Origin: Rhodoferax sp.
GTDB taxonomy: Bacteria; Pseudomonadota; Gammaproteobacteria; Burkholderiales; Burkholderiaceae_C
Direction of reading: 5' to 3'
NCBI RefSeq assembly: GCF_028689295.1
Contig: NZ_JAQTWL010000001.1
Coordinates: 124,001 to 188,000 of the forward strand
DNA: 64,000 nt
Shown here: one piece after another, positions 1 through 64,000 of the stretch
Layout of the letters: each line of letters starts with the position of its first letter
Position numbering within the stretch: position 1 is the stretch's first letter
Position numbers and translations under genes: made by a program
Notes under the pieces: generated by a model
Databases searched by the model: none
The model's input: the letters and a program-made list of their open reading frames with translations, nothing else
Told to the model about the DNA's origin: nothing

Positions 1-2
1 CA

Positions 3-425
3 CATCCGGTTTTGTTTGATGTTTATGCCAGCGTGGTGCAGATCATTGCCAGCGAGCACGGCGAGGTGCTCGAAGCAGCCCTGCGTGCCTTCGAGCTCTT
101 GCTGCTGCGTGAAATTGGCCTGCTGCCCTTGCTCGATACCCAAACCATGACGCTGCTGGCGCTGCACCCGGATGAACATTACAGTTTGGTGCCCGAAGGC
201 GGTTTGCGACTGGCCAACGACGCTGACCGCAGCAGCTTGAGTGGAGCCCAGTGGACGGCGCTGCAACTAGCCCTGGGGGACCGCGTGTCCCTCACGACAG
301 TGTTGCGCGCTTGTGCTGAAGTGGCCAGCGCGCTCAAGCCCCAATTGCGCACCCTGCTCAATTACCATTGCGGGGTGCCCACCCTGCGCACCCGGCAAAT
401 GATGATTGATCTGCAAAGCTTATGA
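3..425 (+). CDS. recO: DNA repair protein RecO, C-terminal part (runs off left edge)
   Basis: RecO helps RecF/RecR load RecA on gapped DNA in recombinational repair. Only about 140 C-terminal residues are present; the frame is open to the window edge and the true start lies outside. What is visible is the helical C-terminal domain ([18 protein letters not shown], then a leucine-rich helical tail). The gene overlaps the next one by 4 bp (ATGA), and recO-pdxJ-acpS is a common betaproteobacterial order, which supports the call as much as the sequence does. An internal TTG at 12 is not a credible start. Confidence 0.85.
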
Positions 426-1180
426 ACACTACTTCCTTGTCTGTCAACCTCAACAAGGTTGCGCTGGTGCGCAACACCCGGCACCTGGGCATCCCCAGTG
501 TTACTCGCGCGGCCACGCTGTGCCTGCAAGCCGGTGCCAACGGCATCACCGTGCACCCGCGTCCCGATGAGCGCCACATTCGCGCCAGCGATGTGCCCGA
601 GCTGGCCAAATTGCTCAAGGACTGGCCGGACCGCGAGTTCAACATCGAGGGCAACCCCTTGCACAACCTGATGGACGTGGTGGGTGCGCTGGTGGCGCGG
701 CAGCTGCCGGTGCACCAGGTCACGTTTGTGCCCGACGCGCAAGGCCAGTTCACCAGCGACCATGGCTGGATGTTCCCGGCCGATGCAGCGGTGCTGAAGC
801 CCTTGATCGATCAGGCACACGCGTGGGGTTTGCGTGTCAGCCTGTTCATGGATGCCGATGCCTCCGTCATGGCGGCGGCCAAGGCCGTGGGCGCGGACCG
901 CGTCGAGCTCTACACCGAACCCTACGCCGCCGCTTGGGGCACGCCCGGTCAGCCAGCGCAACTGGCGCGATTTGCCAAAGCCGCCCAAGCTGCGCTGGAC
1001 GTGGGGTTGGAAGTGAATGCCGGCCATGACCTGAACCGCGACAACCTGACCGCCTTTATCGCTGGCGTGCCGGGCGTGAGCGAAGTTTCGATTGGTCACG
1101 CGCTGATCGCCGATGCGCTGGAGCTGGGTTACAGCGCCACCGTCAAGGACTACCTGCGGTGCATTCGTGAAGCCGCATGA
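422..1180 (+). CDS. pdxJ: Pyridoxine 5'-phosphate synthase
   Basis: PdxJ condenses 3-amino-2-oxopropyl phosphate with 1-deoxyxylulose 5-phosphate, the last ring-forming step of DXP-dependent vitamin B6 synthesis, in the cytoplasm. The 252-residue product has the family length and TIM-barrel features: an N-terminal [13 protein letters not shown] segment, HPRPDERHI in the phosphate/substrate loop, FNIEGNP, and VELYTEPYA near the active site. It overlaps recO and acpS by 4 bp each, so the three are probably translationally coupled. The neighbouring holo-ACP synthase gene commonly travels with pdxJ. Confidence 0.97.
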
Positions 1181-1596
1181 TCTACGGCATTGGCACTGAC
1201 ATTTGTGACGTGCGCCGCATCCAGGCCAGCCTGGATCGCCACGGGGAACGCTTTGCGCAAAAAATCCTGAGCGATGCCGAACTCGCCACCTGGCGCCAGC
1301 GCAGCCAGCGCTGGCCCGAGCGTGGCGTGCGCTACCTGGCCACGCGTTTCAGTGCAAAGGAAGCGTTCAGCAAAGCCATCGGCCTGGGCATGCGTATGCC
1401 CATGACCTGGCGCCTGTGCGAGGTGGGCAAGCTGCCCAGCGGCCAGCCGCACATCGTGTTGCACGGCGAACTCAAAACATGGTTCGAGGCCAAAGGCCTG
1501 AGCGCCCACATCAGCGTGACCGATGAAACCGACTACGCGGCGAGCTTTTGCGTGGTGGAAGGCAAAAGCGACAATGCGCTGTCATCTTTTTCATAA
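1177..1596 (+). CDS. acpS: Holo-[acyl-carrier-protein] synthase
   Basis: AcpS transfers 4'-phosphopantetheine from CoA to a serine of acyl carrier protein, which activates fatty acid synthesis. The 139-residue product has the family signatures [12 protein letters not shown] at the N terminus, with the magnesium-binding Asp, and [13 protein letters not shown], with the second metal ligand Glu. The length is slightly above the usual 125-130 because of a short C-terminal tail. The ATG overlaps the pdxJ stop by 4 bp. Downstream nagZ starts 8 bp after the stop, so the operon probably continues. Confidence 0.96.
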
Positions 1597-1604
1597 GGTA
1601 CATC

Positions 1605-2687
1605 ATGACCCTGCACGCCCCCCTGATCATCGACATCGCCGGTTTGACCCTCAGTAAACAAGACAAGCGGCGCCTCAAGCACCCGCTGGTGGGCGGCATG
1701 ATCCTGTTTGCCCGCAACTGGCAAAGCCGTGACCAGCTCACCGCGCTGTGCCACAGCATCAAGAAGCTGCGCAAGGATTTGCTGATTTGTGTTGACCACG
1801 AGGGCGGTCGCGTGCAGCGTTTCAAGACCAATGGTTTTACCCATTTGCCGCCCATGCGCGCTCTGGGCGAACTGTGGCTGAAGGATGGCAAGGCCGGCGA
1901 GGGCAGCGGTGCCATGCGTGCCAACCGCGCCGCCACCGCTTGTGGCTACGTGCTGGGTGCCGAGCTGCGCGCCTGCGGCGTTGACCTGAGCTTTACCCCG
2001 GTGCTGGACCTGGATTACGGTGAGAGCAGCGTGATTGGCGACCGCGCCTTTGCCCGTGACCCGCGCGTGGTGAGCCTGCTGGCCAAAAGCCTGATGCACG
2101 GTATGCTGCAAAGCGGCATGGCCAACTGCGGTAAACATTTCCCGGGTCACGGCTTTGTCAAGGCCGATTCACACACCGACATTCCGGTTGACAAGCGCAG
2201 CCTCAAAGCTATTCTGGCCGACGATGCCCAGCCCTACGACTGGCTCGGCACGGCCCTCGCCAGCGTCATGCCGGCCCATGTGATCTACCCTAAGGTCGAT
2301 GCCCGGCCGGCTGGTTTCTCAAACAAATGGCTCGGTGACATCCTGCGCGGTCAACTCCACTTTAGCGGCGCGGTATTCAGCGACGACCTGTCCATGGCCG
2401 GTGCCCGCGTGCTGGACGGCCAGCCGGTCAGTCCGACCCAGGCGGCCGTGGCGGCACTGAATGCCGGCTGTGACCTGGTGCTGCTGTGCAACCAGTCAGC
2501 AGGCGAGGGCGCCGAGCTCGACGCCCTGATCAACGGCCTGACCGAAGCACAACTCAAGGGTCAGTGGCAGCAGCTCGACGCCAGCGAAGAACGCCGTCTG
2601 GCCTTGTTGCCTGCCGGGCACGCCACGCCATGGGACGATTTGATGGTGCAGCCAGCCTACATGCAGGCGCTCGACCTGCTGCCCTGA
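1605..2687 (+). CDS. nagZ: Beta-N-acetylhexosaminidase NagZ (GH3)
   Basis: NagZ is a cytoplasmic glycoside hydrolase family 3 enzyme that removes N-acetylglucosamine from anhydromuropeptides during peptidoglycan recycling. In many bacteria its product feeds AmpR-type beta-lactamase control. The 360-residue product carries DLSFTPVLDLD, the KHFPGHG family motif and FSDDLSM, with the Asp nucleophile region. An ATG at 1605 was chosen because AAGG lies just upstream and the protein then begins at the conserved APLIIDIAGL. The frame is open further upstream, but that part overlaps acpS and is not conserved. Confidence 0.95.
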   Translation: MTLHAPLIIDIAGLTLSKQDKRRLKHPLVGGMILFARNWQSRDQLTALCHSIKKLRKDLLICVDHEGGRVQRFKTNGFTHLPPMRALGELWLKDGKAGEGSGAMRANRAATACGYVLGAELRACGVDLSFTPVLDLDYGESSVIGDRAFARDPRVVSLLAKSLMHGMLQSGMANCGKHFPGHGFVKADSHTDIPVDKRSLKAILADDAQPYDWLGTALASVMPAHVIYPKVDARPAGFSNKWLGDILRGQLHFSGAVFSDDLSMAGARVLDGQPVSPTQAAVAALNAGCDLVLLCNQSAGEGAELDALINGLTEAQLKGQWQQLDASEERRLALLPAGHATPWDDLMVQPAYMQALDLLP

Positions 2688-2696
2688 ACTCAGGGC
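2681..2696. terminator. Hairpin between convergent genes
   Basis: GCCCTGA and TCAGGGC form a perfect 7-bp stem with a 2-nt spacer that includes the nagZ stop codon. The two convergent genes are only 2 bp apart. No T-tract follows on either strand, so this may be only a weak or Rho-assisted stop. Confidence 0.35.
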
Positions 2697-2917
2697 GAAC
2701 GGTGCAGCCGTGGCGCTGACAGCTCGGCGATCATGTCGTTGGTCGCTGCGTCCACATCGGGGTGCAGCTTGAGCAGATTGCCCGCCATGAGCAGCTTGCG
2801 CAGGTCCTGCAGGTCTTTCACGGTGGGTGCCACCTTGATCTGCGCAAGGGCAGCCGAGCTGTTGCCGCCCTTGATCAGACCGACTATTTTGGGTGCCCAA
2901 ACGCTGGGACGTGACAT
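2690..2917 (-). CDS. Small conserved-looking hypothetical protein
   Basis: A 75-residue product that I do not recognise. It is soluble and mostly helical, rich in Leu, Lys and Ala (VKDLQDLRKLLMAGNLLKL), with no cysteines, signal peptide or membrane segment. ATG at 2917 was chosen because AAAGGA sits about 9 bases upstream; a longer frame back to 2983 has a basic, unlikely N terminus. It is convergent with nagZ and divergent from yciH. It could be a small nucleic-acid or protein-binding factor, but nothing in the sequence proves it. Confidence 0.7.
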   Translation of the reverse strand: MSRPSVWAPKIVGLIKGGNSSAALAQIKVAPTVKDLQDLRKLLMAGNLLKLHPDVDAATNDMIAELSAPRLHRSP

Positions 2918-3009
2918 GTGCAATTTCCTTTGAGTGGGGTGGCTATTTTGGCTGGTCTTGCGTCGCCATGCGAGAAAATTCAAATCTTTAAAAACTTGCA
3001 GGCCAGACT

Positions 3010-3372
3010 ATGAAAGACAAACTCCTCAGCAGTGGCCTGGTGTACAGCACCGACAGTGGCCGGATGTGCCCGCAATGCCGCCAGCCACAGGCGCAGTGCA
3101 GTTGCCGCTCGGCCGTCAAGCGTCCGGCGGGCGACGGCATCGTGCGCGTGTCGCGCCAGACCAAGGGGCGGGCCGGCAAGGGCGTGACGCTGGTCAAGGG
3201 CTTGGACCTCGATGACGCGGCCCTGATCGCTTTGGGCAAGCAACTCAAGACCGCCTGCGGTTCGGGCGGCACGGTGAAAGACGGCGTGATCGAAGTGCAG
3301 GGTGACCATGTCGAGCGTGTCATGGCGCTGCTCAAGGCCCAGGGCCACAGCGTCAAGCGTGCCGGGGGCTGA
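3010..3372 (+). CDS. yciH: SUI1/eIF1-like translation factor YciH
   Basis: A 120-residue member of the bacterial SUI1 family, homologous to eIF1 and thought to affect start-codon selection fidelity. An N-terminal zinc-ribbon-like stretch CPQCRQPQAQCSC is followed by the SUI1 fold: KGVTLVKGL, LGKQLKTACGSGGTVKDG and the C-terminal VERVMALLKAQGHSVKRAGG. Length and motif order match the family. It appears monocistronic, lying between two minus-strand genes. The cysteine-rich N terminus is usual in proteobacterial members. Confidence 0.93.
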   Translation: MKDKLLSSGLVYSTDSGRMCPQCRQPQAQCSCRSAVKRPAGDGIVRVSRQTKGRAGKGVTLVKGLDLDDAALIALGKQLKTACGSGGTVKDGVIEVQGDHVERVMALLKAQGHSVKRAGG

Positions 3373-3381
3373 GGTAAGTCC

Positions 3382-3897
3382 CTAAGGCTCACCCGCAGCT
3401 TCCCACAGCCGGGCGCCCGAGGTTTCCAGATGCGTCAAGTACACCCGCACCTCAAATTCGAGCTGGTGGTAGCCGGGCTCCATGTGTTGGCAGAGCTGGT
3501 AAAAAGCCTTGTCGTGGGCTTTTTCCTTCAGGTGCGCCAGTTCGTGCACGGTGATCATTCTCAAAAATTCATCGGGAACGTTTTTGAACAGCGACGCGAT
3601 GCGGATTTCGCGCTTGGCCTTGAGCTTGTTGCCCTGCACGCGTGACACGCTGGTGTGTGTGCCCAGCGCGTTTTTCACCACATGCAGCTTGCTGTCAAAC
3701 AGCACCTTGTTGACCGGTTCGGCGCCGCGCAGGTAATCGGATTTAAGCGCTTGCACATAGTCAAACAGGGCGCGGTCGGTGCGCACCGTGTGCGCCTGCG
3801 GGTATTTTTGCAACAGCCAGTCGGCCACCTTGCCGTGCTGCAGCATGTGCGCCACCTGCGCCAGCGTGGCGGCGGGGTAGCCTTGCAGGTATTTCAA
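3382..3897 (-). CDS. YgjP-type zinc metallopeptidase (DUF45/M48-like)
   Basis: A predicted cytoplasmic metallopeptidase of the YgjP/SprT-like type. [11 protein letters not shown] supplies the HExxH zinc site; downstream [21 protein letters not shown] is the usual family tail. The preferred start is TTG at 3897, which overlaps the miaB stop by 3 bp and gives a product beginning KYLQGYP, as I recall from relatives (171 residues). An ATG at 3846 is an alternative but would remove conserved sequence. The overlap suggests translation coupled to miaB. The substrate is unknown. Confidence 0.85.
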
Positions 3898-5234
3898 ACC
3901 AGCGCCGTGTCTTGGGTCAGCACCTCGCCGCGCAGCGTGAAGGTGCGGGTGTCGGTGATGGTCACATCGACCATCTGGCCGACCAGGCGCGGCTGGCCGA
4001 CAAAATTCACCACCCGGTTGCACTCGGTGCGGCCCATCAGCTCGGTAGTGTCGCGCTTGGACGCGCCTTCGACCAAAATGCGCTGCACCGTGCCCATGCG
4101 GCTCTCGGAAATGCGCTTGATGCTGTCGTTGATGACCGTTTGCAGGTGCTGCAGCCGGCGCAGCTTGACCTCGTGGGGCGTGTCGTCTGCCAGGTTGGCC
4201 GCGGGTGTGCCCGGGCGCGGGCTGAAAATGAAGCTGAAACTGTTGTCAAAACCCACGTCGTCGATGAGTTTCATCATCTTGCCAAAGTCGTCTTCGGTCT
4301 CGCCCGGAAACCCCACAATGAAGTCGCTGCTCATCGCCATGTCGGGGCGGATGGCGCGCAGCTTGCGCACCGTGCTCTTGTATTCCATGGCGGTGTAGCC
4401 GCGCTTCATGGCCATCAAAATGCGGTCGCTGCCGTGTTGCACCGGCAGGTGCAGGTGGCTGACCAGTTTGGGCAATTTGTCGTAGGCGGCAATCAGCGAG
4501 GGCGTGAACTCGTTGGGGTGGCTCGTCACATAACGAATGCGCTCTATGCCGGGAATGTCCGACACGTATTCCAGCAGCGTGGCAAAGTCGGCCATTTCCG
4601 ACGTCTCTCCCATCGGTGCGCGCCAGGCGTTGACGTTTTGCCCCAGCAGGGTGATTTCCTTCACGCCCTGGTCGGCCAGGCCGGCTACCTCGATCAGCAC
4701 GTCCTCAAACGGGCGGCTCACTTCTTCGCCGCGCGTGTAGGGCACCACGCAGTAGCTGCAGTATTTGGAGCAGCCTTCCATGATCGACACAAAGGCGCTG
4801 GCGCCTTCCACCCGCGCGACGGGCATGTGGTCGAACTTTTCGATCTCGGGAAAGCTGATGTCCACTTGCGAGCGGTTCAGGCGCGCCCGTTCATCGAGCA
4901 TTTGTGGCAGCCGGTGCAGGGTTTGTGGTCCAAAGACCACATCCACATAAGGCGCGCGGGCAATGATGGCTTCGCCCTCCTGGCTCGCCACGCATCCGCC
5001 GACGCCGATCAGGGCGCCTTTTTTTTTCAGGTGTTTGACGCGGCCCAAATCCGAGAACACCTTTTCCTGCGCCTTTTCGCGCACCGAGCAGGTATTGAAC
5101 AGGATCAGGTCGGCCTCTTCCACATTGTCGGTTTGCGTATAGCCCTGGGCTGCACCGAGCACGTCGCTCATTTTGTCCGAGTCGTACTCGTTCATCTGAC
5201 AGCCGTAGGTTTTGATGAATACTTTTTTGCTCAT
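3894..5234 (-). CDS. miaB: tRNA-2-methylthio-N6-dimethylallyladenosine synthase
   Basis: MiaB is a radical-SAM methylthiotransferase that adds a methylthio group to i6A37 in tRNAs reading UNN codons. Domain order in the 446-residue product: an N-terminal methylthiotransferase domain with three cluster cysteines ([31 protein letters not shown]), the radical-SAM motif [15 protein letters not shown], then a C-terminal TRAM RNA-binding region. ATG at 5234 starts the conserved [12 protein letters not shown]; upstream codons in frame are not conserved. It is followed by the YgjP-like peptidase gene. Confidence 0.97.
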
Positions 5235-5364
5235 GGTGAAACTGGTGTTGTGTGTTTTTTTGCCACCGTCACCGGCAGGGCGAGCAGCCCACAAAAAAGC
5301 CCTTGAGGGCAAAGAAGCAGCGGTTCATGGTGTTCATCCAGAGGCTGTTGAAGAAGGCGCAATT

Positions 5365-6618
5365 TTAAAGCACGGGCGTTTTTCCCGACGCCGCCAGCGC
5401 GCGCAGCTTGTCTTTTTTGCTTGGGCGCATGCCCTTGATGCCGCCGTTGCCGGGAGCCTCGGGGGCGCTGGAGGCGGGCGGTGCGGCCTCTGTCGCCTCG
5501 AACCCCGGGATGCTCTCCAATTCAACCTCAAGTCGCTGGCGCTTCGCAATCAGCCGCCAGTGCGCCAGCGTGGCAGCACTGACAAAGCTCAGCGCCAATC
5601 CCGGTTCACCCGCGCGGCCGGTGCGGCCCACGCGGTGGGTGTAGTCGCTGGCCGAGCGCGGCAAGTCGAAGTTCACCACCACCGGCAAGCCCGCAATGTC
5701 CAGCCCGCGCGCCGCCACATCGGTGGCCACCACCACACCCAGGCGATCGGCCTTGAAGTCGGTCAGCACCTGCGTGCGCTTGCCCTGGCTCAGCTCACCG
5801 TGAAAGGGCTCGGCCGTCAAGCCGGCCTTGCGCAGCTTGTCGGCCACAATTTCTGCCGCAAATTTGGTGGCCACAAAAACCAGCACCCGTGTCCAGGCGT
5901 TCTGCCGGATCAGGTGGCGCAGCAATTGGGTGCGTTTGGGCGTGTCCACGGCAATGGCGCGCTGAACGATGGCCGTGGGCGGTGCGGCGTCGGGGCGCAC
6001 ATCCACGCGCACCGGGTCATGCAGCAGGGTGTTGGCCAGGGACTGCACGGCTGGCGCGAAAGTGGCCGAGAAAAACAGGCTTTGGCGTTTGGCGGGCAGC
6101 AGTGCCAGCACTTGGTTCAGTTCTTCGGCAAACCCCAGGTCGAGCAGGCGGTCGGCCTCGTCGAGCACCAGCAGACGCACGCCAGAGAGCTTGAGGGCGT
6201 TGTGCGCCACCAGGTCCAACAGCCGCCCCGGCGTGGCCACCAGCACCTCGGTGCCGCCACGCAAGCCCATCATTTGCGGGTTGATCGAGACCCCGCCGAA
6301 CACCACGCTGACCCTGGGCTGCTGGGGCAAGTGCTGCGCCAGGGCACGCAGGGTGTCGCCCACCTGGGTGGCCAGCTCGCGCGTGGGCACCAGCACCAGA
6401 GCCTGCGCCTGCCTCCCCGTGGAGCCTGTCAGGCCATGCAGCAGTGGCAACGCAAACGCCAGCGTTTTGCCCGAGCCGGTGTGCGCGCAGCCCAGCACAT
6501 CGCGGCCCTGCAGTGCCGGCCCAATGGCTCCCAACTGGATGGGTGTGGGCGCGTCGAAACCCATGCCGCGAACGGCCTCAAGAAGCGGGCTGGACAAGCC
6601 AAGTGTGGAAAAGGACAT
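5365..6618 (-). CDS. rhlE: DEAD-box ATP-dependent RNA helicase, RhlE-like
   Basis: A 417-residue SF2 helicase core with little extra tail: Q motif GFDAPTPIQ, Walker A AHTGSGKT, PTRELA, DEAD, SAT, and motif VI HRVGRTGRAG. RhlE-type helicases act in ribosome assembly and RNA turnover. The start ATG at 6618 gives the usual SFSTLGLSSPLLEAV opening; an in-frame ATG 33 bp upstream is less likely. The C-terminal region is Ala/Pro-rich then basic (MRPSKKDKLRALAASGK). Assignment to RhlE rather than another DEAD paralogue is by overall resemblance. Confidence 0.92.
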   Translation of the reverse strand: MSFSTLGLSSPLLEAVRGMGFDAPTPIQLGAIGPALQGRDVLGCAHTGSGKTLAFALPLLHGLTGSTGRQAQALVLVPTRELATQVGDTLRALAQHLPQQPRVSVVFGGVSINPQMMGLRGGTEVLVATPGRLLDLVAHNALKLSGVRLLVLDEADRLLDLGFAEELNQVLALLPAKRQSLFFSATFAPAVQSLANTLLHDPVRVDVRPDAAPPTAIVQRAIAVDTPKRTQLLRHLIRQNAWTRVLVFVATKFAAEIVADKLRKAGLTAEPFHGELSQGKRTQVLTDFKADRLGVVVATDVAARGLDIAGLPVVVNFDLPRSASDYTHRVGRTGRAGEPGLALSFVSAATLAHWRLIAKRQRLEVELESIPGFEATEAAPPASSAPEAPGNGGIKGMRPSKKDKLRALAASGKTPVL

Positions 6619-6793
6619 AGGAATGGTGCGGGGTGAAGTCAGGGGCGGCAAGGAGGAGCGGCAATATAGTGGGGCAGTTTACGTGTTTCGCATCAGCCAG
6701 CAGTGGCAGACGGCGGCCATGGGGCGGGACGCATAATCACCCCCACTCGCGGCCGCCGTCAGCAGGCGGCACACAGCAGACTCAAAGGACAAC

Positions 6794-7111
6794 ATGAAAA
6801 AAACATTCCAACTCAACATCGAAGGTAAAAACCGCGACCGCGTGCTCGATGCCACCAAACACGAAGTTCGCCAGTACATCAAGCGCGAGCGCCGCAAAAC
6901 CCTGCCCGAGGGCGTTGACTTTTGGGACTTTGACTGCAAGTTTGGTACTAACCCGGACAACGCCCAGGGGGTGCATTTTGCCACCCTGACCGCCTTGATC
7001 GACGCTGTGGCCAAAGAGGGCGGCGATGCGTTTTACCTGGAACTGCTGGCCAAACCGGGGCACCGCACCGCCCGCATTGGCGCTGATCCGCAAGCAGACG
7101 ATAGCCTTTAA
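6794..7111 (+). CDS. Conserved hypothetical protein, DUF6172-like
   Basis: A 105-residue soluble protein beginning MKKTFQLNIEGKNRDRVLDA. It resembles a small family of unknown function that I recall as DUF6172 from Burkholderiales. It has a basic segment (KRERRKTLPEGVDFWDFDCKFG) and a C-terminal alpha/beta portion (ATLTALIDAVAKEGGDAFYLELLAK); no catalytic motif is evident. It appears to be transcribed alone and ends at a good bidirectional terminator. Family assignment is from memory. Confidence 0.8.
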   Translation: MKKTFQLNIEGKNRDRVLDATKHEVRQYIKRERRKTLPEGVDFWDFDCKFGTNPDNAQGVHFATLTALIDAVAKEGGDAFYLELLAKPGHRTARIGADPQADDSL

Positions 7112-7117
7112 TTGAAA

Positions 7118-7148
7118 AACCCGCAAAGGCCGTTGACCGATGCGGGTT
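7118..7148. terminator. Bidirectional Rho-independent terminator
   Basis: AACCCGCA and TGCGGGTT form a perfect 8-bp GC-rich stem. On the minus strand the stem runs directly into TTTTTC, ideal for ending the tRNA-Met transcript. On the plus strand T-rich sequence (TTGGTTTTTGG) follows, adequate for the upstream DUF6172-like gene. Confidence 0.85.
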
Positions 7149-7157
7149 CTTGGTTTT

Positions 7158-7234
7158 TGGTGGTGGTAGGTGGACTTGAACCACCGACATCAGCATTATG
7201 AATGCTGCGCTCTAACCAACTGAGCTATACCACC
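7158..7234 (-). tRNA. tRNA-Met (anticodon CAT)
   Basis: A 77-nt cloverleaf including an encoded CCA end. The acceptor GGTGGTA pairs with TACCACC, the D arm is GCTC..GAGC, the anticodon stem CAGCA/TGCTG encloses TTCATAA with anticodon CAT (complement of 7198-7200), and the T arm contains GGTTCAAGTCC. The 5' G-C pairing at position 1-72 fits elongator Met rather than initiator, though a tRNA-Ile with lysidine also has CAT; the stem sequences look like elongator Met. It is followed by the terminator at 7118-7148. Confidence 0.93.
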
Positions 7235-7285
7235 GACAGGGCGAGATTATAGCGATTCGCCAGCCACTTTTTGGCTGGCTGCGTG

Positions 7286-8065
7286 TCATTGGTGGGTAAA
7301 AACGGCCTTGCGTTTGTTGACAAACGCGTCCATGCCTTCTTTTTGATCGGATGTGGCAAACAAGGCGTGAAACAGCCGGCGCTCGAACATGATGCCGTCA
7401 TTCAAGGTGCCTTCAAACGAGCGGTTGACCGATTCCTTGACGGCCATGACGGCCACTTGCGAGAACTCGCTGATCAACAGGGCGGCGCCCAGCGCTTCTT
7501 CCATCAGTTTATCCAGCGGCACCACGCGGCTGACCAGCCCGGCGCGTTCGGCTTCATTGGCATCCATCATGCGCCCGGTCAGCGCCAGGTCCATGGCCTT
7601 GGCTTTGCCCACCGCGCGCGGCAGGCGCTGCGTGCCACCGGCACCGGGAATGATGCCGAGCTTGATCTCGGGTTGGCCAAAGCGGGCGTTGTCGGCGGCG
7701 ATGATGAAGTCGCACATCATGGCCAGTTCGCAGCCGCCGCCCAGCGCAAAACCGCTCACCGCGGCGATCACGGGCTTGCGCACGGCGCGAATTTTTTCCC
7801 AGTTGCGGGTGATGAAGTCGTCTTTGTAGACATCGGCAAAGGTGTAATTGGCCATGCCGCCAATGTCGGCGCCGGCGGCAAACGCTTTTTCGCTGCCGGT
7901 GATGATCATGCAATGGATGCCGGCGTCAGCGTCGAAGGCGTGCAGCGCGGTGCCGAGCTCGGTCATGAGCTGGTCGTTGAGCGCGTTGAGCTGCTTGGGT
8001 CGGTTCAGCGTGATGATGCCCACCTTGTCGGCTTCGGTGCGCACGGTGATCAGTTCGTAAGTCAT
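7286..8065 (-). CDS. Enoyl-CoA hydratase
   Basis: A 259-residue crotonase-fold enzyme predicted to hydrate trans-2-enoyl-CoA in beta-oxidation or a related acyl-CoA route. Features: N-terminal [15 protein letters not shown], the oxyanion-hole segment [11 protein letters not shown], the first catalytic Glu region [16 protein letters not shown], and the second Glu region [15 protein letters not shown]. Both family glutamates are present, so hydratase activity is likely rather than isomerase only. It ends 51 bp from the tRNA-Met gene and sits 30 bp downstream of the M61 peptidase gene, probably in one transcript. Confidence 0.94.
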
Positions 8066-8095
8066 GGGGTCTCCTGTTGGTGAAAATTTGAGAAA

Positions 8096-9895
8096 TCAAG
8101 CGGCGACTTCGCCATTGAGCCAGGCGTTGACAGGCTTTGTGTCGGTCACCGAGAGTGTGGCATTGCGCACGGTGTCCGGCAAGTTCAATGACAGCGTCAA
8201 CAGGCGCTGGTCGCGGGCAATCAGCGCCCGGCAACGGGTGTCGCTGCCGAGGTAAGTGGTCAGGTCGTCGAGTTTGTTGAGTCGCCAGCGGTGGCTGGTT
8301 TTGCCCTGGCCCGTGGTCACGCCCAGCCACTCGTCGCCCGCGGCAAAACCAGCCAGTTCGGCGGCGCTGCCGCGCAGCACGCTCTTGACGCGGATGCCTT
8401 GCTGCTCATTGAGCTTCAGGCCCAACTGGTCTGGCAGTGGGGCACGCTCTTCCTCAACGTGAATGCCGTGCTGTTTCAGCAGTTTCTTGAGCGGCAGGTC
8501 AGCCGTGCCATGTACCCATTGCTGCAGCTCCGTCGCATACGATTTGCCCGACAGCTCGGCCAACACCGCCAGCAGGTCGTCCTGCGTCATGGGGCCGCCC
8601 TGGCAGCGCAGCCACAGCGCGCGCATCACCGCGTCCAGGCTGGTCTTGCCACTGTGGCGCAGGCTCAAATCCAGGCACAGTGCCACCAGCGAGCCCTTGG
8701 TGTAATAGCTCACCGTGGCGTTGACGGTGTTTTCGTCCTGCCGGTAGTACTTGACCCAGGTGTCACGGCTGGATTGGGCCACGCTTTGCACTTGGCGCCC
8801 GGGCGTTTGCAACACCTGATGGATGGTCTTGGAAAGCAGCTTGAGGTAATGCGCGTTGTCGATCAGCCTGGCACGGCGCAGCAAGAGATCGTCATAGTAA
8901 TTGGTGAAACCTTCAAAAAACCACAGCAGTTCGGTGTAGTTTTCCTGTGTGTAGTCGTAGCGGGAAAATTCAGCCGGGCGCAGCCGTTTGACGTTCCAGG
9001 TGTGAAAGTACTCGTGGCTGATCAGGCCGAGCAGTGTGGTGTAGCCATCCGACGGCGCGCCCGATTTGGCTTGGCCATGACGCGGCAAATCGGCGCGTTT
9101 ACAGATCAGCGCGGTCGAATTGCGGTGCTCCAGCCCGCCATAACCCTCATGTACGGCGTTGAGCATGAACAGATAGTGGCGCTGTGGCGCCTGCTGCGGC
9201 TGGCGACCATGCCAAAAGCTGATTTCGGCCTCGCAAATGGCCTGGGTGTCGGCCAGCAGGCGCGCGCCGTCAAAGCTGGCAGGCGCACCCGAGACGATGA
9301 ACTGGTGCTTGATGCCGGCGGCGACAAATTCTCCGCGCCAGAAGGGCCCAAGCTCGACCGGACTGTCCACCAGTTCGTCGTAGTTGGCGACCAGGTAGTC
9401 GCCAAAGCCGCGCTTGGTGATTTTGCTTGGATTCAGAGCCGTGGCGGCTTGCCAGTCCTTGGGCAGACCCTCGTCGGCCAGCGTCAACTGATGTGGCGTG
9501 TCTTCCTGGCCGTGCACGCGCAGGCACAGGCTGGTGCCGTTGAAAAAGCCGCGCTGGGTGTCGAGCCAGGCGGTGCGCACCGAGTTGTCAAACGCATAGA
9601 CCTGATAGGTGAGCACCAGCGCCTTGCCGGCTTTGGCGTCGATTTGCCAGCTGCACTTGTCGCGCTGGGTGATGACCACCGGTTTGCTGCCTTGCCGCGC
9701 TTGCAGGCCTTGCAGGTGTTTGGCGAATTCGCGCACCAGATAGCTGCCCGGAATCCAGACCGGCAAACTCACCACCTGATCAGCAGCGGCTTGGGCGACG
9801 GTGAGCGTGACTTCGAACAAATGCGCGTGCAAATCCAGCGCGCGCACCAGATAGCCCACGGGGGCTGGAGTGGCAGAAGGCGTCAGCGCGCCCAT
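8096..9895 (-). CDS. M61-family glycyl aminopeptidase with PDZ domain
   Basis: A 599-residue protein with an N-terminal beta-sandwich, a zinc peptidase core and a C-terminal PDZ domain. The metal site is LISHEYFHTWNVKRLRP (HExxH), with the third ligand Glu in LLWFFEGFTNYYDD. The PDZ part spans roughly residues 480-560 (EQQGIRVKSVLRGSAAELAG). No signal peptide is visible, so it is probably cytoplasmic. Its start overlaps the dsbC stop by 1 bp (TGATG), indicating coupling. Substrate specificity is unknown. Confidence 0.92.
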   Translation of the reverse strand: MGALTPSATPAPVGYLVRALDLHAHLFEVTLTVAQAAADQVVSLPVWIPGSYLVREFAKHLQGLQARQGSKPVVITQRDKCSWQIDAKAGKALVLTYQVYAFDNSVRTAWLDTQRGFFNGTSLCLRVHGQEDTPHQLTLADEGLPKDWQAATALNPSKITKRGFGDYLVANYDELVDSPVELGPFWRGEFVAAGIKHQFIVSGAPASFDGARLLADTQAICEAEISFWHGRQPQQAPQRHYLFMLNAVHEGYGGLEHRNSTALICKRADLPRHGQAKSGAPSDGYTTLLGLISHEYFHTWNVKRLRPAEFSRYDYTQENYTELLWFFEGFTNYYDDLLLRRARLIDNAHYLKLLSKTIHQVLQTPGRQVQSVAQSSRDTWVKYYRQDENTVNATVSYYTKGSLVALCLDLSLRHSGKTSLDAVMRALWLRCQGGPMTQDDLLAVLAELSGKSYATELQQWVHGTADLPLKKLLKQHGIHVEEERAPLPDQLGLKLNEQQGIRVKSVLRGSAAELAGFAAGDEWLGVTTGQGKTSHRWRLNKLDDLTTYLGSDTRCRALIARDQRLLTLSLNLPDTVRNATLSVTDTKPVNAWLNGEVAA

Positions 9896-10596
9896 CAGTT
9901 CAGGCGTTTTTCAACCTGATCAGCACCAATGGCGCCAGGCACGCGGCTGCCATCGGCAAAGACCAGTGTGGGGGTGCCGGTGATTTTGAACTTGCGCCCC
10001 ATTTCCACATTGCGGGCAATGGCCGTGCTGTCGCAACTGGCGGCGGCTGGCGTCACATCGCGCACCATCCAGTCTTGCCAGGCTTTGGTCTTGTCTTTGG
10101 CGCACCAGATGTTTTTGGACTTTTCAGTCGAGTCAGGGCTCAGGATCGGATACAAAAACAGGTAAACCGTCACGTTGTTGATCTTCTGCAGATCCTTTTC
10201 AAAGCGCTTGCAGTAGCCGCAGTTGGGGTCTTCAAATACCGCCAGTTTGCGACTGCCGTTGCCGCGCACAATGGTGAAGGCGTCCTTGAAGGGCAGCGCA
10301 GCAAAATTGATCGCGGTGAGCTTGTCGATGCGTTCTTCGGTCAGGTTGCGCTTGAGCCGGGTGTCGATCAGGTTGCCCTGCACCAGGTAATTGGCTTCCG
10401 CGTCGGTGTAATAAATCTCGGCGCCATTGACACGCACCTCGAACAGGCCCGGAATCGGCGTTTTGCTGACTTCGTCAATTTGCTGCAGCTGCGGGATGCG
10501 CTCACCCAGGTTTTTGCGGATGGCGGCTTCCTGCGACCAGGCCGAACTGGCCAGCAGCAAGGCGCAAGCGATCAGGGGGGAGAGGAGTCGTTTCAT
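9895..10596 (-). CDS. dsbC: Thiol:disulfide interchange protein DsbC
   Basis: A periplasmic disulfide-bond isomerase. The 233-residue precursor has a signal peptide (KRLLSPLIACALLLASSAWS), an N-terminal dimerisation domain, then a thioredoxin fold with the redox motif CGYC (EDPNCGYCKRF). A second cysteine pair (WCAKDKTK and ASCDS) matches the structural disulfide of the family. The ending GTPTLVFADGSRVPGAI carries the cis-proline. It is upstream of the M61 peptidase gene with a 1-bp overlap. Confidence 0.96.
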   Translation of the reverse strand: MKRLLSPLIACALLLASSAWSQEAAIRKNLGERIPQLQQIDEVSKTPIPGLFEVRVNGAEIYYTDAEANYLVQGNLIDTRLKRNLTEERIDKLTAINFAALPFKDAFTIVRGNGSRKLAVFEDPNCGYCKRFEKDLQKINNVTVYLFLYPILSPDSTEKSKNIWCAKDKTKAWQDWMVRDVTPAAASCDSTAIARNVEMGRKFKITGTPTLVFADGSRVPGAIGADQVEKRLN

Positions 10597-10652
10597 GGGT
10601 GTCCAGTGTGGATGAGTTAAGCGCTGTCTGAGCAGTCGGCGTGAAATAAGTT

Positions 10653-11765
10653 CTAGATGCCCATGGCCCGGCGCGCCGCCCAGTGCTTGGAGAAGCCCAG
10701 ACGCTCAAAGCCCGACAAGCCCCAGTTGCGGACCTTTTGCCAGCCAGGGCCGGGTTTGTCGAACAACTGCTGCAAGGCCGTCATGGCGGCGTCAGTCGCG
10801 GTGACTTCGGTTTTGCGGGCGCGCTCGTACTGGCGCATCAGTTTGGCATCGTTGACCGGACGCCAGTAGGCCCGGCTATGCAATATCCGGGTGAGCTCGG
10901 CCACATCGCCCAGACCCAGATTCAGTCCCTGGCCGGCCAGCGGATGCACGGTGTGTGCCGCATCGCCCGCCAGCGCCCAGGCCTGGCCGTTCATGACCCC
11001 GACCCAGCGGCTGGCCTGCGCCGACTGCAGTGGCCAGGCCTTGCGCGGGCTGATCAGGGTGAGCTTGCCCAAAACGCCTTCGCTGATCTGCTCAAGCTGT
11101 TCGCAAAAGTTGTCTTGCGCCTCGACCAGCATGTCTTGCGTGCGGCCATCGCGCACCGACCAGACCATGGCCACGGTGCTGCCTTGGGCGCCGTCGAGCG
11201 GCAAAAAGGCCAGGATTTCACCTTGGGTGAACCACTGGCGCGCCACCTGGGCGTGCGGTTTTTCGCACTGCAGACGCGCCGCAATGGCGTGCTGCGGGTA
11301 ACGCGTGGCCACAAACTCAACGCCAAATTCTTCCCGCGTGCGGCTGGCCTTGCCTTCGCACACCACTGTCAGCGCGGCCGGGCAGGGGGCATCCAGCAGC
11401 TCGATGTGCGGCTGAAAGCGCACTGCATCGCGCAACTGGGCCTCCAGCGTGGGCACATCGACAATCCAGGTTAGCGCCGGCACGACCAGCTCGGTCGCGG
11501 AAAAATTGACCGCGCCACCGTCGTCACCCTTGACCTGCATGTCGATCACTGCAGTGGCGTGCGCTTCATCGGGCCAGCAGCGCACCGATTCGAGTAGCGC
11601 CCTGGACTTGGCGTTGAGCGCATAAGCCCGCACGTCAGGCTCGCTCGTGGCTGGCATTGGGGGGGCATAGAGACCGATGCGCAGCCGGTCGCGCGCCAGC
11701 AGCAGCGCCAGCGCGTGCCCCGCAATGCCGCCGCCGCGAATGCAAATATCCAAATGATGTGTCAT
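10653..11765 (-). CDS. UbiH/UbiF-family FAD-dependent hydroxylase
   Basis: A 370-residue flavoprotein monooxygenase, probably hydroxylating a ring position in ubiquinone biosynthesis. It has the N-terminal dinucleotide motif [20 protein letters not shown] and the second FAD motif [21 protein letters not shown]; the DG-type segment is degenerate. ATG at 11765 gives the usual short N terminus. The exact ring position (UbiH, UbiF or UbiM type) cannot be told from sequence alone. It is read divergently from ychF. Confidence 0.88.
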
Positions 11766-11885
11766 GGCGCGGATTGTAGAAGCGCGCCAAAAAGCCGCAT
11801 CGCATACACTCACCCCCTTGATTTTGCAGGTTTTCAGGGCATTTTTCGCGGCCTGACCTCATTGAAGTTTGTTTTAGGATTTGTT

Positions 11886-12974
11886 ATGAAATGTGGCATC
11901 GTGGGCTTGCCCAACGTCGGTAAATCGACCCTGTTCAATGCGCTGACCAAGGCCGGCATCGCGGCTGAAAATTACCCCTTTTGCACCATCGAGCCCAATG
12001 TGGGCATTGTTGAAGTGCCCGACGCCCGACTCGACGCCCTGTCGGCCATCGTGCATCCGGAGCGCGTGCAGCGCGCCATTGTCGAATTTGTCGATATTGC
12101 CGGTCTGGTGGCGGGTGCCAGCACCGGTGAGGGCCTGGGCAACAAGTTTTTGGCGCACATCCGCGAGACCGACGCCATCATCAACGTGGTGCGTTGTTTT
12201 GAAGACGACAACGTGATCCACGTGTCCGGCAGGGTGGACCCGATCTCGGACATCGAGGTGATCCAGACCGAACTCTGCCTGGCCGACCTGAGCACGGTGG
12301 ACAAGGCGCTGTCGCGTTACCAGAAAGCGGCCAAATCGGGTGGCGACAAGGAAGCGGCCAAGCTGGTCGGCATCCTGGAGCGCTGCCAGGCCGCCCTGAA
12401 CGAAGCCAAGCCGGTGCGCGCACTGGACTTCAGCAAGGAAGAGCAGCCACTGTTGAAACAGTTCTTCCTGATCACGGCCAAGCCCGCCATGTTTGTCGCC
12501 AATGTGGCCGAAGACGGGTTCGAGAACAACCCTTTTCTGGACCGCCTGACGGCCTATGCCACCGCGCAAAACGCGCCGGTGGTGGCCATTTGCGCCAAGC
12601 TGGAGGCCGAAATGGCCGACATGAGTGATGAGGACCGGCTGATGTTCCTTGAAGAGCTCGGCTTGCATGAGCCGGGTTTGAACCGCCTGATCCGCGCGGC
12701 CTACGATTTGCTGGGCCTGCAGACCTACTTCACCGCCGGCGTCAAGGAAGTGCGCGCCTGGACCATCCACAAGGGCGACACCGGCCCGCAAGCCGCCGGC
12801 GTGATCCACACCGATTTCGAGAAGGGCTACATCCGCGCCCAGACCATCGCCTATGACGACTTCATTGCCTTCAAGGGCGAACAGGGCGCCAAGGACGCCG
12901 GCAAGATGCGCGCCGAAGGCAAGGACTACGTGGTCAAGGACGGCGACGTGATGAACTTCCTGTTCAGCTCGTAA
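11886..12974 (+). CDS. ychF: Redox-regulated ATPase/GTPase YchF (OLA1 family)
   Basis: A 362-residue Obg-family P-loop NTPase that prefers ATP and associates with ribosomes. Features: G1 GLPNVGKST at the N terminus, G3 [12 protein letters not shown], a helical coiled insertion in the middle, and the C-terminal TGS-like domain ([19 protein letters not shown]) ending [12 protein letters not shown] at 11886 produces the family N terminus [13 protein letters not shown]; longer in-frame starts are not conserved. The protein is nearly invariant in length in proteobacteria and matches that. Confidence 0.98.
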
Positions 12975-12985
12975 GACATTGCCGC

Positions 12986-13456
12986 CTAGGCGCCAAAAGC
13001 GCCCATCAGCGCGGCCGTCATGGTGATGTAGCGCGCACATTTTCCGATGGCCATGTAACCCAGGCAAGGCCAAAAGGGCAACTTTAGCCAACCTGCCACC
13101 GCGCACAGGGGGTCGCCCACCACCGGCAGCCAAGCCAGGAGGCAGGCCTTGGGGCCGAGCCGTTCCAGCCAGGCCAGCGCGCGCAGGTGGTGTTTTGAGT
13201 GCCGGTATTTGTCCACCACCTTGTGCGAAGCCAGTCCCATCCACCAGGTGACTGCGCCGCCGAGCGTGTTGCCGACCGTGGCCACGGCAATCGCCGGCCA
13301 GAACAGCGACGGGTTGAGTTCCACCAGGCCGAACACCACCGGCTCCGAACCCAGGGGCAGCAGGGTGGCCGACACGAACGACACTGCAAACACGCTGCTG
13401 AGTCCAAATTTTGGCAGCGCCAGCAAGGCGAGAAGGTGATCGATCCAGAGTTCCAT
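12986..13456 (-). CDS. YqaA/DedA-type small integral membrane protein
   Basis: A 156-residue inner-membrane protein of the SNARE-associated/YqaA type. Four or so hydrophobic stretches are visible (LALLALPKFGLSSVFAVSF, PAIAVATVGNTLGGAVTWW, LLAWLPVVGDPLCAVAGWL, MTAALMGAFGA), with the family glycines and the GDPLC motif. ATG at 13456 gives MELWIDHLL; an in-frame ATG 36 bp upstream is less likely. Relatives are linked to lipid flipping or membrane homeostasis; the exact role is unknown. It is convergent with ychF. Confidence 0.88.
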   Translation of the reverse strand: MELWIDHLLALLALPKFGLSSVFAVSFVSATLLPLGSEPVVFGLVELNPSLFWPAIAVATVGNTLGGAVTWWMGLASHKVVDKYRHSKHHLRALAWLERLGPKACLLAWLPVVGDPLCAVAGWLKLPFWPCLGYMAIGKCARYITMTAALMGAFGA

Positions 13457-13605
13457 GGGTGCCGCAGTATAGGTTTTGCGGGGTGACTGCAAGGATCGTG
13501 CTTTATTTCATTTGCTGAAATTTTGGGCAGCTAGAATCCCTTATCCCCAAACACTGTGTTGCTTATTTTTCTCCAGGCATTGCCATTTGCTGTGAACGTT
13601 TTTGC

Positions 13606-14664
13606 ATGAACATCGGTCCCTACGTTTTGCCCAACCGCTACTTTGTCGCCCCCATGGCGGGGGTGACGGACCGGCCGTTTCGCCAGTTGTGCAAGCGCCT
13701 CGGCGCGGGTTACGCGGTGAGCGAAATGGTGACCAGCCGGCCCGACCTGATGCGGTCACTCAAGACCTCGCAGCGCGCCAACCATGACGGCGAGCCCGGC
13801 CCCATCGCCGTGCAGATTGCCGGCACCGATGCGCCCATGATGGCCGATGCAGCGCGCTACAACATCGACCGGGGCGCCCAGATCATCGACATCAACATGG
13901 GCTGTCCGGCCAAAAAAGTGTGCAACAAATGGGCTGGTTCTGCCCTGATGCAGGACGAGGCGCTCGCCTTGAGCATTGTGTCGGCCGTGGTGCAGGCCTG
14001 TGCCCCGCTGGGCGTGCCGGTCACCCTCAAGATGCGCACAGGCTGGTGCAACAGCGCCAAGAACGCGGTGCAACTGGCCAGGGCGGCCGAGTCGGCCGGC
14101 GTGCAGATGGTCACGGTGCACGGCCGCACCCGCGAGCAAGGCTACCGCGGGCAGGCCGAGTACGACACCATTGCGGCCGTGAAAGCCGCGCTGCGCATTC
14201 CCGTGGTGGCCAATGGCGACATCGACAGCCCCGAGAAAGCGCGCCACGTGCTGGCAGCCACCGGTGCCGACGCCGTGATGATTGGCCGCGCGGCGCAGGG
14301 GCGGCCCTGGATTTTTCGGGAAATCGCCCACTTTCTGGCCACCGGCGAGCCGCTGGCGCCGCCGCTGGTGGCCGAGGTCAAGCACCTGTTGCTGGACCAT
14401 CTGCACGACCACTACAGCCTGTACGGCGAATTCATCGGCGTGCTCAGCGCGCGCAAACACATTGCCTGGTACGTGCGGGCGCTGCCCGGTGGCGAGGCCT
14501 TTCGCACCCACATGAATACACTGACGGATTGCCAGACGCAATGGGACGCGGTGGCCGATTTTTTTGATGAACTCAATGCGCGCATGGATCGCCTGCCTCA
14601 GCCCGCGCGCCAGATGCATGACCTTGATCGCGAACTGAATAACAAGATGGAGACCGTTCAATGA
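13606..14664 (+). CDS. dusB: tRNA-dihydrouridine synthase B
   Basis: DusB is an FMN enzyme that reduces uridine 17 in the tRNA D-loop. The 352-residue product has the TIM-barrel start APMAGVTDRPFR, the catalytic cysteine loop NMGCPAKKVCNKWAGSAL, the FMN-phosphate region GRTREQGYRG and a helical C-terminal domain. The gene overlaps fis by 4 bp. dusB-fis is a very conserved proteobacterial operon and gives independent support. An A/T-rich stretch with TAGAAT (about 13532) lies upstream and may hold the promoter. Confidence 0.97.
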   Translation: MNIGPYVLPNRYFVAPMAGVTDRPFRQLCKRLGAGYAVSEMVTSRPDLMRSLKTSQRANHDGEPGPIAVQIAGTDAPMMADAARYNIDRGAQIIDINMGCPAKKVCNKWAGSALMQDEALALSIVSAVVQACAPLGVPVTLKMRTGWCNSAKNAVQLARAAESAGVQMVTVHGRTREQGYRGQAEYDTIAAVKAALRIPVVANGDIDSPEKARHVLAATGADAVMIGRAAQGRPWIFREIAHFLATGEPLAPPLVAEVKHLLLDHLHDHYSLYGEFIGVLSARKHIAWYVRALPGGEAFRTHMNTLTDCQTQWDAVADFFDELNARMDRLPQPARQMHDLDRELNNKMETVQ

Positions 14665-14897
14665 AACCCCTGCATATTGCAGATTGTGTGCGCAGCAATT
14701 TGGAGAATTACCTGACCGATTTGGGCCACAGCGAACCCAATGGCATGTACGACATGCTGCTGGCCGTGGTGGAGAAACCCTTGCTCGAAGTGGTGATGCA
14801 GCGCGCTGACAACAACCAGTCCAAAGCCGCCCAATACCTGGGTCTCAACCGCAACACCCTGCGCAAGAAACTGCTGGAGCACAAGCTCATCGATTAA
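14661..14897 (+). CDS. fis: Nucleoid protein / global regulator Fis
   Basis: A 78-residue DNA-bending protein of the Fis family, controlling rRNA promoters, DNA topology and recombination. The C-terminal helix-turn-helix (NQSKAAQYLGLNRNTLRKKL) is clear, and the size is typical of betaproteobacteria. ATG overlaps the dusB stop by 4 bp, so it is translated from the dusB message. A dispersed repeat-like element lies immediately downstream. Confidence 0.96.
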   Translation: MKPLHIADCVRSNLENYLTDLGHSEPNGMYDMLLAVVEKPLLEVVMQRADNNQSKAAQYLGLNRNTLRKKLLEHKLID

Positions 14898-14905
14898 GCC
14901 TGATA

Positions 14906-14994
14906 CGTCATTGCGAGCTTGGCATCGTCACTGCGAGGCCGCAGGCCGTGGCAGTCCATGCCCCCTGGATTGCCGCGTTACGCTGGCAATGACG
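14906..14994. repeat. REP-like dispersed intergenic palindrome
   Basis: The ends CGTCATTGC (14906-14914) and GCAATGACG (14986-14994) are perfect inverted repeats. Between them lies the pattern TGCGAGG...GGCAGTCCATG...TGGATTGCC typical of short dispersed repeats in many betaproteobacterial genomes. It sits between fis and purH and can fold into a long imperfect hairpin. No second copy was seen in this window, so the dispersed nature is recalled, not shown. Confidence 0.7.
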
Positions 14995-15040
14995 AATTCA
15001 TGAACCTGCCACCCACTCTCAATTAACTTACCCCATCCCC

Positions 15041-16627
15041 ATGAACGCTTTAATTTCTGTTTCCGACAAAACCGGTATCGTTGAATTTGCCCGGGCCCTG
15101 CATGCGCTGGGTATCAAGCTCATCTCGACCGGCGGCACCGCCAAATTGTTGGCCGACCAGGGCCTGCCCGTGACCGAGGTGGCACAGCTCACCGGTTTCC
15201 CGGAAATGCTCGACGGCCGCGTCAAAACCCTGCACCCCAAGGTGCACGGCGGCCTGCTGGCGCGGCGCGACCTGCCCGAGCACATGGCCGCGCTCAAGGC
15301 GCACGCCATCGACACCATCGACCTGGCTGTCATCAACCTGTACCCGTTCGAGGCCACCGTGGCCAAGCCCGGCTGCACGCTCGAAGACGCCATCGAGAAC
15401 ATCGACATCGGCGGCCCGGCCATGGTGCGCAGCGCCGCCAAAAACTGGAAAGACGTGGGCATCCTGACCGACGCGTCGCAATATCCGCAGGTGCTCGCCG
15501 AGCTCAAGGCTGGCGGCGCGCTAACCCTGGCGACCAAGTTTGCGTTGAGCGTGGCGGCATTCAACCGCGTGGCGCAATACGACGCGGCCATCAGCGACTA
15601 TCTGTCCTCACTCAACTTTGAAGAGGGCAACAACACGCCGTCGTGCAAGCTGTTCCCGGACCAGTCCAACGGCTGTTTCGTCAAGCTGCAAGACCTGCGC
15701 TACGGCGAAAACCCGCACCAAAGTGCCGCCTTCTACCGCGACCTGCACCCGGCACCAGGCTCGCTGGTGACCGCCGTGCAACTGCAGGGCAAGGAACTCA
15801 GCTACAACAATATCGGCGATGCCGACGCCGCGTGGGAATGCGTCAAGAGCTTCAACACCCCGGCCTGCGTCATCGTCAAGCACGCCAACCCGTGCGGTGT
15901 GGCCGTGGGTGCCGATGCGCTGGCGGCTTACAGCAAAGCCTTCCAGACCGATCCCACGTCAGCCTTTGGCGGCATCATCGCGGTCAACTGCACGCTCGAC
16001 GAGCGCGCGGCGCTGCAAATGTCCAAGCAGTTCATCGAAGTGCTGATGGCCCCTGACTACACGCCCGAGGCGTTGGCGGTGTTCAAGAGCAAGGTCAACG
16101 TGCGCATCCTCAAAATCGCCTTGCCGCCGGGTGGTGGCAGCGACTGGGACAACGGCCGTAACGCGGTGGAGAGCAAGCGCGTGGGCTCGGGACTGCTGCT
16201 GCAGACTGCCGACAACCACATCCTCAAGCTGGCCGACCTCAAGGTGGTCACCAAGCTGCAACCCACGCCAGAGCAATTGCAAGACCTGATGTTTGCCTGG
16301 AACATTGCCAAGTTCGTCAAGAGCAACGCCATCGTGTTTTGCAAGGACGGCATGACTTACGGCGTGGGCGCGGGCCAAATGAGCCGGCTCGATTCGGCGC
16401 GCATTGCCAGCATCAAGGCCGAGCATGCGGGCCTGAGCCTGAAAGGCACGGCAGTCGCCAGCGATGCCTTCTTCCCGTTCCGCGACGGCCTCGATGTGGT
16501 GGTGGATGCCGGCGCCACCTGCGTGATTCAGCCGGGCGGCTCGATGCGCGACCAGGAGGTGATCGACGCCGCCAATGAGCGCGGCGTCGCCATGGTCTAT
16601 TCGGGCGTGCGCCATTTCAGGCATTGA
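15041..16627 (+). CDS. purH: Bifunctional AICAR transformylase / IMP cyclohydrolase
   Basis: PurH carries out the last two steps of IMP synthesis. The 528-residue product has an N-terminal methylglyoxal-synthase-like cyclohydrolase domain ([40 protein letters not shown]) and a C-terminal formyltransferase domain with the KHANPCGVA motif and the ending [30 protein letters not shown]. Length and motifs are standard. It is transcribed separately from dusB-fis, after the repeat element. Confidence 0.98.
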
Positions 16628-16933
16628 ACTGGTCAAAAGAAGCTTTTGCCAGGCTTTGAGTTCTGGCCGATTTTGGTGATGGCACAGATCGGGGCATGGA
16701 CCCATGCCCTCAATTTTGGCGGGTGACCGCTGCGCTGAATGAAGCAAGTCTTGATGCTTGCGGAGGATCGGTTTGCAGCGTCACGAGTCATTGGGGTTTT
16801 GGCTATGAATGACTTGTTAAAGGTTGGTAGAGGACTTTGAAATCTCCAAATTACTCATTCCAGACCCGACATCGAAGTGATTGCCTTTGCTGTCGTGGTA
16901 ACGTCACGGATGAAATGTAAAGGGAGATAGCAA
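16628..16933. other. Intergenic region at start of accessory block
   Basis: About 306 bases with no convincing gene. A short A/T hairpin CAAAAG-AAG-CTTTTG lies just after purH (16633-16647). A 14-bp sequence at 16859-16872 recurs at 20162-20175. Composition shifts to visibly lower G+C here, marking the left side of an accessory segment. AGGGAGA just before 16934 is the ribosome binding site of the next gene. Confidence 0.6.
16859..16872 (+). repeat. 14-bp direct repeat, left copy
   Basis: TCCAGACCCGACAT occurs here and again in the same orientation at 20162-20175. The two copies bracket the nuclease-like gene, the GST gene and the 131-codon gene. They may be remnants of an insertion or of a dispersed repeat. 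Confidence 0.5.
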
Positions 16934-18706
16934 GTGGCACTATTTGGCAGCAAGACTTCAACAGCAGTTGCATCAGAGGTCGTCAACGTAAAAATCACGT
17001 CTACTGTCAAATATGACAAACCAAAAATCCTCCTTATAGACGTGGAGTCGAGCGCCCTTGACACCCTGGCCGAAACTGGGTTCAACGTCAAAGCCGGTAC
17101 GTTTGGGCAACCTTACAAAGTTCAGATGGCCTCTGGATTTCAGCCGCTCATTTCCGATCCACTGTTGCCGAACCACACCGAGCAAGAAATCGTAATCGTT
17201 GATCTTCACTATGAAGTTGCAGATCAACCCGTTGGCAAAAAGAAGCGACCAGACGGCGAGGTTGATTTGTGGGGAAAGTGTGATTGCGGGTTCATTGATC
17301 CGCGAATGAGGTGCGCGGCAATGGTACGAAGTGACTTCGACAGAATATTGGCGGCTGGTGGAGTGTTCGTGGTTTTTGCGGCTGCCAAGACACGGGGCTC
17401 AATTCAAGCCGCCAGAAAGGGCTATCACGGACTTGAAGATCAGCGACCCTGCAATTGGAGCGAATGGAGTTTCGTATCTGACTTACAAGATATGGATGTA
17501 TCCCAATCTCACGGCGAAGAAATGAATGTTGTCGATCAAAACACCCCTCTTGGGAAACTCATCAAATCGCATCTTTCAGGTGGCTCTTATGACTGCACCC
17601 TATCAGGGGGATTTCGACGTGCAGATCCTTGGATAGCACTTGTTAAAAATAAATTTAACGAAGCTGTCGCGTTGTTTCGTCCTCATGGACCAAAAGGTTT
17701 TGTCATTGTTTTACCGCAACTCAAGGGCAAGACAGGCTTCTTGAATTCCCTTTTTACGGATGTGTTGCCAGAGATGGCTCCACATCTCTTTCCCGGAATT
17801 GAACAAGGCAGATGGACACATTTGCCGGACTATGAACTGCCAGAGGTTGTCCAACTGCACGCTCAACGTAGCCAACTCGAAGCGAAATTCCAGGCAGATT
17901 TGACTGCCTTGGATGAGCAGGTGTTGCAGGCACGAAAACAAGACGGTTGGATGCACGATTTGTTAACGCAAACAGGCGATCCACTTGTGGCTGCAGTGCA
18001 AATGGGCTTGAAAACTCTCGGCTTCAAAAGCGTCATTGACATGGACAAAGTGAGAGACAAGGAGGGGAAAAGTCGGCGTGAGGATTTGCAGATTCAGGAT
18101 GTCAGTCCAACACTCGTTGTTGATGTCAAAGGTATAGCTAGCTTTCCTGGCGACGAAGATGTACTTCAAGCCAACAAGCACGCAACGCTTTTGATGCGCG
18201 AACAAAACAGAACAGATGTTTTTGGACTGTCTTTGGTTAACCACCAACGGCATATTCCTCCTATGCAGCGGGACAATGAAATGCCATTTAGGCAAGAGCT
18301 TCTCCATGTCGCATTGGAAAGCCAGCTAGGTTTGTTGACGGCGTGGGATTTTTACAGGTTGGTAAGGAATGCTTGTCTGAATCAGTGGAAATTTGAGCAC
18401 GTACAGCCAGTTCTCTACCAGCACGGGCGCTTTGAAATCGTTCCCGCACATTACAGCTACCTTGGCAAAGTAACCAAGGTATGGAAAGACAAATTTGGCG
18501 TTGATATTGAGTCTGGAGCAGTTGCGGTTGGGGAGGGAGTTGCTATTGAATTCAGCGTTTTGTTCGAAGAAGCAGATGTCGCAGAACTCATGGTCAACAA
18601 CAATAAAGTCCAAGTTGCGAATGTGGGCGACAAAACGGGAATACCTTGGCCAACGACAAAACCCAAGTTGCGTGAGGGCTTGAGAGTTTTTCACGTTGCA
18701 AATTGA
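16934..18706 (+). CDS. Uncharacterised protein with Rossmann-like N terminus and PD-(D/E)XK-like nuclease motif
   Basis: A 590-residue protein that I do not recognise as a named family. Residues about 33-155 look like a Rossmann or glutamine-amidotransferase-like fold (KILLIDVESS, a turn at GTFG, EIVIVDLHYE, GGVFVVFAAAK). Residues about 355-400 contain a restriction-endonuclease-like pattern: GLKTLGF, then E383-D384, then VVDVKG with D397-x-K399, the spacing of a PD-(D/E)XK core. The start is GTG at 16934 behind AGGGAGA. The G+C is visibly lower than in purH, suggesting acquisition. Nuclease activity and a defence role are inference. Confidence 0.75.
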   Translation: MALFGSKTSTAVASEVVNVKITSTVKYDKPKILLIDVESSALDTLAETGFNVKAGTFGQPYKVQMASGFQPLISDPLLPNHTEQEIVIVDLHYEVADQPVGKKKRPDGEVDLWGKCDCGFIDPRMRCAAMVRSDFDRILAAGGVFVVFAAAKTRGSIQAARKGYHGLEDQRPCNWSEWSFVSDLQDMDVSQSHGEEMNVVDQNTPLGKLIKSHLSGGSYDCTLSGGFRRADPWIALVKNKFNEAVALFRPHGPKGFVIVLPQLKGKTGFLNSLFTDVLPEMAPHLFPGIEQGRWTHLPDYELPEVVQLHAQRSQLEAKFQADLTALDEQVLQARKQDGWMHDLLTQTGDPLVAAVQMGLKTLGFKSVIDMDKVRDKEGKSRREDLQIQDVSPTLVVDVKGIASFPGDEDVLQANKHATLLMREQNRTDVFGLSLVNHQRHIPPMQRDNEMPFRQELLHVALESQLGLLTAWDFYRLVRNACLNQWKFEHVQPVLYQHGRFEIVPAHYSYLGKVTKVWKDKFGVDIESGAVAVGEGVAIEFSVLFEEADVAELMVNNNKVQVANVGDKTGIPWPTTKPKLREGLRVFHVAN

Positions 18707-18942
18707 ATTGTTTCTTTGAAATTGTTAATTACTGGAAGGTATTTTTTGAAGTTGAGTTTTCAAAAAACTGGCACTTCTGAACGACAGCTTTCGCGCGCGT
18801 ACTTGACTCACGGAAATTCCGTATGAATAACCGCAATGGGTCTTGAAGAGTCATAAGCGAGCCATTCACTCCAGCCGGACTAACTGCCTAAAATCTGTGA
18901 ATCGCGCTTTGTAGGCCCACCTCATTCCCTCTGGTAACCACC

Positions 18943-19563
18943 ATGTCCAAACTCAAACTGACCTATTTCGATTTTCATGGCGGTCGCGCCGAGCCCGTGC
19001 GCCTGGCCCTTCACATTGGCGGAGTTGCATTTGAAGACTACCGCTTTGCGTTCCCTGAATTCGCCGAGGTGCGCAAGTCCACTCCCTTTGGCCAAGTACC
19101 CACCCTGCAGGTGGATGGCGTTCAGGTCACACAGTGCGACTCGATCCTTCGTTACGCGGGCAAGCTGGCAGGCTTGTACCCTGCCGATGCATTTCAGGCG
19201 CTGCTGTGCGACGAGGTCATGTATGTGGTGGAGGAAGCCGGCGTCAAGCTGGGTCCGAGCTTTCGTATGACGGGCGATGCTCAAAGGGAAGCCCGCACTG
19301 CCCTCGTCAACGGCTCCATGCCCGTGTATCTTGCCTGGCTGCAAAGCCAGTTGCAGGCGCATGGCGGAGAATACTTTGCCGACCATCGTCTCACCGTTGC
19401 TGATCTGAAGGTGTTTGTCGACGTGCGCGCCCTCAATTCCGGTCGCCTGGACCACGTTCCCACCGATCTGGTGGAAAAAGTTGCCCCTGCACTGAATGCC
19501 CACATGCAGCGTATCGCCCAAACCCCGACCGTGGCGCAGTATTACGCCAAGTTCGGTGCTTAG
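18943..19563 (+). CDS. Glutathione S-transferase (sigma-like)
   Basis: A 206-residue two-domain GST predicted to conjugate glutathione to electrophiles. The thioredoxin-like N domain begins KLTYFDFHGGRAEPVRLALHIGG with the catalytic Tyr in TYFDF, followed by the glutathione-binding PTLQVDGVQVTQCDSILRY. The helical C domain ends with LTVADLKVFVDVRALNSG, the N-capping box. The layout resembles sigma/prostaglandin-synthase-type GSTs. It stands alone, between two orphans. Confidence 0.92.
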   Translation: MSKLKLTYFDFHGGRAEPVRLALHIGGVAFEDYRFAFPEFAEVRKSTPFGQVPTLQVDGVQVTQCDSILRYAGKLAGLYPADAFQALLCDEVMYVVEEAGVKLGPSFRMTGDAQREARTALVNGSMPVYLAWLQSQLQAHGGEYFADHRLTVADLKVFVDVRALNSGRLDHVPTDLVEKVAPALNAHMQRIAQTPTVAQYYAKFGA

Positions 19564-19672
19564 GAATTCTTTTGGCCGGCAATGCGACGTGATGAGGAAC
19601 GGGTTCTCGCGGGTCGAAAGCGATTGCCGTTGACAATCTCTCTCCAACCGAGCCATTCCAATCGCCTACCTG

Positions 19673-20068
19673 ATGCAAGTTCCGCATTCCCCTGAAACGT
19701 CTCTCGCTCACAGTCAACAGCTTCCGAGGCCGCGCAAGCCGGGCTGGCGTGTTTTCCTTGGCAGGGCAGCCTGGTCCAGGTATACCTATGAACGGCCCGT
19801 AGGTGGTGATCTGAAGCTGCTCGGCAGCGTGAGCAAGGGCTCGCAGGTTGGCGCGCTGGCCATGACGGCTGAAGGTGAGTATGTTCAGGTTGTTGGCGAC
19901 TATCTGGTGCCTCTGAAAGCAAAGGAGATAGCGAAGGCTGTCGCCAATGCGCCCAAGGAACCGAACCCGGTTTTGTCGGGAGAGACCCCGTCCTGGCTAG
20001 CCTCCCGCAAGGAAGCCCCAGCTCCGGTGGTCGTCGTGAAGAAGCGCCGGGTTGCGGTGATGCCGTAG
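19673..20068 (+). CDS. Small hypothetical protein
   Basis: A 131-residue product of unknown function. The middle (YTYERPVGGDLKLLGSVSKG, then SQVGALAMTAEGEYVQVVGD) looks like a compact beta-rich domain that I have a vague memory of in plasmid and phage-related proteins. The C terminus is Pro/Ala/Val-rich with a basic tail (VVVVKKRRVAVMP). No strong ribosome binding site precedes ATG at 19673, and the first 30 residues look unconserved, so the real start may be inside. No catalytic motif is seen. Confidence 0.55.
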   Translation: MQVPHSPETSLAHSQQLPRPRKPGWRVFLGRAAWSRYTYERPVGGDLKLLGSVSKGSQVGALAMTAEGEYVQVVGDYLVPLKAKEIAKAVANAPKEPNPVLSGETPSWLASRKEAPAPVVVVKKRRVAVMP

Positions 20069-20432
20069 CCTGTTGGAGAGTGTTTTTTTTATGAACTGCT
20101 TTTGCCGGTTTGCTGGCAGCAAGGCAGCGGCTGCTGACATAGGTCTGCACGAAATGCTCGCTCCAGACCCGACATTCACCCCTGAAGCCTGACCGTCAGC
20201 AATGTGGAGTGGGTTTCGCGGATAGCTGCACCGGCTGCCGACCAAGTGCAGTCATCCATCAATGTCAGGTAGGGAGAATTCCAAATTCATTCAAATTAAT
20301 GGCCATAGCCACTAAAGCCTGGGTGACTGAATATCCTCAGGTCTGTAGTGGCATCCGGATGAACTGGAAATGGCTTGATCCTTTTGACACATATAGTTTT
20401 CTTCTTTATGGTCGGCAACGTACTCGTTTCCG
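20069..20432. other. Gene-poor spacer, possible decayed sequence
   Basis: About 360 bases with no gene I can support. It holds the right copy of the 14-bp direct repeat (20162-20175). No terminator with a good T-tract is evident at either gene end, apart from a T-run at 20084-20090 without a clear stem. Confidence 0.5.
20162..20175 (+). repeat. 14-bp direct repeat, right copy
   Basis: Second copy of TCCAGACCCGACAT, identical and in the same orientation as 16859-16872, about 3.3 kb away. Confidence 0.5.
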
Positions 20433-21035
20433 TCAGAAATTAAGCAATTCATTTGCCTTGACAATTCTGTTAGCGATGGACTCAATGCTTTCACGCTTTT
20501 GCATTGCTTGGGATCGGAGAAGTTTGTACGCATCTGACTGATCAACGCTTCGACTCTCCATGACGATTCTTGTCGCTTTTTCAATCAGCTGGCTGTGGGC
20601 TTGCTTCTGTTCCAAGCGATCTATGTAGCGCTCAAGGGCACGCCTTGTTCGGTATTGGCTGAGTGTTACCGCGATAGCTGTGAGAAGACCCGCCGAGCGC
20701 ACTGGGGAGGCTATTGTGGCGAATGCATCAAGTTGTAAAACAGCTGTTATCGTGATCGGATTTTCAAACGTCAAGACGGGAATCAAGGCTGGAGTTGAAG
20801 GCTGTCCAATCCATCGATACTTCAGTGACAAGGTTTCTGGCCTAACGGCGAGAAGGACCAAATCTGTTCCTTCAGGCAGCACATCCAATTCCGGCCAAAA
20901 CATCTGGTACTTGCAACCTAGCCGACGCAACTGACCGCAGATTTCTTCACCATCCTGATCGTCGGGATGAACAACGACCACGTTAAGTTCGCGAATGTCT
21001 TTGAGCACCGAGAGTGTAATTTCGGGTTTAATCAC
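20433..21035 (-). CDS. amiR: ANTAR-domain antitermination regulator, AmiR-like
   Basis: A 200-residue regulator with an N-terminal receiver-like domain that lacks a clear phospho-acceptor context (NVVVVHPDDQDGEEICGQL), a central helical linker (SQYRTRRALERYIDRLEQKQ) and a C-terminal ANTAR RNA-binding bundle (ATRIVMESRSVDQSDAYKLL, SIESIANRIVKANELL). In Pseudomonas, AmiR binds nascent leader RNA of the amidase operon and blocks termination; AmiC holds it inactive without amide. Here it overlaps amiC by 4 bp and faces an amide uptake operon with a leader terminator, so the same mechanism is expected. Confidence 0.9.
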   Translation of the reverse strand: MIKPEITLSVLKDIRELNVVVVHPDDQDGEEICGQLRRLGCKYQMFWPELDVLPEGTDLVLLAVRPETLSLKYRWIGQPSTPALIPVLTFENPITITAVLQLDAFATIASPVRSAGLLTAIAVTLSQYRTRRALERYIDRLEQKQAHSQLIEKATRIVMESRSVDQSDAYKLLRSQAMQKRESIESIANRIVKANELLNF

Positions 21036-22213
21036 GGCGTCACCCCTGGCAAAAGCCTATCCAAATTTGAATTCTTTTCGGCGGTCCAAAGTGGGGATGT
21101 ATGCGCGATCACGAACGGGTCGGCACGTACCAGCTCAGAGGCACTGGCCAGCACATCAAATTGACCATTGCTGTTACATCGACCGATTCGAGGATTCAGA
21201 TAAGTATGATTGTTTTGCTCATCAATTTTTACAAGCCCTTGCGGGGCGTCAAATTCGAGACCAGGCAAAACGTGAGCCAGCAATGTTGGGTCGTCACTTT
21301 CGCAAATTGAGATCGCCTTGGCGAGCAAGTGCATCTGAAAATAGGCAGCTTCCCAACAAACATTTGTGCTGCCACTGTCGCCGAAGCGCGCTTTTTGCAA
21401 GGCCACTACCCGATGGTTTTCGATCGTTGGCAAGCTTTGAAAATATCCGGCACAAGTTATCAGGCCCTCCGCCAGATCAGCACCAATGGCAGCGATTTCG
21501 GTTTCGCTGCTCATATGACTGGCCACTGGCGTTTTAAATGGGTCCAGACCTGCATCTGCAAGGGCTCGGTGAAGGTGAGCATTGCCCGCACCCACTACGG
21601 TTGAAAAAATGAAATCCGGGCTAAGCGCCTGGAGTCGTGACGCCACGGATTTGAAATCGTCCAGCGTCGCGTTCAGTGGCAAGTATGTTTCATTGACTTT
21701 CTCTCCACCGCGCTCCTGAATCAACTCGTTCATGATCCGATTTGATTCGTAAGGACAAACGAAATCAGATCCCACCATGGCCACGCGCATGCCATGATGA
21801 GACAACATGTAGCTGGCCAAAGGCAAAATATTCTGGTTAGGTGCAGCGCCAGCATAAAAAACATTTCGGCTGTACTCGAACCCTTCATATGGCGTTGCGT
21901 AAAAGAGCAGAGCGTTTTGACGTTCGACGATCGGAATCACTGCCTTGCGAGCGCTTGACATGTAGCAGCCCATGATGAGCCGCACCCCATACTCACGAAT
22001 CAGCTTTTCAGCCATGCCAGGGTAGTTGCCTGGCATGCACGCTGGATCCAGGGAGATCAGTTGGATTTCACGACCGTTGACACCGCCTGTTGCATTGATT
22101 TCCTCGATAGCAAGTTGTGTGGCCTGCAATTGAGTTCGCTCTACCAGCGAGGTCACGCCAGTAGTTGAGTAAAGAACACCTATCTTGATAGGCATGGAAG
22201 TTTTTGACTGCAT
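21032..22213 (-). CDS. amiC: Amide-sensing negative regulator AmiC-like (periplasmic-binding fold)
   Basis: A type-I periplasmic-binding-protein fold without a signal peptide, thus probably cytoplasmic, acting as ligand sensor for AmiR. It closely resembles Pseudomonas AmiC in GVRLIMGCYMSSARKAV, ATPYEGFEYSRNVFYAG, FSTVVGAGNAHLHRALADAG and DAPQGLVKIDEQNNHTYLNP. Start: the ATG at 22213 gives a 393-residue product; an ATG at 22195 is also possible. The frame is open to 22492, but the extra part is unlike AmiC and covers the divergent promoter. Ligand (formamide, acetamide or similar) is inferred from the neighbouring operon. Confidence 0.9.
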   Translation of the reverse strand: MQSKTSMPIKIGVLYSTTGVTSLVERTQLQATQLAIEEINATGGVNGREIQLISLDPACMPGNYPGMAEKLIREYGVRLIMGCYMSSARKAVIPIVERQNALLFYATPYEGFEYSRNVFYAGAAPNQNILPLASYMLSHHGMRVAMVGSDFVCPYESNRIMNELIQERGGEKVNETYLPLNATLDDFKSVASRLQALSPDFIFSTVVGAGNAHLHRALADAGLDPFKTPVASHMSSETEIAAIGADLAEGLITCAGYFQSLPTIENHRVVALQKARFGDSGSTNVCWEAAYFQMHLLAKAISICESDDPTLLAHVLPGLEFDAPQGLVKIDEQNNHTYLNPRIGRCNSNGQFDVLASASELVRADPFVIAHTSPLWTAEKNSNLDRLLPGVTP

Positions 22214-22367
22214 GTAGGTGACGTTCTTAAATTTGAGCAATGACTGTGGTGGGCCGGAACGCACTGGAATTGAGCTTCTTTTCCCTGATTCGGTGCATTT
22301 AAGCCCACCCTTGAGCCGATGAATGCAAGATTCGTGCATTGAACAAGCATCAATGCCGACTATTGAT

Positions 22368-22383
22368 TGGCATGCATTTTGCT
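22368..22383 (+). promoter_or_regulatory. Sigma-54 promoter for the amide uptake operon
   Basis: TGGCATGCATTTTGCT matches the sigma-54 consensus TGGCACG-N4-TTGCW at every defined position but one (T for C). GG and GC are exactly 10 bases apart, as required. Transcription would start near 22394, leaving a leader of about 145 nt before the ATG at 22540. Nitrogen limitation through NtrC is the likely signal; I found no convincing full NtrC site. Confidence 0.75.
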
Positions 22384-22450
22384 CAGAGTAATTGACCGCG
22401 ACCAAGGCTTCAATGCCAGTCGTCGTGGACACGTTACCGAAGACAAAAGC

Positions 22451-22477
22451 GTCAACGGTGACAACGGCAAAAGAGCC
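22451..22477 (+). promoter_or_regulatory. Candidate ANTAR-target tandem hairpins in leader
   Basis: Two small adjacent hairpins precede the terminator. GTC-AACGGT-GAC (22451-22462) has a hexaloop with A at position 1 and G at position 4, as in ANTAR targets. GGC-AAAAGA-GCC (22466-22477) also has a six-base loop beginning with A, but its G is at position 5. The second uses bases 22474-22477 of the terminator's 5' arm, so the two folds exclude each other. Both stems are only 3 bp, so this is tentative. Confidence 0.45.
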
Positions 22478-22510
22478 CGCAACCATATGCATTGGTGCGG
22501 GCTTTTTTTT
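22474..22510 (+). terminator. Leader terminator upstream of urtA-like gene
   Basis: AGCCCGCA (22474-22481) pairs with TGCGGGCT, extended by an ACCA/TGGT-like inner pairing around ATATGCAT, and is followed by an unbroken T-run to about 22511. It is a strong intrinsic terminator lying between the sigma-54 promoter and the first structural gene, in the same direction. This is the arrangement of an antitermination-controlled operon. Confidence 0.85.
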
Positions 22511-22539
22511 TGAACTTTCAATTCAGACGGAGTCATGCA

Positions 22540-23784
22540 ATGAAAAGACGTAATTTCCTATCGGCAGTCGGGTCGGGTGTGGTTGTAGCTTCAACATCGT
22601 CCTTGCCATCAATGTCCATGGCAGCAGAAGAAAAGGGCCCCATCAAGCTTGGCCTGTTGTTTTCTCAGTCCGGTGCGATGGCCAACAACGAGTCTTTGCT
22701 CAAGGACATCTCATTGATGACCATTGATCAGATCAATGCCAAAGGTGGTGTTTTGGGTAGGGAGGTTCAGGGTGTGGTCGTCGACCCAGGTTCTGACTGG
22801 CCGATGTACGCGCAAATGGGAAAGCAGTTGATTCAGAGCGACAAAGTGTCCGCGTTGTTCGGTTGCTGGACTTCAGTGTCACGCAAAACGGTCTTGCCTG
22901 TCGTCGAGGCGCAAGACAGCTTGCTCTTCTATCCTCTGCACTTTGAAGGCGAAGAGCAATCAAAAAATGTGGTCTACCTGAACTCGCCTCCCAGCAGCTC
23001 GGTTTTGCCCGCAGTTGAGTATTTGATGAGTGCTCAAGGCGGCGGCGCCAAGCGCTTCTTCATGATTGGCAGCGATTACGTATGGCCACGCACGATCAAC
23101 AAGATGCTCAAGGGTTACCTCAAGACCAAAGGCATTCCTGATTCGGCCTTGCGCGAGCAATACGTGCCTTTCGGGCACTCGAATTTCCAGACGATCATTC
23201 GTGAAATCAAGGCCTTTGCAGCACAACCTGGTGGCCAGGCCATCGTGGTGATGACCGTGGTGGGTGATTCGGTGCCAGCCATGTTCAAGGAGGCCATCAA
23301 CCAGGGCGTGAAAGCCACTGACATCCCGATCCTGGGTCTTGACGTTGTTGACAGCGACCTGGAAGGCCTTGACACCACCCCGCTGGTCGGCCATCTGAGT
23401 TGCTGGTGCTACTTCCAGAACGTTGACACGCCACTGAACAAACAGTTGAAGGCTGAGTGGCGCCAATATGTGGAAGCCAAGAAGCTGAAACATCGCCCCG
23501 ATATGGTGATTGACCCAATGGTGAGCACCTACATGGGGCTGAACCTCTGGGCCGCTGCAGCCACAAAAGCGAAATCAGTCGCGCCCGCCGCTGTTCGCAA
23601 GGCGCTTCCGGGCATGACGGTGGCCGATCCAGCTGGCTACATTGCCAAGATGGACCCAAGCAACCAGTACCTCTGGCGCGGCAACATGATTGGCTCCATC
23701 AATGCCAAGCAGGGCTTTGACATTCTCTGGAAAGCCAAGGGATTGGAAAAACCCATTCCGTTCAGTCCCTACATCAAGGCCTGA
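22540..23784 (+). CDS. urtA: Urea/short-chain amide ABC transporter substrate-binding protein
   Basis: A 414-residue precursor with a twin-arginine-like leader (KRRNFLSAVGSGVVV) and a type-I binding-protein body beginning GPIKLGLLFSQSGAMANNES. It resembles UrtA and FmdD-type proteins (FGCWTSVSRKTVLPVVE, SLLFYPLHFEGEEQSKNVVY). ATG at 22540 follows CGGAG; the in-frame codons back to 22492 cover the terminator and are not used. It would capture formamide, acetamide or urea in the periplasm for the adjacent permeases. The downstream formamidase favours amides over urea. Confidence 0.92.
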   Translation: MKRRNFLSAVGSGVVVASTSSLPSMSMAAEEKGPIKLGLLFSQSGAMANNESLLKDISLMTIDQINAKGGVLGREVQGVVVDPGSDWPMYAQMGKQLIQSDKVSALFGCWTSVSRKTVLPVVEAQDSLLFYPLHFEGEEQSKNVVYLNSPPSSSVLPAVEYLMSAQGGGAKRFFMIGSDYVWPRTINKMLKGYLKTKGIPDSALREQYVPFGHSNFQTIIREIKAFAAQPGGQAIVVMTVVGDSVPAMFKEAINQGVKATDIPILGLDVVDSDLEGLDTTPLVGHLSCWCYFQNVDTPLNKQLKAEWRQYVEAKKLKHRPDMVIDPMVSTYMGLNLWAAAATKAKSVAPAAVRKALPGMTVADPAGYIAKMDPSNQYLWRGNMIGSINAKQGFDILWKAKGLEKPIPFSPYIKA

Positions 23785-23795
23785 CGGCCAAGTGT

Positions 23796-23829
23796 GCTCT
23801 GAGTCCGGGCTGCGGCCTGGCCTCAGAGC
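23796..23829 (+). other. Intercistronic stem-loop after urtA
   Basis: GCTCTGAG (23796-23803) and CTCAGAGC (23822-23829) form a perfect 8-bp stem with a GC-rich loop. There is no T-tract, so it is probably an mRNA-stabilising or partly attenuating structure. These are common after binding-protein genes, which need more product than the permeases. Confidence 0.6.
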
Positions 23830-23865
23830 TGCATTGATTCTTCAACCGTGAAAAATTTTTCAACC

Positions 23866-25476
23866 ATGAAACATTTCTGGCGATTCCTGGTGGCTACAGC
23901 TTTGGTTGCACTGACCGTGCAAGCAAATGCAGCGCCATTGTCAAGCGCCCAGCGCTTGTCTTTGCTAAATGGGCTTTGTGGTCCCGAGCAGGTCACCGCG
24001 TTAAATCTTCTGGTTGAAGCAGCGGCAAGTGAAGAACGTGTTTGGGCATCACGCATTATCGAATCTCTGAGCAATGGCACCTTCATCTGCAGTTCTGAAC
24101 GCGGTCCTTTAATAAGCGGCAGCGACGCTGTCCTTGACGCTGCGACGTTGGCACCAGCTGTTGGCGTTGCAGCTTCTGAGGAGCTTCCACTGGTGCCCAC
24201 GATTGTGCTGCGCCGGGCACTGAGCATCGTGACAGCGCAACTTGACCTTACCAGTCCGGACCTAAAGACGCGTCGCGCCGCTGCCACACAGGTCAACGAT
24301 TCTTTCGCCAGCCTCAATCCGACTGTGGTGGCGCGCGCACTGGCCGCTGAAAAAGACACAGAGATCAAGGCTTCATTGTTAATGGCGCTGGCCAAACGAG
24401 GTCTTCAAAGCGATGTGCCGTCTGAGAGACTGAAAGCGATCGCGGCAATTGCAGAGGTTCCCAGCGAAGCTGGCCGCACTCTGCTGATCAATTATTTGGA
24501 CAGCAAAATAGACACACTTGACGCTGAATCCGTCAGCGCGGCGCGGTCGGCGCTTCAATCAATCAATGACATGCTCCGTCTCGGACACGTTGCATCGGTA
24601 ATCTTCAGTGGTCTCAGCTACGGCAGCATTTTGCTCATTTCAGCATTAGGTCTATCCATCGTTTTTGGCCTGCTCGGCGTCATTAACCTGGCGCATGGCG
24701 AATTCATCATGATTGGTGCCTACAGCACCTATGTTGTCGAGCAATTGATGCAGTCTTATGTGCCAGGCCTGTTTGACGCCTACATCTTTGTCGCCATTCC
24801 CGTCGCATTCCTGATATGCGCATTGCTGGGCGTCGTGCTTGAAGTATGCGTCATTCGACACTTGTACACACGTCCTCTTGAAACCTTGCTTGCGACATGG
24901 GCCGTCAGTATTGCGCTGATCAAACTTGTGCAGTTGACTTTTGGCTCCCAGAACGTTGAGTTCATCACACCTGAATTTTTGAATGGTGGTATGCGTGTCT
25001 TCGCCGGATTTTTCATTACCTGGAACCGCATTTTTGCCATCGCGTTGGCGCTGCTGATTTTTGGGATGACTTACTTCCTGATAAAACGCACACGTTTCGG
25101 CTTGCTTGTGCGTGCCACCACGCAACGACGCGATACGGCTCGAAGTCTGGGTGTGGCAGCGGAAAGTATTGATCGTCTCGCCTTCGGCCTTGGTGCGGGA
25201 CTTGCGGGTCTGGCGGGCGTGGTACTCACGCAGATCACCAGCGTCAATCCATCTATGGGCACGAGCTTTGTTATTGACGCTTTCATGGTTGTGGTGCTCG
25301 GGGGCGCTGGCAGTTTGGTGGGCACTGCAGTCTCATCACTTTTTCTAGGTCAAATTAATCAGTTCATTGAACCTCTTTATGGCGCAGTAGCGGCCAAGGT
25401 GACTGTGTTGTTACTCATTGTTTTGATCATCCAGCGCCGACCACAAGGTTTGTTTGCGTTGAAGACAAGGACTTGA
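23866..25476 (+). CDS. urtB: Urea/amide ABC transporter permease UrtB-like
   Basis: Inner-membrane permease of the branched-chain/urea type with an extra N-terminal periplasmic part. The ATG at 23866 gives a clean signal peptide (KHFWRFLVATALVALTVQANA); a GTG at 23848 is the alternative. Residues about 25-235 form a helical, HEAT-like region typical of UrtB. The LivH-like permease follows (GLSYGSILLISALGLSIVFG, GVINLAHGEFIMIGAYSTY) with the conserved GVVLTQITSVNPSMG and GGAGSLVGTAVSS near the end. The product is 536 residues. Confidence 0.93.
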   Translation: MKHFWRFLVATALVALTVQANAAPLSSAQRLSLLNGLCGPEQVTALNLLVEAAASEERVWASRIIESLSNGTFICSSERGPLISGSDAVLDAATLAPAVGVAASEELPLVPTIVLRRALSIVTAQLDLTSPDLKTRRAAATQVNDSFASLNPTVVARALAAEKDTEIKASLLMALAKRGLQSDVPSERLKAIAAIAEVPSEAGRTLLINYLDSKIDTLDAESVSAARSALQSINDMLRLGHVASVIFSGLSYGSILLISALGLSIVFGLLGVINLAHGEFIMIGAYSTYVVEQLMQSYVPGLFDAYIFVAIPVAFLICALLGVVLEVCVIRHLYTRPLETLLATWAVSIALIKLVQLTFGSQNVEFITPEFLNGGMRVFAGFFITWNRIFAIALALLIFGMTYFLIKRTRFGLLVRATTQRRDTARSLGVAAESIDRLAFGLGAGLAGLAGVVLTQITSVNPSMGTSFVIDAFMVVVLGGAGSLVGTAVSSLFLGQINQFIEPLYGAVAAKVTVLLLIVLIIQRRPQGLFALKTRT

Positions 25477-25480
25477 TGCC

Positions 25481-26569
25481 ATGAAAACATTCACACTATT
25501 CACCCAACGCAGCCGACCGTTTGCATTTTCCCTTCTGTTTTTGGCCCTTGCAGCCTACCTGCCGATTTCCCATTTGGTATTTGCTCCTGACAGTGCCTTT
25601 CACTTATCGCTGTTCCTGGTCAACCTGATTGGACAGATTGTGTGCTTTGCCTTGTTGGCACTGGCACTGGATTTTGTCTGGGGCCTACTTGGCATTCTCA
25701 GCCTGGGACATGGGGTTTTCTTCGGGATTGGCGGCTACGTCATGGGTTTTTATCTGCTGAATGCAGCCTATGGTGACACGCAGGTTTTGCCTGACTTCAT
25801 GTTGTTCATGGGGTGGGATAAATTTCCGACGGTCTTGGAGTTGTTTGCACACCTGCCAGTTGCCGTGATTCTGGCCATTGTTATGGCCGTCGCAGTGGCG
25901 GCTGTATTCGGCTTTGCCACATTCCGCTCGCGCATCAACGGTGTGTATTTTTCCATCATCACACAGGCGCTAACCTATGCATTGATGCTGCTGCTCTTCA
26001 ACAATGACTTGGGGCTTGGTGGTAATAACGGCTTGACAGGTTTTACCTCAGTGGCAGGATTTCCTTTGGCCCAGGCTTCAACTCAGGTCTGGCTTGCTTG
26101 CGCCGCATGTCTGGTGTTCTCTGCGGCTTATCTGTTGCTGCGCACCATTGCCGATTCAAGCCTGGGCCAGGCGATGGTCGGAGTTCGAGACGATGAACCG
26201 CGACTGCGCTTTCTGGGCTACCGTACCGACCGCATCAAGCTCGTCGCCTGGTGTCTCTCTGCAGCAGTTGCTGCCGTGGCGGGCATGCTCTATGTGCCTC
26301 AGGTCGGCATCATCAACCCCGGCATCGTGTCGCCACTTTTGTCAGTGGAAATTGCGGTCTGGGTTGCCATTGGCGGACGCGGGACCTTGATTGGCGCAGT
26401 GTTAGGCGCTGTGCTGGTCACTAGTCTGAAATTCTGGTTGAGTGCCAGCATTCCCAGCTTGTGGCCATTTGTGTTGGCTGCGACCACGCTATTTATTACC
26501 GTGGGCCTGAAAAATGGCTTATGGAGCGTCGGTTCATTGATCCGTGGCAAGCGCGGGGAATATGTATGA
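25481..26569 (+). CDS. urtC: Urea/amide ABC transporter permease UrtC-like
   Basis: A 362-residue LivM-type permease with about nine to ten hydrophobic segments. Family motifs include WGLLGILSLGHGVFFGIGGY, FRSRINGVYFSIITQALTYA and the cytoplasmic EAA-like loop VRDDEPRLRFLGYRTDRIKL. It starts 4 bp after urtB and ends in a 4-bp overlap with the ATPase gene. It forms the second half of the membrane channel with UrtB. Confidence 0.93.
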   Translation: MKTFTLFTQRSRPFAFSLLFLALAAYLPISHLVFAPDSAFHLSLFLVNLIGQIVCFALLALALDFVWGLLGILSLGHGVFFGIGGYVMGFYLLNAAYGDTQVLPDFMLFMGWDKFPTVLELFAHLPVAVILAIVMAVAVAAVFGFATFRSRINGVYFSIITQALTYALMLLLFNNDLGLGGNNGLTGFTSVAGFPLAQASTQVWLACAACLVFSAAYLLLRTIADSSLGQAMVGVRDDEPRLRFLGYRTDRIKLVAWCLSAAVAAVAGMLYVPQVGIINPGIVSPLLSVEIAVWVAIGGRGTLIGAVLGAVLVTSLKFWLSASIPSLWPFVLAATTLFITVGLKNGLWSVGSLIRGKRGEYV

Positions 26570-27315
26570 CAACTTCCATCGCTCTTTATGTCAATGGTCT
26601 GAGCGTCAATTTTGGCGGCTTTGCCGCGCTGACTAATTTGACCCTGGAGATTCCCTACGGTCAGACGCGAGCCATCATTGGTGCCAACGGTGCTGGAAAA
26701 ACGACGTTTATGGATGTGATAACCGGCAAGACGCGCCCGACCAAGGGTGAGGTCTTTCTCGATAAATCGGTTGATCTGACTGCACTTGATGAAGCCGCTA
26801 TCGCCAGAAAAGGCATTGGCCGCAAGTTCCAGAAGCCAAGTGTCTTTGAGGCATTGCCGGTGGAACAGAACGTTGAGCTGGCTGTCCGCAAAGGACAGGG
26901 ATTTGCCGCCATGCTGACGTCAAGCCTGAAGACCAGTCAGCGCCGACGCATCGAAGAGGTGCTGGTCACCATTGGATTGGTCGAGGAGCGCAGGCGCTTG
27001 GCTGGCACTTTGTCGCATGGCCAAAAACAATGGCTCGAAATCGGTATGTTATTGGCCGCCGAACCCAGAGTTTTGTTGCTGGATGAGCCCGTTGCGGGGA
27101 TGAGCGATGAAGAGACTGAACGCACTGTTGGACTCATCAAGCAGCTGGCATCACCTGATCGAGCCATTGTTGTTGTTGAACACGACATGGATTTTGTCAG
27201 CCGTGTTGCTGATCTCGTCACGGTCTTGCATGAGGGGCAATTGCTCGGCGAGGGCTCCATGGACTCTGTCCGCACTGATCCACGCGTGATTCAGGTTTAT
27301 TTGGGGCGGAGCTGA
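26566..27315 (+). CDS. urtD: Urea/amide ABC transporter ATP-binding protein UrtD-like
   Basis: A 249-residue LivG-type ATPase energising import: Walker A GANGAGKTT, Q-loop region GRKFQKPSVFEALPVEQNVE, signature LSHGQKQWLEIGMLL, Walker B VLLLDEPVAGMSDEE and H-loop VVVEHDMDF. The signature LSHGQ rather than LSGGQ is characteristic of UrtD. ATG at 26566 overlaps the urtC stop (ATGA); earlier in-frame codons lie inside urtC. Confidence 0.95.
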   Translation: MTTSIALYVNGLSVNFGGFAALTNLTLEIPYGQTRAIIGANGAGKTTFMDVITGKTRPTKGEVFLDKSVDLTALDEAAIARKGIGRKFQKPSVFEALPVEQNVELAVRKGQGFAAMLTSSLKTSQRRRIEEVLVTIGLVEERRRLAGTLSHGQKQWLEIGMLLAAEPRVLLLDEPVAGMSDEETERTVGLIKQLASPDRAIVVVEHDMDFVSRVADLVTVLHEGQLLGEGSMDSVRTDPRVIQVYLGRS

Positions 27316-27317
27316 AC

Positions 27318-28022
27318 ATGTTGAATATCACAGGACTTAATCAGTATTACGGTGGCGGCCACGTATTGCGAAACATTGAGCTTTCGGTGCCTGACGGTTC
27401 TTGCACTGTGCTGCTGGGTCGTAATGGCGTTGGTAAAACAACCTTATTGCGCTGCCTCATGGGCTTGCTGCCCATACGTTCTGGCAGCATCAGTTTTGTC
27501 GGCCGCGACATAAGCCGCGACTCGCCGCAGACACGCGCTCGGGCGGGAATGGGCTATGTTCCCCAGGGAAGAGAGGTGTTCCCGGACCTTACCGTGGATG
27601 AAAATTTGCGCATTGGAGCCCTCACTGGAGAGCGACGTCTGGCATCTGCCCAAAAGGTGTTTACATATTCCGACGTCAATCAGCTATTCCCGGTACTTAA
27701 AACAATGAGCTCCCGTGTGGCGGGCAATCTTTCAGGCGGGCAGCAGCAACAGCTGGCCATTGCCCGCGCACTGCTGACTAATCCGACTTTGTTGATCCTG
27801 GACGAACCCACAGAGGGGATCCAGCCATCCATCGTTCAGGAAATTGAAGCTGTGATTCAGTCGCTCAAAGGACAGATGTCGATCCTGCTGGTCGAGCAGT
27901 TCTATGACTTTGCCGCAGCCGTTGCCGATCAGTATGTCGTCTTGGTGCGCGGTCAGGTGGTGGCTCATGGACTTGGTCGAAACATGGAGACTGACAAGGT
28001 GCATGAACTCATCACGTTTTAA
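27318..28022 (+). CDS. urtE: Urea/amide ABC transporter ATP-binding protein UrtE-like
   Basis: A 234-residue LivF-type ATPase, the second nucleotide-binding subunit. Walker A GRNGVGKTT, GMGYVPQGREVFPDLTVDEN, signature LSGGQQQQLAIARALL, Walker B LLILDEPTEGIQPSI and the H-loop VEQFYDFA (Q-F in place of the usual H, as is common in this subfamily). It starts 2 bp after urtD. The five transporter genes are in the canonical A-B-C-D-E order. Confidence 0.95.
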   Translation: MLNITGLNQYYGGGHVLRNIELSVPDGSCTVLLGRNGVGKTTLLRCLMGLLPIRSGSISFVGRDISRDSPQTRARAGMGYVPQGREVFPDLTVDENLRIGALTGERRLASAQKVFTYSDVNQLFPVLKTMSSRVAGNLSGGQQQQLAIARALLTNPTLLILDEPTEGIQPSIVQEIEAVIQSLKGQMSILLVEQFYDFAAAVADQYVVLVRGQVVAHGLGRNMETDKVHELITF

Positions 28023-28053
28023 GCAAGTTTGTATTTTTTTAAAGGAGATTGAA

Positions 28054-29046
28054 ATGACATGGCTTTCGCAATCGATCATGCACACACGCGGCGTAGCCCG
28101 TGGCGCAATAGGCACTACGCACGAACTCAGTGAGGCTCGACAAGGGACGTTTCACTACACCATTGGTCCTTACTCGCAACCTGTGATGCAGATTGCGCCG
28201 GGAGACCGTGTGGTGGTAGACACACGCGATGCGTTTGACGGCAAGATTCAGACTGAGCAGGACCTCCCAAGCGCCAAATTGCGTGTTCCGTTCTTAAATC
28301 CGCAAAGCGGTCCAATAATGATTGAGGGTGCCGAAAAAGGCGACGTTGTGGCAGTCCACATTGAGTCAATGTACCCGCGAGGTGCCAATCCGCGTGGCAC
28401 CTGCTGCTTGATCCCTCGTTTTGGCGCCCTTACTGGAACCCACTTCACTGCGCTTTTGAATGATCCCCTGCCCGAAATTACCCGCAAGATCGATATTGAT
28501 GAAGAAGGTGTTTACTGGAGCCGACGCGTCACGTTGCCCTACCGGCCTCATATCGGCACCTTGAGTCTGTCGCCAGAGATTGATTCGATCAATTCGTTGA
28601 CCCCTGACAACCACGGAGGCAACATGGATGTGCCCGACATGGGGCCGGGGAGTGTGACGTATCTTCCTGTGCGTTCTCTTGGCGCCCGCCTTTTTATTGG
28701 TGATGCACATGCATGCCAAGGGGATGGTGAAGTCTGCGGAACGGCTGTTGAATATGCCAGTCGCACCACGATCCACGTTGATCTCATCAAGGGTTGGGAA
28801 ATTGACTGGCCAAGACTGGAAACCGAACATCAAATCATGGCCATCGGCAGCGCTCGCCCGCTTGAGGATGCCACACGTATTGCGTATCACGAGCTTGTCA
28901 TGTGGATGGCCCAAGAATACGGCTATGACAAATGGGATGCCTACATGATGCTCAGCCAATGCGGCAAGGTCCGGCTTGGTAACTTTGTTGACCCCAAATA
29001 CACAGTGGCAGCCGGGGTTGAAAAGAAATATTTGGTCATGCCTTGA
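28054..29046 (+). CDS. fmdA: Formamidase / acetamidase (FmdA-AmdA family)
   Basis: A 330-residue cytoplasmic amidase of the formamidase/acetamidase family, releasing ammonia from formamide or acetamide. Recognisable parts: GDRVVVDTRDAFDGKI near the N terminus, EGAEKGDVVAVHIESM, the PHIGTLSLSPE and DNHGGNMDVPDM stretch, and ARLFIGDAHACQGDGEVCGT. ATG at 28054 follows a strong AAAGGAG. It follows the importer directly, so the operon takes up and hydrolyses amides. Which amide cannot be decided; the family includes both activities. Confidence 0.93.
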   Translation: MTWLSQSIMHTRGVARGAIGTTHELSEARQGTFHYTIGPYSQPVMQIAPGDRVVVDTRDAFDGKIQTEQDLPSAKLRVPFLNPQSGPIMIEGAEKGDVVAVHIESMYPRGANPRGTCCLIPRFGALTGTHFTALLNDPLPEITRKIDIDEEGVYWSRRVTLPYRPHIGTLSLSPEIDSINSLTPDNHGGNMDVPDMGPGSVTYLPVRSLGARLFIGDAHACQGDGEVCGTAVEYASRTTIHVDLIKGWEIDWPRLETEHQIMAIGSARPLEDATRIAYHELVMWMAQEYGYDKWDAYMMLSQCGKVRLGNFVDPKYTVAAGVEKKYLVMP

Positions 29047-29081
29047 GCATCGAGTCATTCATTTACAACTAGGAGTACCGC

Positions 29082-29843
29082 ATGGATCTTGGTCTTAAAG
29101 ACCTCAAGGCTGTTGTCACCGGTGGAACCAAGGGCATTGGCCGGGCCATCGTGGAAACGCTTTTGAGAGAGGGTGTGCAAGTCGCGTTCTGCGCCCGCAG
29201 CCTTGAAGAAGTGGCTGCAACAGAGGCGGAATTCTCGCGCTTTGGCGTCAAAGTTACGGGTCGGTCAGTAGATGTGGGAGATGGGCCAGCCCTCGCCACT
29301 TTTGTTGATGAGGCAAGCAAAACCTTGGGCGGTCTTGACATCGTGGTTGCCAACGTCAGTGCTCTTGCGATCAGCAACGATGAAGCCGGTTGGAAGAGCG
29401 GCTTTGACATCGACATGATGGGAACTGTGCGCCTGGTCAATGCTGCATTGCCAAGTCTTGAAAAAAGCACAAACGCGGCAATTGTCACGATCTCCAGTGT
29501 TTCCGCCCGCGAAATTGACTTCGCGGCTGGACCTTATGGAGCCTTCAAGGCGGCAATCGTTCACTACACGCAGGGACTGGCTTTGCACCTTGCTACAAAA
29601 AAAATCCGCGCTAACTCCGTGTCGCCTGGCAACACCTATTTTCAGGGCGGCGTGTGGGACAAGATTGAAAAAGGTAACCCGACGCTGTTCAAAGAAGCAT
29701 TGGCGTTGAATCCAACGGGAAGAATGGGAACCCCGCAGGAGATTGCCAATGCAGTGGTATTTCTTGTCAGCCCAGCGGCTAGCTTTGTCACTGGCACTAA
29801 TTTAGTGGTTGACGGTGCTTTAACAAGGGGTGTTCAACTCTAA
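29082..29843 (+). CDS. Short-chain dehydrogenase/reductase
   Basis: A 253-residue classical SDR with the cofactor motif TGGTKGIGRAIVE, the NVSAL segment in place of NNAG, the catalytic triad Ser in TISSVSA and YGAFK, and the C-terminal FVTGTNLVVDGALTRG. It lies 35 bp after the amidase gene with AGGAG before its ATG, so it is probably the last gene of the amide operon. The substrate is unknown; a role with the aldehyde or acid product of amide breakdown is a guess. Confidence 0.9.
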   Translation: MDLGLKDLKAVVTGGTKGIGRAIVETLLREGVQVAFCARSLEEVAATEAEFSRFGVKVTGRSVDVGDGPALATFVDEASKTLGGLDIVVANVSALAISNDEAGWKSGFDIDMMGTVRLVNAALPSLEKSTNAAIVTISSVSAREIDFAAGPYGAFKAAIVHYTQGLALHLATKKIRANSVSPGNTYFQGGVWDKIEKGNPTLFKEALALNPTGRMGTPQEIANAVVFLVSPAASFVTGTNLVVDGALTRGVQL

Positions 29844-30127
29844 GTCACTATCTACGAGAAAATATAACCTCGGCCGCATGTGGTGTTCAGCTGTTATGCG
29901 AGTGACCGGTTATTACACTCGGCAATACAAAAGCCACTGACTCCTTTGGGCACGTTGACGTCCGCCACGAACGCCTTGTGACGGATAATGAATTGGGCAA
30001 CCCGTAAGCTGACCGTCGTGACCGGCGGGAACGGGTCTGAAGCCGTCAGCGTTTTCTTGCATCGCCAAGTCGTGAGGGTCTTTCTCAAGCAGGCCTTTAG
30101 ACCCTTTAATACTTTGGCAATAAGGTA
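29844..30127. other. Intergenic region at right edge of amide locus
   Basis: No gene that I can support. A minus-strand frame of about 64 codons (29894-30088) has protein-like composition and could be a decayed mobile-element fragment, but I cannot assign it. No intrinsic terminator with a T-tract is obvious for the amide operon or for hemL. Confidence 0.45.
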
Positions 30128-31438
30128 TTACTTTGGAAGCAGTTTAAAGATTTCACGTGCTGCCGCCACGGATTCGGCAATGTCGGCATCGGTGTGCGCG
30201 TTGCTGACAAAACCGGCCTCGTAGAGCGCTGGCGCAATGTAAACGCCACGGTCCAGCAGTCCGTGGAACAACTGGTTGAATTTGGTGCCATCGGTCCTCA
30301 TCACCTGGCTGTAGGTGCTGGGCAGGGTGTCGAGCAAATAAAAGCCCATCATGCCGCCCTCAGAGTCGCCACAAAACGCCACGCCTTCAGCCTTTGCGGC
30401 TTGACTCATACCGTTGATCAGAGCGCGGGTCTTGCGGCCCAGTTCGTCGTAAAAGCCGGGCTTGCTGATCTCGGCCAGCGTTGCCAGGCCGCAGGCCGTG
30501 GCCACCGGGTTGCCGCTCAGTGTGCCGGCCTGATAGACGGTGCCCAGCGGCGCCAGGTGTTCCATCACCGCGCGTTTGGCGCCAAAGGCGGCCAGCGGCA
30601 TGCCGCCGCCAATCACCTTGCCCATCACCGTCATGTCGGGCTCGAAGCCGGGAATTTCTTTGGCATAGACGCTTTGCGCGCCGCCCAGCGCCACCCTGAA
30701 GCCAGTCATCACCTCGTCAAACACCAGCAGCGCGCCGTATTGCGTGCAGAGCTCGCGGCAGCGTTTGACAAACGGCACGCTGGCGCGCACGAAGTTCATG
30801 TTGCCGCAGATCGGCTCCATCATCAGGCAGGCGATTTCATTGCCTTGTTCGGCAAAAGCGGCTTCGAGCTGCTCGATGTTGTTGTACTCCAGCACCAGCG
30901 TGTGCTGCACCACCTCGGGCGGCACGCCGGCGCTGGTCGGGTTGCCAAAGGTGGCCAGGCCCGAGCCGGCTTTCACCAGCAGCGCGTCAGCGTGGCCGTG
31001 GTAGCAGCCCTCGAACTTGATGAACTTGCTGCGCCCGGTGGCACCACGCGCCAGACGGATGGTGCTCATGGCAGCCTCAGTGCCGGAACTCACCAGTCGC
31101 ACCATGTCCATGCTCGGCATGATTTTCAGGATGGCTTCGGCCAGTTCCACTTCGCGCTCGGTGGGAGCGCCGTAAGAGAAACCTTCGAGCACCGCTTTTT
31201 GCACTGCTTCCACCACCGCCGGGTGGCCGTGGCCCAGAATCATCGGGCCCCAGGAGCCGATGTAGTCGGTGTAGCGCTGGCCGTTGGCGTCCCAGATGTA
31301 GGCGCCTTGCGCGCGGCTGATAAACCGTGGTGTGCCGCCGACGGCGCGAAAAGCGCGCACCGGAGAGTTGACCCCGCCCGGGATCACTTTTGAGGCGCGG
31401 GCAAACAGGGTGGCATTGCGGTCGATGGAGGATGTCAT
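30128..31438 (-). CDS. hemL: Glutamate-1-semialdehyde 2,1-aminomutase
   Basis: HemL converts glutamate-1-semialdehyde to 5-aminolevulinate, feeding heme and siroheme synthesis in the C5 pathway. The 436-residue PLP enzyme shows [10 protein letters not shown], the substrate region [15 protein letters not shown], the PLP Asp in [13 protein letters not shown], the Schiff-base Lys in [11 protein letters not shown], and [12 protein letters not shown]. Siroheme is the cofactor of DsrAB at the right end of the window, but hemL is a general gene. It is divergent from the rubredoxin gene. Confidence 0.97.
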
Positions 31439-31540
31439 GGTCTTCTTCAGGCAAAATTGGGGGATGGGTACCGAGGTTGATTGCTGAAATCAGCCTGAGG
31501 TGCATGGAGATGGATATTCTATTGGAAGGCCTTGGACGCT

Positions 31541-31714
31541 GTGACGCAATCGACAACCTGGATGTGCCTGATTTGTGGCTGGATTTATGACGAGCAAGTG
31601 GGTGATCCCGAACATGGTGTGCCAGCTGGCACGGCCTGGCGCGATGTGCCGCTCAATTGGACCTGCCCCGAATGCGGGGCACGCAAGGAAGATTTCGAGA
31701 TGGTTCAAATTTGA
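31541..31714 (+). CDS. Rubredoxin
   Basis: A small FeS4 electron carrier with two knuckles: MCLICGWIYDE and CPECGARKEDFE, with the intervening GTAWRDVPLNWTC typical of the family. GTG at 31541 is preferred because GGAAGG lies about 11 bases upstream; TTG at 31532 is too close to it. The product is about 57 residues. It overlaps the convergent photolyase gene by 10 bp at the 3' end. Rubredoxin next to hemL is common in betaproteobacteria. The redox partner is unknown. Confidence 0.92.
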   Translation: MTQSTTWMCLICGWIYDEQVGDPEHGVPAGTAWRDVPLNWTCPECGARKEDFEMVQI

Positions 31715-33198
31715 AGTGTCGGTGGGCCTGACTTCTTGACCATCGCATAACGCTGCAATGTTTTTGTCCGAGCCTCGTCGTGCGCCACGATCGGGTGAGG
31801 GTAGTCCCGGCCCAGCACCACGCCCGCCATTTGCAACTCGAGCGGTTTGGCCGCCCAGGGCGCGTGGATAGCTTTGTCTGACAGCTTGGCCAGTTGCGGC
31901 AGGTAGCGGCGGATGAACTTGCCCTGCGGGTCGAACTTTTCGCTCTGACTGACCGGGTTGAAAATGCGAAAGTAGGGCTGTGCGTCACAGCCGCTGGACG
32001 CCACCCATTGCCAGCCGCCATTGTTGGCCGAGAGGTCGAAGTCGTTGAGCTGCTCGGCAAAGTAGCGCTCGCCCCGGCGCCAGTCGATTCCCAGGTCTTT
32101 CACCAGAAAGCTGCCCGCCACCATGCGCAGGCGGTTGTGCATGTAGCCGGTCTGGTTGAGCTGCGCCATGGCGGCATCCACCAACGGGTAGCCGGTGCAC
32201 CCTTCGCACCATGCCTTGAACAGTTCTTCTGCGTGCAGGCCGCTTTCCCATTCAATGGCGTCGTATTCGGGCTTGAAGGCCTGGTTCGCCACATGCGGAA
32301 AATTGGCCAGAATGGCAAAGTAAAAATCGCGCCACACCAGCTCGCTGAGCCACACGGCCGCGCCCGCGCTGCCTGCGGCCTGGCGCTGCAGGGCACTACG
32401 CACCAGCTGGCGGATCGACACGGTGCCAAAGCGCAGGTGCGCGCCCAGGTAACTCGGGCCTTTGACCGCCGGAAAGTCGCGCGTGGTGTGGTAGTCGTCC
32501 ATGCGTTCAAAGAAACTTTCATACAGGGCATGACCACCGCGCTCACCGGTTGGAATTTTCAGGCCGGCCAGGTTGGTGACCTCGAAGCCGATGGCGCCCA
32601 GGCTGGGCACGGGCCGCTGGAATTCTGGTGGGCGTTCGCTCAATTGCGAAGCCAGCGCAGCGCTGTCGTGACACGCCAGATGTTCAGGCGCCACGCGTGA
32701 CAGCCAGTTGTTCTTGTAGGGGGTGAAGACACCATAGGGCGTGCCGGACTGGGTGAGGATGTCGCGGCCTTCAAAAATCACCTGGTCCTTGCAGGTGAAG
32801 AATGCACAGCCAACTTGCGCCAGCGCCTGGCGCACCGCTTCATCGCGCGCCAGCGCTTGCGGCTCGTAGTCGCGCGCGGCAAAGACCGCCTGCGCCTCTA
32901 ATTGGACCGCCAGGCGCGGGATGTCTTCGCTGGCCATTGCATGGCGCACGATCAGGCCCGCGCCCGCCTTGCCGCTGAGTTGGCGCAAGGCCGCGTCCAG
33001 GTCCACCAAAGATTCACGGATGAATTCCACGCGCCGGTCAGCCCGTGGCAGCCCCGTCAGAATGGCCTCGTCGAAGACAAAAACACAGTGCAGCTGGCGG
33101 CATCGCGAGAGCGCCAGTTGCAGTGCCGCGTTGTCGTTGACGCGCAAATCGCGCCGAAACCACATCAGGCCGGTGTCAAAACTTTGGGTCATGTTCAT
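31705..33198 (-). CDS. phrB: Deoxyribodipyrimidine photolyase (CPD class I)
   Basis: A 497-residue light-driven repair enzyme for cyclobutane pyrimidine dimers. The N-terminal antenna domain opens LMWFRRDLRVNDNAAL. The C-terminal FAD domain contains WREFYF-type VWRDFYFAIL, CTGYPLVDAAMAQLNQTGYMHNR split over the usual region, and NNGGWQWVASSGCDAQPYFR. A Trp-rich electron path appears intact. Either of two ATGs (33198 or 33192) could start it. A photolyase suggests a surface or lit habitat. Confidence 0.96.
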   Translation of the reverse strand: MNMTQSFDTGLMWFRRDLRVNDNAALQLALSRCRQLHCVFVFDEAILTGLPRADRRVEFIRESLVDLDAALRQLSGKAGAGLIVRHAMASEDIPRLAVQLEAQAVFAARDYEPQALARDEAVRQALAQVGCAFFTCKDQVIFEGRDILTQSGTPYGVFTPYKNNWLSRVAPEHLACHDSAALASQLSERPPEFQRPVPSLGAIGFEVTNLAGLKIPTGERGGHALYESFFERMDDYHTTRDFPAVKGPSYLGAHLRFGTVSIRQLVRSALQRQAAGSAGAAVWLSELVWRDFYFAILANFPHVANQAFKPEYDAIEWESGLHAEELFKAWCEGCTGYPLVDAAMAQLNQTGYMHNRLRMVAGSFLVKDLGIDWRRGERYFAEQLNDFDLSANNGGWQWVASSGCDAQPYFRIFNPVSQSEKFDPQGKFIRRYLPQLAKLSDKAIHAPWAAKPLELQMAGVVLGRDYPHPIVAHDEARTKTLQRYAMVKKSGPPTLQI

Positions 33199-33213
33199 CG
33201 CTAAAATTGTTCC

Positions 33214-33813
33214 ATGTCATCTGATTCTGCGCCCATCAACCTGACGAATCATTTTCTGATCGCCATGCCCGGTCTGCAGGATCCGCTGTTCGGGCAAAGT
33301 GTCGTGTATCTGTGCGAGCACAGCCCGCGCGGGGCCTTGGGACTGGTCATCAACAAGCCCTGCGAGATCAATCTCAAGGGCCTGTTCGACAAGGTCGAGT
33401 TGCCCTTGACTCGCCCGGACCTGCAGGCGGCGCCCGTGTTCTATGGCGGCCCGGTGCAGACCGAGCGCGGCTTTGTGCTGCACGAGGCCACTTTTGCCGA
33501 TGACAAGCAGCCCGAACAGCCGGTCTATACCAGCACCATGATCATCCCGGGCGGCCTGGAGATGACCACCTCGCGCGACGTGCTGGAGGCTATCTCCACC
33601 GGGAGCGGGCCGCGCAAGGTGCTGATCTCTTTGGGCTATGCGGCCTGGGGCGAGGGCCAGCTGGAGTCCGAACTGAGCGAGAACAGCTGGCTCACAGTGG
33701 AAGCCGATGCCCGCCTGATCTTCGAGACGCCGGTGGCCGAGCGTTATACGCAGGCGCTCAAGTTGCTGGGCCTGGAGCCCTGGATGCTGGCACCCGATGC
33801 CGGACACGCATGA
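33214..33813 (+). CDS. yqgE: UPF0301 protein YqgE/AlgH
   Basis: A 199-residue member of the conserved YqgE/AlgH family. Motifs: LTNHFLIAMPGLQDPLFGQSV at the start, ALGLVINKP, VFYGGPVQTERGFVLH and KVLISLGYAAWGEGQLESEL. Biochemical function is not established; Pseudomonas AlgH has been linked to alginate and stress control. The gene overlaps ruvX by 4 bp, the conserved yqgE-yqgF arrangement. Confidence 0.94.
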   Translation: MSSDSAPINLTNHFLIAMPGLQDPLFGQSVVYLCEHSPRGALGLVINKPCEINLKGLFDKVELPLTRPDLQAAPVFYGGPVQTERGFVLHEATFADDKQPEQPVYTSTMIIPGGLEMTTSRDVLEAISTGSGPRKVLISLGYAAWGEGQLESELSENSWLTVEADARLIFETPVAERYTQALKLLGLEPWMLAPDAGHA

Positions 33814-34247
33814 GCACCCTGACCGACAGTTCAAGTGTCAACGCACAGCCGCTGGTGCCGGCCCATTTGCAGACTTTCATGGCGCTCGACTTCGGCCTCA
33901 AGCGCACCGGCTTGGCGGTGGGGAACCGAATTTTGCGCACGGCCCAACCGCAGGGCACGATCAGCGCCGAGGGCCAGGCCCGTTTTGAGAAAGTTGCGCA
34001 GCAGCTCAAGACCTGGCAGCCCGACGCGCTGGTGGTCGGTGTGCCGTTTCACCCCGATGGCGCCGCCCACGAAAACACCGTGCGGGCGCGCCGCTTTGCG
34101 CGCCAATTACATGGCCGTTTCAACTTGCCGGTGTTCGAGGTGGACGAGCGCTACACCACCACCGAGGCCCACTCGCAGGGTGCGCGTGACGCCGATGCCG
34201 CCGCGGCCTGCATCATTCTGGAACAGTTTTTAAGGAGTCTTCCATGA
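33810..34247 (+). CDS. ruvX: Holliday junction resolvase-like RuvX/YqgF
   Basis: A 145-residue RNase H-fold nuclease implicated in pre-16S rRNA 5'-end processing and possibly Holliday junction resolution. The family motif ALDFGLKRTGLAVGN carries the first Asp; VVGVPFHPDG and VDERYTTTEAHSQGARDADAAAA carry the remaining acidic residues. It overlaps yqgE and pyrR by 4 bp each. Confidence 0.94.
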   Translation: MSTLTDSSSVNAQPLVPAHLQTFMALDFGLKRTGLAVGNRILRTAQPQGTISAEGQARFEKVAQQLKTWQPDALVVGVPFHPDGAAHENTVRARRFARQLHGRFNLPVFEVDERYTTTEAHSQGARDADAAAACIILEQFLRSLP

Positions 34248-34741
34248 GCACACTGGCACTCGATGCCGAGGCGCTGTATGCCGATCTGGCGGGCAAGCTG
34301 CGCCCGCTGCTGCAGCCGGGAACGCAACTGCTGGGCATCGCCTCGGGCGGCGTCTGGCTGGCCGAGCGCCTGCAGCAGGACCTTGGCATGGCGCAGCCCT
34401 TTGGCGTGATTTCGTCGGCCATGCACCGCGACGACTATGCCCGCCGCGGCATGACAGTGTCGAAGCAGACGCAAATCCCCTTTGACGTCAATGGCGCCCA
34501 TGTGCTGCTGCTCGACGATGTGCTGTTCACCGGACGCACGGTGCGCGCGGTGCTGAACGAACTGTTCGATTTTGGCCGCCCGGCCAGCGTCAGGCTGGCG
34601 GTGCTGGTGGACCGCGGCGGCCGCGAGCTGCCGATCCAGGCCGACCTGTGCAGCGCGCGCATTCACCTGCCCGCCAGCCAGTCGCTGGCGCTGCTGCGCG
34701 CTGATGACGGCCGCTTCAGTTTTAACGTGAAAGACATTTAG
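34244..34741 (+). CDS. pyrR: PyrR-like uracil phosphoribosyltransferase / pyrimidine regulator
   Basis: A 165-residue type-I phosphoribosyltransferase with the PRPP motif [20 protein letters not shown] and the flexible-loop region [11 protein letters not shown]. In Gram-positives PyrR attenuates pyr transcription; in betaproteobacteria its role is less clear. I saw no attenuator or PyrR-binding loop between it and pyrB, only a 2-bp gap. It sits immediately before pyrB and the pyrC-like gene, so a pyrimidine role is safe. Confidence 0.93.
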
Positions 34742-34743
34742 CC

Positions 34744-35706
34744 ATGCTGTACCAGCGCAATCCGCAGCTCAATAAAAACGGCGAGCTGATCCATTTGCTC
34801 TCGACCGAGGGCCTGCCCAAAAGCATCCTGACCCAGGTGCTCGATACCGCCGCCAACTTTGTCTCGGTGGGCAACCGCGAAGTCAAAAAGGTGCCCCTGC
34901 TGCGCGGCAAAAGCGTTTTCAACCTGTTTTTCGAGAACTCCACGCGCACCCGCACCACCTTCGAGATTGCCGCCAAGCGCCTCAGCGCCGACGTGATCAA
35001 CCTCGACATCGCCAAGTCGTCCGCCGCCAAGGGGGAATCGCTGCTCGACACCATTGCCAACCTGAGCGCCATGGCAGCCGACCTGTTTGTGGTGCGCCAC
35101 AGCGAATCGGGCGCGCCCTACCTGATCGCCCAGCACGTGGCGCCGCATGTGCACGTGGTCAACGCCGGCGACGGCCGCCACGCCCACCCCACGCAGGGCC
35201 TGCTCGACATGTACACCATTCGCCACTACAAGGGCGACTTTGCCAACCTGACGGTGGCCATTGTGGGCGACGTGCTGCACTCGCGCGTGGCGCGCTCCGA
35301 CATTCACGCGCTCACCACGCTGGGCTGTGCCGAGGTGCGCGTGGTCGGCCCCAAGACCCTGGTGCCCTCCGACATGGCGCCCATGGGTGTGCGCGTCTGC
35401 CACACGCTCGAAGAAGGCATCAAGGACGCCGACGTGGTCATCATGCTGCGCCTGCAAAACGAGCGCATGAGTGGTGCGCTGCTGCCGTCGAGCCAGGAGT
35501 TTTTCAAGAGTTTCGGCCTGACCCCCGCCAAGCTGCAACTGGCCAAGCCTGACGCCATCGTGATGCACCCGGGCCCGATCAACCGCGGCGTCGAAATTGA
35601 CTCGGCGGTGGTCGATGGCCGCCAGAGCGTGATCCTGCCGCAGGTGACCTTCGGCATCGCGGTGCGCATGGCGGTCATGAGCATCGTGGCCGGCAACGAA
35701 GCCTGA
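34744..35706 (+). CDS. pyrB: Aspartate carbamoyltransferase catalytic subunit
   Basis: PyrB forms carbamoyl aspartate in pyrimidine synthesis. The 320-residue product has the carbamoyl-phosphate motif [24 protein letters not shown], the aspartate-side [13 protein letters not shown] and the C-terminal [13 protein letters not shown]. The non-catalytic dihydroorotase-like gene follows by 20 bp; in this group the two proteins form a PyrB-PyrC' dodecamer. Confidence 0.97.
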
Positions 35707-35726
35707 ATCGTTTAAGAGACAAACAG

Positions 35727-37034
35727 ATGAACAAGCAAAAACGTGTGCTCATTCAGGGTGGCCGGGTCATCGACCCCGCCAGTGGTTTTGACGCGCAAGC
35801 CGACGTCGCCCTGGCCAACGGGGCCGTCCTCGCCATTCAAAATATCCCAGCAGATTTCCAGCCCGAGGTCACGATTCAGGCCGATGGCTGCCTGGTCTTG
35901 CCGGGTCTGGTGGACCTGGCGGTGCGCCTGCGCGAGCCGGGCAACGAACATGCCCGCATGCTCGAATCCGAAATGGCGGCAGCCATGGCCGGGGGTGTCA
36001 CCAGCCTGGTCTGCCAGCCCGACACCGACCCGGTGCTGGACGAGCCCGGCCTGGTTGAAATGCTGCGCTTTCGCGCCGAAAAACTGGAACAGGCGCGCGT
36101 CTATCCGCTGGGCGCGCTCACGCGTGGCCTGAAAGGCGAAACGCTCACCGAAATGGTGATGCTGACCGACGCCGGTTGCGTGGCCTTCAGCCAGGCCGAG
36201 GTGATGCTGGGCAATACCCAGGTGCTGCAGCGCGCTTTCCAGTACGCCACCACCTTTGGCTACGCGGTCTGGCTGCGTCCGCAAGACTATTTTCTGGGGC
36301 AAGGCGTGGCGGCCAGCGGCCCCCTGGCCACGCGCATGGGCTTGAGCGGCGTGCCGGTGATGGCCGAGACCATTGCCCTGCACACCATTTTCGAACTGAT
36401 GCGAGCCACCGGGGCTCGCGTGCACCTGTGCCGCATCAGCAGCGCCGCCGGCGTGGCGCTGGTGCGCCAGGCCAAAGCCGACGGCCTGAAAGTGACCTGC
36501 GATGTCAGCATCAATTCACTGCACCTGACCGACGCCGACATCGGCTACTTCGAAAGCCGCGCGCGACTGAACCCGCCCCTGCGCCAACAGCGCGACCGTG
36601 ACGCGCTGCGTGCCGGACTGCTGGATGGCAGCATTGACGCGCTGGTGTCGGACCACACGCCGGTGGATGAAGATGCCAAGAACTTGCCGTTTGCCGAAAG
36701 CGAGCCCGGCGCCACCGGGCTGGAGCTGCTGTTGAGCCTGGCCTACAAATGGCATCAGGACAGTGGCGTGGATTTGATGCGCGCGCTGGCGGTAGTCACC
36801 ACCGGCCCGGCCAATGTGCTGGGCTCGGCGCTCGGCCACAGGCTGGGCCGTACCGGTCGCTTGCAGGTGGGTGGTCTGGCGGACGTCTGTGTCTTCGACC
36901 CGCAGGCCGCCTGGACGGTGCAGGCCGACACCCTGGTCAGCCAGGGCAAACACACGCCGTTCTCAGGCTACGAGTTGCCCGGGCGTGTGCGCTGCACGCT
37001 GGTGGGCGGGCGCGTGGCGTATCAGGCAGGGTGA
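35727..37034 (+). CDS. pyrC': Dihydroorotase-like protein, probably inactive PyrC' subunit
   Basis: A 435-residue amidohydrolase-fold protein related to type-I dihydroorotase. The zinc-binding HxH motif is lost: the usual D-x-H-V-H-x-R-x-P-G reads DLAVRLREPG. Late motifs are also altered (VSDHTPVDEDAKN). This is the pattern of the Pseudomonas PyrC' scaffold that assembles with aspartate carbamoyltransferase, and the adjacent pyrB supports that. An active pyrC must lie elsewhere. The gene is followed at once by a foreign island, instead of the acyltransferase I would expect from relatives. Confidence 0.92.
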   Translation: MNKQKRVLIQGGRVIDPASGFDAQADVALANGAVLAIQNIPADFQPEVTIQADGCLVLPGLVDLAVRLREPGNEHARMLESEMAAAMAGGVTSLVCQPDTDPVLDEPGLVEMLRFRAEKLEQARVYPLGALTRGLKGETLTEMVMLTDAGCVAFSQAEVMLGNTQVLQRAFQYATTFGYAVWLRPQDYFLGQGVAASGPLATRMGLSGVPVMAETIALHTIFELMRATGARVHLCRISSAAGVALVRQAKADGLKVTCDVSINSLHLTDADIGYFESRARLNPPLRQQRDRDALRAGLLDGSIDALVSDHTPVDEDAKNLPFAESEPGATGLELLLSLAYKWHQDSGVDLMRALAVVTTGPANVLGSALGHRLGRTGRLQVGGLADVCVFDPQAAWTVQADTLVSQGKHTPFSGYELPGRVRCTLVGGRVAYQAG

Positions 37035-37451
37035 TCTGACCCACAGCCAGGCCGCTGGATCAAAATCAGTGACTTTGCTGAACCCGATCAATCAGCCGTT
37101 GTTTGACCCAGTGGGCAACAATTTTCAAGGCCGATGCTTGTGTCACGGGAAGGGCTCTAAGAGACCCGAAGCGGAATTCGATGGCTCCAGATGGGATGCC
37201 ACAAAGCTGCCATTGACGGCGAATTGACAAGCGGTGAGTGATGTAAGGTCAAGTACTGCAACCAAGATCTTTGACCAATTCACCCATTTGGGGGATAAGC
37301 ATTCGTTCACCGAATAGACAGAATGCGGCTTATGGGGCCAAATTTCTGAGATTCAATCAGTCTCACGCGACCGCAGCTTCGCAGCGATTGCGTTCGCTGG
37401 GCAATAATCAGCAACAACACGTGACAATTCGTCTCATGCGTAAAGGCAACA
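37035..37451. other. Left junction of the accessory island
   Basis: About 417 bases with no supported gene. Composition drops from the pyr genes into A/T-richer sequence. A TTGACA at about 37225 could be a -35 element, but no well-spaced -10 is convincing. No tRNA gene or long direct repeat was seen, so the insertion mechanism is unclear. Confidence 0.5.
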
Positions 37452-38525
37452 ATGGATCTGCAGCACCTGGCGATTTCTCGCGCAATTCTTTTTGACATTT
37501 TGCCCGACAAGGAAGATAAGACGCCAAACGATCCAACCGGAGGAGCGGCCCTTTCCGCACTGCCGAATTCTGCGAAGTTGATGGTGGCTAGCCGCATTGC
37601 AGGCGCTCTGGGTAAGAACGCAAACGGCTTAGAAGTTGCGATTACCAATTCCGGGCCAACCAGTTTCTTTCAGGCTGCCTGCAAGGCCATGGATAGCAGC
37701 GATGCAAATTTTTTGGTACAAGCGCGCGAGATTGCCGTGATGCTGGCGGCTGCTCAAACGAACAAACATCTCGCGCACAGCAAGTTGATGCTTATACAAG
37801 CTTCTGTCACGGCGGGGCAACTTCCCTGTTTGATCGCGGTGAAAGCAGAACTTCAGGATGGGTTGGCAGATAGACCCGCTGCGGGAGAATTGGGAATGGA
37901 TGTTCAGCATTTGAAGGACATCTTTATGACGGACAGCCAGCGGCTTTTCAAGATCGGTTACATGCAGCGCACTGTAGCGACCGCGACTTTCAATCAGGGG
38001 CAATACGAGGCAAACGAACATATCGTTCATCTCTTTGACCATTTGATGAGCGCCACTGAGACGCGGCACGCTGCTTTCTACTTCTACAACAGTTTTTTGG
38101 GATGCAACACCGCGCACTCGGCCCGCGCTCGTACCAGAGATTTCTTCGAGAACACTATGGCCTTCATCAAGGCCTCTGGGCTTCCGGTAGACGGAAAACT
38201 TGATCTCATGGAAGCGCTCCGAACTGAGTTGAAAAGTACCTCCAATGTCGTCAATGTCGTTGCCTTTGCTTCTGCGCACATGGCCCCAACGGTGAAGCAG
38301 GCATACGAGGGGTTCATGATTGAACAGAAAGGCTTCCCAAACCATGCAGTGGAAAAGGACACTTTCTACGTGAACGCAAGACTCAAACGCCGCCGAAAGA
38401 TTACGTTCTCGAACGACATCTGGCTATCTACGCCGCCCGATCTTATGGCGAGTGTCATCACGGTTGAAAACGACGACGGATCGACCACCGTGACCGTTCC
38501 AGGTCTAGTGGAGAAGCGTGAATGA
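37452..38525 (+). CDS. Uncharacterised protein, distantly NdpA (nucleoid-associated)-like
   Basis: A 357-residue soluble protein. The layout (ISRAILFDILPDKEDKTPND; a mid-region of LMLIQASVTAGQLPCLIAVK; LKDIFMTDSQRLFKIGYMQR) recalls the 37-kDa nucleoid-associated family YejK/NdpA, but similarity is weak and the call is an inference. AAGG precedes the ATG. It overlaps the next gene, a RelA/SpoT-like synthetase, by 4 bp, so the two form a coupled pair. The G+C is below the flanking core genes. It could serve as antitoxin, sensor or partner. Confidence 0.65.
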   Translation: MDLQHLAISRAILFDILPDKEDKTPNDPTGGAALSALPNSAKLMVASRIAGALGKNANGLEVAITNSGPTSFFQAACKAMDSSDANFLVQAREIAVMLAAAQTNKHLAHSKLMLIQASVTAGQLPCLIAVKAELQDGLADRPAAGELGMDVQHLKDIFMTDSQRLFKIGYMQRTVATATFNQGQYEANEHIVHLFDHLMSATETRHAAFYFYNSFLGCNTAHSARARTRDFFENTMAFIKASGLPVDGKLDLMEALRTELKSTSNVVNVVAFASAHMAPTVKQAYEGFMIEQKGFPNHAVEKDTFYVNARLKRRRKITFSNDIWLSTPPDLMASVITVENDDGSTTVTVPGLVEKRE

Positions 38526-39499
38526 CGCCAGAGGCTTTTGGCGCTCGGCTTGATGAGCAGCGTCCGAGTCTCAATGCTTACGGGCAATATGTAATCGAAA
38601 AGGTCACGTCTTCGCTGCGAGCAAATTTATCCACAGAGAAGTTCAATGAACTGCTTAAAGTGACGCCGTCGTTCCGCGTGAAGGACACGGCCTCTGCACT
38701 GCAAAAAATCACCAAAAAGGGCTATAAAGATCCCGTTTCCATGATGACTGACGTAGTCGGCGTGCGATTCGTAGTTCTATTGGAAGCCGACATCGACCTT
38801 GTGGAAAAAGCTATCATAAGTTGCAGTGGGGCATGGACGCCGCGCAAGGATCGCTTTCCACTGTTTGAGATCCAAGAGAACCCTGAGGCTTTTGAGTATC
38901 AGTCGACACACTTCGTTATTCGCCTCAATCAAGACACACAAGCTGGGAACCTTACGATCTTGGCGGACACGCCGTGCGAAGTACAAATCCGCACACTGGT
39001 GCAGCATGCCTACGCGGAGTTTGTGCATGACCGCGTTTATAAACCCGGAAAACATGTGCCCGCTAGCGTCAGACGCCTCGTTGCTCGTGCAATGGCCATG
39101 CTGGAATCCACAGATCTGATTTTCGCTGAAGCTGCCGAAGAGCTGGCATGCGTCAACCTGTCTTTGGATCAGTGGATGGAACTATCGGTCACCGTTTACA
39201 ACAGACATTGCGGGCAGCATATAACGAGCGTTGCCGAGGGTGAGGCTCGCTTATTCTTTGAGACCTTCAGAGACCTTTTGCCCAGTGCCAACAGCCGTGA
39301 AATTGAAGCGCATTTTCGAGATCACGCTGCGACCATTACGCAGTATCGAGATGATCAAAACGTATTTGGTCATCCGTTCGTAGTGGTCTTAATGTGGGTA
39401 GTAGCGCGGCACGATCAAGTTGTAGCAGCCCGATGGCCAATGGGAAAATATCGGGCCGACTTGTCGGCAGCGGCGAGCTTGTTGGGTATTGCTCTTTAA
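38522..39499 (+). CDS. RelA/SpoT-domain nucleotidyltransferase (small alarmone synthetase-like)
   Basis: A 325-residue protein with a (p)ppGpp-synthetase fold in the first half. R52-V-K-D then S58 and K62 match the R-x-K-x3-S-x3-K signature; D77 (MTDVVGVRFVV) is the metal ligand; YQSTHFVI (126-133) corresponds to YxSxH; E153-V-Q-I-R-T is the second acidic motif. No HD hydrolase, TGS or ACT domain is present, so it is not the housekeeping Rel. The C-terminal half is helical and unassigned. Its coupling with the NdpA-like gene suggests a toxSAS-like or phage-response module; that is inference. Confidence 0.85.
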   Translation: MTPEAFGARLDEQRPSLNAYGQYVIEKVTSSLRANLSTEKFNELLKVTPSFRVKDTASALQKITKKGYKDPVSMMTDVVGVRFVVLLEADIDLVEKAIISCSGAWTPRKDRFPLFEIQENPEAFEYQSTHFVIRLNQDTQAGNLTILADTPCEVQIRTLVQHAYAEFVHDRVYKPGKHVPASVRRLVARAMAMLESTDLIFAEAAEELACVNLSLDQWMELSVTVYNRHCGQHITSVAEGEARLFFETFRDLLPSANSREIEAHFRDHAATITQYRDDQNVFGHPFVVVLMWVVARHDQVVAARWPMGKYRADLSAAASLLGIAL

Positions 39500-39716
39500 C
39501 ACGCCTCGGAGGCTCATTAGCCCCGTCCGAGTGGGCTCATTATCTTGGCTAGATGCGGACCGTCAGCATACCCATGGTCAAAGGCTGCCACCAACCTACA
39601 GCCGGATTCTGATTGGCTCAGTTTTCGGTCGGCGGCAACACTGCTTTCCAAAATGGCAGTTGTTGTCGATCTTGGAGCCTAGTTTACGGCTCAGATGATC
39701 GCTATCCCTCACCCGC
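39500..39716. other. Non-coding stretch beside transposase remnant
   Basis: No supported gene between the synthetase stop and the transposase fragment. Short GC hairpins (for example GCCTC-G-GAGGC near 39503) follow the stop but without a T-tract. Probably decayed mobile-element sequence. Confidence 0.4.
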
Positions 39717-39944
39717 TTACATCAGCCGAACGATTGATGGAGTGTCCGTCTTACTAGGCACGCAAACGCCGAGAGGCATGACGTCGATTTCACAGGCCGA
39801 ATGAAACATGAGGTCCGACGGAACGAAATTAACTTCGGCATCGGCATTGCCTGGCACTGTCTGAAGAGCACCATCGACTACGCAGACATGAAAGTGCACA
39901 TGTTCATTCAGACTGGAGCGGTAAGCGGCGCAAGGGTCCACCAC
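39717..39944 (-). pseudogene. Fragment of IS91-family (Y2) transposase
   Basis: A 75-codon frame whose reading SSLNEHVHFHVCVVDGALQ matches the conserved metal-binding HxHxHxC-x-V-x-DG block of IS91/IS801-type Y2 transposases as I remember them. It then continues for about 40 poorly matching codons to a stop. The N-terminal zinc domain and the C-terminal catalytic tyrosines are missing, so the element is dead. It lies between the two gene pairs of the island and shows mobile-element history. Confidence 0.7.
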
Positions 39945-40008
39945 GTTTGACGGCTTTTCAGCAGTGCGATACTGCGGCTCATGTGGTCGAAAGGTCCAAA
40001 CGTGGTGG
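39938..40008. repeat. 12-bp inverted repeat upstream of ATPase operon
   Basis: CCACCACGTTTG (39938-39949) and CAAACGTGGTGG (39997-40008) are perfect inverted repeats 47 bp apart. They straddle the end of the transposase remnant and lie about 50 bp before the ATPase start. Possible operator, cruciform, or leftover of a mobile-element end. Confidence 0.6.
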
Positions 40009-40056
40009 CCGCTATTGCTGATGGCTCGGATGGTGAGTAAAACGGAAAGAGACTAC

Positions 40057-41694
40057 ATGACTGCGAATAAATCAAACCCCATCATCGGCATCATGCTGGA
40101 AGGCTTTCAGGTCTTTGAAAAGCCCACGTACATTCCGCTGGATCGGTTGACGTTGCTGTTCGGGCCGAACTCGGCGGGCAAAAGTGCGGTTCAGGATGCT
40201 ATAGATTTATACGCGGCATTGATGTCTAGAGAAACTGCCGGGTCCTACATGCAGTTTTATGAGGCAAAGGCGTTGCTTGCCCGCCATTGGCGCCGAACTG
40301 GTTGCAGTGATGATTCCCGTGTGGATAAGTTGAGCATCGGGGTCGTTCATACAACCCAAGTCGATATCCATTCGGTCCTTGAGTATCAGCTCGAACGGAA
40401 AATATGGGGTGAATTTCTTGCTAGAAATGGCCATGCATGGGAATTAGAAAATCGCTGGTATTTTGAACGTTACGAACAAGAGGGAGAGGACATAGAATTT
40501 ACAACTCGTTTTGAATTTTTAATTGAATCAGTAATGCTCGTTAAGCACAGCAATACCGAACTTCAGCTGAACTTGAAACATCCACTTTTAAGTCAAACTG
40601 AATTGAAGGTGGATTTTGCTGCGCTAGCGAAGACCTATCCCGATGAAGTGACCTTGGACAATGGTCAATTGATTATTCGTGGACTTTTTTTGGATTTTCA
40701 CCCGCGAGGGGCTCGGAATGGGCAACACCATGACAGATGGATGACATATCACACGAGCCAAGGTCTAAAGCATGTTTCAAATGATAAGTCAACTTTTTTC
40801 TCTGCTGCCATTGTGGAGCTGAATGTTGTTCTTGATTGCATATTGGACACTGCCATTGGTAATTCCAGATTCATACCATCAAAGGTCGATGCATCGCGTT
40901 TGGTGCCCTCTCGGCAAGCTCTGACTTTTCAAATCGGCAATTTGTATGACGCAATGCAGCAAATGCCATTTCCCGAGGAGCCAATTTATAGAAAGCTGGC
41001 GGAATCGTTGGCAAGCGAGTTAACAAATGTACAGGTAGCTTTTTCAAACCCAGCGGATCGACGGAAGTATGCAGATGCGGTCAATCACGCGCTGGCAGAT
41101 CACCTTTTTTTAGAACAGGGATATCGGCTTGATTTTGATTTTCGGCTATTGATGTCAGAAGCGAACTCAAAGGCTGGATTGATAGAGGGCATGGGTCTGG
41201 ACCCGAGCGAATTCGGCTTTTTGGTTGAAATTCATCTTCGCGATGGGGCTGGGCGTAAGCACCTGTTTCAAGATGTCGGCAGTGGAATCGGATATCTATT
41301 GCCCGTGCTGTGCGCTGTGTATGAAAAGAGACCTGGGGTCGAATCTACGTGCTTCATTCAGCAACCAGAGTTACACATTCATCCTGCCCTGCAAGCGGCC
41401 ATGGGCGATGTTTTCATAGAAGGCTGTGATGATGATAGCCAGATACTGATCGAAACCCACAGCGAGCATCTTCTTCTGCGCATCCTCAAACGTATCCGCC
41501 AAACCCACCTGCAGGTGGCTATCGCGCCCGAACTCAAAATCAATGCCGACGATGTATGCGTGCTGTACTTTGATCCATCCCCCGACGGAACCACAACCGT
41601 AAAGCACCTAAGAATCTCAGAAGACGGTGAATTCATGGACCGCTGGCCACGCGGTTTCTTTAGCGAGCGTGATCAGGAGCTGCTTGATGAATGA
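40057..41694 (+). CDS. OLD-like AAA ATPase (DUF3696-type), possible defence gene
   Basis: A 545-residue SMC/OLD-type ATPase: Walker A GPNSAGKS (residues 36-43), an ABC-like signature region DVGSGIGYLLP, Walker B FIQQPELHIHP (433-443) with Glu438, and the switch His468 in ETHSEH. The C terminus (VLYFDPSPDGTTTVKHLRIS, EFMDRWPRGFF) is like DUF3696. There is no TOPRIM domain, unlike true OLD. ATG at 40057 follows GGAAAGAG; earlier ATGs lie nearer the inverted repeat. It overlaps the next gene by 8 bp, and such ATPases usually act with an adjacent effector. Confidence 0.85.
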   Translation: MTANKSNPIIGIMLEGFQVFEKPTYIPLDRLTLLFGPNSAGKSAVQDAIDLYAALMSRETAGSYMQFYEAKALLARHWRRTGCSDDSRVDKLSIGVVHTTQVDIHSVLEYQLERKIWGEFLARNGHAWELENRWYFERYEQEGEDIEFTTRFEFLIESVMLVKHSNTELQLNLKHPLLSQTELKVDFAALAKTYPDEVTLDNGQLIIRGLFLDFHPRGARNGQHHDRWMTYHTSQGLKHVSNDKSTFFSAAIVELNVVLDCILDTAIGNSRFIPSKVDASRLVPSRQALTFQIGNLYDAMQQMPFPEEPIYRKLAESLASELTNVQVAFSNPADRRKYADAVNHALADHLFLEQGYRLDFDFRLLMSEANSKAGLIEGMGLDPSEFGFLVEIHLRDGAGRKHLFQDVGSGIGYLLPVLCAVYEKRPGVESTCFIQQPELHIHPALQAAMGDVFIEGCDDDSQILIETHSEHLLLRILKRIRQTHLQVAIAPELKINADDVCVLYFDPSPDGTTTVKHLRISEDGEFMDRWPRGFFSERDQELLDE

Positions 41695-42589
41695 GTTGTT
41701 TGCCGCTGACCCATTGGTCTGCACCAGTGCCAGTGACTTGAAATTGCTGTTCGCATCTTTTGGGCCATACGCGGGGCGCTACCTGGCCAATTACCCCAGT
41801 GATTGGGCGACTCAAGTACAGCGTGGTCTGGACCCGGTTGGTGAAATAGAAGCGGCCAGAATTCAGACACTTTTGCGACGCGCCAAAGAAAATTTGACAC
41901 TGGTGAATCGGTTAAACCTGCCCTGGAAGCCTGACCAGGCATGGCTGGCGAATGCATCTCCATTGCTGGAGGGAAGCAGCTCTGTGTTTGAAGGACTGAT
42001 TGCCAACGGGGGGACGCCGCCAACGGTCCACGAGTTACATGATGTTGACCTACCACCGACAGCGGAAGAGCGTGTTGCGGGCACTGCTAACGAGTACGCC
42101 AGAATTTCAAAAATTCTGTTGCTGTTAAGTCCCGAAATCGCATTTATTGACCCTTACCTGAATCCACAGAAACGTGCGTGTTCTGCTGTCCTTGGGGCAT
42201 TGTTCGATTTGGTAGGCAGGGGTAAGTGCCAAAAAATCACACTCTGGACTCGGGCGGCAGATGTTCTGGGTGCCGGAAATACCAATGCTGTAATGGCAGA
42301 CATGAAAGAAACATTGCAGCGCTTGGCGGTAACGGCCAACTTTAAGTCTGGTCGCGAAATAGAAATGAATTTGGTTGAGGATGAATCCCGGCAAACCAAG
42401 ATGCATGGTCGGTATGTGCTGTCTGTTAAAGGCGGTGTTCGTCTGGATCAGGGCTTTCAGCAGCTACCTAATGGGCGACAAGTGGATGTAGGGCCAATAG
42501 GAAAAGTCATTCACAACGAACTGTTGGACATTTTTTTCGATGGCAGGCACGATATGCGAGTTGTCGAGAGAATAGCATTTAAGGTATGA
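41687..42589 (+). CDS. Uncharacterised partner of ATPase, PLD-like fold suspected
   Basis: A 300-residue protein translated from an ATG overlapping the ATPase gene by 8 bp. The second half has a pattern reminiscent of phospholipase-D-like proteins: IAFIDPYLNP, KITLWTRAADVL, then KMHGRYVLS with H240 and R242, and VRLDQGFQQLPNG. The canonical HxKxxxxD is not complete, so catalysis is uncertain. The N-terminal half is helical and unassigned. Tight coupling with an OLD-like ATPase makes an effector or toxin role plausible, but this is inference only. Confidence 0.7.
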   Translation: MNELFAADPLVCTSASDLKLLFASFGPYAGRYLANYPSDWATQVQRGLDPVGEIEAARIQTLLRRAKENLTLVNRLNLPWKPDQAWLANASPLLEGSSSVFEGLIANGGTPPTVHELHDVDLPPTAEERVAGTANEYARISKILLLLSPEIAFIDPYLNPQKRACSAVLGALFDLVGRGKCQKITLWTRAADVLGAGNTNAVMADMKETLQRLAVTANFKSGREIEMNLVEDESRQTKMHGRYVLSVKGGVRLDQGFQQLPNGRQVDVGPIGKVIHNELLDIFFDGRHDMRVVERIAFKV

Positions 42590-42906
42590 GCATTCGGCCC
42601 TTTTGAGGACTAGTTTCGGGACACCACCCCGATGTGCTCCAGAATCCTCCTGATCTTCGCGCCTTCGGTATCCGCCTTTGCCCACCGCACTATGTGTATA
42701 GCAGCGGCCAACGTAAGGGGGAAAACGTTGGATGAAAGAATTGGGCTTCCATATAGCGGGTATTCATGAAGGACTCTTTACGCTGCATATCTGACAGAAA
42801 AATAGCATATTGCAATCTCAAATATTGGCAATAACGCTACGCTGAAACACGCGTGAACCCCAAATTTCAAGCGCTGGTCAACTTGACCAAATTCTCATCG
42901 AATCCC
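42590..42906. other. Right junction of the island with possible transposase tail
   Basis: About 317 bases with no intact gene. On the minus strand 42608-42690 reads AKADTEGAKIRRILEHIG and then a stop, which resembles the C-terminal end of some IS91-type transposases; the match is short. A palindrome TGGTCAA-C-TTGACCA sits at 42875-42889 next to the fbpC stop. The A/T-rich island composition ends about here. Confidence 0.4.
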
Positions 42907-43974
42907 TTAGCTTGGCCGGTTGAAAGTCACCACATGATCGACCTGGGGGCGAATGCCGATCCACTCGCCCAGGGAATGGTCGTGGTGGCTGGGCACCAGC
43001 GCCATCACGGTCTCGCCCGTGGCCAGGCGCAGCGTGTACAGGAATTCGGCGCCGCGAAACGCCTTGCGCAAAATCTGCGCCTTGACCTGTGCGTGGTCGT
43101 CGTGCACGATGTCGTCGGCGCGCAGCAGCACATCGCAGGCGCCGTCCGAATAGGCGCTGGGCAGCGGGCATTCGCTCATGTCAGTCAGGTTGCCCAGCGG
43201 CGTTTGCACCACCACCTCGCCTGCTACCTCGCGGATCACGGCCGGGGCAAAAACGCCATGGCCAATGAACTCGGCGACAAAGCGCGAGGCCGGCCGGTGG
43301 TAGAGCGTGTAGGCGTTGTCCCACTGGTGTAATTCGCCCAGGTGCATGACGCCGATGATGTCGCCCACCGCAAAGGCTTCCAGCTGGTCGTGGGTGACAA
43401 ACAGGGCGGTGGCGTTGGCCGCCTTCAGGATGCCGCGCACCTCGTAGGCCAGCCGTTCGCGCAGGTCCACGTCGAGGTTCGAGAAGGGTTCGTCGAGCAG
43501 CAGCAGACGCGGTTTGGGGGCCAGCGCTCGCGCCAGCGCCACGCGCTGTTGCTGGCCGCCCGAAAGTTCATGCGGAAAACGATCTTCCTGCCCCTCCAGC
43601 CCCACCAGCGTCAGCACCTCGGCCACTCGGGCCTGGCGCTCGGCGCGCGGTAAATGATCGATGCCGAAGGCCACGTTGCGGCCAATGCTCAGGTGCGGGA
43701 ACAGCGCGTAGTCCTGAAACACCATACCCACCTGGCGCGACTCCGGCGGTAGCGAAACGCCGGCCTGGCTCACCACCTCGCCGCCCAGGCGGATGGCCCC
43801 GGCACTGGCGCGCTCCAGCCCGGCCACGGCGCGCAGCAGCGTGGTCTTGCCGCAGCCCGACGGACCGATCAGCACGCCAATGTCGCCGGCGTGCAGGCCA
43901 AAGGACACGTCACGTACGGCGGGCGTGCTTTGGCCGTCATAGATGACGCTGAGTTGGGAGACTTCGAGGAACAT
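42907..43974 (-). CDS. fbpC: Ferric iron ABC transporter ATP-binding protein
   Basis: A 355-residue ATPase of the FbpC/SfuC type for ferric iron import. Walker [11 protein letters not shown]-loop [20 protein letters not shown], signature [15 protein letters not shown], Walker [14 protein letters not shown]-loop VTHDQLEAF, then a C-terminal regulatory OB-like domain. It is divergent from the permease gene across a 57-bp gap with a Fur-like box. No periplasmic FbpA gene is adjacent. A related metal or thiamine substrate cannot be ruled out. Confidence 0.9.
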
Positions 43975-43986
43975 GGAAAATATTCT

Positions 43987-44007
43987 AAATGATTACAATT
44001 CTCATTT
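43987..44007. promoter_or_regulatory. Fur-like box between divergent iron transport genes
   Basis: AAATGA-N9-TCATTT is a perfect A/T-rich inverted repeat and resembles the Fur consensus of repeated GATAAT/ATTATC elements. It lies in the 57-bp region between the ATPase and permease starts, so one Fur dimer set could repress both under iron-replete conditions. Confidence 0.65.
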
Positions 44008-44031
44008 GGTTTTTAACTTCCTTGCCCTTAC

Positions 44032-45657
44032 ATGCTCTTGCCCAGGCTGCGTCAGTTGTTGTTTTTACTGTTGACCGCGGTCTTCATGCTGCCGGTGCTG
44101 GCGGTGATGGCGTCCTGGCTGGCGCTGGGCGAGGCTGACGGTGCCGCCTGGCAAATTTTGCACGAGATGGCGCAAACCGTGCTGCCCGACTACCTGGGCA
44201 CCACGCTGCAGCTGAGCGCACTGGTGGGCGTGGGTGTGGTGGCGGTGGGGCTGTCCTGTGCGGCGGCGGTGACGCTGTTTGACTTTGCCGGCCGGCGTTT
44301 CTTCGAGTGGGCGCTGCTGCTGCCACTGGCCATGCCGGCCTACGTGGTGGCTTATGCTTACACCGATTTTTTGCAGTTCAGCGGGCCGTTTCAAACCCTG
44401 GTGCGCGAGCTGACCGGCTGGGAGGGCAGGGTGTTCCCCGAGGTGCGCAACCTGGGCGGTGCCGCCTGGGTCTTCATTTTTTCGCTTTATCCTTATGTGT
44501 ATCTGCTGGCGCGCACCGCCTTGAGCGAGCGCGCCGCGCACTTGATGGAGGCCGCCCGCCTTCTGGGCGCGCCGATGCGCCGGCGCATGTTCGAGATTGC
44601 CCTGCCCTTGGCGCGACCGGCGGTGGCCGCTGGCACCGCGCTGGCCTTGATGGAAACGCTGGCCGACTTTGGCGTGTCGAGCTACTTCGGCATACAAACT
44701 TTTACCGCCGGCATCTACAAGGCCTGGCTCTCGATGGACAACCGGTTGGCTGCCGCCCAATTGGCCACCGTGCTGCTGGCACTGGTGGCCCTGCTGCTGT
44801 TCCTGGAGCGCCGTTCGCGGCAAAAGCTGCGTTTTGCCGCCAGCCGCGGCGCCCGTGCCGGGTCAATGGAGGCGCGGCCCTCGTGCTTGACGGGCACCCG
44901 GCAATGGGGCGTCTGGCTGCTCTGTGGCGTGCCGGTGCTGGCCGGGTTTGTGCTGCCGGTGCTGTTCATGCTGCGCCCGCTCGTTGCCGACTGGTCGGTG
45001 CTGTCCTGGGGCTCATTTTTGAGCTGGACCTGGAACAGCGTGCGCCTGGGCGCCATCAGTTCGGTGATGGCGGTGGCGCTGGCCTTGGCGCTGGCTTTCA
45101 GCGTGCGCCGCCGCCCCGATGCGCCGACCCGCTGGGCGGTGCAACTGGCGGGTTTGGGCTATGCCGTGCCGGGCGCGGTGATCGTGGTCGGCTTGCTGCT
45201 GCCGGTGGGCTGGCTGCAGGCCAGGTGGCCCGAGAGCGGCGTGGGTTATCTCATGACCGCCACGGTGATGGGCCTGGTGTGGGCCTACCTGGTGCGCTTT
45301 AGCGCGGTGGCGTTGCAATCGGTGCAAAGCGGCTATGCGCGCATTCCGGCCAGTTTTGACGACTCGGCGCGCATGCTCGGCAGTGGCGAATGGGGTTTGT
45401 TGCGGCGGGTGCACTGGCCGCTGCTCAGGCGCTCCACCGCCGTCGCTTTGTTGCTGGTGTTTGTGGATGTCATGAAAGAATTGCCAGCAACCCTGGTGCT
45501 GCGTCCGTTTAACAGCGACACCCTGGCGGTGGTGGCCTACCAGCTGGCGCGCGACGAGCGCCTGGGTGAGGCGGCGCTGCCTTCGTTGGCCTTGGTGCTG
45601 GCGGGGCTGATCCCGGTTATCCTGATCAGCCGAACACTTCGGTCGCACAATGGCTGA
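44032..45657 (+). CDS. fbpB: Ferric iron ABC transporter permease
   Basis: A 541-residue inner-membrane protein with two fused permease halves, each of about six hydrophobic segments, as in FbpB/SfuB. The two cytoplasmic EAA loops are EAARLLGAPMRRRMFEIALP and DDSARMLGSGEWGLLRRVHW. ATG at 44032 has no good ribosome binding site but fits the first hydrophobic segment (LLFLLLTAVFMLPVLAVMAS). It pairs with the divergent fbpC across the Fur-like box. Confidence 0.92.
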   Translation: MLLPRLRQLLFLLLTAVFMLPVLAVMASWLALGEADGAAWQILHEMAQTVLPDYLGTTLQLSALVGVGVVAVGLSCAAAVTLFDFAGRRFFEWALLLPLAMPAYVVAYAYTDFLQFSGPFQTLVRELTGWEGRVFPEVRNLGGAAWVFIFSLYPYVYLLARTALSERAAHLMEAARLLGAPMRRRMFEIALPLARPAVAAGTALALMETLADFGVSSYFGIQTFTAGIYKAWLSMDNRLAAAQLATVLLALVALLLFLERRSRQKLRFAASRGARAGSMEARPSCLTGTRQWGVWLLCGVPVLAGFVLPVLFMLRPLVADWSVLSWGSFLSWTWNSVRLGAISSVMAVALALALAFSVRRRPDAPTRWAVQLAGLGYAVPGAVIVVGLLLPVGWLQARWPESGVGYLMTATVMGLVWAYLVRFSAVALQSVQSGYARIPASFDDSARMLGSGEWGLLRRVHWPLLRRSTAVALLLVFVDVMKELPATLVLRPFNSDTLAVVAYQLARDERLGEAALPSLALVLAGLIPVILISRTLRSHNG

Positions 45658-45659
45658 AC

Positions 45660-45677
45660 ATCAAATTACAATTTGAT
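45660..45677. promoter_or_regulatory. Inverted repeat, probable operator of the ArsR-type regulator
   Basis: ATCAAATTACAATTTGAT is a perfect 7-4-7 inverted repeat located 50 bp before the regulator start and 3 bp after the fbpB stop. Position and symmetry suit autoregulation by an ArsR-family dimer. It is A/T-rich and distinct from the surrounding sequence. Confidence 0.6.
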
Positions 45678-45726
45678 CCGTCAAGCCCGACGTGCCCCCA
45701 TCGAAGCAATGATAAGGACTCCCTTC

Positions 45727-46071
45727 ATGCCAATTCAGTCGTCCACCACTGACACGCCAAAAACGGTCAAAACCGACCAGACATTTGAGTCGGCCGCTGA
45801 CTTGTTTCGTGTCATGTCGGCACCGATGCGGCTCAAGATCATCAATTGCCTGTGCGATGGCGAAAAGAATGTGAGCTACCTGCTGACGCAGGTCAAGACC
45901 ACCCAGCCCAACATGTCGCAGCACCTCAACACCTTGTACCAGGCCGGTATTTTGGGTAAACGCCGTGAAGGCGTGCAAATTTTTTACCGTGTCATCGACC
46001 AGCGCATTGTCTCGATCTGTGAGGCGGTGTGCCATGAAATCGACAGCAAGACGACCAGCCTGCCAGCTTGA
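45727..46071 (+). CDS. ArsR-family repressor, possible sulfane-sulfur sensor (SqrR/BigR-like)
   Basis: A 114-residue winged-helix regulator: VMSAPMRLKIINCLCDGEKNV, the recognition helix TTQPNMSQHLNTLYQAGIL, then the wing RREGVQIFYRVID. Cysteines at 41 and 43 and at 98 and 102 lie near positions where SqrR/BigR proteins use two cysteines to sense persulfides; C41-x-C43-D also resembles the ArsR metal site. ATG at 45727 follows AAGGACT. Its place directly before tusA and other sulfur genes favours a sulfur signal, but a metal ligand is possible. Confidence 0.85.
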   Translation: MPIQSSTTDTPKTVKTDQTFESAADLFRVMSAPMRLKIINCLCDGEKNVSYLLTQVKTTQPNMSQHLNTLYQAGILGKRREGVQIFYRVIDQRIVSICEAVCHEIDSKTTSLPA

Positions 46072-46088
46072 CTGATCTCGCGGTCACA

Positions 46089-46104
46089 TAGCCCATATGG
46101 GCTA
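46089..46104. promoter_or_regulatory. 16-bp perfect palindrome upstream of tusA
   Basis: TAGCCCATATGGGCTA is fully self-complementary and lies between the regulator gene and tusA, about 140 bp before the tusA start. A close variant, TAGCCCAAATGGGTAG, lies upstream of dsrA at 55296-55311. Sharing by two sulfur transcription units suggests a common regulator. Confidence 0.55.
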
Positions 46105-46243
46105 CCTGGCCCCACCCTTTGCGGTGATAGACGCTGGTGTCTGGGTCAACAAAAATCAATAGACTGCAACCTGCCGTCCTTTTCGGGGAATGGCGTTTGG
46201 ATCTATATTTCGGCTGCAAGCCATTAACTTACGGAGATATCCC

Positions 46244-46471
46244 ATGGAATTTAACAAAGAATTTGACGCGTCCGGCCTGTCTTGCCCGTTGCCCATTGTC
46301 AAAACCAAAAAAGCGCTGGCTGACATGACTTCGGGGCAAATCCTGAAGGTGATCGCCACCGACCCTGGTTCAGTCTGCGACATGGCTGCTTTTGCCGAGC
46401 AAACCGGCAATGACCTGCTGGAGCAGGGCAGCGAAAACAGCAAATTCGTGTTTTTCCTCAAGAAAGCCTGA
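46244..46471 (+). CDS. tusA: Sulfur carrier protein TusA
   Basis: A 75-residue sulfurtransferase of the TusA/SirA family that carries persulfide on the cysteine of the C-P-x-P motif (GLSCPLPIVKTKKAL). In sulfur oxidisers TusA passes sulfane sulfur from DsrE2 or rhodaneses to DsrEFH. ATG at 46244 follows ACGGAG; longer in-frame codons upstream are not conserved. It starts the run tusA-dsrE2-periplasmic protein-yeeE-trx-tusE. Confidence 0.96.
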   Translation: MEFNKEFDASGLSCPLPIVKTKKALADMTSGQILKVIATDPGSVCDMAAFAEQTGNDLLEQGSENSKFVFFLKKA

Positions 46472-46510
46472 TCTCCAGGATCACCCTAGAACTTTATTTG
46501 GAGCTCACGC

Positions 46511-46981
46511 ATGGCAGCTAAAAAAATGGCCCTGATCGCCACCAAGGGTACCCTGGACATGGCTTACCCGCCGTTCATTCTGGCCTCCACCGCTGCAGCG
46601 CTGGGCTGGGAAGTGCAGATTTTTTTCACTTTTTACGGCTTGCAGTTGCTGCGCAAGAATCTGGACAGCATCAAGATCAGTCCCCTGGCCAACCCGGCCA
46701 TGCCGATGCCGGTGCCGATGCCCGTGATGGTGCAAATGTTGCCGGGCATGGAGTCCATGGCGACCATGATGATGAAAAACAAGATGAAGTCCAAGGGCGT
46801 GGCTTCACTGCAGGAATTGCGCGACATCTGTCTTGAATCCGATGTCAAGTTTGTGGCTTGCCAGATGACTGTCGATTTGTTTGAATTCGAGACCAGCGAG
46901 TTCATCAAGGAAGTTGAGTACGGCGGTGCTGCCACGTTCATGAAGTTCGCCGGTGAATCCGACGTCTGCCTGTTCATTTAA
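46511..46981 (+). CDS. dsrE2: DsrE2-type sulfurtransferase
   Basis: A 156-residue DsrE/DsrF-fold protein of the DsrE2 type (KMALIATKGTLDMAYPPFIL, ALGWEVQIFFTFYGLQLLRK). A long Met/Pro-rich segment (NPAMPMPVPMPVMVQMLPG) may be a membrane-associating stretch. The region ICLESDVKFVACQMTVDLF provides the conserved cysteine. In other sulfur oxidisers DsrE2 works with TusA, which lies 39 bp upstream. No rhodanese gene is in the cluster. Confidence 0.9.
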   Translation: MAAKKMALIATKGTLDMAYPPFILASTAAALGWEVQIFFTFYGLQLLRKNLDSIKISPLANPAMPMPVPMPVMVQMLPGMESMATMMMKNKMKSKGVASLQELRDICLESDVKFVACQMTVDLFEFETSEFIKEVEYGGAATFMKFAGESDVCLFI

Positions 46982-46984
46982 GCC

Positions 46985-47872
46985 ATGCTGAAAAAACTGT
47001 TTTTGGGCGCAGCCCTGGTGTGTGCGGCGCAGCTCAGCCTGGCCCTGTCGCCTTATACCCACGCCAACAAATTACCGGCGGCCGACCTGCCGACCCAATT
47101 GGCCCAGGTCGAGAAAAAGCTCCAGGCCGAAGGCTTTACCGTGCTGGGCCAGCACACGCCCAAGGCCATCGCCGGACGGGCCAGCATAATCGTGTCAGAC
47201 CCGGCTTTGTTGGCTGCCATTCGCGCCTCCGGTCCCGGCAGCGGCATCGTCGCGGCAGGTATTCGCGTCGGCATCAGCAGCGACGGCAGCGTGTCTTACA
47301 TGAATCCTGACTACTGGTACCGGGCTTATCTGCGTGGCAAGTTCGCCGGGGCGCAAGATGCGGTCAAGTCGGTGCAGCAACGACTGGTGAAGGCGCTGGG
47401 CGAAGGGACTGGTTTCGGTGGCGATGTGCCGCAGGAGCAGTTGACCGACTACCGCTATATGTTTGGCATGGAGCGCTTTGATTCCGCCAATTCCGAAGTT
47501 GGCAGCTATGCCACTTTTGACGATGCGCTCAAGGCGGTGCAGGGCAACCTGGCACAAGCCTTGGGCGATACCCGCAAAGTCTATGAAGTGCTGATGCCAG
47601 CGCAGAAAATGGCCGTGTTCGGTGTCGCCATGAACAGCGCCAGTGACGGCGAAGGCTGGTGGGTCAACAAGATCGGCACCGATTTTCCGGCAGCCTTGCC
47701 TTATGAGCTGTTCATTGTTGACAACAAGGTCTATGCCCTGTACGCCCGCTACCGCATTGCCCTGGCCTGGCCCGCTTTGGGCATGGGGCAATTCATGACC
47801 ATCATCAATGCACCTGAGGCAATCCGCAACACGATGGTGCGTTTGGCAACAGCCAGTGCATCAGGTAAATAA
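46985..47872 (+). CDS. Periplasmic DUF302-like protein
   Basis: A 295-residue precursor with a signal peptide (KKLFLGAALVCAAQLSLALS). The first part (LAQVEKKLQAEGFTVLGQHT) resembles the start of DUF302-type domains; the rest (SYMNPDYWYRAYLRGKFAGA, GYATFDDALKAVQGNLAQAL-like) is unassigned. The mature part has no cysteine, so it is unlikely to carry sulfur covalently. It begins 3 bp after dsrE2 and lies before the YeeE transporter, so a role at the outside of sulfur import is plausible. Confidence 0.75.
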   Translation: MLKKLFLGAALVCAAQLSLALSPYTHANKLPAADLPTQLAQVEKKLQAEGFTVLGQHTPKAIAGRASIIVSDPALLAAIRASGPGSGIVAAGIRVGISSDGSVSYMNPDYWYRAYLRGKFAGAQDAVKSVQQRLVKALGEGTGFGGDVPQEQLTDYRYMFGMERFDSANSEVGSYATFDDALKAVQGNLAQALGDTRKVYEVLMPAQKMAVFGVAMNSASDGEGWWVNKIGTDFPAALPYELFIVDNKVYALYARYRIALAWPALGMGQFMTIINAPEAIRNTMVRLATASASGK

Positions 47873-47895
47873 ACAAACTGCCCCGGGAGTTTCTG

Positions 47896-49011
47896 ATGAC
47901 AGAAGCAACGAATCTGGCTAGCGTGGTGGTTTGGGGCGGTCTTGCGCTGGGGATTTTTTTTGGCGCTATCGCCAACAAAATCAACTTTTGCACCATGGGC
48001 GCCATTTCGGACGTTGTCAACATGGAGCACTGGGGCCGCATGCGCATGTGGCTGCTGGTCATTGCCGTGGCGCTGATAGGTAGCAGCCTGCTGCACTACT
48101 TTGGCCAGGTCGATTTGAACAAGTCAATTTACCAGCGTCCGATCCTGCCCTGGCTGTCCCTGCTGCTGGGCGGCACCTTGTTTGGCGTCGGCATGACGCT
48201 GGCTGGCGGCTGCGTCAACAAGAACCTGATTCGGGTTGGCGGTGGCAATTTGCGCTCCCTGGTGGTCCTCATTTTTGTCGCCATTTCTGCCTATATGACG
48301 ATCAAGGGCTTGTTCGGTCAGTGGCGCGCCGCTTACCTTGACCCAGTCAATATCGACCTGTCAACACTTGGCTTGCAGAATCAATCCCTGCCAGCCCTGG
48401 TGAGCAAACTGACCGGCATATCAGACGGCGCAGCGTTGCTGACCTGTGCCTTTGTGATCGGCTTGGCGTTGCTGGTGTTCGTGTTCATGAACGCTCGCTT
48501 TAGAAGCAAGCTGGCGCCGATATGGGGTTCAGTCGTTTTGGGCTTACTCGTCGTCGCGGCCTGGTATCTGAGCGGGCACATTGGCTACGGTGAAAACCCG
48601 GACACGCTGGAGACGGTCTATTTTGCAACCAATACGCGAACCATCGAGTCACTCAGTTTTGTCGCTCCCACCGCCTATAGTCTCGAGTTGTTGATGCTGT
48701 GGACCGATCAATCGCTCAAGGTGACTTTCGGCGTGGCCACGGCCATCGGTGTCGGATTGGGCTCATGGGCCTATGCCTTGACAACGCGCAAATTCATCTG
48801 GAAAGGTGAGGGATTCGCATCATTTGATGATTTGCGAGCCCAGCTCTTCGGGGCCGTGCTGATGGGTTTTGGCGGCGTGACCGCCATGGGGTGCACCATT
48901 GGACAAGGCTTGTCAGGCATTTCGACGCTTTCCATGGGTTCCTTCATTGCGTTGTTCGGCATCATCTGCGGTGCTGTGGCAACGATGAAATACCAGGTTT
49001 GGCGTGCCTGA
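47896..49011 (+). CDS. YeeE/YedE-family sulfur transporter
   Basis: A 371-residue inner-membrane protein with about nine to ten hydrophobic segments. Duplicated halves have cysteine-bearing motifs as in thiosulfate-channel YeeE: NKINFCTMGAISD, LAGGCVNKNLIR and TAMGCTIGQGLSG. Family members import thiosulfate or another sulfane compound by relaying it between cysteines. Its place between tusA and thioredoxin suggests that the imported sulfur is handed to TusA or reduced. Confidence 0.92.
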   Translation: MTEATNLASVVVWGGLALGIFFGAIANKINFCTMGAISDVVNMEHWGRMRMWLLVIAVALIGSSLLHYFGQVDLNKSIYQRPILPWLSLLLGGTLFGVGMTLAGGCVNKNLIRVGGGNLRSLVVLIFVAISAYMTIKGLFGQWRAAYLDPVNIDLSTLGLQNQSLPALVSKLTGISDGAALLTCAFVIGLALLVFVFMNARFRSKLAPIWGSVVLGLLVVAAWYLSGHIGYGENPDTLETVYFATNTRTIESLSFVAPTAYSLELLMLWTDQSLKVTFGVATAIGVGLGSWAYALTTRKFIWKGEGFASFDDLRAQLFGAVLMGFGGVTAMGCTIGQGLSGISTLSMGSFIALFGIICGAVATMKYQVWRA

Positions 49012-49039
49012 GCCGGGCGCCCCATGGTGATCAGTATCA

Positions 49040-49417
49040 ATGGCGTTCATTGAAGATGTCACCGAGGGCAACTTTGACGAGCGGGTGCTCGCCGGCTCCC
49101 ACCAAGTTCCGGTCGTGCTTGACATTGGCGCTGACTGGTGCAGCCCATGCCGGATGTTGACCCCTTTGCTTGAGCGATTGGCCAACGACTACGGCGGTCA
49201 GTTTGTATTGGCGAAAGTGGATGCGGATGAAAACATGCGCATTGCAGGCAGGCATCAAGCCAAAGGCTTTCCAACCGTGATTGCATACAGCAAAGGGGCG
49301 GTGACCGACCGTTTTCACGGCATGCAGACTGAAGGGTTTTTGCGCCGTTTTCTTGACCAACTAATGGCGCATCATGCGTCCCAACCCCATTCTGGCAAGC
49401 CAGATGGACCCGACTGA
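49040..49417 (+). CDS. Thioredoxin-family protein
   Basis: A 125-residue cytoplasmic thioredoxin with the redox motif WCSPC instead of WCGPC and the cis-proline GFPTVIAYSKG. The C-terminal extension after the fold is short and polar (HHASQPHSGKPDGPD). The location in the sulfur operon suggests release of sulfur from a carrier or reduction of a persulfide. It starts 28 bp after yeeE. It is not the housekeeping TrxA, judging by motif and context. Confidence 0.9.
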   Translation: MAFIEDVTEGNFDERVLAGSHQVPVVLDIGADWCSPCRMLTPLLERLANDYGGQFVLAKVDADENMRIAGRHQAKGFPTVIAYSKGAVTDRFHGMQTEGFLRRFLDQLMAHHASQPHSGKPDGPD

Positions 49418-49453
49418 AAAGTCAATGACACCTGCACTTAAGAGACTCCCAAA

Positions 49454-49747
49454 ATGAACTTACCTGAACGCGACGGCGACGGTTATCTCACCGACATGGG
49501 CGCCTGGACTGAAGAAATAGGCCGAGCCATGGCGGCTGCCGACGGCTATGAGCTTGACGATGTGAAGTGGTCGCACATCCTCAAGGCGCGCGCTTATTAC
49601 GACGAGTTTGGCAGCGTGCCGCCGATCCGGAAATTTGCCAAATATATCGAGGAAGAGCAGAACAGCGTCTTCAAACTCTGGATGACAGGTCCGATGAAAC
49701 CCATCACCAAGTACGGCGGTCTGCCCAAGCCCACGGGCTGCGTTTAG
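49454..49747 (+). CDS. tusE: TusE/DsrC-family protein with single C-terminal cysteine
   Basis: A 97-residue DsrC-fold protein. The penultimate Cys96 (LPKPTGCV) is retained, but the second DsrC cysteine ten residues earlier is replaced (TKYGG where DsrC has CKIAG). This is the TusE-like pattern, able to accept sulfur but not to form the DsrC trisulfide-type bridge. It is the last gene of the tusA-led operon, ending 2 bp from a convergent gene. True dsrC is at 59040. Confidence 0.9.
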   Translation: MNLPERDGDGYLTDMGAWTEEIGRAMAAADGYELDDVKWSHILKARAYYDEFGSVPPIRKFAKYIEEEQNSVFKLWMTGPMKPITKYGGLPKPTGCV

Positions 49748-49749
49748 GT

Positions 49750-50193
49750 TTATGGGCCTGCCGGTGCCCGGCGCCGGATTTGCCACGCGGCGATATGTTC
49801 GACAACGGTCTGCCAGGGTAGATCGAGCAAACTCTCAAACCGGCTGTGTGCCAACTGCACCATGGCGTGCACATCGGCGTCGGGCGCTGCCAGCGCTGCT
49901 TGCAGTCCCTGGAGTCCGCCACAGCTCAGCTTCATCGCTTTGATGTGAGGAATCTCTGCAGCCGGGCGCGGCAGCCGCAAGGCAAAGGTGGCGCGCTCGT
50001 AAAACAGGTCTTTCAAGGTGCTGCAATTGATGTGGGCCACCGCCAGCGTGCAGGCCACCACCTCGCGCTCGGCCAGCGCTTGGCGCCGGGCCAGGCTGCA
50101 ACTGGCGCAACCCGCCAGAATCGCTTTGGCAAAGACGCAGGGGTTGGGATTGAGCCGCTCGCGTGAGGCATGGAAGGCCGCTTCATCGACCAC
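49750..50193 (-). CDS. Conserved cysteine-rich hypothetical protein
   Basis: A 147-residue protein starting at GTG behind a GAGG. Six cysteines are visible at 19, 29, 32, 48, 57 and 91 (NPCVFAKAILAGCASCSLA, VVACTLAVAHINC, KLSCGG), a pattern suggesting an Fe-S or zinc site. There is no signal peptide or membrane segment. I recall relatives in other sulfur-oxidising betaproteobacteria but no known function. It is the last gene of the nine-gene minus-strand operon beside dsrA. Confidence 0.75.
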   Translation of the reverse strand: MVDEAAFHASRERLNPNPCVFAKAILAGCASCSLARRQALAEREVVACTLAVAHINCSTLKDLFYERATFALRLPRPAAEIPHIKAMKLSCGGLQGLQAALAAPDADVHAMVQLAHSRFESLLDLPWQTVVEHIAAWQIRRRAPAGP

Positions 50194-50202
50194 CGCGCCG
50201 CC

Positions 50203-50421
50203 TCAGTCGTCGCCCTTGGGGCCGGCCGTGCGCACCTGGCACAGCAGGTCTTCGGCCTGCAGCGGGTTGTCGGCAAAAATCACCTTGACTTTTTCCGAGG
50301 CTGGCAAGTCGAGCTCCAGCCGCAGCACCTTGGCTTGTTTGGACGCCTCGGCAAAACTCGCGAAGACGCTGAGTTGCTCAAACTGGGCAAAAGGTTTGAT
50401 GCGGTAGATGTAGTAAGGCAT
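50203..50421 (-). CDS. Small conserved hypothetical protein
   Basis: A 72-residue protein (PYYIYRIKPFAQFEQLSVFA, SFAEASKQAKVLRLELDLP, VIFADNPLQAEDLL). It looks like a compact alpha/beta domain with an acidic tail. It lies 9 bp upstream of the cysteine-rich gene and probably belongs to the same operon. No motif gives a function. Its companion genes suggest a redox or regulatory role. Confidence 0.7.
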   Translation of the reverse strand: MPYYIYRIKPFAQFEQLSVFASFAEASKQAKVLRLELDLPASEKVKVIFADNPLQAEDLLCQVRTAGPKGDD

Positions 50422-50454
50422 GGTGCAAATGGGGTGAGGTTGATCGCGGCGACT

Positions 50455-50853
50455 TCAGATGTAATGCTTGGAAGCGCGGCGGCGCCCGGGTAGCGCCTTT
50501 TGAATGATGACGCCGCGCACCGGCGACAGATCTGCGATGGGGTCATCGGCAAAGGCCGGATTCAGGGCGTGCAGCAGCCAGCCTGCCTCGGTGCGCAGCA
50601 GTTGCCTGAAGGTCCACTGCTCCTGATGCCAGGCCAGCACGTAGGAGCCGTCACGTGCGAGACCTTCGGGCTCGATGAGGATGATCTCGCCTTCCAGAAA
50701 CTCCGGTGCCATGCTCTGGCCCTGCACCATCAGCGCAAAAGACTCGCCACCAGCGCAATCGGGCAAAACCGCGTCGAAGGCCGTCTGGGAGGCCTCGGCA
50801 TGGCTTGCCGCGACTTGGCTGGGTCGGATGGTTTCATAAGTTTGCGCTTGCAT
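50455..50853 (-). CDS. LexA/S24-fold protein, probably non-catalytic
   Basis: A 132-residue protein with the S24 peptidase fold of LexA and UmuD (MVQGQSMAPEFLEGEIILIE), including the Ser47 of the G-x-S-M motif. The partner Lys appears replaced by Arg83 (WTFRQLL), so self-cleavage is doubtful. There is no DNA-binding helix-turn-helix. ATG at 50853 avoids overlap with the reductase gene; an in-frame ATG at 50937 is unlikely. Function unknown. Confidence 0.75.
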   Translation of the reverse strand: MQAQTYETIRPSQVAASHAEASQTAFDAVLPDCAGGESFALMVQGQSMAPEFLEGEIILIEPEGLARDGSYVLAWHQEQWTFRQLLRTEAGWLLHALNPAFADDPIADLSPVRGVIIQKALPGRRRASKHYI

Positions 50854-50881
50854 GCCGAAATCAGTCAATGGGTTGTAAAAA

Positions 50882-52357
50882 TCAAAGCACCAACGATGAA
50901 ATCTGGGCTTCGGCGACCCCCGCAGCGCGCAATTCATCGTGCAGTGTCATGACGAATTCGGCCGGCCCCGCCAGGTAAAAGTCGCAGTCGATGTCAAACA
51001 AATCGGCGCGCATGGCCTGGGCCATTTGCCACGCCCCCAAGGCTGCATCGGGGTGGGTGATCAGCTCGTACTCGAATTGATCGAGGGCTTCCGACCAGGC
51101 ACGGCACTGGTTGCTGTAAAAATGACCATCAGGCCGGGTGGCCAGCCAGAACAGCGACAGCGACGGCGCGGCATCGAGCGACAAGGCGTGCTCGATCAGG
51201 CTCTTGACCGGACCAAAGCCGGCATCGCAGGCGGCAAAAACCAGCGGGCGGTGGCCCTCTGCCAGCACGAATTCGCCGCTCGGACCCAGCACTGTGACGG
51301 TGGCGCCTTGCTTGATGTCACCGGCAAAAAGGCGTTGGGCAAAACTGTCGGTCTCGTTGCGGGTGATGAAGAACAGCAGATTGCGTTCGTCGCAGGGACA
51401 ACTGGCCAGCGGATAACTGGCAGACACGTCGTCATGCCCCGGCAAGGTCCAGCCCAGTTGCACCGACTGGCCGGCCAGAAAGCGCAAGCGGTGGCTGCGC
51501 GGGGTTTGCAGGTGCAGCAACAGCGTGTCGGGGGCCAGTCGCGTGATGGCGCGCACCTGGGTGGCGATCAGTTGCACGGGGATGTCACGCGGGTCGCTGG
51601 CTTCGAGCAATTCCAGCGTGAGCTCGCTGCTGGCTGCGGTATGGCAGCACATCAGGGTGTAGCCTTGGGCTTTTTCGGCTTCGGACAGGGGGTAATCAAA
51701 GTGCTGGGTCTTGGCCACTTCACCCGAGATGACGCGCACCTTGCACATGCCGCAACTGCCGTTGCCGCAGCCGTAATTGAGTTTGAGCCCGGCGTGCAGG
51801 CCGGCCTGCAACAGGTTGGCGCGGCCTTCCACGGCGAACTGGTGTCCGCTGGGACGCACCGTGACCTCGGCGGTCATCACTTTGAGCATATCGTCCATCA
51901 CTTCCAGTAGGTCAACCGACTCGGTGGCCAGCACCTTGGCCAGCCCATGCGTGATTTGTTGTTCCAGTGCCAGCCAGCTGGCGGCGCCGGGGTGCTGGCT
52001 CAGTTGCTGGCGGATTTCCTGTTGCAGGGCCACCACCAGCTCGTGGTAACGCTGCAGGTGTTTGCGCACATCGGCGAGCTCCTGGCTTTGCGCGAACAGG
52101 CGTTGCGCCAGCACTTCCTGGCTTGGCAGCATGCGTTCGCGCACCCGTTTGCCAAAGGCCTCGTCGCGAATTTGCGAGACCCGCTCCAGCAGCCCCGACT
52201 CTTCGAGTTTTGCATCCGGGTATAGCTTCAGCAACACGTCGGTCGAAACCCAGCCGTCGTTCAAGACCAGAGTGCCGTCACGCACTTGTTGCTGCAGCGC
52301 GCCGCGCGCCACGCCCAGTAACTGGGCGGCACGCCAAATGCTGACCTTGTGACTCAT
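50882..52357 (-). CDS. HTH-[2Fe-2S] ferredoxin-FNR-type reductase fusion
   Basis: A 491-residue multidomain protein. Residues 1-50 resemble a MerR-like or excisionase helix-turn-helix (SIWRAAQLLGVARGALQQQV). Residues about 55-160 form a helical, coiled-coil-like linker. Residues 165-250 are a plant-type ferredoxin with Cys197, 202, 205 and 237/238. From about 270 a flavin/NAD(P) reductase follows (ending DFYLAGPAEFVMTLHDEL). The C-terminal part matches ring-hydroxylating and CDP-sugar reductases. DNA-binding on top of that is unusual. It overlaps the dioxygenase gene by 4 bp. Confidence 0.85.
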   Translation of the reverse strand: MSHKVSIWRAAQLLGVARGALQQQVRDGTLVLNDGWVSTDVLLKLYPDAKLEESGLLERVSQIRDEAFGKRVRERMLPSQEVLAQRLFAQSQELADVRKHLQRYHELVVALQQEIRQQLSQHPGAASWLALEQQITHGLAKVLATESVDLLEVMDDMLKVMTAEVTVRPSGHQFAVEGRANLLQAGLHAGLKLNYGCGNGSCGMCKVRVISGEVAKTQHFDYPLSEAEKAQGYTLMCCHTAASSELTLELLEASDPRDIPVQLIATQVRAITRLAPDTLLLHLQTPRSHRLRFLAGQSVQLGWTLPGHDDVSASYPLASCPCDERNLLFFITRNETDSFAQRLFAGDIKQGATVTVLGPSGEFVLAEGHRPLVFAACDAGFGPVKSLIEHALSLDAAPSLSLFWLATRPDGHFYSNQCRAWSEALDQFEYELITHPDAALGAWQMAQAMRADLFDIDCDFYLAGPAEFVMTLHDELRAAGVAEAQISSLVL

Positions 52358-53253
52358 GGTGCGACGGCTCCTGAAGTGGGCCGGGCCAACCGGTCGAGAT
52401 AACGCGCCCGGTAGAGCAAGCGGGGCTGCTGCGGGTCGTCGGTAAAACCGGCGCGGTCGTGCAGCACGTTGTTGCACACCAGGCCCATGCCGGCTTCGAG
52501 CGTCAAGCGAAAAATATGGCGGCTGTTGCTGGCCAAAAAATCAGCCAGGAAGGTCACGGCCTCACGCGTGGCGGCATCGTCCTTCCAGACAATGCTGCGC
52601 GTCCGCGCCGTGTAGCGCATGTTCAATTGGCCGCTGGTGGTATCGACCATGAACACCGGCCCGGCTTGCTCGGGGCGGGCTATGCCGTCATCATCAATCC
52701 GTTCTGGAATGGTCATGGCATCCGGCGCCATCAGCGCGCGCACCCAGTCGGGGTTGGCTTCGCGCAGCGCAACGTAAGCCATTTCGTGATTCATCAGCGC
52801 AGTTTCGCCACCCTGGCGCGCCGGACGCACGCAATGCAGCACCATGGCACGGATGGGGCGGGTCTCGGGTTGGTAGTAACCGTCAGTGTGCCACTTGATG
52901 GGGCGGTTGGTGTAGGGGATGAAGGCCGGGCGGTCGCCCACAGGAGCGGCCACGGCAATCGGCGAAATGCCGTCTTCGTCGGCGAGCCAGTTGCCGTCGA
53001 GCTGGTGCAGGCCAAGCTGGCGCGCCAGGTGCACCGGAATGGCCTTGTCTTCGGCGATGACCGGGCTGCGGTAGATGGCCATGTTGGCCACGGCGCAGCG
53101 CTGCAACAGCGCGTCGCGCTCGCTGGCGGACAAGGCCCGGGGATCGGCCACATCGACAACCAGGTCGGCCGCCTGGCGCGGCTGACTGGCCAATTTTGCG
53201 TCGCGCCAGCGCTGGTAGGCGCCGGCTTGTGTCAGGTCAAAAGGATGACTCAT
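52354..53253 (-). CDS. TauD/TfdA-family Fe(II)/2-oxoglutarate dioxygenase
   Basis: A 299-residue dioxygenase. The facial triad is likely H-x-D in KWHTDGYY and the distal His in NNVLHDRAGF; the 2-oxoglutarate Arg follows (PRLLYRARYLDR). The general form resembles gamma-butyrobetaine or taurine-type enzymes, but the substrate is unknown. It overlaps the downstream reductase by 4 bp, so the reductase may supply electrons, or the pair may oxidise a sulfur compound; both are inference. Confidence 0.88.
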   Translation of the reverse strand: MSHPFDLTQAGAYQRWRDAKLASQPRQAADLVVDVADPRALSASERDALLQRCAVANMAIYRSPVIAEDKAIPVHLARQLGLHQLDGNWLADEDGISPIAVAAPVGDRPAFIPYTNRPIKWHTDGYYQPETRPIRAMVLHCVRPARQGGETALMNHEMAYVALREANPDWVRALMAPDAMTIPERIDDDGIARPEQAGPVFMVDTTSGQLNMRYTARTRSIVWKDDAATREAVTFLADFLASNSRHIFRLTLEAGMGLVCNNVLHDRAGFTDDPQQPRLLYRARYLDRLARPTSGAVAP

Positions 53254-53259
53254 GGCAGC

Positions 53260-53877
53260 TCAATCACCCGTGTTCGCAGCGCGGGACGCGCGCGCCGGCC
53301 GGGGCTCGGTGGACAACACCCCGTCCATGCCGCGCTGGATCATGTCGAGGGCGTCGGGTACTTCGCTGGCCATGATCTGGTCAACCACCCAGCGCTGGTC
53401 CTTTTGCGGCATCAGCGCTTCGATGCGGTGCCCGAGGTAGCGTACAAAGGCAAAGTCCGGCCCCTTGGCATCAAAGCCAAAGTCGGCATAGTGCTCTGAC
53501 AATTCGTTGAACAGGTCGATGAACTGCTCGTAGTGGCTGGCTTGTCCGGCGGCTGGCTCACCCATCAGGCCGTCTTCGTTGTCTTGCAAAATCTGCGCCA
53601 CGCGCTGCACCAGCGCAGTCATGAATTCGCCGCGCTCGGCGTCAACCATGCGCGCATGCGCCATGCGGTCGAGCACCTGGGTCAAAAATACCAGCACCTC
53701 GCGGGTGAAATCAAAATACTGCGGCCCGACCTCGATGTCAAATCGCGCGCTGCGCATTTGCTTGAGCATGTTTTGCGCCACGCGCCAGGTGATGAAGGCC
53801 ATGGCGCTGGCGTTTTGCTGCGGCGTCTTTGCGGCGCTATCGTGAAACCACTGGCTCTTGATTCTCAACTTGGCCAT
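53260..53877 (-). CDS. Helical hypothetical protein of the dsr accessory operon
   Basis: A 205-residue, mostly alpha-helical soluble protein with no cysteine and no known motif (WRVAQNMLKQMRSARFDIEV, MTALVQRVAQILQDNEDGLM, HRIEALMPQKDQRWVVDQIM). The C terminus is Arg/Ala-rich. It is 6 bp upstream of the dioxygenase and 51 bp downstream of the DsrC-like gene. I recall relatives in other dsr-containing betaproteobacteria but no function. Confidence 0.75.
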   Translation of the reverse strand: MAKLRIKSQWFHDSAAKTPQQNASAMAFITWRVAQNMLKQMRSARFDIEVGPQYFDFTREVLVFLTQVLDRMAHARMVDAERGEFMTALVQRVAQILQDNEDGLMGEPAAGQASHYEQFIDLFNELSEHYADFGFDAKGPDFAFVRYLGHRIEALMPQKDQRWVVDQIMASEVPDALDMIQRGMDGVLSTEPRPARASRAANTGD

Positions 53878-53928
53878 AGGTCGCCCCGAAGGTGGCAGGG
53901 CTGCGAGGACGGCAAACGCAGGGGCATA

Positions 53929-54258
53929 TCAGTAACCGCCCTTGCCCAGGGGTTGCGGCAGTGCCGCCACTTTGGGGCCTTGCTTGGCGGGACCAATGGG
54001 GAACAAGTCGTAGAGGTACTTGCTGTCAACGCCCGGATGAACTTCGGCAAAGCTTTTCAGCATGTTGCGGAAGTTGGGGGTATGGCCGTGCTCGCGGTAT
54101 TGCTCGCGCAGGTAGTTGATCACTTCCCAATGCGCATCGGTCAGGCTGATGTTTTCCGCAGCGGCAATGACGCGGACCGCGTCATCTTCATACAGTGGCT
54201 CCAACAAAAAACCTTGCTCGTCGGTTTCGTATTCAGTGCCATTGATGGTGTAGCTCAT
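53929..54258 (-). CDS. DsrC-fold protein lacking both redox cysteines
   Basis: A 109-residue DsrC homologue (LTDAHWEVINYLREQYREHG, DSKYLYDLFPIGPAKQG). Where DsrC has ACKIAGLPKPTGC, this reads GPKVAALPQPLGK, so the two sulfur-carrying cysteines are gone (Cys to Pro and to Lys). It cannot carry sulfur like DsrC and may be regulatory, as suggested for some RspA-like paralogues. It lies two genes downstream of a 79-residue orphan and next to a Cas6-like gene, in the operon divergent from dsrA. Confidence 0.9.
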   Translation of the reverse strand: MSYTINGTEYETDEQGFLLEPLYEDDAVRVIAAAENISLTDAHWEVINYLREQYREHGHTPNFRNMLKSFAEVHPGVDSKYLYDLFPIGPAKQGPKVAALPQPLGKGGY

Positions 54259-54291
54259 TGAATCTCTCCTTGTTTCAGTTGATGAATTTGG

Positions 54292-54906
54292 TCACACCGC
54301 GGCGGCGGATTTGTGCGGAATGAAAATGCCGCAGCCCAGCAGCCGGTGCGGGCCGATGCCGTGCTGTTGCAGGTGCAGCGAGGGCTCCGGGGCCAATCCG
54401 TGCAGCATCAGGCTGAAGGTGGTCACCACACCACTGGCAAGCGTCATGCGCTGGCGCTTGCCGCACACGCGCTCGCCGCCGATGCCCAGATCAGTCAGCT
54501 CCCGGGTGACGGCAGCCATGAAAGCCACCTCGTCGGTGTCGGCCGCCACCACGTGGTAGGCATAGAGCGTGGTGTGCGGCACCAGCTCGCGCACATGCGG
54601 CGCGTCCAGATGCAGGGCGTGGCCCGCCACGTCGATGTCAAGGCCGGGGCCGTCCAGCAGTTCGCTGGCGCGCGGGCGTGACAAGCGCAGCAACAGTTTG
54701 GTCCGGCGCGACAGCATGGCCTGCGGCTCGGTGCCGGGCACCAGCTTGATGCCCTGCACGCCGGCCAGCGGCTCGCCTTCCAGCCAGGGCCAGGCGCTGC
54801 ACAAGGCGTCTCTGAGTGGCTGGGCATGGTCGCGCGGCAGAAATCGCCCGCTGATGGGGAAAATCAGATCGACCGTGGAGCAGAGTTCAGGGGCTGCGGT
54901 GGTCAT
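54292..54906 (-). CDS. Cas6-like RAMP protein (Cmx6/MYXAN type), no CRISPR nearby
   Basis: A 204-residue protein with the RAMP fold. The N terminus VDLIFPISGRFLPRDHAQPL and the late GIGGERVCGKRQRMTL resemble MYXAN-type Cas6. The C-terminal glycine-rich loop G183-I-G-x5-G-C-G193 (GIGPHRLLGCGIFIP) matches the G-x-G-x5-G-x-G RNA-binding loop. Normally Cas6 cuts pre-crRNA; here no repeats or other cas genes are visible. It overlaps the upstream 79-residue gene by 4 bp. RNA binding is likely; cleavage is unproven. Confidence 0.8.
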   Translation of the reverse strand: MTTAAPELCSTVDLIFPISGRFLPRDHAQPLRDALCSAWPWLEGEPLAGVQGIKLVPGTEPQAMLSRRTKLLLRLSRPRASELLDGPGLDIDVAGHALHLDAPHVRELVPHTTLYAYHVVAADTDEVAFMAAVTRELTDLGIGGERVCGKRQRMTLASGVVTTFSLMLHGLAPEPSLHLQQHGIGPHRLLGCGIFIPHKSAAAV

Positions 54907-55142
54907 ACAGGTTCTTGCGAAGGGGTTTGGTTGTCAGGCTGTTCCGATGCCCAGCGCAGCAAGGCCTCGCCCCATTGCCGGGCCGACTGGGGGTCGATGT
55001 CAAACACGGTGAAGCGGCTTTTCTCACGGATGCGGGTGCGCAGCAGGCTCATGCCGCCGCCTTCATAGTCCAGTTGTTGCAGCTCAATGACCTGCGCACT
55101 CACGGGAATGGTGAATTTAGCCAACGGTGTCAGGGTGGTCAT
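54903..55142 (-). CDS. Small hypothetical protein, first gene of dsr accessory operon
   Basis: A 79-residue protein (AKFTIPVSAQVIELQQLDYE, GGGMSLLRTRIREKSRFTVF). It looks like a small beta-rich fold followed by a helix, and I vaguely recall a domain of unknown function (DUF6967-like) in relatives. The ATG overlaps nothing upstream and is the first gene read leftward from the dsrA promoter region. It overlaps the Cas6-like gene by 4 bp. Confidence 0.7.
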   Translation of the reverse strand: MTTLTPLAKFTIPVSAQVIELQQLDYEGGGMSLLRTRIREKSRFTVFDIDPQSARQWGEALLRWASEQPDNQTPSQEPV

Positions 55143-55468
55143 GGTGTGGGTGGTGGCTCAATAAGAAAACTGAAAAACAAACTGGCAGGCGGTGTTGCCA
55201 TGGGGCCATGGGCCCGCATCGCCAGGCAACGCGCATACCGCTATTGGGCGCAAAGTGGGCCCCGGTCGTCTATTACCGGGACGGGTGGGGTGATATAGCC
55301 CAAATGGGTAGCCCCAAATACCCAACGAGGGGGATAGCAGAGGGGGCAGCGCCAATCGTACTATTTGCCTCACGGTTGACGCAGTAGCCCGGCATGCAGG
55401 CCACTGAGTAACACACCCGGTTCGACGATACAGCGCAAGACTTGCGCACCCTTGACAGGAGACACTCT
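55143..55468. promoter_or_regulatory. Divergent regulatory region of dsrA and accessory operon
   Basis: About 326 bases without a gene. Inverted repeats include CCCGGT-N8-ACCGGG at 55261-55280, TAGCCCAAATGGGTAG at 55296-55311 (variant of the tusA palindrome), and GGGTA-N8-TACCC at 55306-55323. No convincing -35/-10 pair was found. AGGAG just before 55469 is the dsrA ribosome binding site. Confidence 0.55.
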
Positions 55469-56746
55469 ATGAGCATTAAGCAACACGATACCCCCATGCT
55501 TGACCAGCTTGAAAGCGGTCCATGGCCCAGCTTTGTCACCGGTCTGAAACGACTGGCCAAGGACAGCGAGTACATGACCGACCTGATGGGTCAGCTGGAG
55601 CACTCGTACAAAACCCGCAAGGGCTACTGGAAGGGTGGCACGGTGGGCGTGTTTGGCTACGGCGGTGGCGTTATTCCCCGTTTTTCCGAAGTCGCTGAAA
55701 TGTTTCCGGCTTCCAAGGAATTCCACACCCTGCGCATCATGCCGACTGCGGGAATGCACTACACCTCTGATTTGCTGCGAAATATGTGCGACATCTGGGA
55801 ACGTCATGGCTCCGGTCTGATCGCCTTTCACGGCCAGTCGGGCGACATCATGTTCCAGGGTGCCAGCACGGCCAACGTGCAGGGTGCTTTTGACGAGCTC
55901 AATGAACTCGGCTTCGACCTCGGTGGCGCCGGCCCGGCCGTGCGCACCAGCATGTCCTGTGTCGGTGCGGCACGCTGCGAGCAGTCCTGCTTTGACGAGG
56001 CGCGTGCCCATCGCCAGGTGCTCAACACGTTCCTGGACGACATGCACCGTCCGGCCTTGCCCTACAAGTTCAAGTTCAAGTTCTCGGGCTGTCCCAACGA
56101 CTGCATGAACTCGATCCAGCGCGCCGACATGGCGGTCATTGGCACCTGGCGCGACAACATCCGCACCGACGAAGCCCTGGCGCGCAAATGGTTTGAGAAA
56201 CACGGCATGACCGAGTTGGTCAACGACGTGGTCAGCCGTTGCCCGACCAAAGCCATCATGCTCAAGGAAATCAAGGATGTCGCCACTGGTGACAAGATCT
56301 CCAGCGTCAAGCTCAGCGACAGCCATTGCCTTGAAATCGACAACGGCAACTGCGTGCGCTGCATGCACTGCATTAACGTCATGACCGGCGCGCTGGCCAC
56401 CGGCGTTGACAAGGGCGTCACGGTGCTGATGGGCGGCAAGCGCACCCTCAAGATCGGCGACCTGATGGGCACCGTGGTCATTCCATTCATGCCCATGAAG
56501 ACCGACGAAGACTACGAGGCGCTGGTGGAGCTGGGCCAGAAGTCGATCGACTTCTTCGCCGAAAACGCGCTGGAGCACGAGCGCACCGGCGAGATGATCG
56601 AGCGCATCGGTCTGATCAATTTCCTCGAAGGCATCGGCGTCGAGATTGACCCCAGCATGGTCGCCACGCCACGCACCAACCCCTACGTCCGCACCGACGG
56701 CTGGGATGATGAAGTGGCCAGGATCAACGCCCGCAAAGCGGCCTGA
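55469..56746 (+). CDS. dsrA: Reverse dissimilatory sulfite reductase, alpha subunit
   Basis: DsrA with DsrB forms the siroheme [4Fe-4S] enzyme that, in the oxidative direction, converts DsrC-bound sulfur to sulfite in the cytoplasm. The 425-residue product has the siroheme/cluster motifs CVGAARC (C-x5-C) and GCPNDC (C-x3-C), and a ferredoxin insertion CVRCMHCINVMTGA. ATG at 55469 follows AGGAG. The gene order dsrABEFHCMKLJ and the presence of dsrEFH and dsrL indicate the oxidising (rdsr) type, not sulfate reduction. Confidence 0.97.
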   Translation: MSIKQHDTPMLDQLESGPWPSFVTGLKRLAKDSEYMTDLMGQLEHSYKTRKGYWKGGTVGVFGYGGGVIPRFSEVAEMFPASKEFHTLRIMPTAGMHYTSDLLRNMCDIWERHGSGLIAFHGQSGDIMFQGASTANVQGAFDELNELGFDLGGAGPAVRTSMSCVGAARCEQSCFDEARAHRQVLNTFLDDMHRPALPYKFKFKFSGCPNDCMNSIQRADMAVIGTWRDNIRTDEALARKWFEKHGMTELVNDVVSRCPTKAIMLKEIKDVATGDKISSVKLSDSHCLEIDNGNCVRCMHCINVMTGALATGVDKGVTVLMGGKRTLKIGDLMGTVVIPFMPMKTDEDYEALVELGQKSIDFFAENALEHERTGEMIERIGLINFLEGIGVEIDPSMVATPRTNPYVRTDGWDDEVARINARKAA

Positions 56747-56782
56747 AGCCGGCTAGTCCTCAACTGATTAAGAAAGATCACC

Positions 56783-57853
56783 ATGGCAACTATGCGCACC
56801 CCCATTGAGAGCGGCGTCCCGGATAACAAGCCGTTCCTGCACCCCCTGATGGCCAAAAATTATGGCAACTGGAAGTACCATGACCGGCCGCGTCCGGGCG
56901 TGCTGCACCATGTGGCCCACAGCGGCGACCAGATCTGGACGGTTCGTGCCGGCACGCAGCGGCAAATGGACCTGTTCACCATCCGCAAGCTGTGCGACAT
57001 TGCCGACACTTATGCCGACGGCCATGTGCGCTTTACCATTCGCTCCAACATCGAGTACATGGTGTCGGATCCGGCGCGCGTCGAGCCGCTGGTGGAGGCG
57101 CTGACCAACAGTGGTTTCCCGGTTGGCGGCACCGGCAACTCGGTGTCTTCCATTGCCCACACCCAGGGCTGGCTGCACTGCGACATTCCGGGCACCGACG
57201 CCTCGGGCGCCGTCAAGGCCCTGATGGATGAATTGCACGCCGAGTTCATCAAGGAAGACATGCCCAACCGCGTGCACCTGTCCACTTCCTGCTGCGAGAT
57301 CAACTGCGGCGGCCAGGCCGACATCGCCATCGTCATGCAGCACACCAAGCCGCCCAAGATCAACCACGACCTGGTGGCCAACATGTGCGAGCGCCCGACC
57401 GTGGTGGCGCGCTGCCCTGTGGCAGCCATCCGCCCGGCCATGGTCAACGGCCGGCCTTCGCTGGAAATTGACGAGTCCAAATGTATGTGCTGCGGTGCCT
57501 GCTTCCCGCCCTGCCCACCGATGCAGATCAATGACCCCGAGCACAGCAAACTGGCGATCTGGGTGGGCGGCAAAAATTCGAATGCGCGCGGCAAGCCGAC
57601 ATTCATGAAGATGGTGGCCTCGGGCCTGCCCAACAACCCGCCGCGCTGGCCTGAAGTGTCAGCCATGGTCAAGAAAATTCTCTACACCTACAAGGAAGAC
57701 GCGCGCTCCTGGGAGCGGGTGTCGGACTGGATCGAGCGCATCGGCTGGCCCGCATTTTTTGAAAAGTGCGACCTGCCGTTCACCAAGTACCTGATCGACG
57801 ACTGGCGCGGTTCGCGTTCCAGCCTGAACGCATCGACCCACATCCGTTTCTAA
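56783..57853 (+). CDS. dsrB: Reverse dissimilatory sulfite reductase, beta subunit
   Basis: The 356-residue partner of DsrA. Cluster motif TSCCEINCGGQADIAIV, the region CERPTVVARCPVAAIRP and a ferredoxin domain CMCCGACFPPCPPMQ are clear. Residues at the N terminus (HPLMAKNYGNWKYHDRPRPG) match the DsrB start. ATG at 56783 comes 36 bp after dsrA. The two are certainly co-transcribed and form an alpha2beta2 enzyme. Confidence 0.97.
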   Translation: MATMRTPIESGVPDNKPFLHPLMAKNYGNWKYHDRPRPGVLHHVAHSGDQIWTVRAGTQRQMDLFTIRKLCDIADTYADGHVRFTIRSNIEYMVSDPARVEPLVEALTNSGFPVGGTGNSVSSIAHTQGWLHCDIPGTDASGAVKALMDELHAEFIKEDMPNRVHLSTSCCEINCGGQADIAIVMQHTKPPKINHDLVANMCERPTVVARCPVAAIRPAMVNGRPSLEIDESKCMCCGACFPPCPPMQINDPEHSKLAIWVGGKNSNARGKPTFMKMVASGLPNNPPRWPEVSAMVKKILYTYKEDARSWERVSDWIERIGWPAFFEKCDLPFTKYLIDDWRGSRSSLNASTHIRF

Positions 57854-57903
57854 ACAGTTGAGGATAGAGCTAAAGATCTGTCCCGCAAAGTATCAGGAGT
57901 ACC

Positions 57904-58263
57904 ATGAAATTCGGCATCCTCGTGAACGAAGGCCCCTACACGCACCAAGCGTCCGACACCGCTTACCAGTTCGTGGTGGCTGCTTTGGCCAAGGGCCACA
58001 CGATCCAGCGCGTGTTTTTTTACCATGATGGCGTCAACAACGCGACCCGGCTCACCGAGCCGCCGCAGGATGACCGTCACATCGTCAACCGCTGGTCGGC
58101 GCTGGCGGCAGAGCACAAGGTCGACTTGGTGGTGTGCGTCGCCGCCGCCTTGCGCCGCGGCATCAAGGACGAGGTGCTGGCCCCCGGCTTCCGTATTTCG
58201 GGTCTGGGACAACTGGTGGACAGCGGCATCAAGGCGGATCGCCTGGTCACGTTTGGCGATTAA
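57904..58263 (+). CDS. dsrE: Sulfur relay protein DsrE
   Basis: A 119-residue subunit of the DsrE2F2H2 hexamer. The active cysteine is Cys78 (LVVCVAAALRRGIKDE), exactly where the Allochromatium protein has it. It accepts sulfur, probably from TusA, and passes it to DsrC. It is 50 bp after dsrB and 23 bp before dsrF. The presence of dsrEFH distinguishes sulfur oxidisers from sulfate reducers. Confidence 0.96.
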   Translation: MKFGILVNEGPYTHQASDTAYQFVVAALAKGHTIQRVFFYHDGVNNATRLTEPPQDDRHIVNRWSALAAEHKVDLVVCVAAALRRGIKDEVLAPGFRISGLGQLVDSGIKADRLVTFGD

Positions 58264-58286
58264 TCCAGTAAAGAGAAGAACACACC

Positions 58287-58682
58287 ATGAGTGAACAAGC
58301 AACAACTGTAGCCAGCGGCCCCAAGGTGAAGAAATTCATGTTTGTCAACCGCAAAGCGCCCTACGGCACCATCTACGCCCTGGAAAGTCTGGAGGTGGTC
58401 TTGATCACCGCTACCTTTGACCAGGACGTGAGTCTGGTGTTTATGGACGATGGCGTTTATGAACTGGTCAAGGGCCAGCAGACCAAGGGCATCGGCATCA
58501 AGAACTTTTCGCCGAGCTACCGGGCACTGGAAGGCTATGACATCGAGAAGCTGTACGTTGATCAGGCGTCGCTCGATCAACGCGGTTTGTCCGAGGCCGA
58601 TCTGTTGGTTCCGGTCGAGGTGCTCGACGATCAGCAAATGGGTGAGCTGATGGCGCAACAGGATGTGATTCTGAGCTTTTAA
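58287..58682 (+). CDS. dsrF: Sulfur relay protein DsrF
   Basis: A 131-residue subunit of the DsrEFH complex with the typical start KVKKFMFVNRKAPYGTIYA and the DVSLVFMDDGVYELVKGQQ core. It carries no cysteine, as usual for DsrF, and is a structural partner. It is encoded between dsrE and dsrH. Confidence 0.96.
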   Translation: MSEQATTVASGPKVKKFMFVNRKAPYGTIYALESLEVVLITATFDQDVSLVFMDDGVYELVKGQQTKGIGIKNFSPSYRALEGYDIEKLYVDQASLDQRGLSEADLLVPVEVLDDQQMGELMAQQDVILSF

Positions 58683-58698
58683 GAAACAAGGACCAACC

Positions 58699-58998
58699 AT
58701 GTTGCACATCATCAACAAATCCCCTTTCGACACCAACGCGCTCGACACCTGCCTGCGAATGGCGCAGCCGGGCCAGGCGGTGCTGCTGATCGAAGACGCC
58801 GTTTACGCTGCCACGCAGGGCAGCGCCACGGCCGCTCGCATGCGTGAAGCTGGCGCCAAACTCAGCCTGTATGTGTTGCAGCCCGACCTCGATGCCCGTG
58901 GCATGACGGCCAAACTGCAGGACGGCATCACGCCGGTGGACTACGCCGGCTTTGTCGATCTGGTCGAGAAATACCCCACCTCCCAATCGTGGCTTTGA
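58699..58998 (+). CDS. dsrH: Sulfur relay protein DsrH
   Basis: A 99-residue subunit of DsrEFH; MLHIINKSPFDTNALDTCLR holds the conserved cysteine (about position 18) near the N terminus and QAVLLIEDAVYAA follows. It ends in the family tail DLVEKYPTSQSWL. It is 16 bp after dsrF. Homologous to TusB of the tRNA thiolation pathway, but context places it in sulfur oxidation. Confidence 0.95.
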   Translation: MLHIINKSPFDTNALDTCLRMAQPGQAVLLIEDAVYAATQGSATAARMREAGAKLSLYVLQPDLDARGMTAKLQDGITPVDYAGFVDLVEKYPTSQSWL

Positions 58999-59039
58999 GC
59001 CGATCCTGGCAAATCAATTATTTTTAACTGGAGAACACT

Positions 59040-59372
59040 ATGAGCTTTGAAATCAACGGCAAGACCTACGACACCGACGAAGAGGGTTATCTGCTGAACC
59101 TGGCCGAATGGACCACCGAGGCGGCCGCGCATCTGGCCGAAGAAGAAAAAGTGCCGCTCACCGACAACCATTGGGAAGTGATCAACTTCCTGCGCGAGTA
59201 CTACAACGAGTACCAGATTGCTCCGGCGGTGCGCGTACTGACCAAGGCCATTGGCAAAAAATTTGGCGAAGAAAAAGGCAACAGCAAATACCTGTACGAC
59301 CTGTTCCCCTATGGCCCGGCCAAACAGGCTTGCAAGATTGCCGGTTTGCCCAAACCCACCGGCTGTATCTGA
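59040..59372 (+). CDS. dsrC: Sulfur carrier DsrC
   Basis: The 110-residue swinging-arm substrate of DsrAB. Both conserved cysteines of the C-terminal arm are present, Cys98 and Cys109 (QACKIAGLPKPTGCI). The DsrC core motif SKYLYDLFPYGPAKQ is intact. It shuttles persulfide sulfur from DsrEFH to DsrAB, and the DsrMKJOP complex is thought to reoxidise it. Two DsrC-like paralogues with missing cysteines lie at 49454 and 53929. Confidence 0.98.
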   Translation: MSFEINGKTYDTDEEGYLLNLAEWTTEAAAHLAEEEKVPLTDNHWEVINFLREYYNEYQIAPAVRVLTKAIGKKFGEEKGNSKYLYDLFPYGPAKQACKIAGLPKPTGCI

Positions 59373-59409
59373 TTTGACGTGAACCTTTAACGAACTTGCA
59401 GGCTCGCCC

Positions 59410-60144
59410 ATGTCCACCTTGACGGTCATTTATGCACTGCTGTTTTATGTCGCTACTGCGGTGTTGGTGCTGGGTGTGGCTGGCAAAATTCGTACCTATG
59501 CAAAATCTCCGGCACCGCTGAAGATTCCCACCACGCCAGCGCCCACCACTGCTTCTGGCGTGGTTTGGCGCATGGCGCGTGAGGTGGTCTTTTTCGAGAG
59601 CCTGTTCAAGTCCAGCAAGTGGACCTGGATTTTTGGCTGGCTGTTCCATGTGACGCTGTTAATGGTCACTTTGCGCCATTTGCGCTACTTTCAGGAACCT
59701 GTCTGGTTGCCGGTGCAATTGGTGCAGCCGTTTGGCGTGATGGCTGGTTTTGCGATGGTCGCAGCCTTGGGCGGTTTGTGGGCGCGGCGCCGGTTGGTGG
59801 ACCGGGTGCGTTATATCTCCACGCCCTCAGACCATCTGATGCTGGCACTGCTGCTGGCGATCGGGCTCAGCGGTCTGACCATGCGTTTCGTGGCGCACAC
59901 CGACATCGTCGCCCTCAAGGCTTTTGTGCTGGGCCTGATGCGTTTTAACTGGCAGCCCTTGCCCGCTGATCCGGTGCTGCTGGTGCATCTGGCGCTGGTG
60001 GCCCTGCTCATGATCATTTTTCCGATCAGCAAACTGCTGCATGCGCCCGGACTGTTTTTCAGCCCGACCCGCAATCAGGCTGACAACGCCCGTGAAGTTC
60101 GCCATATTTCGGCCTGGGCAGCCGCGCTGGATAAAAAAGCCTGA
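59410..60144 (+). CDS. dsrM: DsrM, membrane cytochrome b subunit
   Basis: A 244-residue integral membrane protein with about five hydrophobic segments, related to the gamma subunit of nitrate reductase. Histidines for b-heme are visible in FHVTLLMVTLRHL and LVHLALVALLMIIF. It anchors the DsrMKJOP complex and links cytoplasmic DsrK to the quinone pool. The gene starts 37 bp after dsrC and ends 9 bp before dsrK. Confidence 0.95.
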   Translation: MSTLTVIYALLFYVATAVLVLGVAGKIRTYAKSPAPLKIPTTPAPTTASGVVWRMAREVVFFESLFKSSKWTWIFGWLFHVTLLMVTLRHLRYFQEPVWLPVQLVQPFGVMAGFAMVAALGGLWARRRLVDRVRYISTPSDHLMLALLLAIGLSGLTMRFVAHTDIVALKAFVLGLMRFNWQPLPADPVLLVHLALVALLMIIFPISKLLHAPGLFFSPTRNQADNAREVRHISAWAAALDKKA

Positions 60145-60153
60145 GCACACACC

Positions 60154-61647
60154 ATGGCAACTGCTGCGTTCGAAACCCCCAAGCTGAAGAGTTATCCGGT
60201 CATCCCCCTGATCCAGGTCGGGGCGATGTCGCACATCAAGTCGTTTCCTGCGGCGAGTCCGATCCAGAAATCCCTGGGGTTCCCTGAAGAACTGGTGGCA
60301 GACTGGCAGGACAAGGCGATTGCCAAAATGGGCGAGTTGCTGGGCAAATATCGCTCACTGCAGGTGTACATGGATGCTTGCGTGCATTGCGGTGCCTGCT
60401 CTGACAAATGCCATTATTTCCTCGGTTCAGGCGACCCCAAGAACATGCCGGTGGCACGCCAGGACCTGATGCGCAAGGTCTATCGCCGTTACTTCACCTT
60501 TGCCGGCAAGCATTTTCCCAAGCTGGTGGGCGCGGTGGACCTGACGCGCGAGGTGCTCGACGAGTGGTACAGTTATTACAACCAGTGTTCCGAATGCCGC
60601 CGCTGCTCGGTGTTTTGCCCCTACGGCATCGACACCGCCGAGGTCACCATGGCGGCGCGCGAGATCATGGACTCGATTGGCTTGGGGCAGAAGTACTCCA
60701 ACGAGATCATCGGCAAGGTGCACCGCATCGGCAACAACCTGGGCCTGCCGGGCCCGGCGCTGATCAACACACTCGAAGGCCTGGAAGAAGACACCAAGGA
60801 CGATACCGGTGTCGATGTCAAGTTTCCGATCGACGTCAAGGGTGCCGAGGTATTGCTCGTCACGCCTTCGGCCGACTTTTTCTCGGAGCCGCATGTGGAA
60901 AGCCTGATTGGCTACGCCAAGGTTTTCCATGCCGCAGGCATCAGCTGGACGCTGAGTTCGCACGCCTCGGAGGCCGGCAACTTTGGCATGTTCATCGGCA
61001 ATTACGAGCAGATGCGCTCGATCTCGATGCGTGTCAAGGAGGCGGCGCTGGAACTCGGCGTGAAGCGCATTGTGGTGGGCGAATGCGGCCATGCCTGGCG
61101 CGTGGCCTACAGCTTCTGGAACACCCTGATCGGGCCGTTCGACTACCTTGACCCGCGCTATCCGGTACCCCAGCACATTTGCGAGTTCACCGACGACCTG
61201 ATCCAGCGCGGCGCGCTGCAGTTCGACAAGGAAGCCAACGACAATCGCATCGTCACCTTCCACGATTCGTGCAATGTGGCGCGGGCCTCGCGCATGGGTA
61301 ACATGCCGGGCGGCCAGTTTGTCATTCCCCGGCGCATCATCACCTCGGTGGCCAATCATTTTTACGACATGGCGCCAGAGACGATCAAGGAAGGCACGTT
61401 TTGCTGCGGTGGTGGCGGCGGCCTGCTGACCGACGACCTGATCGAACTGCGGGTCAAGGGCGCGCTGCCCCGCATGGAAGCCCTGAAGAATGTCGTGGAC
61501 GATCACGGCGTCAATTTCATGGCCACCATTTGCGCCATTTGCAAGGCCCAATTTACCAAAGTCCTGCCGTATTACGGCTTCGACATGAGCATGGTGGGCG
61601 GTGTCCACCAGTTGGTCAGCAAGGCGATTCGCCTGGGTGACAAATAG
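60154..61647 (+). CDS. dsrK: DsrK, Fe-S subunit with CCG domains
   Basis: A 497-residue cytoplasmic-side HdrD-like protein, the catalytic part that interacts with DsrC. Two [4Fe-4S] ferredoxin motifs (CVHCGACSDKCHYF, CSECRRCSVFCPYG) are followed by two CCG-type regions (FHDSCNVARASRMG and FCCGGGGG) that bind the non-cubane cluster. ATG at 60154 starts ATAAFETPKLKS. It belongs to the DsrMKJOP complex with the neighbouring dsrM and dsrJ. Confidence 0.97.
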   Translation: MATAAFETPKLKSYPVIPLIQVGAMSHIKSFPAASPIQKSLGFPEELVADWQDKAIAKMGELLGKYRSLQVYMDACVHCGACSDKCHYFLGSGDPKNMPVARQDLMRKVYRRYFTFAGKHFPKLVGAVDLTREVLDEWYSYYNQCSECRRCSVFCPYGIDTAEVTMAAREIMDSIGLGQKYSNEIIGKVHRIGNNLGLPGPALINTLEGLEEDTKDDTGVDVKFPIDVKGAEVLLVTPSADFFSEPHVESLIGYAKVFHAAGISWTLSSHASEAGNFGMFIGNYEQMRSISMRVKEAALELGVKRIVVGECGHAWRVAYSFWNTLIGPFDYLDPRYPVPQHICEFTDDLIQRGALQFDKEANDNRIVTFHDSCNVARASRMGNMPGGQFVIPRRIITSVANHFYDMAPETIKEGTFCCGGGGGLLTDDLIELRVKGALPRMEALKNVVDDHGVNFMATICAICKAQFTKVLPYYGFDMSMVGGVHQLVSKAIRLGDK

Positions 61648-61691
61648 CCCTGCCGTTCATATTTTCAAGCATAAAACCAGGAGACTCCGAC

Positions 61692-63650
61692 ATGTCTGCG
61701 AATCCAGAGGCCATTTCCGCCAAACCCATGAACTTCCGCCGCTACAAAGACGGCGATACCAAGGTCAAGACCTGGCAAGCGCAAATTTTTGATGCCGGTC
61801 ATTCGCACAAATGCCCCACCTATATCCAGAGCACGCCGCCCTGCCAGGGCAGTTGCCCCGCTGGTGAAGACATTCGCGGCTACCTCAACATCGTGCGCGG
61901 CATCGAGAAACCACCGGCCGGAATGGTCTGGCAAGAGTACGCGTTTCGCCGCCTGACCGAGGCCAATCCGTTTCCGTCGGTGATGGGGCGGGTCTGCCCG
62001 GCACCTTGCGAGTCAGGCTGCAACCGTAACCAGCTTGAGGACTTTGTCGGCATCAACTCGGTCGAGCATTTCCTGGGCGACTATGCCATCAAGAACAAAC
62101 TGGCCTACATCAAGCCGGCGCAACTCACCGGCAAAACCGTTGCGGTCATTGGCGGCGGCCCGGCCGGCATGTCAACCGCCTACCAGTTGGCCCTCAAGGG
62201 CCACTCGGTCACCATTTTTGACGAGCGTGCAGAGCTCGGCGGCATGATGCGTTATGGCATTCCGGGCTTTCGCACACCGCGTGATGTGCTTGACGCCGAG
62301 ATCCAGCGCATTCTGGACCTCGGGGTCAGCGTCCGCATGAATTGCCGCATTGGCACCGACATCACGATGGCGCAGATTCGCGAGCAGTTCAACGCGGTGT
62401 TCCTGGGTCTGGGCGCGCAGGCCGGCCGGGCCTTGCCGGTGGAGGGTGCCGATGCGCCCAACTGCGTCACCGCCACTTCGTTCCTGAAGGCCTTCAATGA
62501 CGGCCGTCTGCGCCATGTGGGCAAGCGCGTGGTGGTGATCGGCGGTGGCGACACCTCGATCGACGTGGCCACGGTGGCGCGTCGCCTGGGTCACATCGAC
62601 AAGATCAACGAGTCTGACCGCCCCGAGCACGCCATTGCCGGCCATGTGGCCCACGACGTGGCAGCCGCTTCGGTACGCCAGGGAGCCGAGGTCACGTTGA
62701 CCACCATTTTTGACATCGAAAAAATGCAGGCCTCCAGACACGAGGTCGAGCACGCCTTGTCCGAAGGCATCACCATCCGCGGTGGGATGGCGCCGGTGGC
62801 CGTGATCCGTGGCGAAGACGGCCGTGCCGTGGCCTTGCGCATCATGCGCTGCGAGGCCAAGATAGTGAGCGGACGACTTGAGATCAAGAACATCGAAGGT
62901 ACTGAAGAAGACATCCCTGCCGATTTGATCGTCTCGGCAATTGGTCAGGCGGTGGACTTTACCGGCCTCGAAGAGTTCAACAACGGCAAGGGCGCCATCA
63001 ATTCCGACAAGAACTACCAGGTGCAGGGCCAGCCCGGCTTCTTCGTCGGCGGCGATGTGGTGCGCCCGCATTTGTTGACCACGGCCATTGGCCATGGCGC
63101 CATTGCGGCCGATGGCATTGACCGCTTCCTTCAGCATGAAGCGCTGGAAAAGCGTCCAAAAATCGACGTGCACACCTTTGATTTGACGCGCAAGTTGATC
63201 GAAAAGGGTCTATCCCTCACCGAGGTTCATGAACCCACTCGTGGCACTGACAAGAGCACTGCGGCCATTCATAATTTTGACAACCGCTCGGATCGCTATG
63301 TAATCTCGCACAAGGAATTGTTCTTGGGGCATTTCGGCTTTGCACCGCGAAATAAGCGGGGCATCGTGTCGCTGACTGCTGAAGAAGCGCTGGACAACTT
63401 CGAGGAACGCCTGCAACCCCTGCTGGAAGCGCAGACGGTGGCCGAGGCCAAGCGCTGCATGAGTTGTGGGCAATGTTTCGAGTGCGACAACTGCGTGGTG
63501 TATTGCCCGCAGGTGGCGGTGTTCAAGGTGCCCAAGGCCAAGGCCACCATCGGCCGCTATGTGGATACCGACTACAGCAAGTGTATTGGCTGCCACATCT
63601 GTGCCGACGTCTGCCCCACGGGTTATATCCAGATGGGCTTGGGGGAATAA
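61692..63650 (+). CDS. dsrL: DsrL, NAD(P)H:acceptor oxidoreductase
   Basis: A 652-residue iron-sulfur flavoprotein like the small subunit of glutamate synthase. The N-terminal cluster region CQGSCPAGEDIRGYL is followed by two nucleotide-binding parts (VAVIGGGPAGMSTAYQLA and VVVIGGGDTSIDVATVARRL), and a C-terminal di-cluster ferredoxin domain (CMSCGQCFECDNCVVYC, CIGCHICADVCPTGY). DsrL is required for rDsr in sulfur oxidisers and marks the reverse pathway. It lies 44 bp after dsrK. Confidence 0.97.
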   Translation: MSANPEAISAKPMNFRRYKDGDTKVKTWQAQIFDAGHSHKCPTYIQSTPPCQGSCPAGEDIRGYLNIVRGIEKPPAGMVWQEYAFRRLTEANPFPSVMGRVCPAPCESGCNRNQLEDFVGINSVEHFLGDYAIKNKLAYIKPAQLTGKTVAVIGGGPAGMSTAYQLALKGHSVTIFDERAELGGMMRYGIPGFRTPRDVLDAEIQRILDLGVSVRMNCRIGTDITMAQIREQFNAVFLGLGAQAGRALPVEGADAPNCVTATSFLKAFNDGRLRHVGKRVVVIGGGDTSIDVATVARRLGHIDKINESDRPEHAIAGHVAHDVAAASVRQGAEVTLTTIFDIEKMQASRHEVEHALSEGITIRGGMAPVAVIRGEDGRAVALRIMRCEAKIVSGRLEIKNIEGTEEDIPADLIVSAIGQAVDFTGLEEFNNGKGAINSDKNYQVQGQPGFFVGGDVVRPHLLTTAIGHGAIAADGIDRFLQHEALEKRPKIDVHTFDLTRKLIEKGLSLTEVHEPTRGTDKSTAAIHNFDNRSDRYVISHKELFLGHFGFAPRNKRGIVSLTAEEALDNFEERLQPLLEAQTVAEAKRCMSCGQCFECDNCVVYCPQVAVFKVPKAKATIGRYVDTDYSKCIGCHICADVCPTGYIQMGLGE

Positions 63651-63654
63651 GCTC

Positions 63655-64000
63655 ATGTTGCGGCGCACATGGTTTTCCTTTGTTCGCCTGTGTCTGGCGC
63701 TTACTGTCGGCCTGGTTTTAGGCGCGGGTTTGACGGCCGTCGCACAGACATCCCCGGCTGGCGCCAGTCAAGGTTTGCAACCCATGATCGAAAAAGCGCG
63801 AGGGGGGCAATGTGTGGAAGAACCCGCGTTCATGCGCCGCAATCACATGAAACTTCTGATACATCAGCGTGATGACACGCTTCGCGGTGGCATTCGCACC
63901 GGCAAGCACTCATTGAAAGCGTGCATTACCTGTCATGCCAGCCAGACCAGTCAAAGCGTGAATGCCGAACCAGGCAATTTTTGTCAGAGTTGCCACAGCT
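63655..64000 (+). CDS. dsrJ: DsrJ, triheme cytochrome c (runs off right edge)
   Basis: The first about 115 codons of the periplasmic triheme subunit of DsrMKJOP. A signal peptide (SFVRLCLALTVGLVLGAGLT) is followed by GQCVEEPAFMRRNHM, which holds the Cys thought to be an unusual heme ligand in DsrJ. Then come two heme-binding motifs, CITCH and CQSCH. The gene starts 4 bp after dsrL and continues past the window, where dsrO and dsrP would be expected. Confidence 0.92.
   Translation, partial: MLRRTWFSFVRLCLALTVGLVLGAGLTAVAQTSPAGASQGLQPMIEKARGGQCVEEPAFMRRNHMKLLIHQRDDTLRGGIRTGKHSLKACITCHASQTSQSVNAEPGNFCQSCHS

Follow-up and report, generated by a model that had tools for sequence, protein, structure and literature searches.

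A conserved gene set divergent from dsrA, with a Cas6 homologue and a cysteine-less DsrC paralogue: a candidate control module for sulfur oxidation

The window analysed here is a 64-kb stretch of DNA from Rhodoferax sp. Its list of open reading frames (ORFs) holds nine minus-strand ORFs between positions 49750 and 55142, tightly packed and facing away from dsrA (table 1), as the initial annotation had described. Exact 4-bp overlaps occur at two junctions (54903–54906 and 52354–52357). The remaining intergenic gaps are about 6–51 bp, provided that the S24 gene starts at 50853, which is our choice; the ORF list places the start at 50937. A tandem inverted-repeat block separates the two divergent units, and a motif scan finds it once in the window. 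Most of the protein identities first proposed are upheld by family matches, namely the Cas6-like protein, the DsrC (zero cysteines in the window protein), the TauD-like dioxygenase and the LexA-fold protein. None of the helical, 72-aa and Cys-rich ORFs, all listed as orphans, reaches a Pfam cut-off. Two identities needed revision: the supposed 79-aa orphan matches the Pfam family DUF6967, and the proposed HTH–ferredoxin–FNR reductase has the Fer2 and a BenC-like FAD/NAD part but no HTH by Pfam.

Table 1. Features of the divergent gene set and its surroundings in the window.
Feature	Position	Strand	Layer	Basis
DUF6967 protein, 79 aa	54903..55142	-	core	Pfam PF22295, E 3e-28
Cas6 homologue, 204 aa	54292..54906	-	core	PF09559 and cas6_cmx6 above cut-off
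DsrC paralogue without cysteines, C-terminus KGGY	53929..54258	-	core	PF04358, E 3e-30
Helical protein, 205 aa	53260..53877	-	core	no Pfam/NCBIfam family
TauD-type 2-oxoglutarate dioxygenase (dsrQ)	52354..53253	-	core	PF02668, E 7e-22
Fer2-FAD/NAD reductase	50882..52357	-	tail	PF00111 and BenC-like match
S24/LexA-fold protein	50455..50853	-	tail	PF00717, Peptidase_S24, E 5e-16
72-aa ORF	50203..50421	-	tail	conserved in 26/80 named loci
Cys-rich ORF, 147 aa	49750..50193	-	tail	in 21/80 named loci
Tandem inverted-repeat block, operator-like	55298..55338			60 aligned intergenic regions
dsrA, at the head of the divergent dsr operon	55469..56746	+		ORF and gene order

Reverse Dsr ranks among the main routes of sulfur oxidation. 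In the samples searched, part of the divergent gene set accompanies it about as constantly as the core dsr genes do, and the literature found assigns this set no role. The nine genes are not co-conserved as the single unit first envisaged. The synteny survey separates them into two layers: a conserved core of five genes, which encode the DUF6967 protein, the Cas6 homologue, the DsrC paralogue, the helical protein and the TauD-type dioxygenase, and a lineage-specific tail of four, found mainly in Burkholderiaceae-type records. The core is tied to dsr. Of 300 order genomes, 62 carry the helical gene, and every one of these belongs to the 64 with dsrA; the Cas6 homologue is present in 58 of these 64 (57/63 without the window genome) and the DUF6967 gene in 51/63. 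Among 274 genomes of the class, 85 carry both the helical gene and dsrA, five the helical gene alone, nine dsrA alone and 175 neither. The random occurrence in dsr-free genomes that would have spoken against a link is thus not seen for the core, and genome-sample comparisons place the observed arrangement far beyond chance. Cas6 and dsrA are divergent at every locus holding both: 57 in the order, 15 in the class, where synteny was read in 60 of 90 genomes with the helical gene, several of these on short contigs, and 63 among the named loci. The latter are 80 loci kept from at least 584 TauD relatives, a selection that favours close kin; the TauD alignment served as query since the helical alignment is too little conserved for that purpose. 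In eight of the 80, TauD stands without the remaining core or tail genes (in L258 it adjoins NrdD), so that TauD alone is not dsr-specific. Protein distances of Cas6, the helical protein and DsrA are correlated (Mantel 0.69 and 0.83), in tests that, like Fisher's, ignore or share relatedness. Three genomes of 1.0–1.1 Mb without cas1 retain both the helical gene and Cas6. Two genomes with alphaproteobacterial-type dsrA (G745 and G661) carry neither, and reverse Dsr therefore works without the module. The helical gene could serve as a marker of reverse Dsr in Gammaproteobacteria. An AlphaFold2 model of its product has six helices (pLDDT 88.0); the sequence has no PDB match better than E 0.28, and a structure search of the PDB with the model gave no result. 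A TetR/COQ9-like fold is at most a tentative candidate for it.

The dioxygenase gene is the core member with a published name. It is dsrQ, described as TauD-like and located upstream of dsr (Lenk et al. 2012, via PMC7596348); PMC7596348 also reports the speculation that the enzyme releases sulfite from sulfonates. The initial annotation knew of no described function for the combination; one core gene, dsrQ, is already known, and in the literature as available no paper was found on the rest. The order relatives (49/49) retain the HxD...H metal triad and the 2-oxoglutarate Arg, as do the class and named relatives wherever they are ungapped; the DsrQ sequence has no PDB match at 1e-10. Tandem rhodanese occurs in 32/63 order genomes and adjoins the helical gene in 31/31 loci with both, and a DsrE2 gene is present in 35/80 named loci. 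Rhodanese and dsrQ are equally compatible with a purely enzymatic role. A sulfur-input module, in which DsrQ would free sulfite from sulfonates, rhodanese would mobilize sulfane sulfur and the other proteins would assist, draws on the near-constant DsrQ active site and on these sulfur-handling neighbours. Yet dsrQ is missing in 14/63 order genomes (some on cut contigs), and most of these genomes retain Cas6, the KGGY DsrC and the helical gene; sulfonate breakdown as the sole role is rejected for the frequent lack of dsrQ. Rhodanese is present in 11 of the 14, which keeps sulfur input in contention, but the account would leave both the RNA-binding family and the DsrC without cysteines unexplained, and we consider it somewhat doubtful.

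The DsrC paralogue belongs to its family by sequence (TIGR03342, 92 bits in NCBIfam) and lacks the C-terminal cysteine of the sulfur carriers. In place of the cysteine tail stands KGGY, an end found in 56/57, 20/20 and 65/67 relatives. We take RspA to be the name for such cysteine-free DsrC homologues. Cas6 and the KGGY DsrC are absent from the identical 6/63 order genomes and, wherever a locus has both (57, 18 and 67 loci), they share a strand; in the class sample the pairing is not constant, as 6/24 Cas6 loci there have no nearby KGGY DsrC. Cysteine-free homologues were noted earlier in the Solemya velum symbiont (PMC4287430). In A. vinosum, contact with DsrEFH needs DsrC-Cys111 (PMC3397948). 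The paralogue's arm retains the GLPxP region beside its invariant new end. Together with family membership, this fits an arm that docks in DsrAB and, itself non-transferring, competes there or assists assembly, with Cas6 and the helical protein as scaffold or maturation factors and no RNA involved; such gating of DsrAB would make no use of the Gly-rich loop conserved in the Cas6 homologue and seems unlikely.

Judged by its full-length sequence, the Cas6 homologue is a true member of the Cas6 family. The PF09559 match covers the entire protein (E 5e-55), the NCBIfam model cas6_cmx6 (TIGR02807) is exceeded at 144 bits (cut-off 98.85), and a PDB sequence search returns a Cas6 (E 2e-33). The Gly-rich C-terminal loop is conserved among its relatives. 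His27, by position our guess for the catalytic residue, varies (H in 40/57, 23/24 and 28/68). A phage collection gave no match, and the eight plasmid matches are all cyanobacterial. We class the protein as a Cas6 homologue and not a CRISPR component because its gene adjoins dsrA, no array lies nearby and cas1 is mostly absent. That it processes CRISPR RNA, in place or in trans, is most improbable: the window genome does have a type III-B locus (some 50 repeat copies), no Cas6 among the nine proteins checked there and the dsr gene as its sole PF09559 copy (searches covered 26 and 41 chosen genomes), but cas1 is absent from 40/58 carrier genomes of the order and present in 5/6 dsrA-positive genomes without the homologue, which rules out a CRISPR part as its general role, and the gene keeps its position beside dsrA with no repeat array within 30000–64000 of the window.

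The intergenic region gives few further clues. With a matrix trained on the same 60 regions and shuffles shorter than the scanned 630-bp stretches, so that weak scores are unreliable, the repeat motif exceeds threshold in four genomes (G217, G277, G132 and G083) that lack both Cas6 and the KGGY DsrC; on this basis neither protein is favoured as operator binder. As RNA, the block folds no better than shuffles (z -1.2). No Rfam family was found in 45000–64000. A scan of 55100–55520 returned no promoter and one terminator-like site. In the tail, the reductase is present in 30/80 named loci and 3/63 order genomes. The S24/LexA-fold protein is probably without protease activity: at the presumed catalytic Lys site, placed by LexA, Arg is found in 28/28 relatives, with Ser in 23/28, so that the Ser–Lys pair of the peptidase would be lacking. 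The Cys-rich ORF keeps C19, C32, C48 and C57 in 22/22 relatives and C91 in 21/22; its structure model (pLDDT 90.7) has no PDB match at E 0.001 or better.

The core is best read as controlling sulfur oxidation or as forming one of its side branches. We tentatively favour a conserved module controlling the reverse (oxidative) Dsr pathway, in which Cas6 and the cysteine-less DsrC would form an RNA-binding pair beside sulfur-input enzymes. With equal caution, its range may be the Gammaproteobacteria broadly defined, which take in the betaproteobacteria. The following steps are envisaged. (i) DsrQ, and rhodanese in many lineages, would feed or report cytoplasmic sulfur. (ii) The KGGY DsrC would carry no sulfur and act as a DsrC mimic with the Cas6 homologue. 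(iii) The latter may bind structured RNA, perhaps a dsr transcript; cutting is less sure. (iv) The four tail genes may contribute a redox or sensor layer. (v) The module would tune the Dsr pathway to the supply of sulfur and oxygen. A more specific form, in which a Cas6 released from CRISPR duty and a DsrC devoid of carrier cysteines would jointly act as an RNA-binding sensor, monitoring the state of the sulfur relay and setting reverse Dsr expression, is conceivable though rather doubtful; if true, a CRISPR-type protein would exert RNA-based control over lithotrophic energy metabolism. The control module itself would give a Cas6 homologue a non-CRISPR role and DsrC proteins without cysteines a use. 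A conserved second gene set beside the dsr core points to an unstudied part of the sulfur-oxidation pathway.

Several known systems invite comparison. The Type I-MYXAN/I-B Cas6 (PF09559; PDB 8FCJ chain B) is alike in full-length sequence match and in the Gly-rich C-terminal loop, whereas the homologue described here is situated in dsr loci. It also has a C-terminal PHK motif that five cyanobacterial Cas6 proteins encoded next to cas3 lack, and dsr Cas6 homologues form a separate tree branch with a support of only 0.53. The literature searched, available in part, yielded no paper linking Cas6 with dsr. In PMC7596348 the dsrQ of Lenk et al. (2012) likewise lies upstream of dsrA in the opposite reading direction, and the portion available mentions no Cas6, KGGY-DsrC, helical or DUF6967 gene. 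The Tus relay of tRNA thiolation shares with the module a DsrC/TusE relative, a rhodanese in some lineages and an RNA-binding protein alongside, but the KGGY DsrC is without the cysteine the relay requires and no thiolase gene is seen in the core. The DsrC/TusE sulfur carriers are of the same family and have the same C-terminal arm; their terminal Cys gives way to KGGY in the paralogue.

The initial annotation described a nine-gene operon divergent from dsrA. Nine minus-strand ORFs do fill the interval and point away from dsrA, but the last four form a separate layer. Among 80 named loci, favouring close kin and drawn from at least 584 TauD relatives, the five core genes are found in 59, all nine in 16, and the core without any tail gene in 36.

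Features of the dsr locus and its surroundings in the window
Feature	Position	Strand	Assignment
dsrA	start placed at 55469	plus	first gene of dsrABEFHCMKL
Inverted repeats	55298-55338		two CCC-N4/5-GGG, ~22 bp apart
Nine ORFs, in reading order	49750-55142	minus	
ORF 1		minus	DUF6967 (family search)
ORF 2		minus	Cas6, full length, over Pfam and NCBIfam cut-offs
ORF 3		minus	DsrC family, Cys-free
ORF 4		minus	helical protein, no family matched
ORF 5		minus	TauD dioxygenase (dsrQ)
ORF 6		minus	Fer2-FAD/NAD reductase
ORF 7		minus	S24-fold protein
ORF 8		minus	72-aa ORF
ORF 9		minus	Cys-rich ORF
Second DsrC-family gene	49454-49747	plus	97 aa, single terminal Cys
Island	37452-42589	plus	possible small defence island

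The nine-gene form occurs in records of Polaromonas, Rhodoferax, Hydrogenophaga, Hylemonella, Rubrivivax, Ideonella, Azohydromonas, Piscinibacter and Ramlibacter, among others; Thiobacillus, Gallionella and Sideroxydans records hold the core alone. The S24 protein has Arg in 28/28 relatives at the presumed position of the catalytic Lys of LexA. Five Cys of the Cys-rich protein are retained in at least 21 of 22 sequences, and its confident structure model (pLDDT 90.7) had no PDB match at E 0.001. The 97-aa DsrC-family gene is convergent with the Cys-rich gene across a 2-bp gap. In the possible defence island, NA37-like and RelA/SpoT-domain genes are followed by an AAA_15/DUF3696 ATPase (PADLOC NsnB match, E 1e-33), whose partner is an orphan.

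Statistically, the module is tied to the reverse (oxidative) Dsr pathway, rDsr. In the order sample (300 genomes), the helical protein is encoded in 62 genomes, all within the 64 that carry dsrA. The Cas6 query matched in 59, and the 58 kept all have dsrA; G140 (E 3e-4) was dropped, having neither dsrA nor a PF09559 match. The class sample (274 genomes) has the helical protein in 90, dsrA in 94, both in 85 and neither in 175 (Fisher p 1.4e-53, kinship ignored). Cas6 is present in 4/5 helical-only and 4/9 dsrA-only genomes. In helical-only G425 the contig stops just behind the module, which suggests that dsrA is missing through an assembly gap. A draw of 200 genomes across the phylum yielded dsrA in 46 and the helical protein in the window genome only. 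The other 45 have dsrA at 45–56% identity (43 genomes) or 67% (G745 and G661), and neither the helical protein nor Cas6 was found in these last two. The module therefore accompanies the rDsr of Gammaproteobacteria, not every dsrA. Some order genomes have second dsrA copies, with neither the module nor most dsr genes nearby (L097, L099, L100, L101, L103, L104, L105).

Among the 63 dsr-bearing order genomes other than the window genome, the helical gene is present in 61, Cas6 in 57, the cysteine-free DsrC paralog (KGGY-DsrC) in 57, DUF6967 in 51 and dsrQ in 49; 36 have the complete core. Cas6 and KGGY-DsrC are absent from the same six genomes: G132, where a DsrC relative with a third tail type occupies their place, G217, G277, G083, G122 (86% complete, 600 contigs) and G145, where the entire module is missing. 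This shared pattern, with their adjacency, suggests that the two may act together. The pairing is looser in the class sample, where 6/24 Cas6 loci have no KGGY-DsrC nearby. Cas6 and dsrA are divergent in loci holding both (57 order, 15 class, 63 named). Class-sample Cas6 genes lie mostly close to dsrA (exceptions G407, G523, G478, G396, G356). The helical gene there is often kilobases away or on a separate contig, so its co-occurrence with dsrA is not just hitch-hiking. When distance matrices are compared, the helical protein, Cas6 and DsrA correlate (Mantel 0.83 and 0.69; DsrB 0.79, DsrC 0.35), which fits shared descent.

A tandem-rhodanese gene takes part as a sixth member in about half of the dsrA-bearing order genomes (32/63 dsr loci). 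In the 31 loci with both, it lies within 870 bp of the helical gene on one strand. It is present in 11 of the 14 order genomes without dsrQ (some on cut contigs) and in Thiobacillus denitrificans records L245 and L269; the window core had no match. dsrQ was already known (PMC7596348, citing Lenk 2012), its function being called unknown in PMC6018796. Close TauD/DsrQ relatives outside dsr loci adjoin a radical-SAM gene (L258, L227) and, in L258, also an anaerobic ribonucleotide reductase.

The tandem inverted repeats occur once in the window and are conserved across 60 aligned intergenic regions; the block looks like a putative shared operator. Scored with a matrix trained on these same regions, most module loci of betaproteobacteria pass the threshold (G028, G182, G241 and G271 do not), including loci that lost Cas6 and KGGY-DsrC. 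Scores fall short of it at 14/15 class-sample loci and at 6/7 second dsrA copies, the exception, G201, passing weakly.

The KGGY C-terminus is kept in 56/57, 20/20 and 65/67 relatives, whereas the true DsrC of the same loci mostly ends in GCI or GCV. Since DsrC-Cys111 of A. vinosum is required for DsrEFH contact (PMC3397948), KGGY-DsrC should not carry sulfur. dsrC homologs without both cysteines are reported from the Solemya velum symbiont (PMC4287430). A. vinosum Alvin_1508, one of four extra DsrC-family genes, is ~7–8-fold down on pyrite, and dsrA ~22-fold (PMC11267869). With a member of an RNA-binding family next to a DsrC that should not carry sulfur, the simplest reading would be control of rDsr. 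That the DsrC mimic gates DsrAB is a real alternative. dsrQ and the rhodanese point to sulfur input. The dsr genes of S. lithotrophicus ES-1 are up on thiosulfate (PMC8788666); no mention of DUF6967 was found in the literature searched.

The Cas6 homolog retains the Gly-rich loop and carries a PHK motif at its C-terminus, with His in 51/57 and Lys in 56/57 members of the order set. Predicted cleavage is trusted less than RNA binding because His27 varies among relatives. In the tree, the dsr-linked sequences group into a single clade apart from six others that are not dsr-linked, with support of only 0.53. The CRISPR marker cas1 occurs in 23/64 dsr-bearing order genomes; it is absent from 40/58 with Cas6 and present in 5/6 without. 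Small genomes (G338, G440, G552; 1.0–1.1 Mb) lack cas1 and retain Cas6 along with dsrA and the helical gene. On another contig (L303, 160-14391, contig C47), the window genome carries a type III-B CRISPR locus that comprises RT-Cas1, Cmr genes, Cas10, Csx16, a CARF-TM protein and ~50 repeat copies. No Cas6 was found among nine of its proteins tested, and the dsr-linked Cas6 might conceivably help CRISPR in trans in this strain. On Gloeobacter morelensis plasmid pGMOR1 (L287, 2802-8838), a Cas6 homolog shares an operon with PAPS-reductase-like and cupin genes, with no annotated cas gene within ~5 kb; this is perhaps another non-CRISPR Cas6 beside sulfur chemistry. Five cyanobacterial Cas6 proteins encoded beside cas3 lack the PHK motif, unlike the dsr-linked homolog, which is matched along its length by a Cas6 of type I-B CAST.
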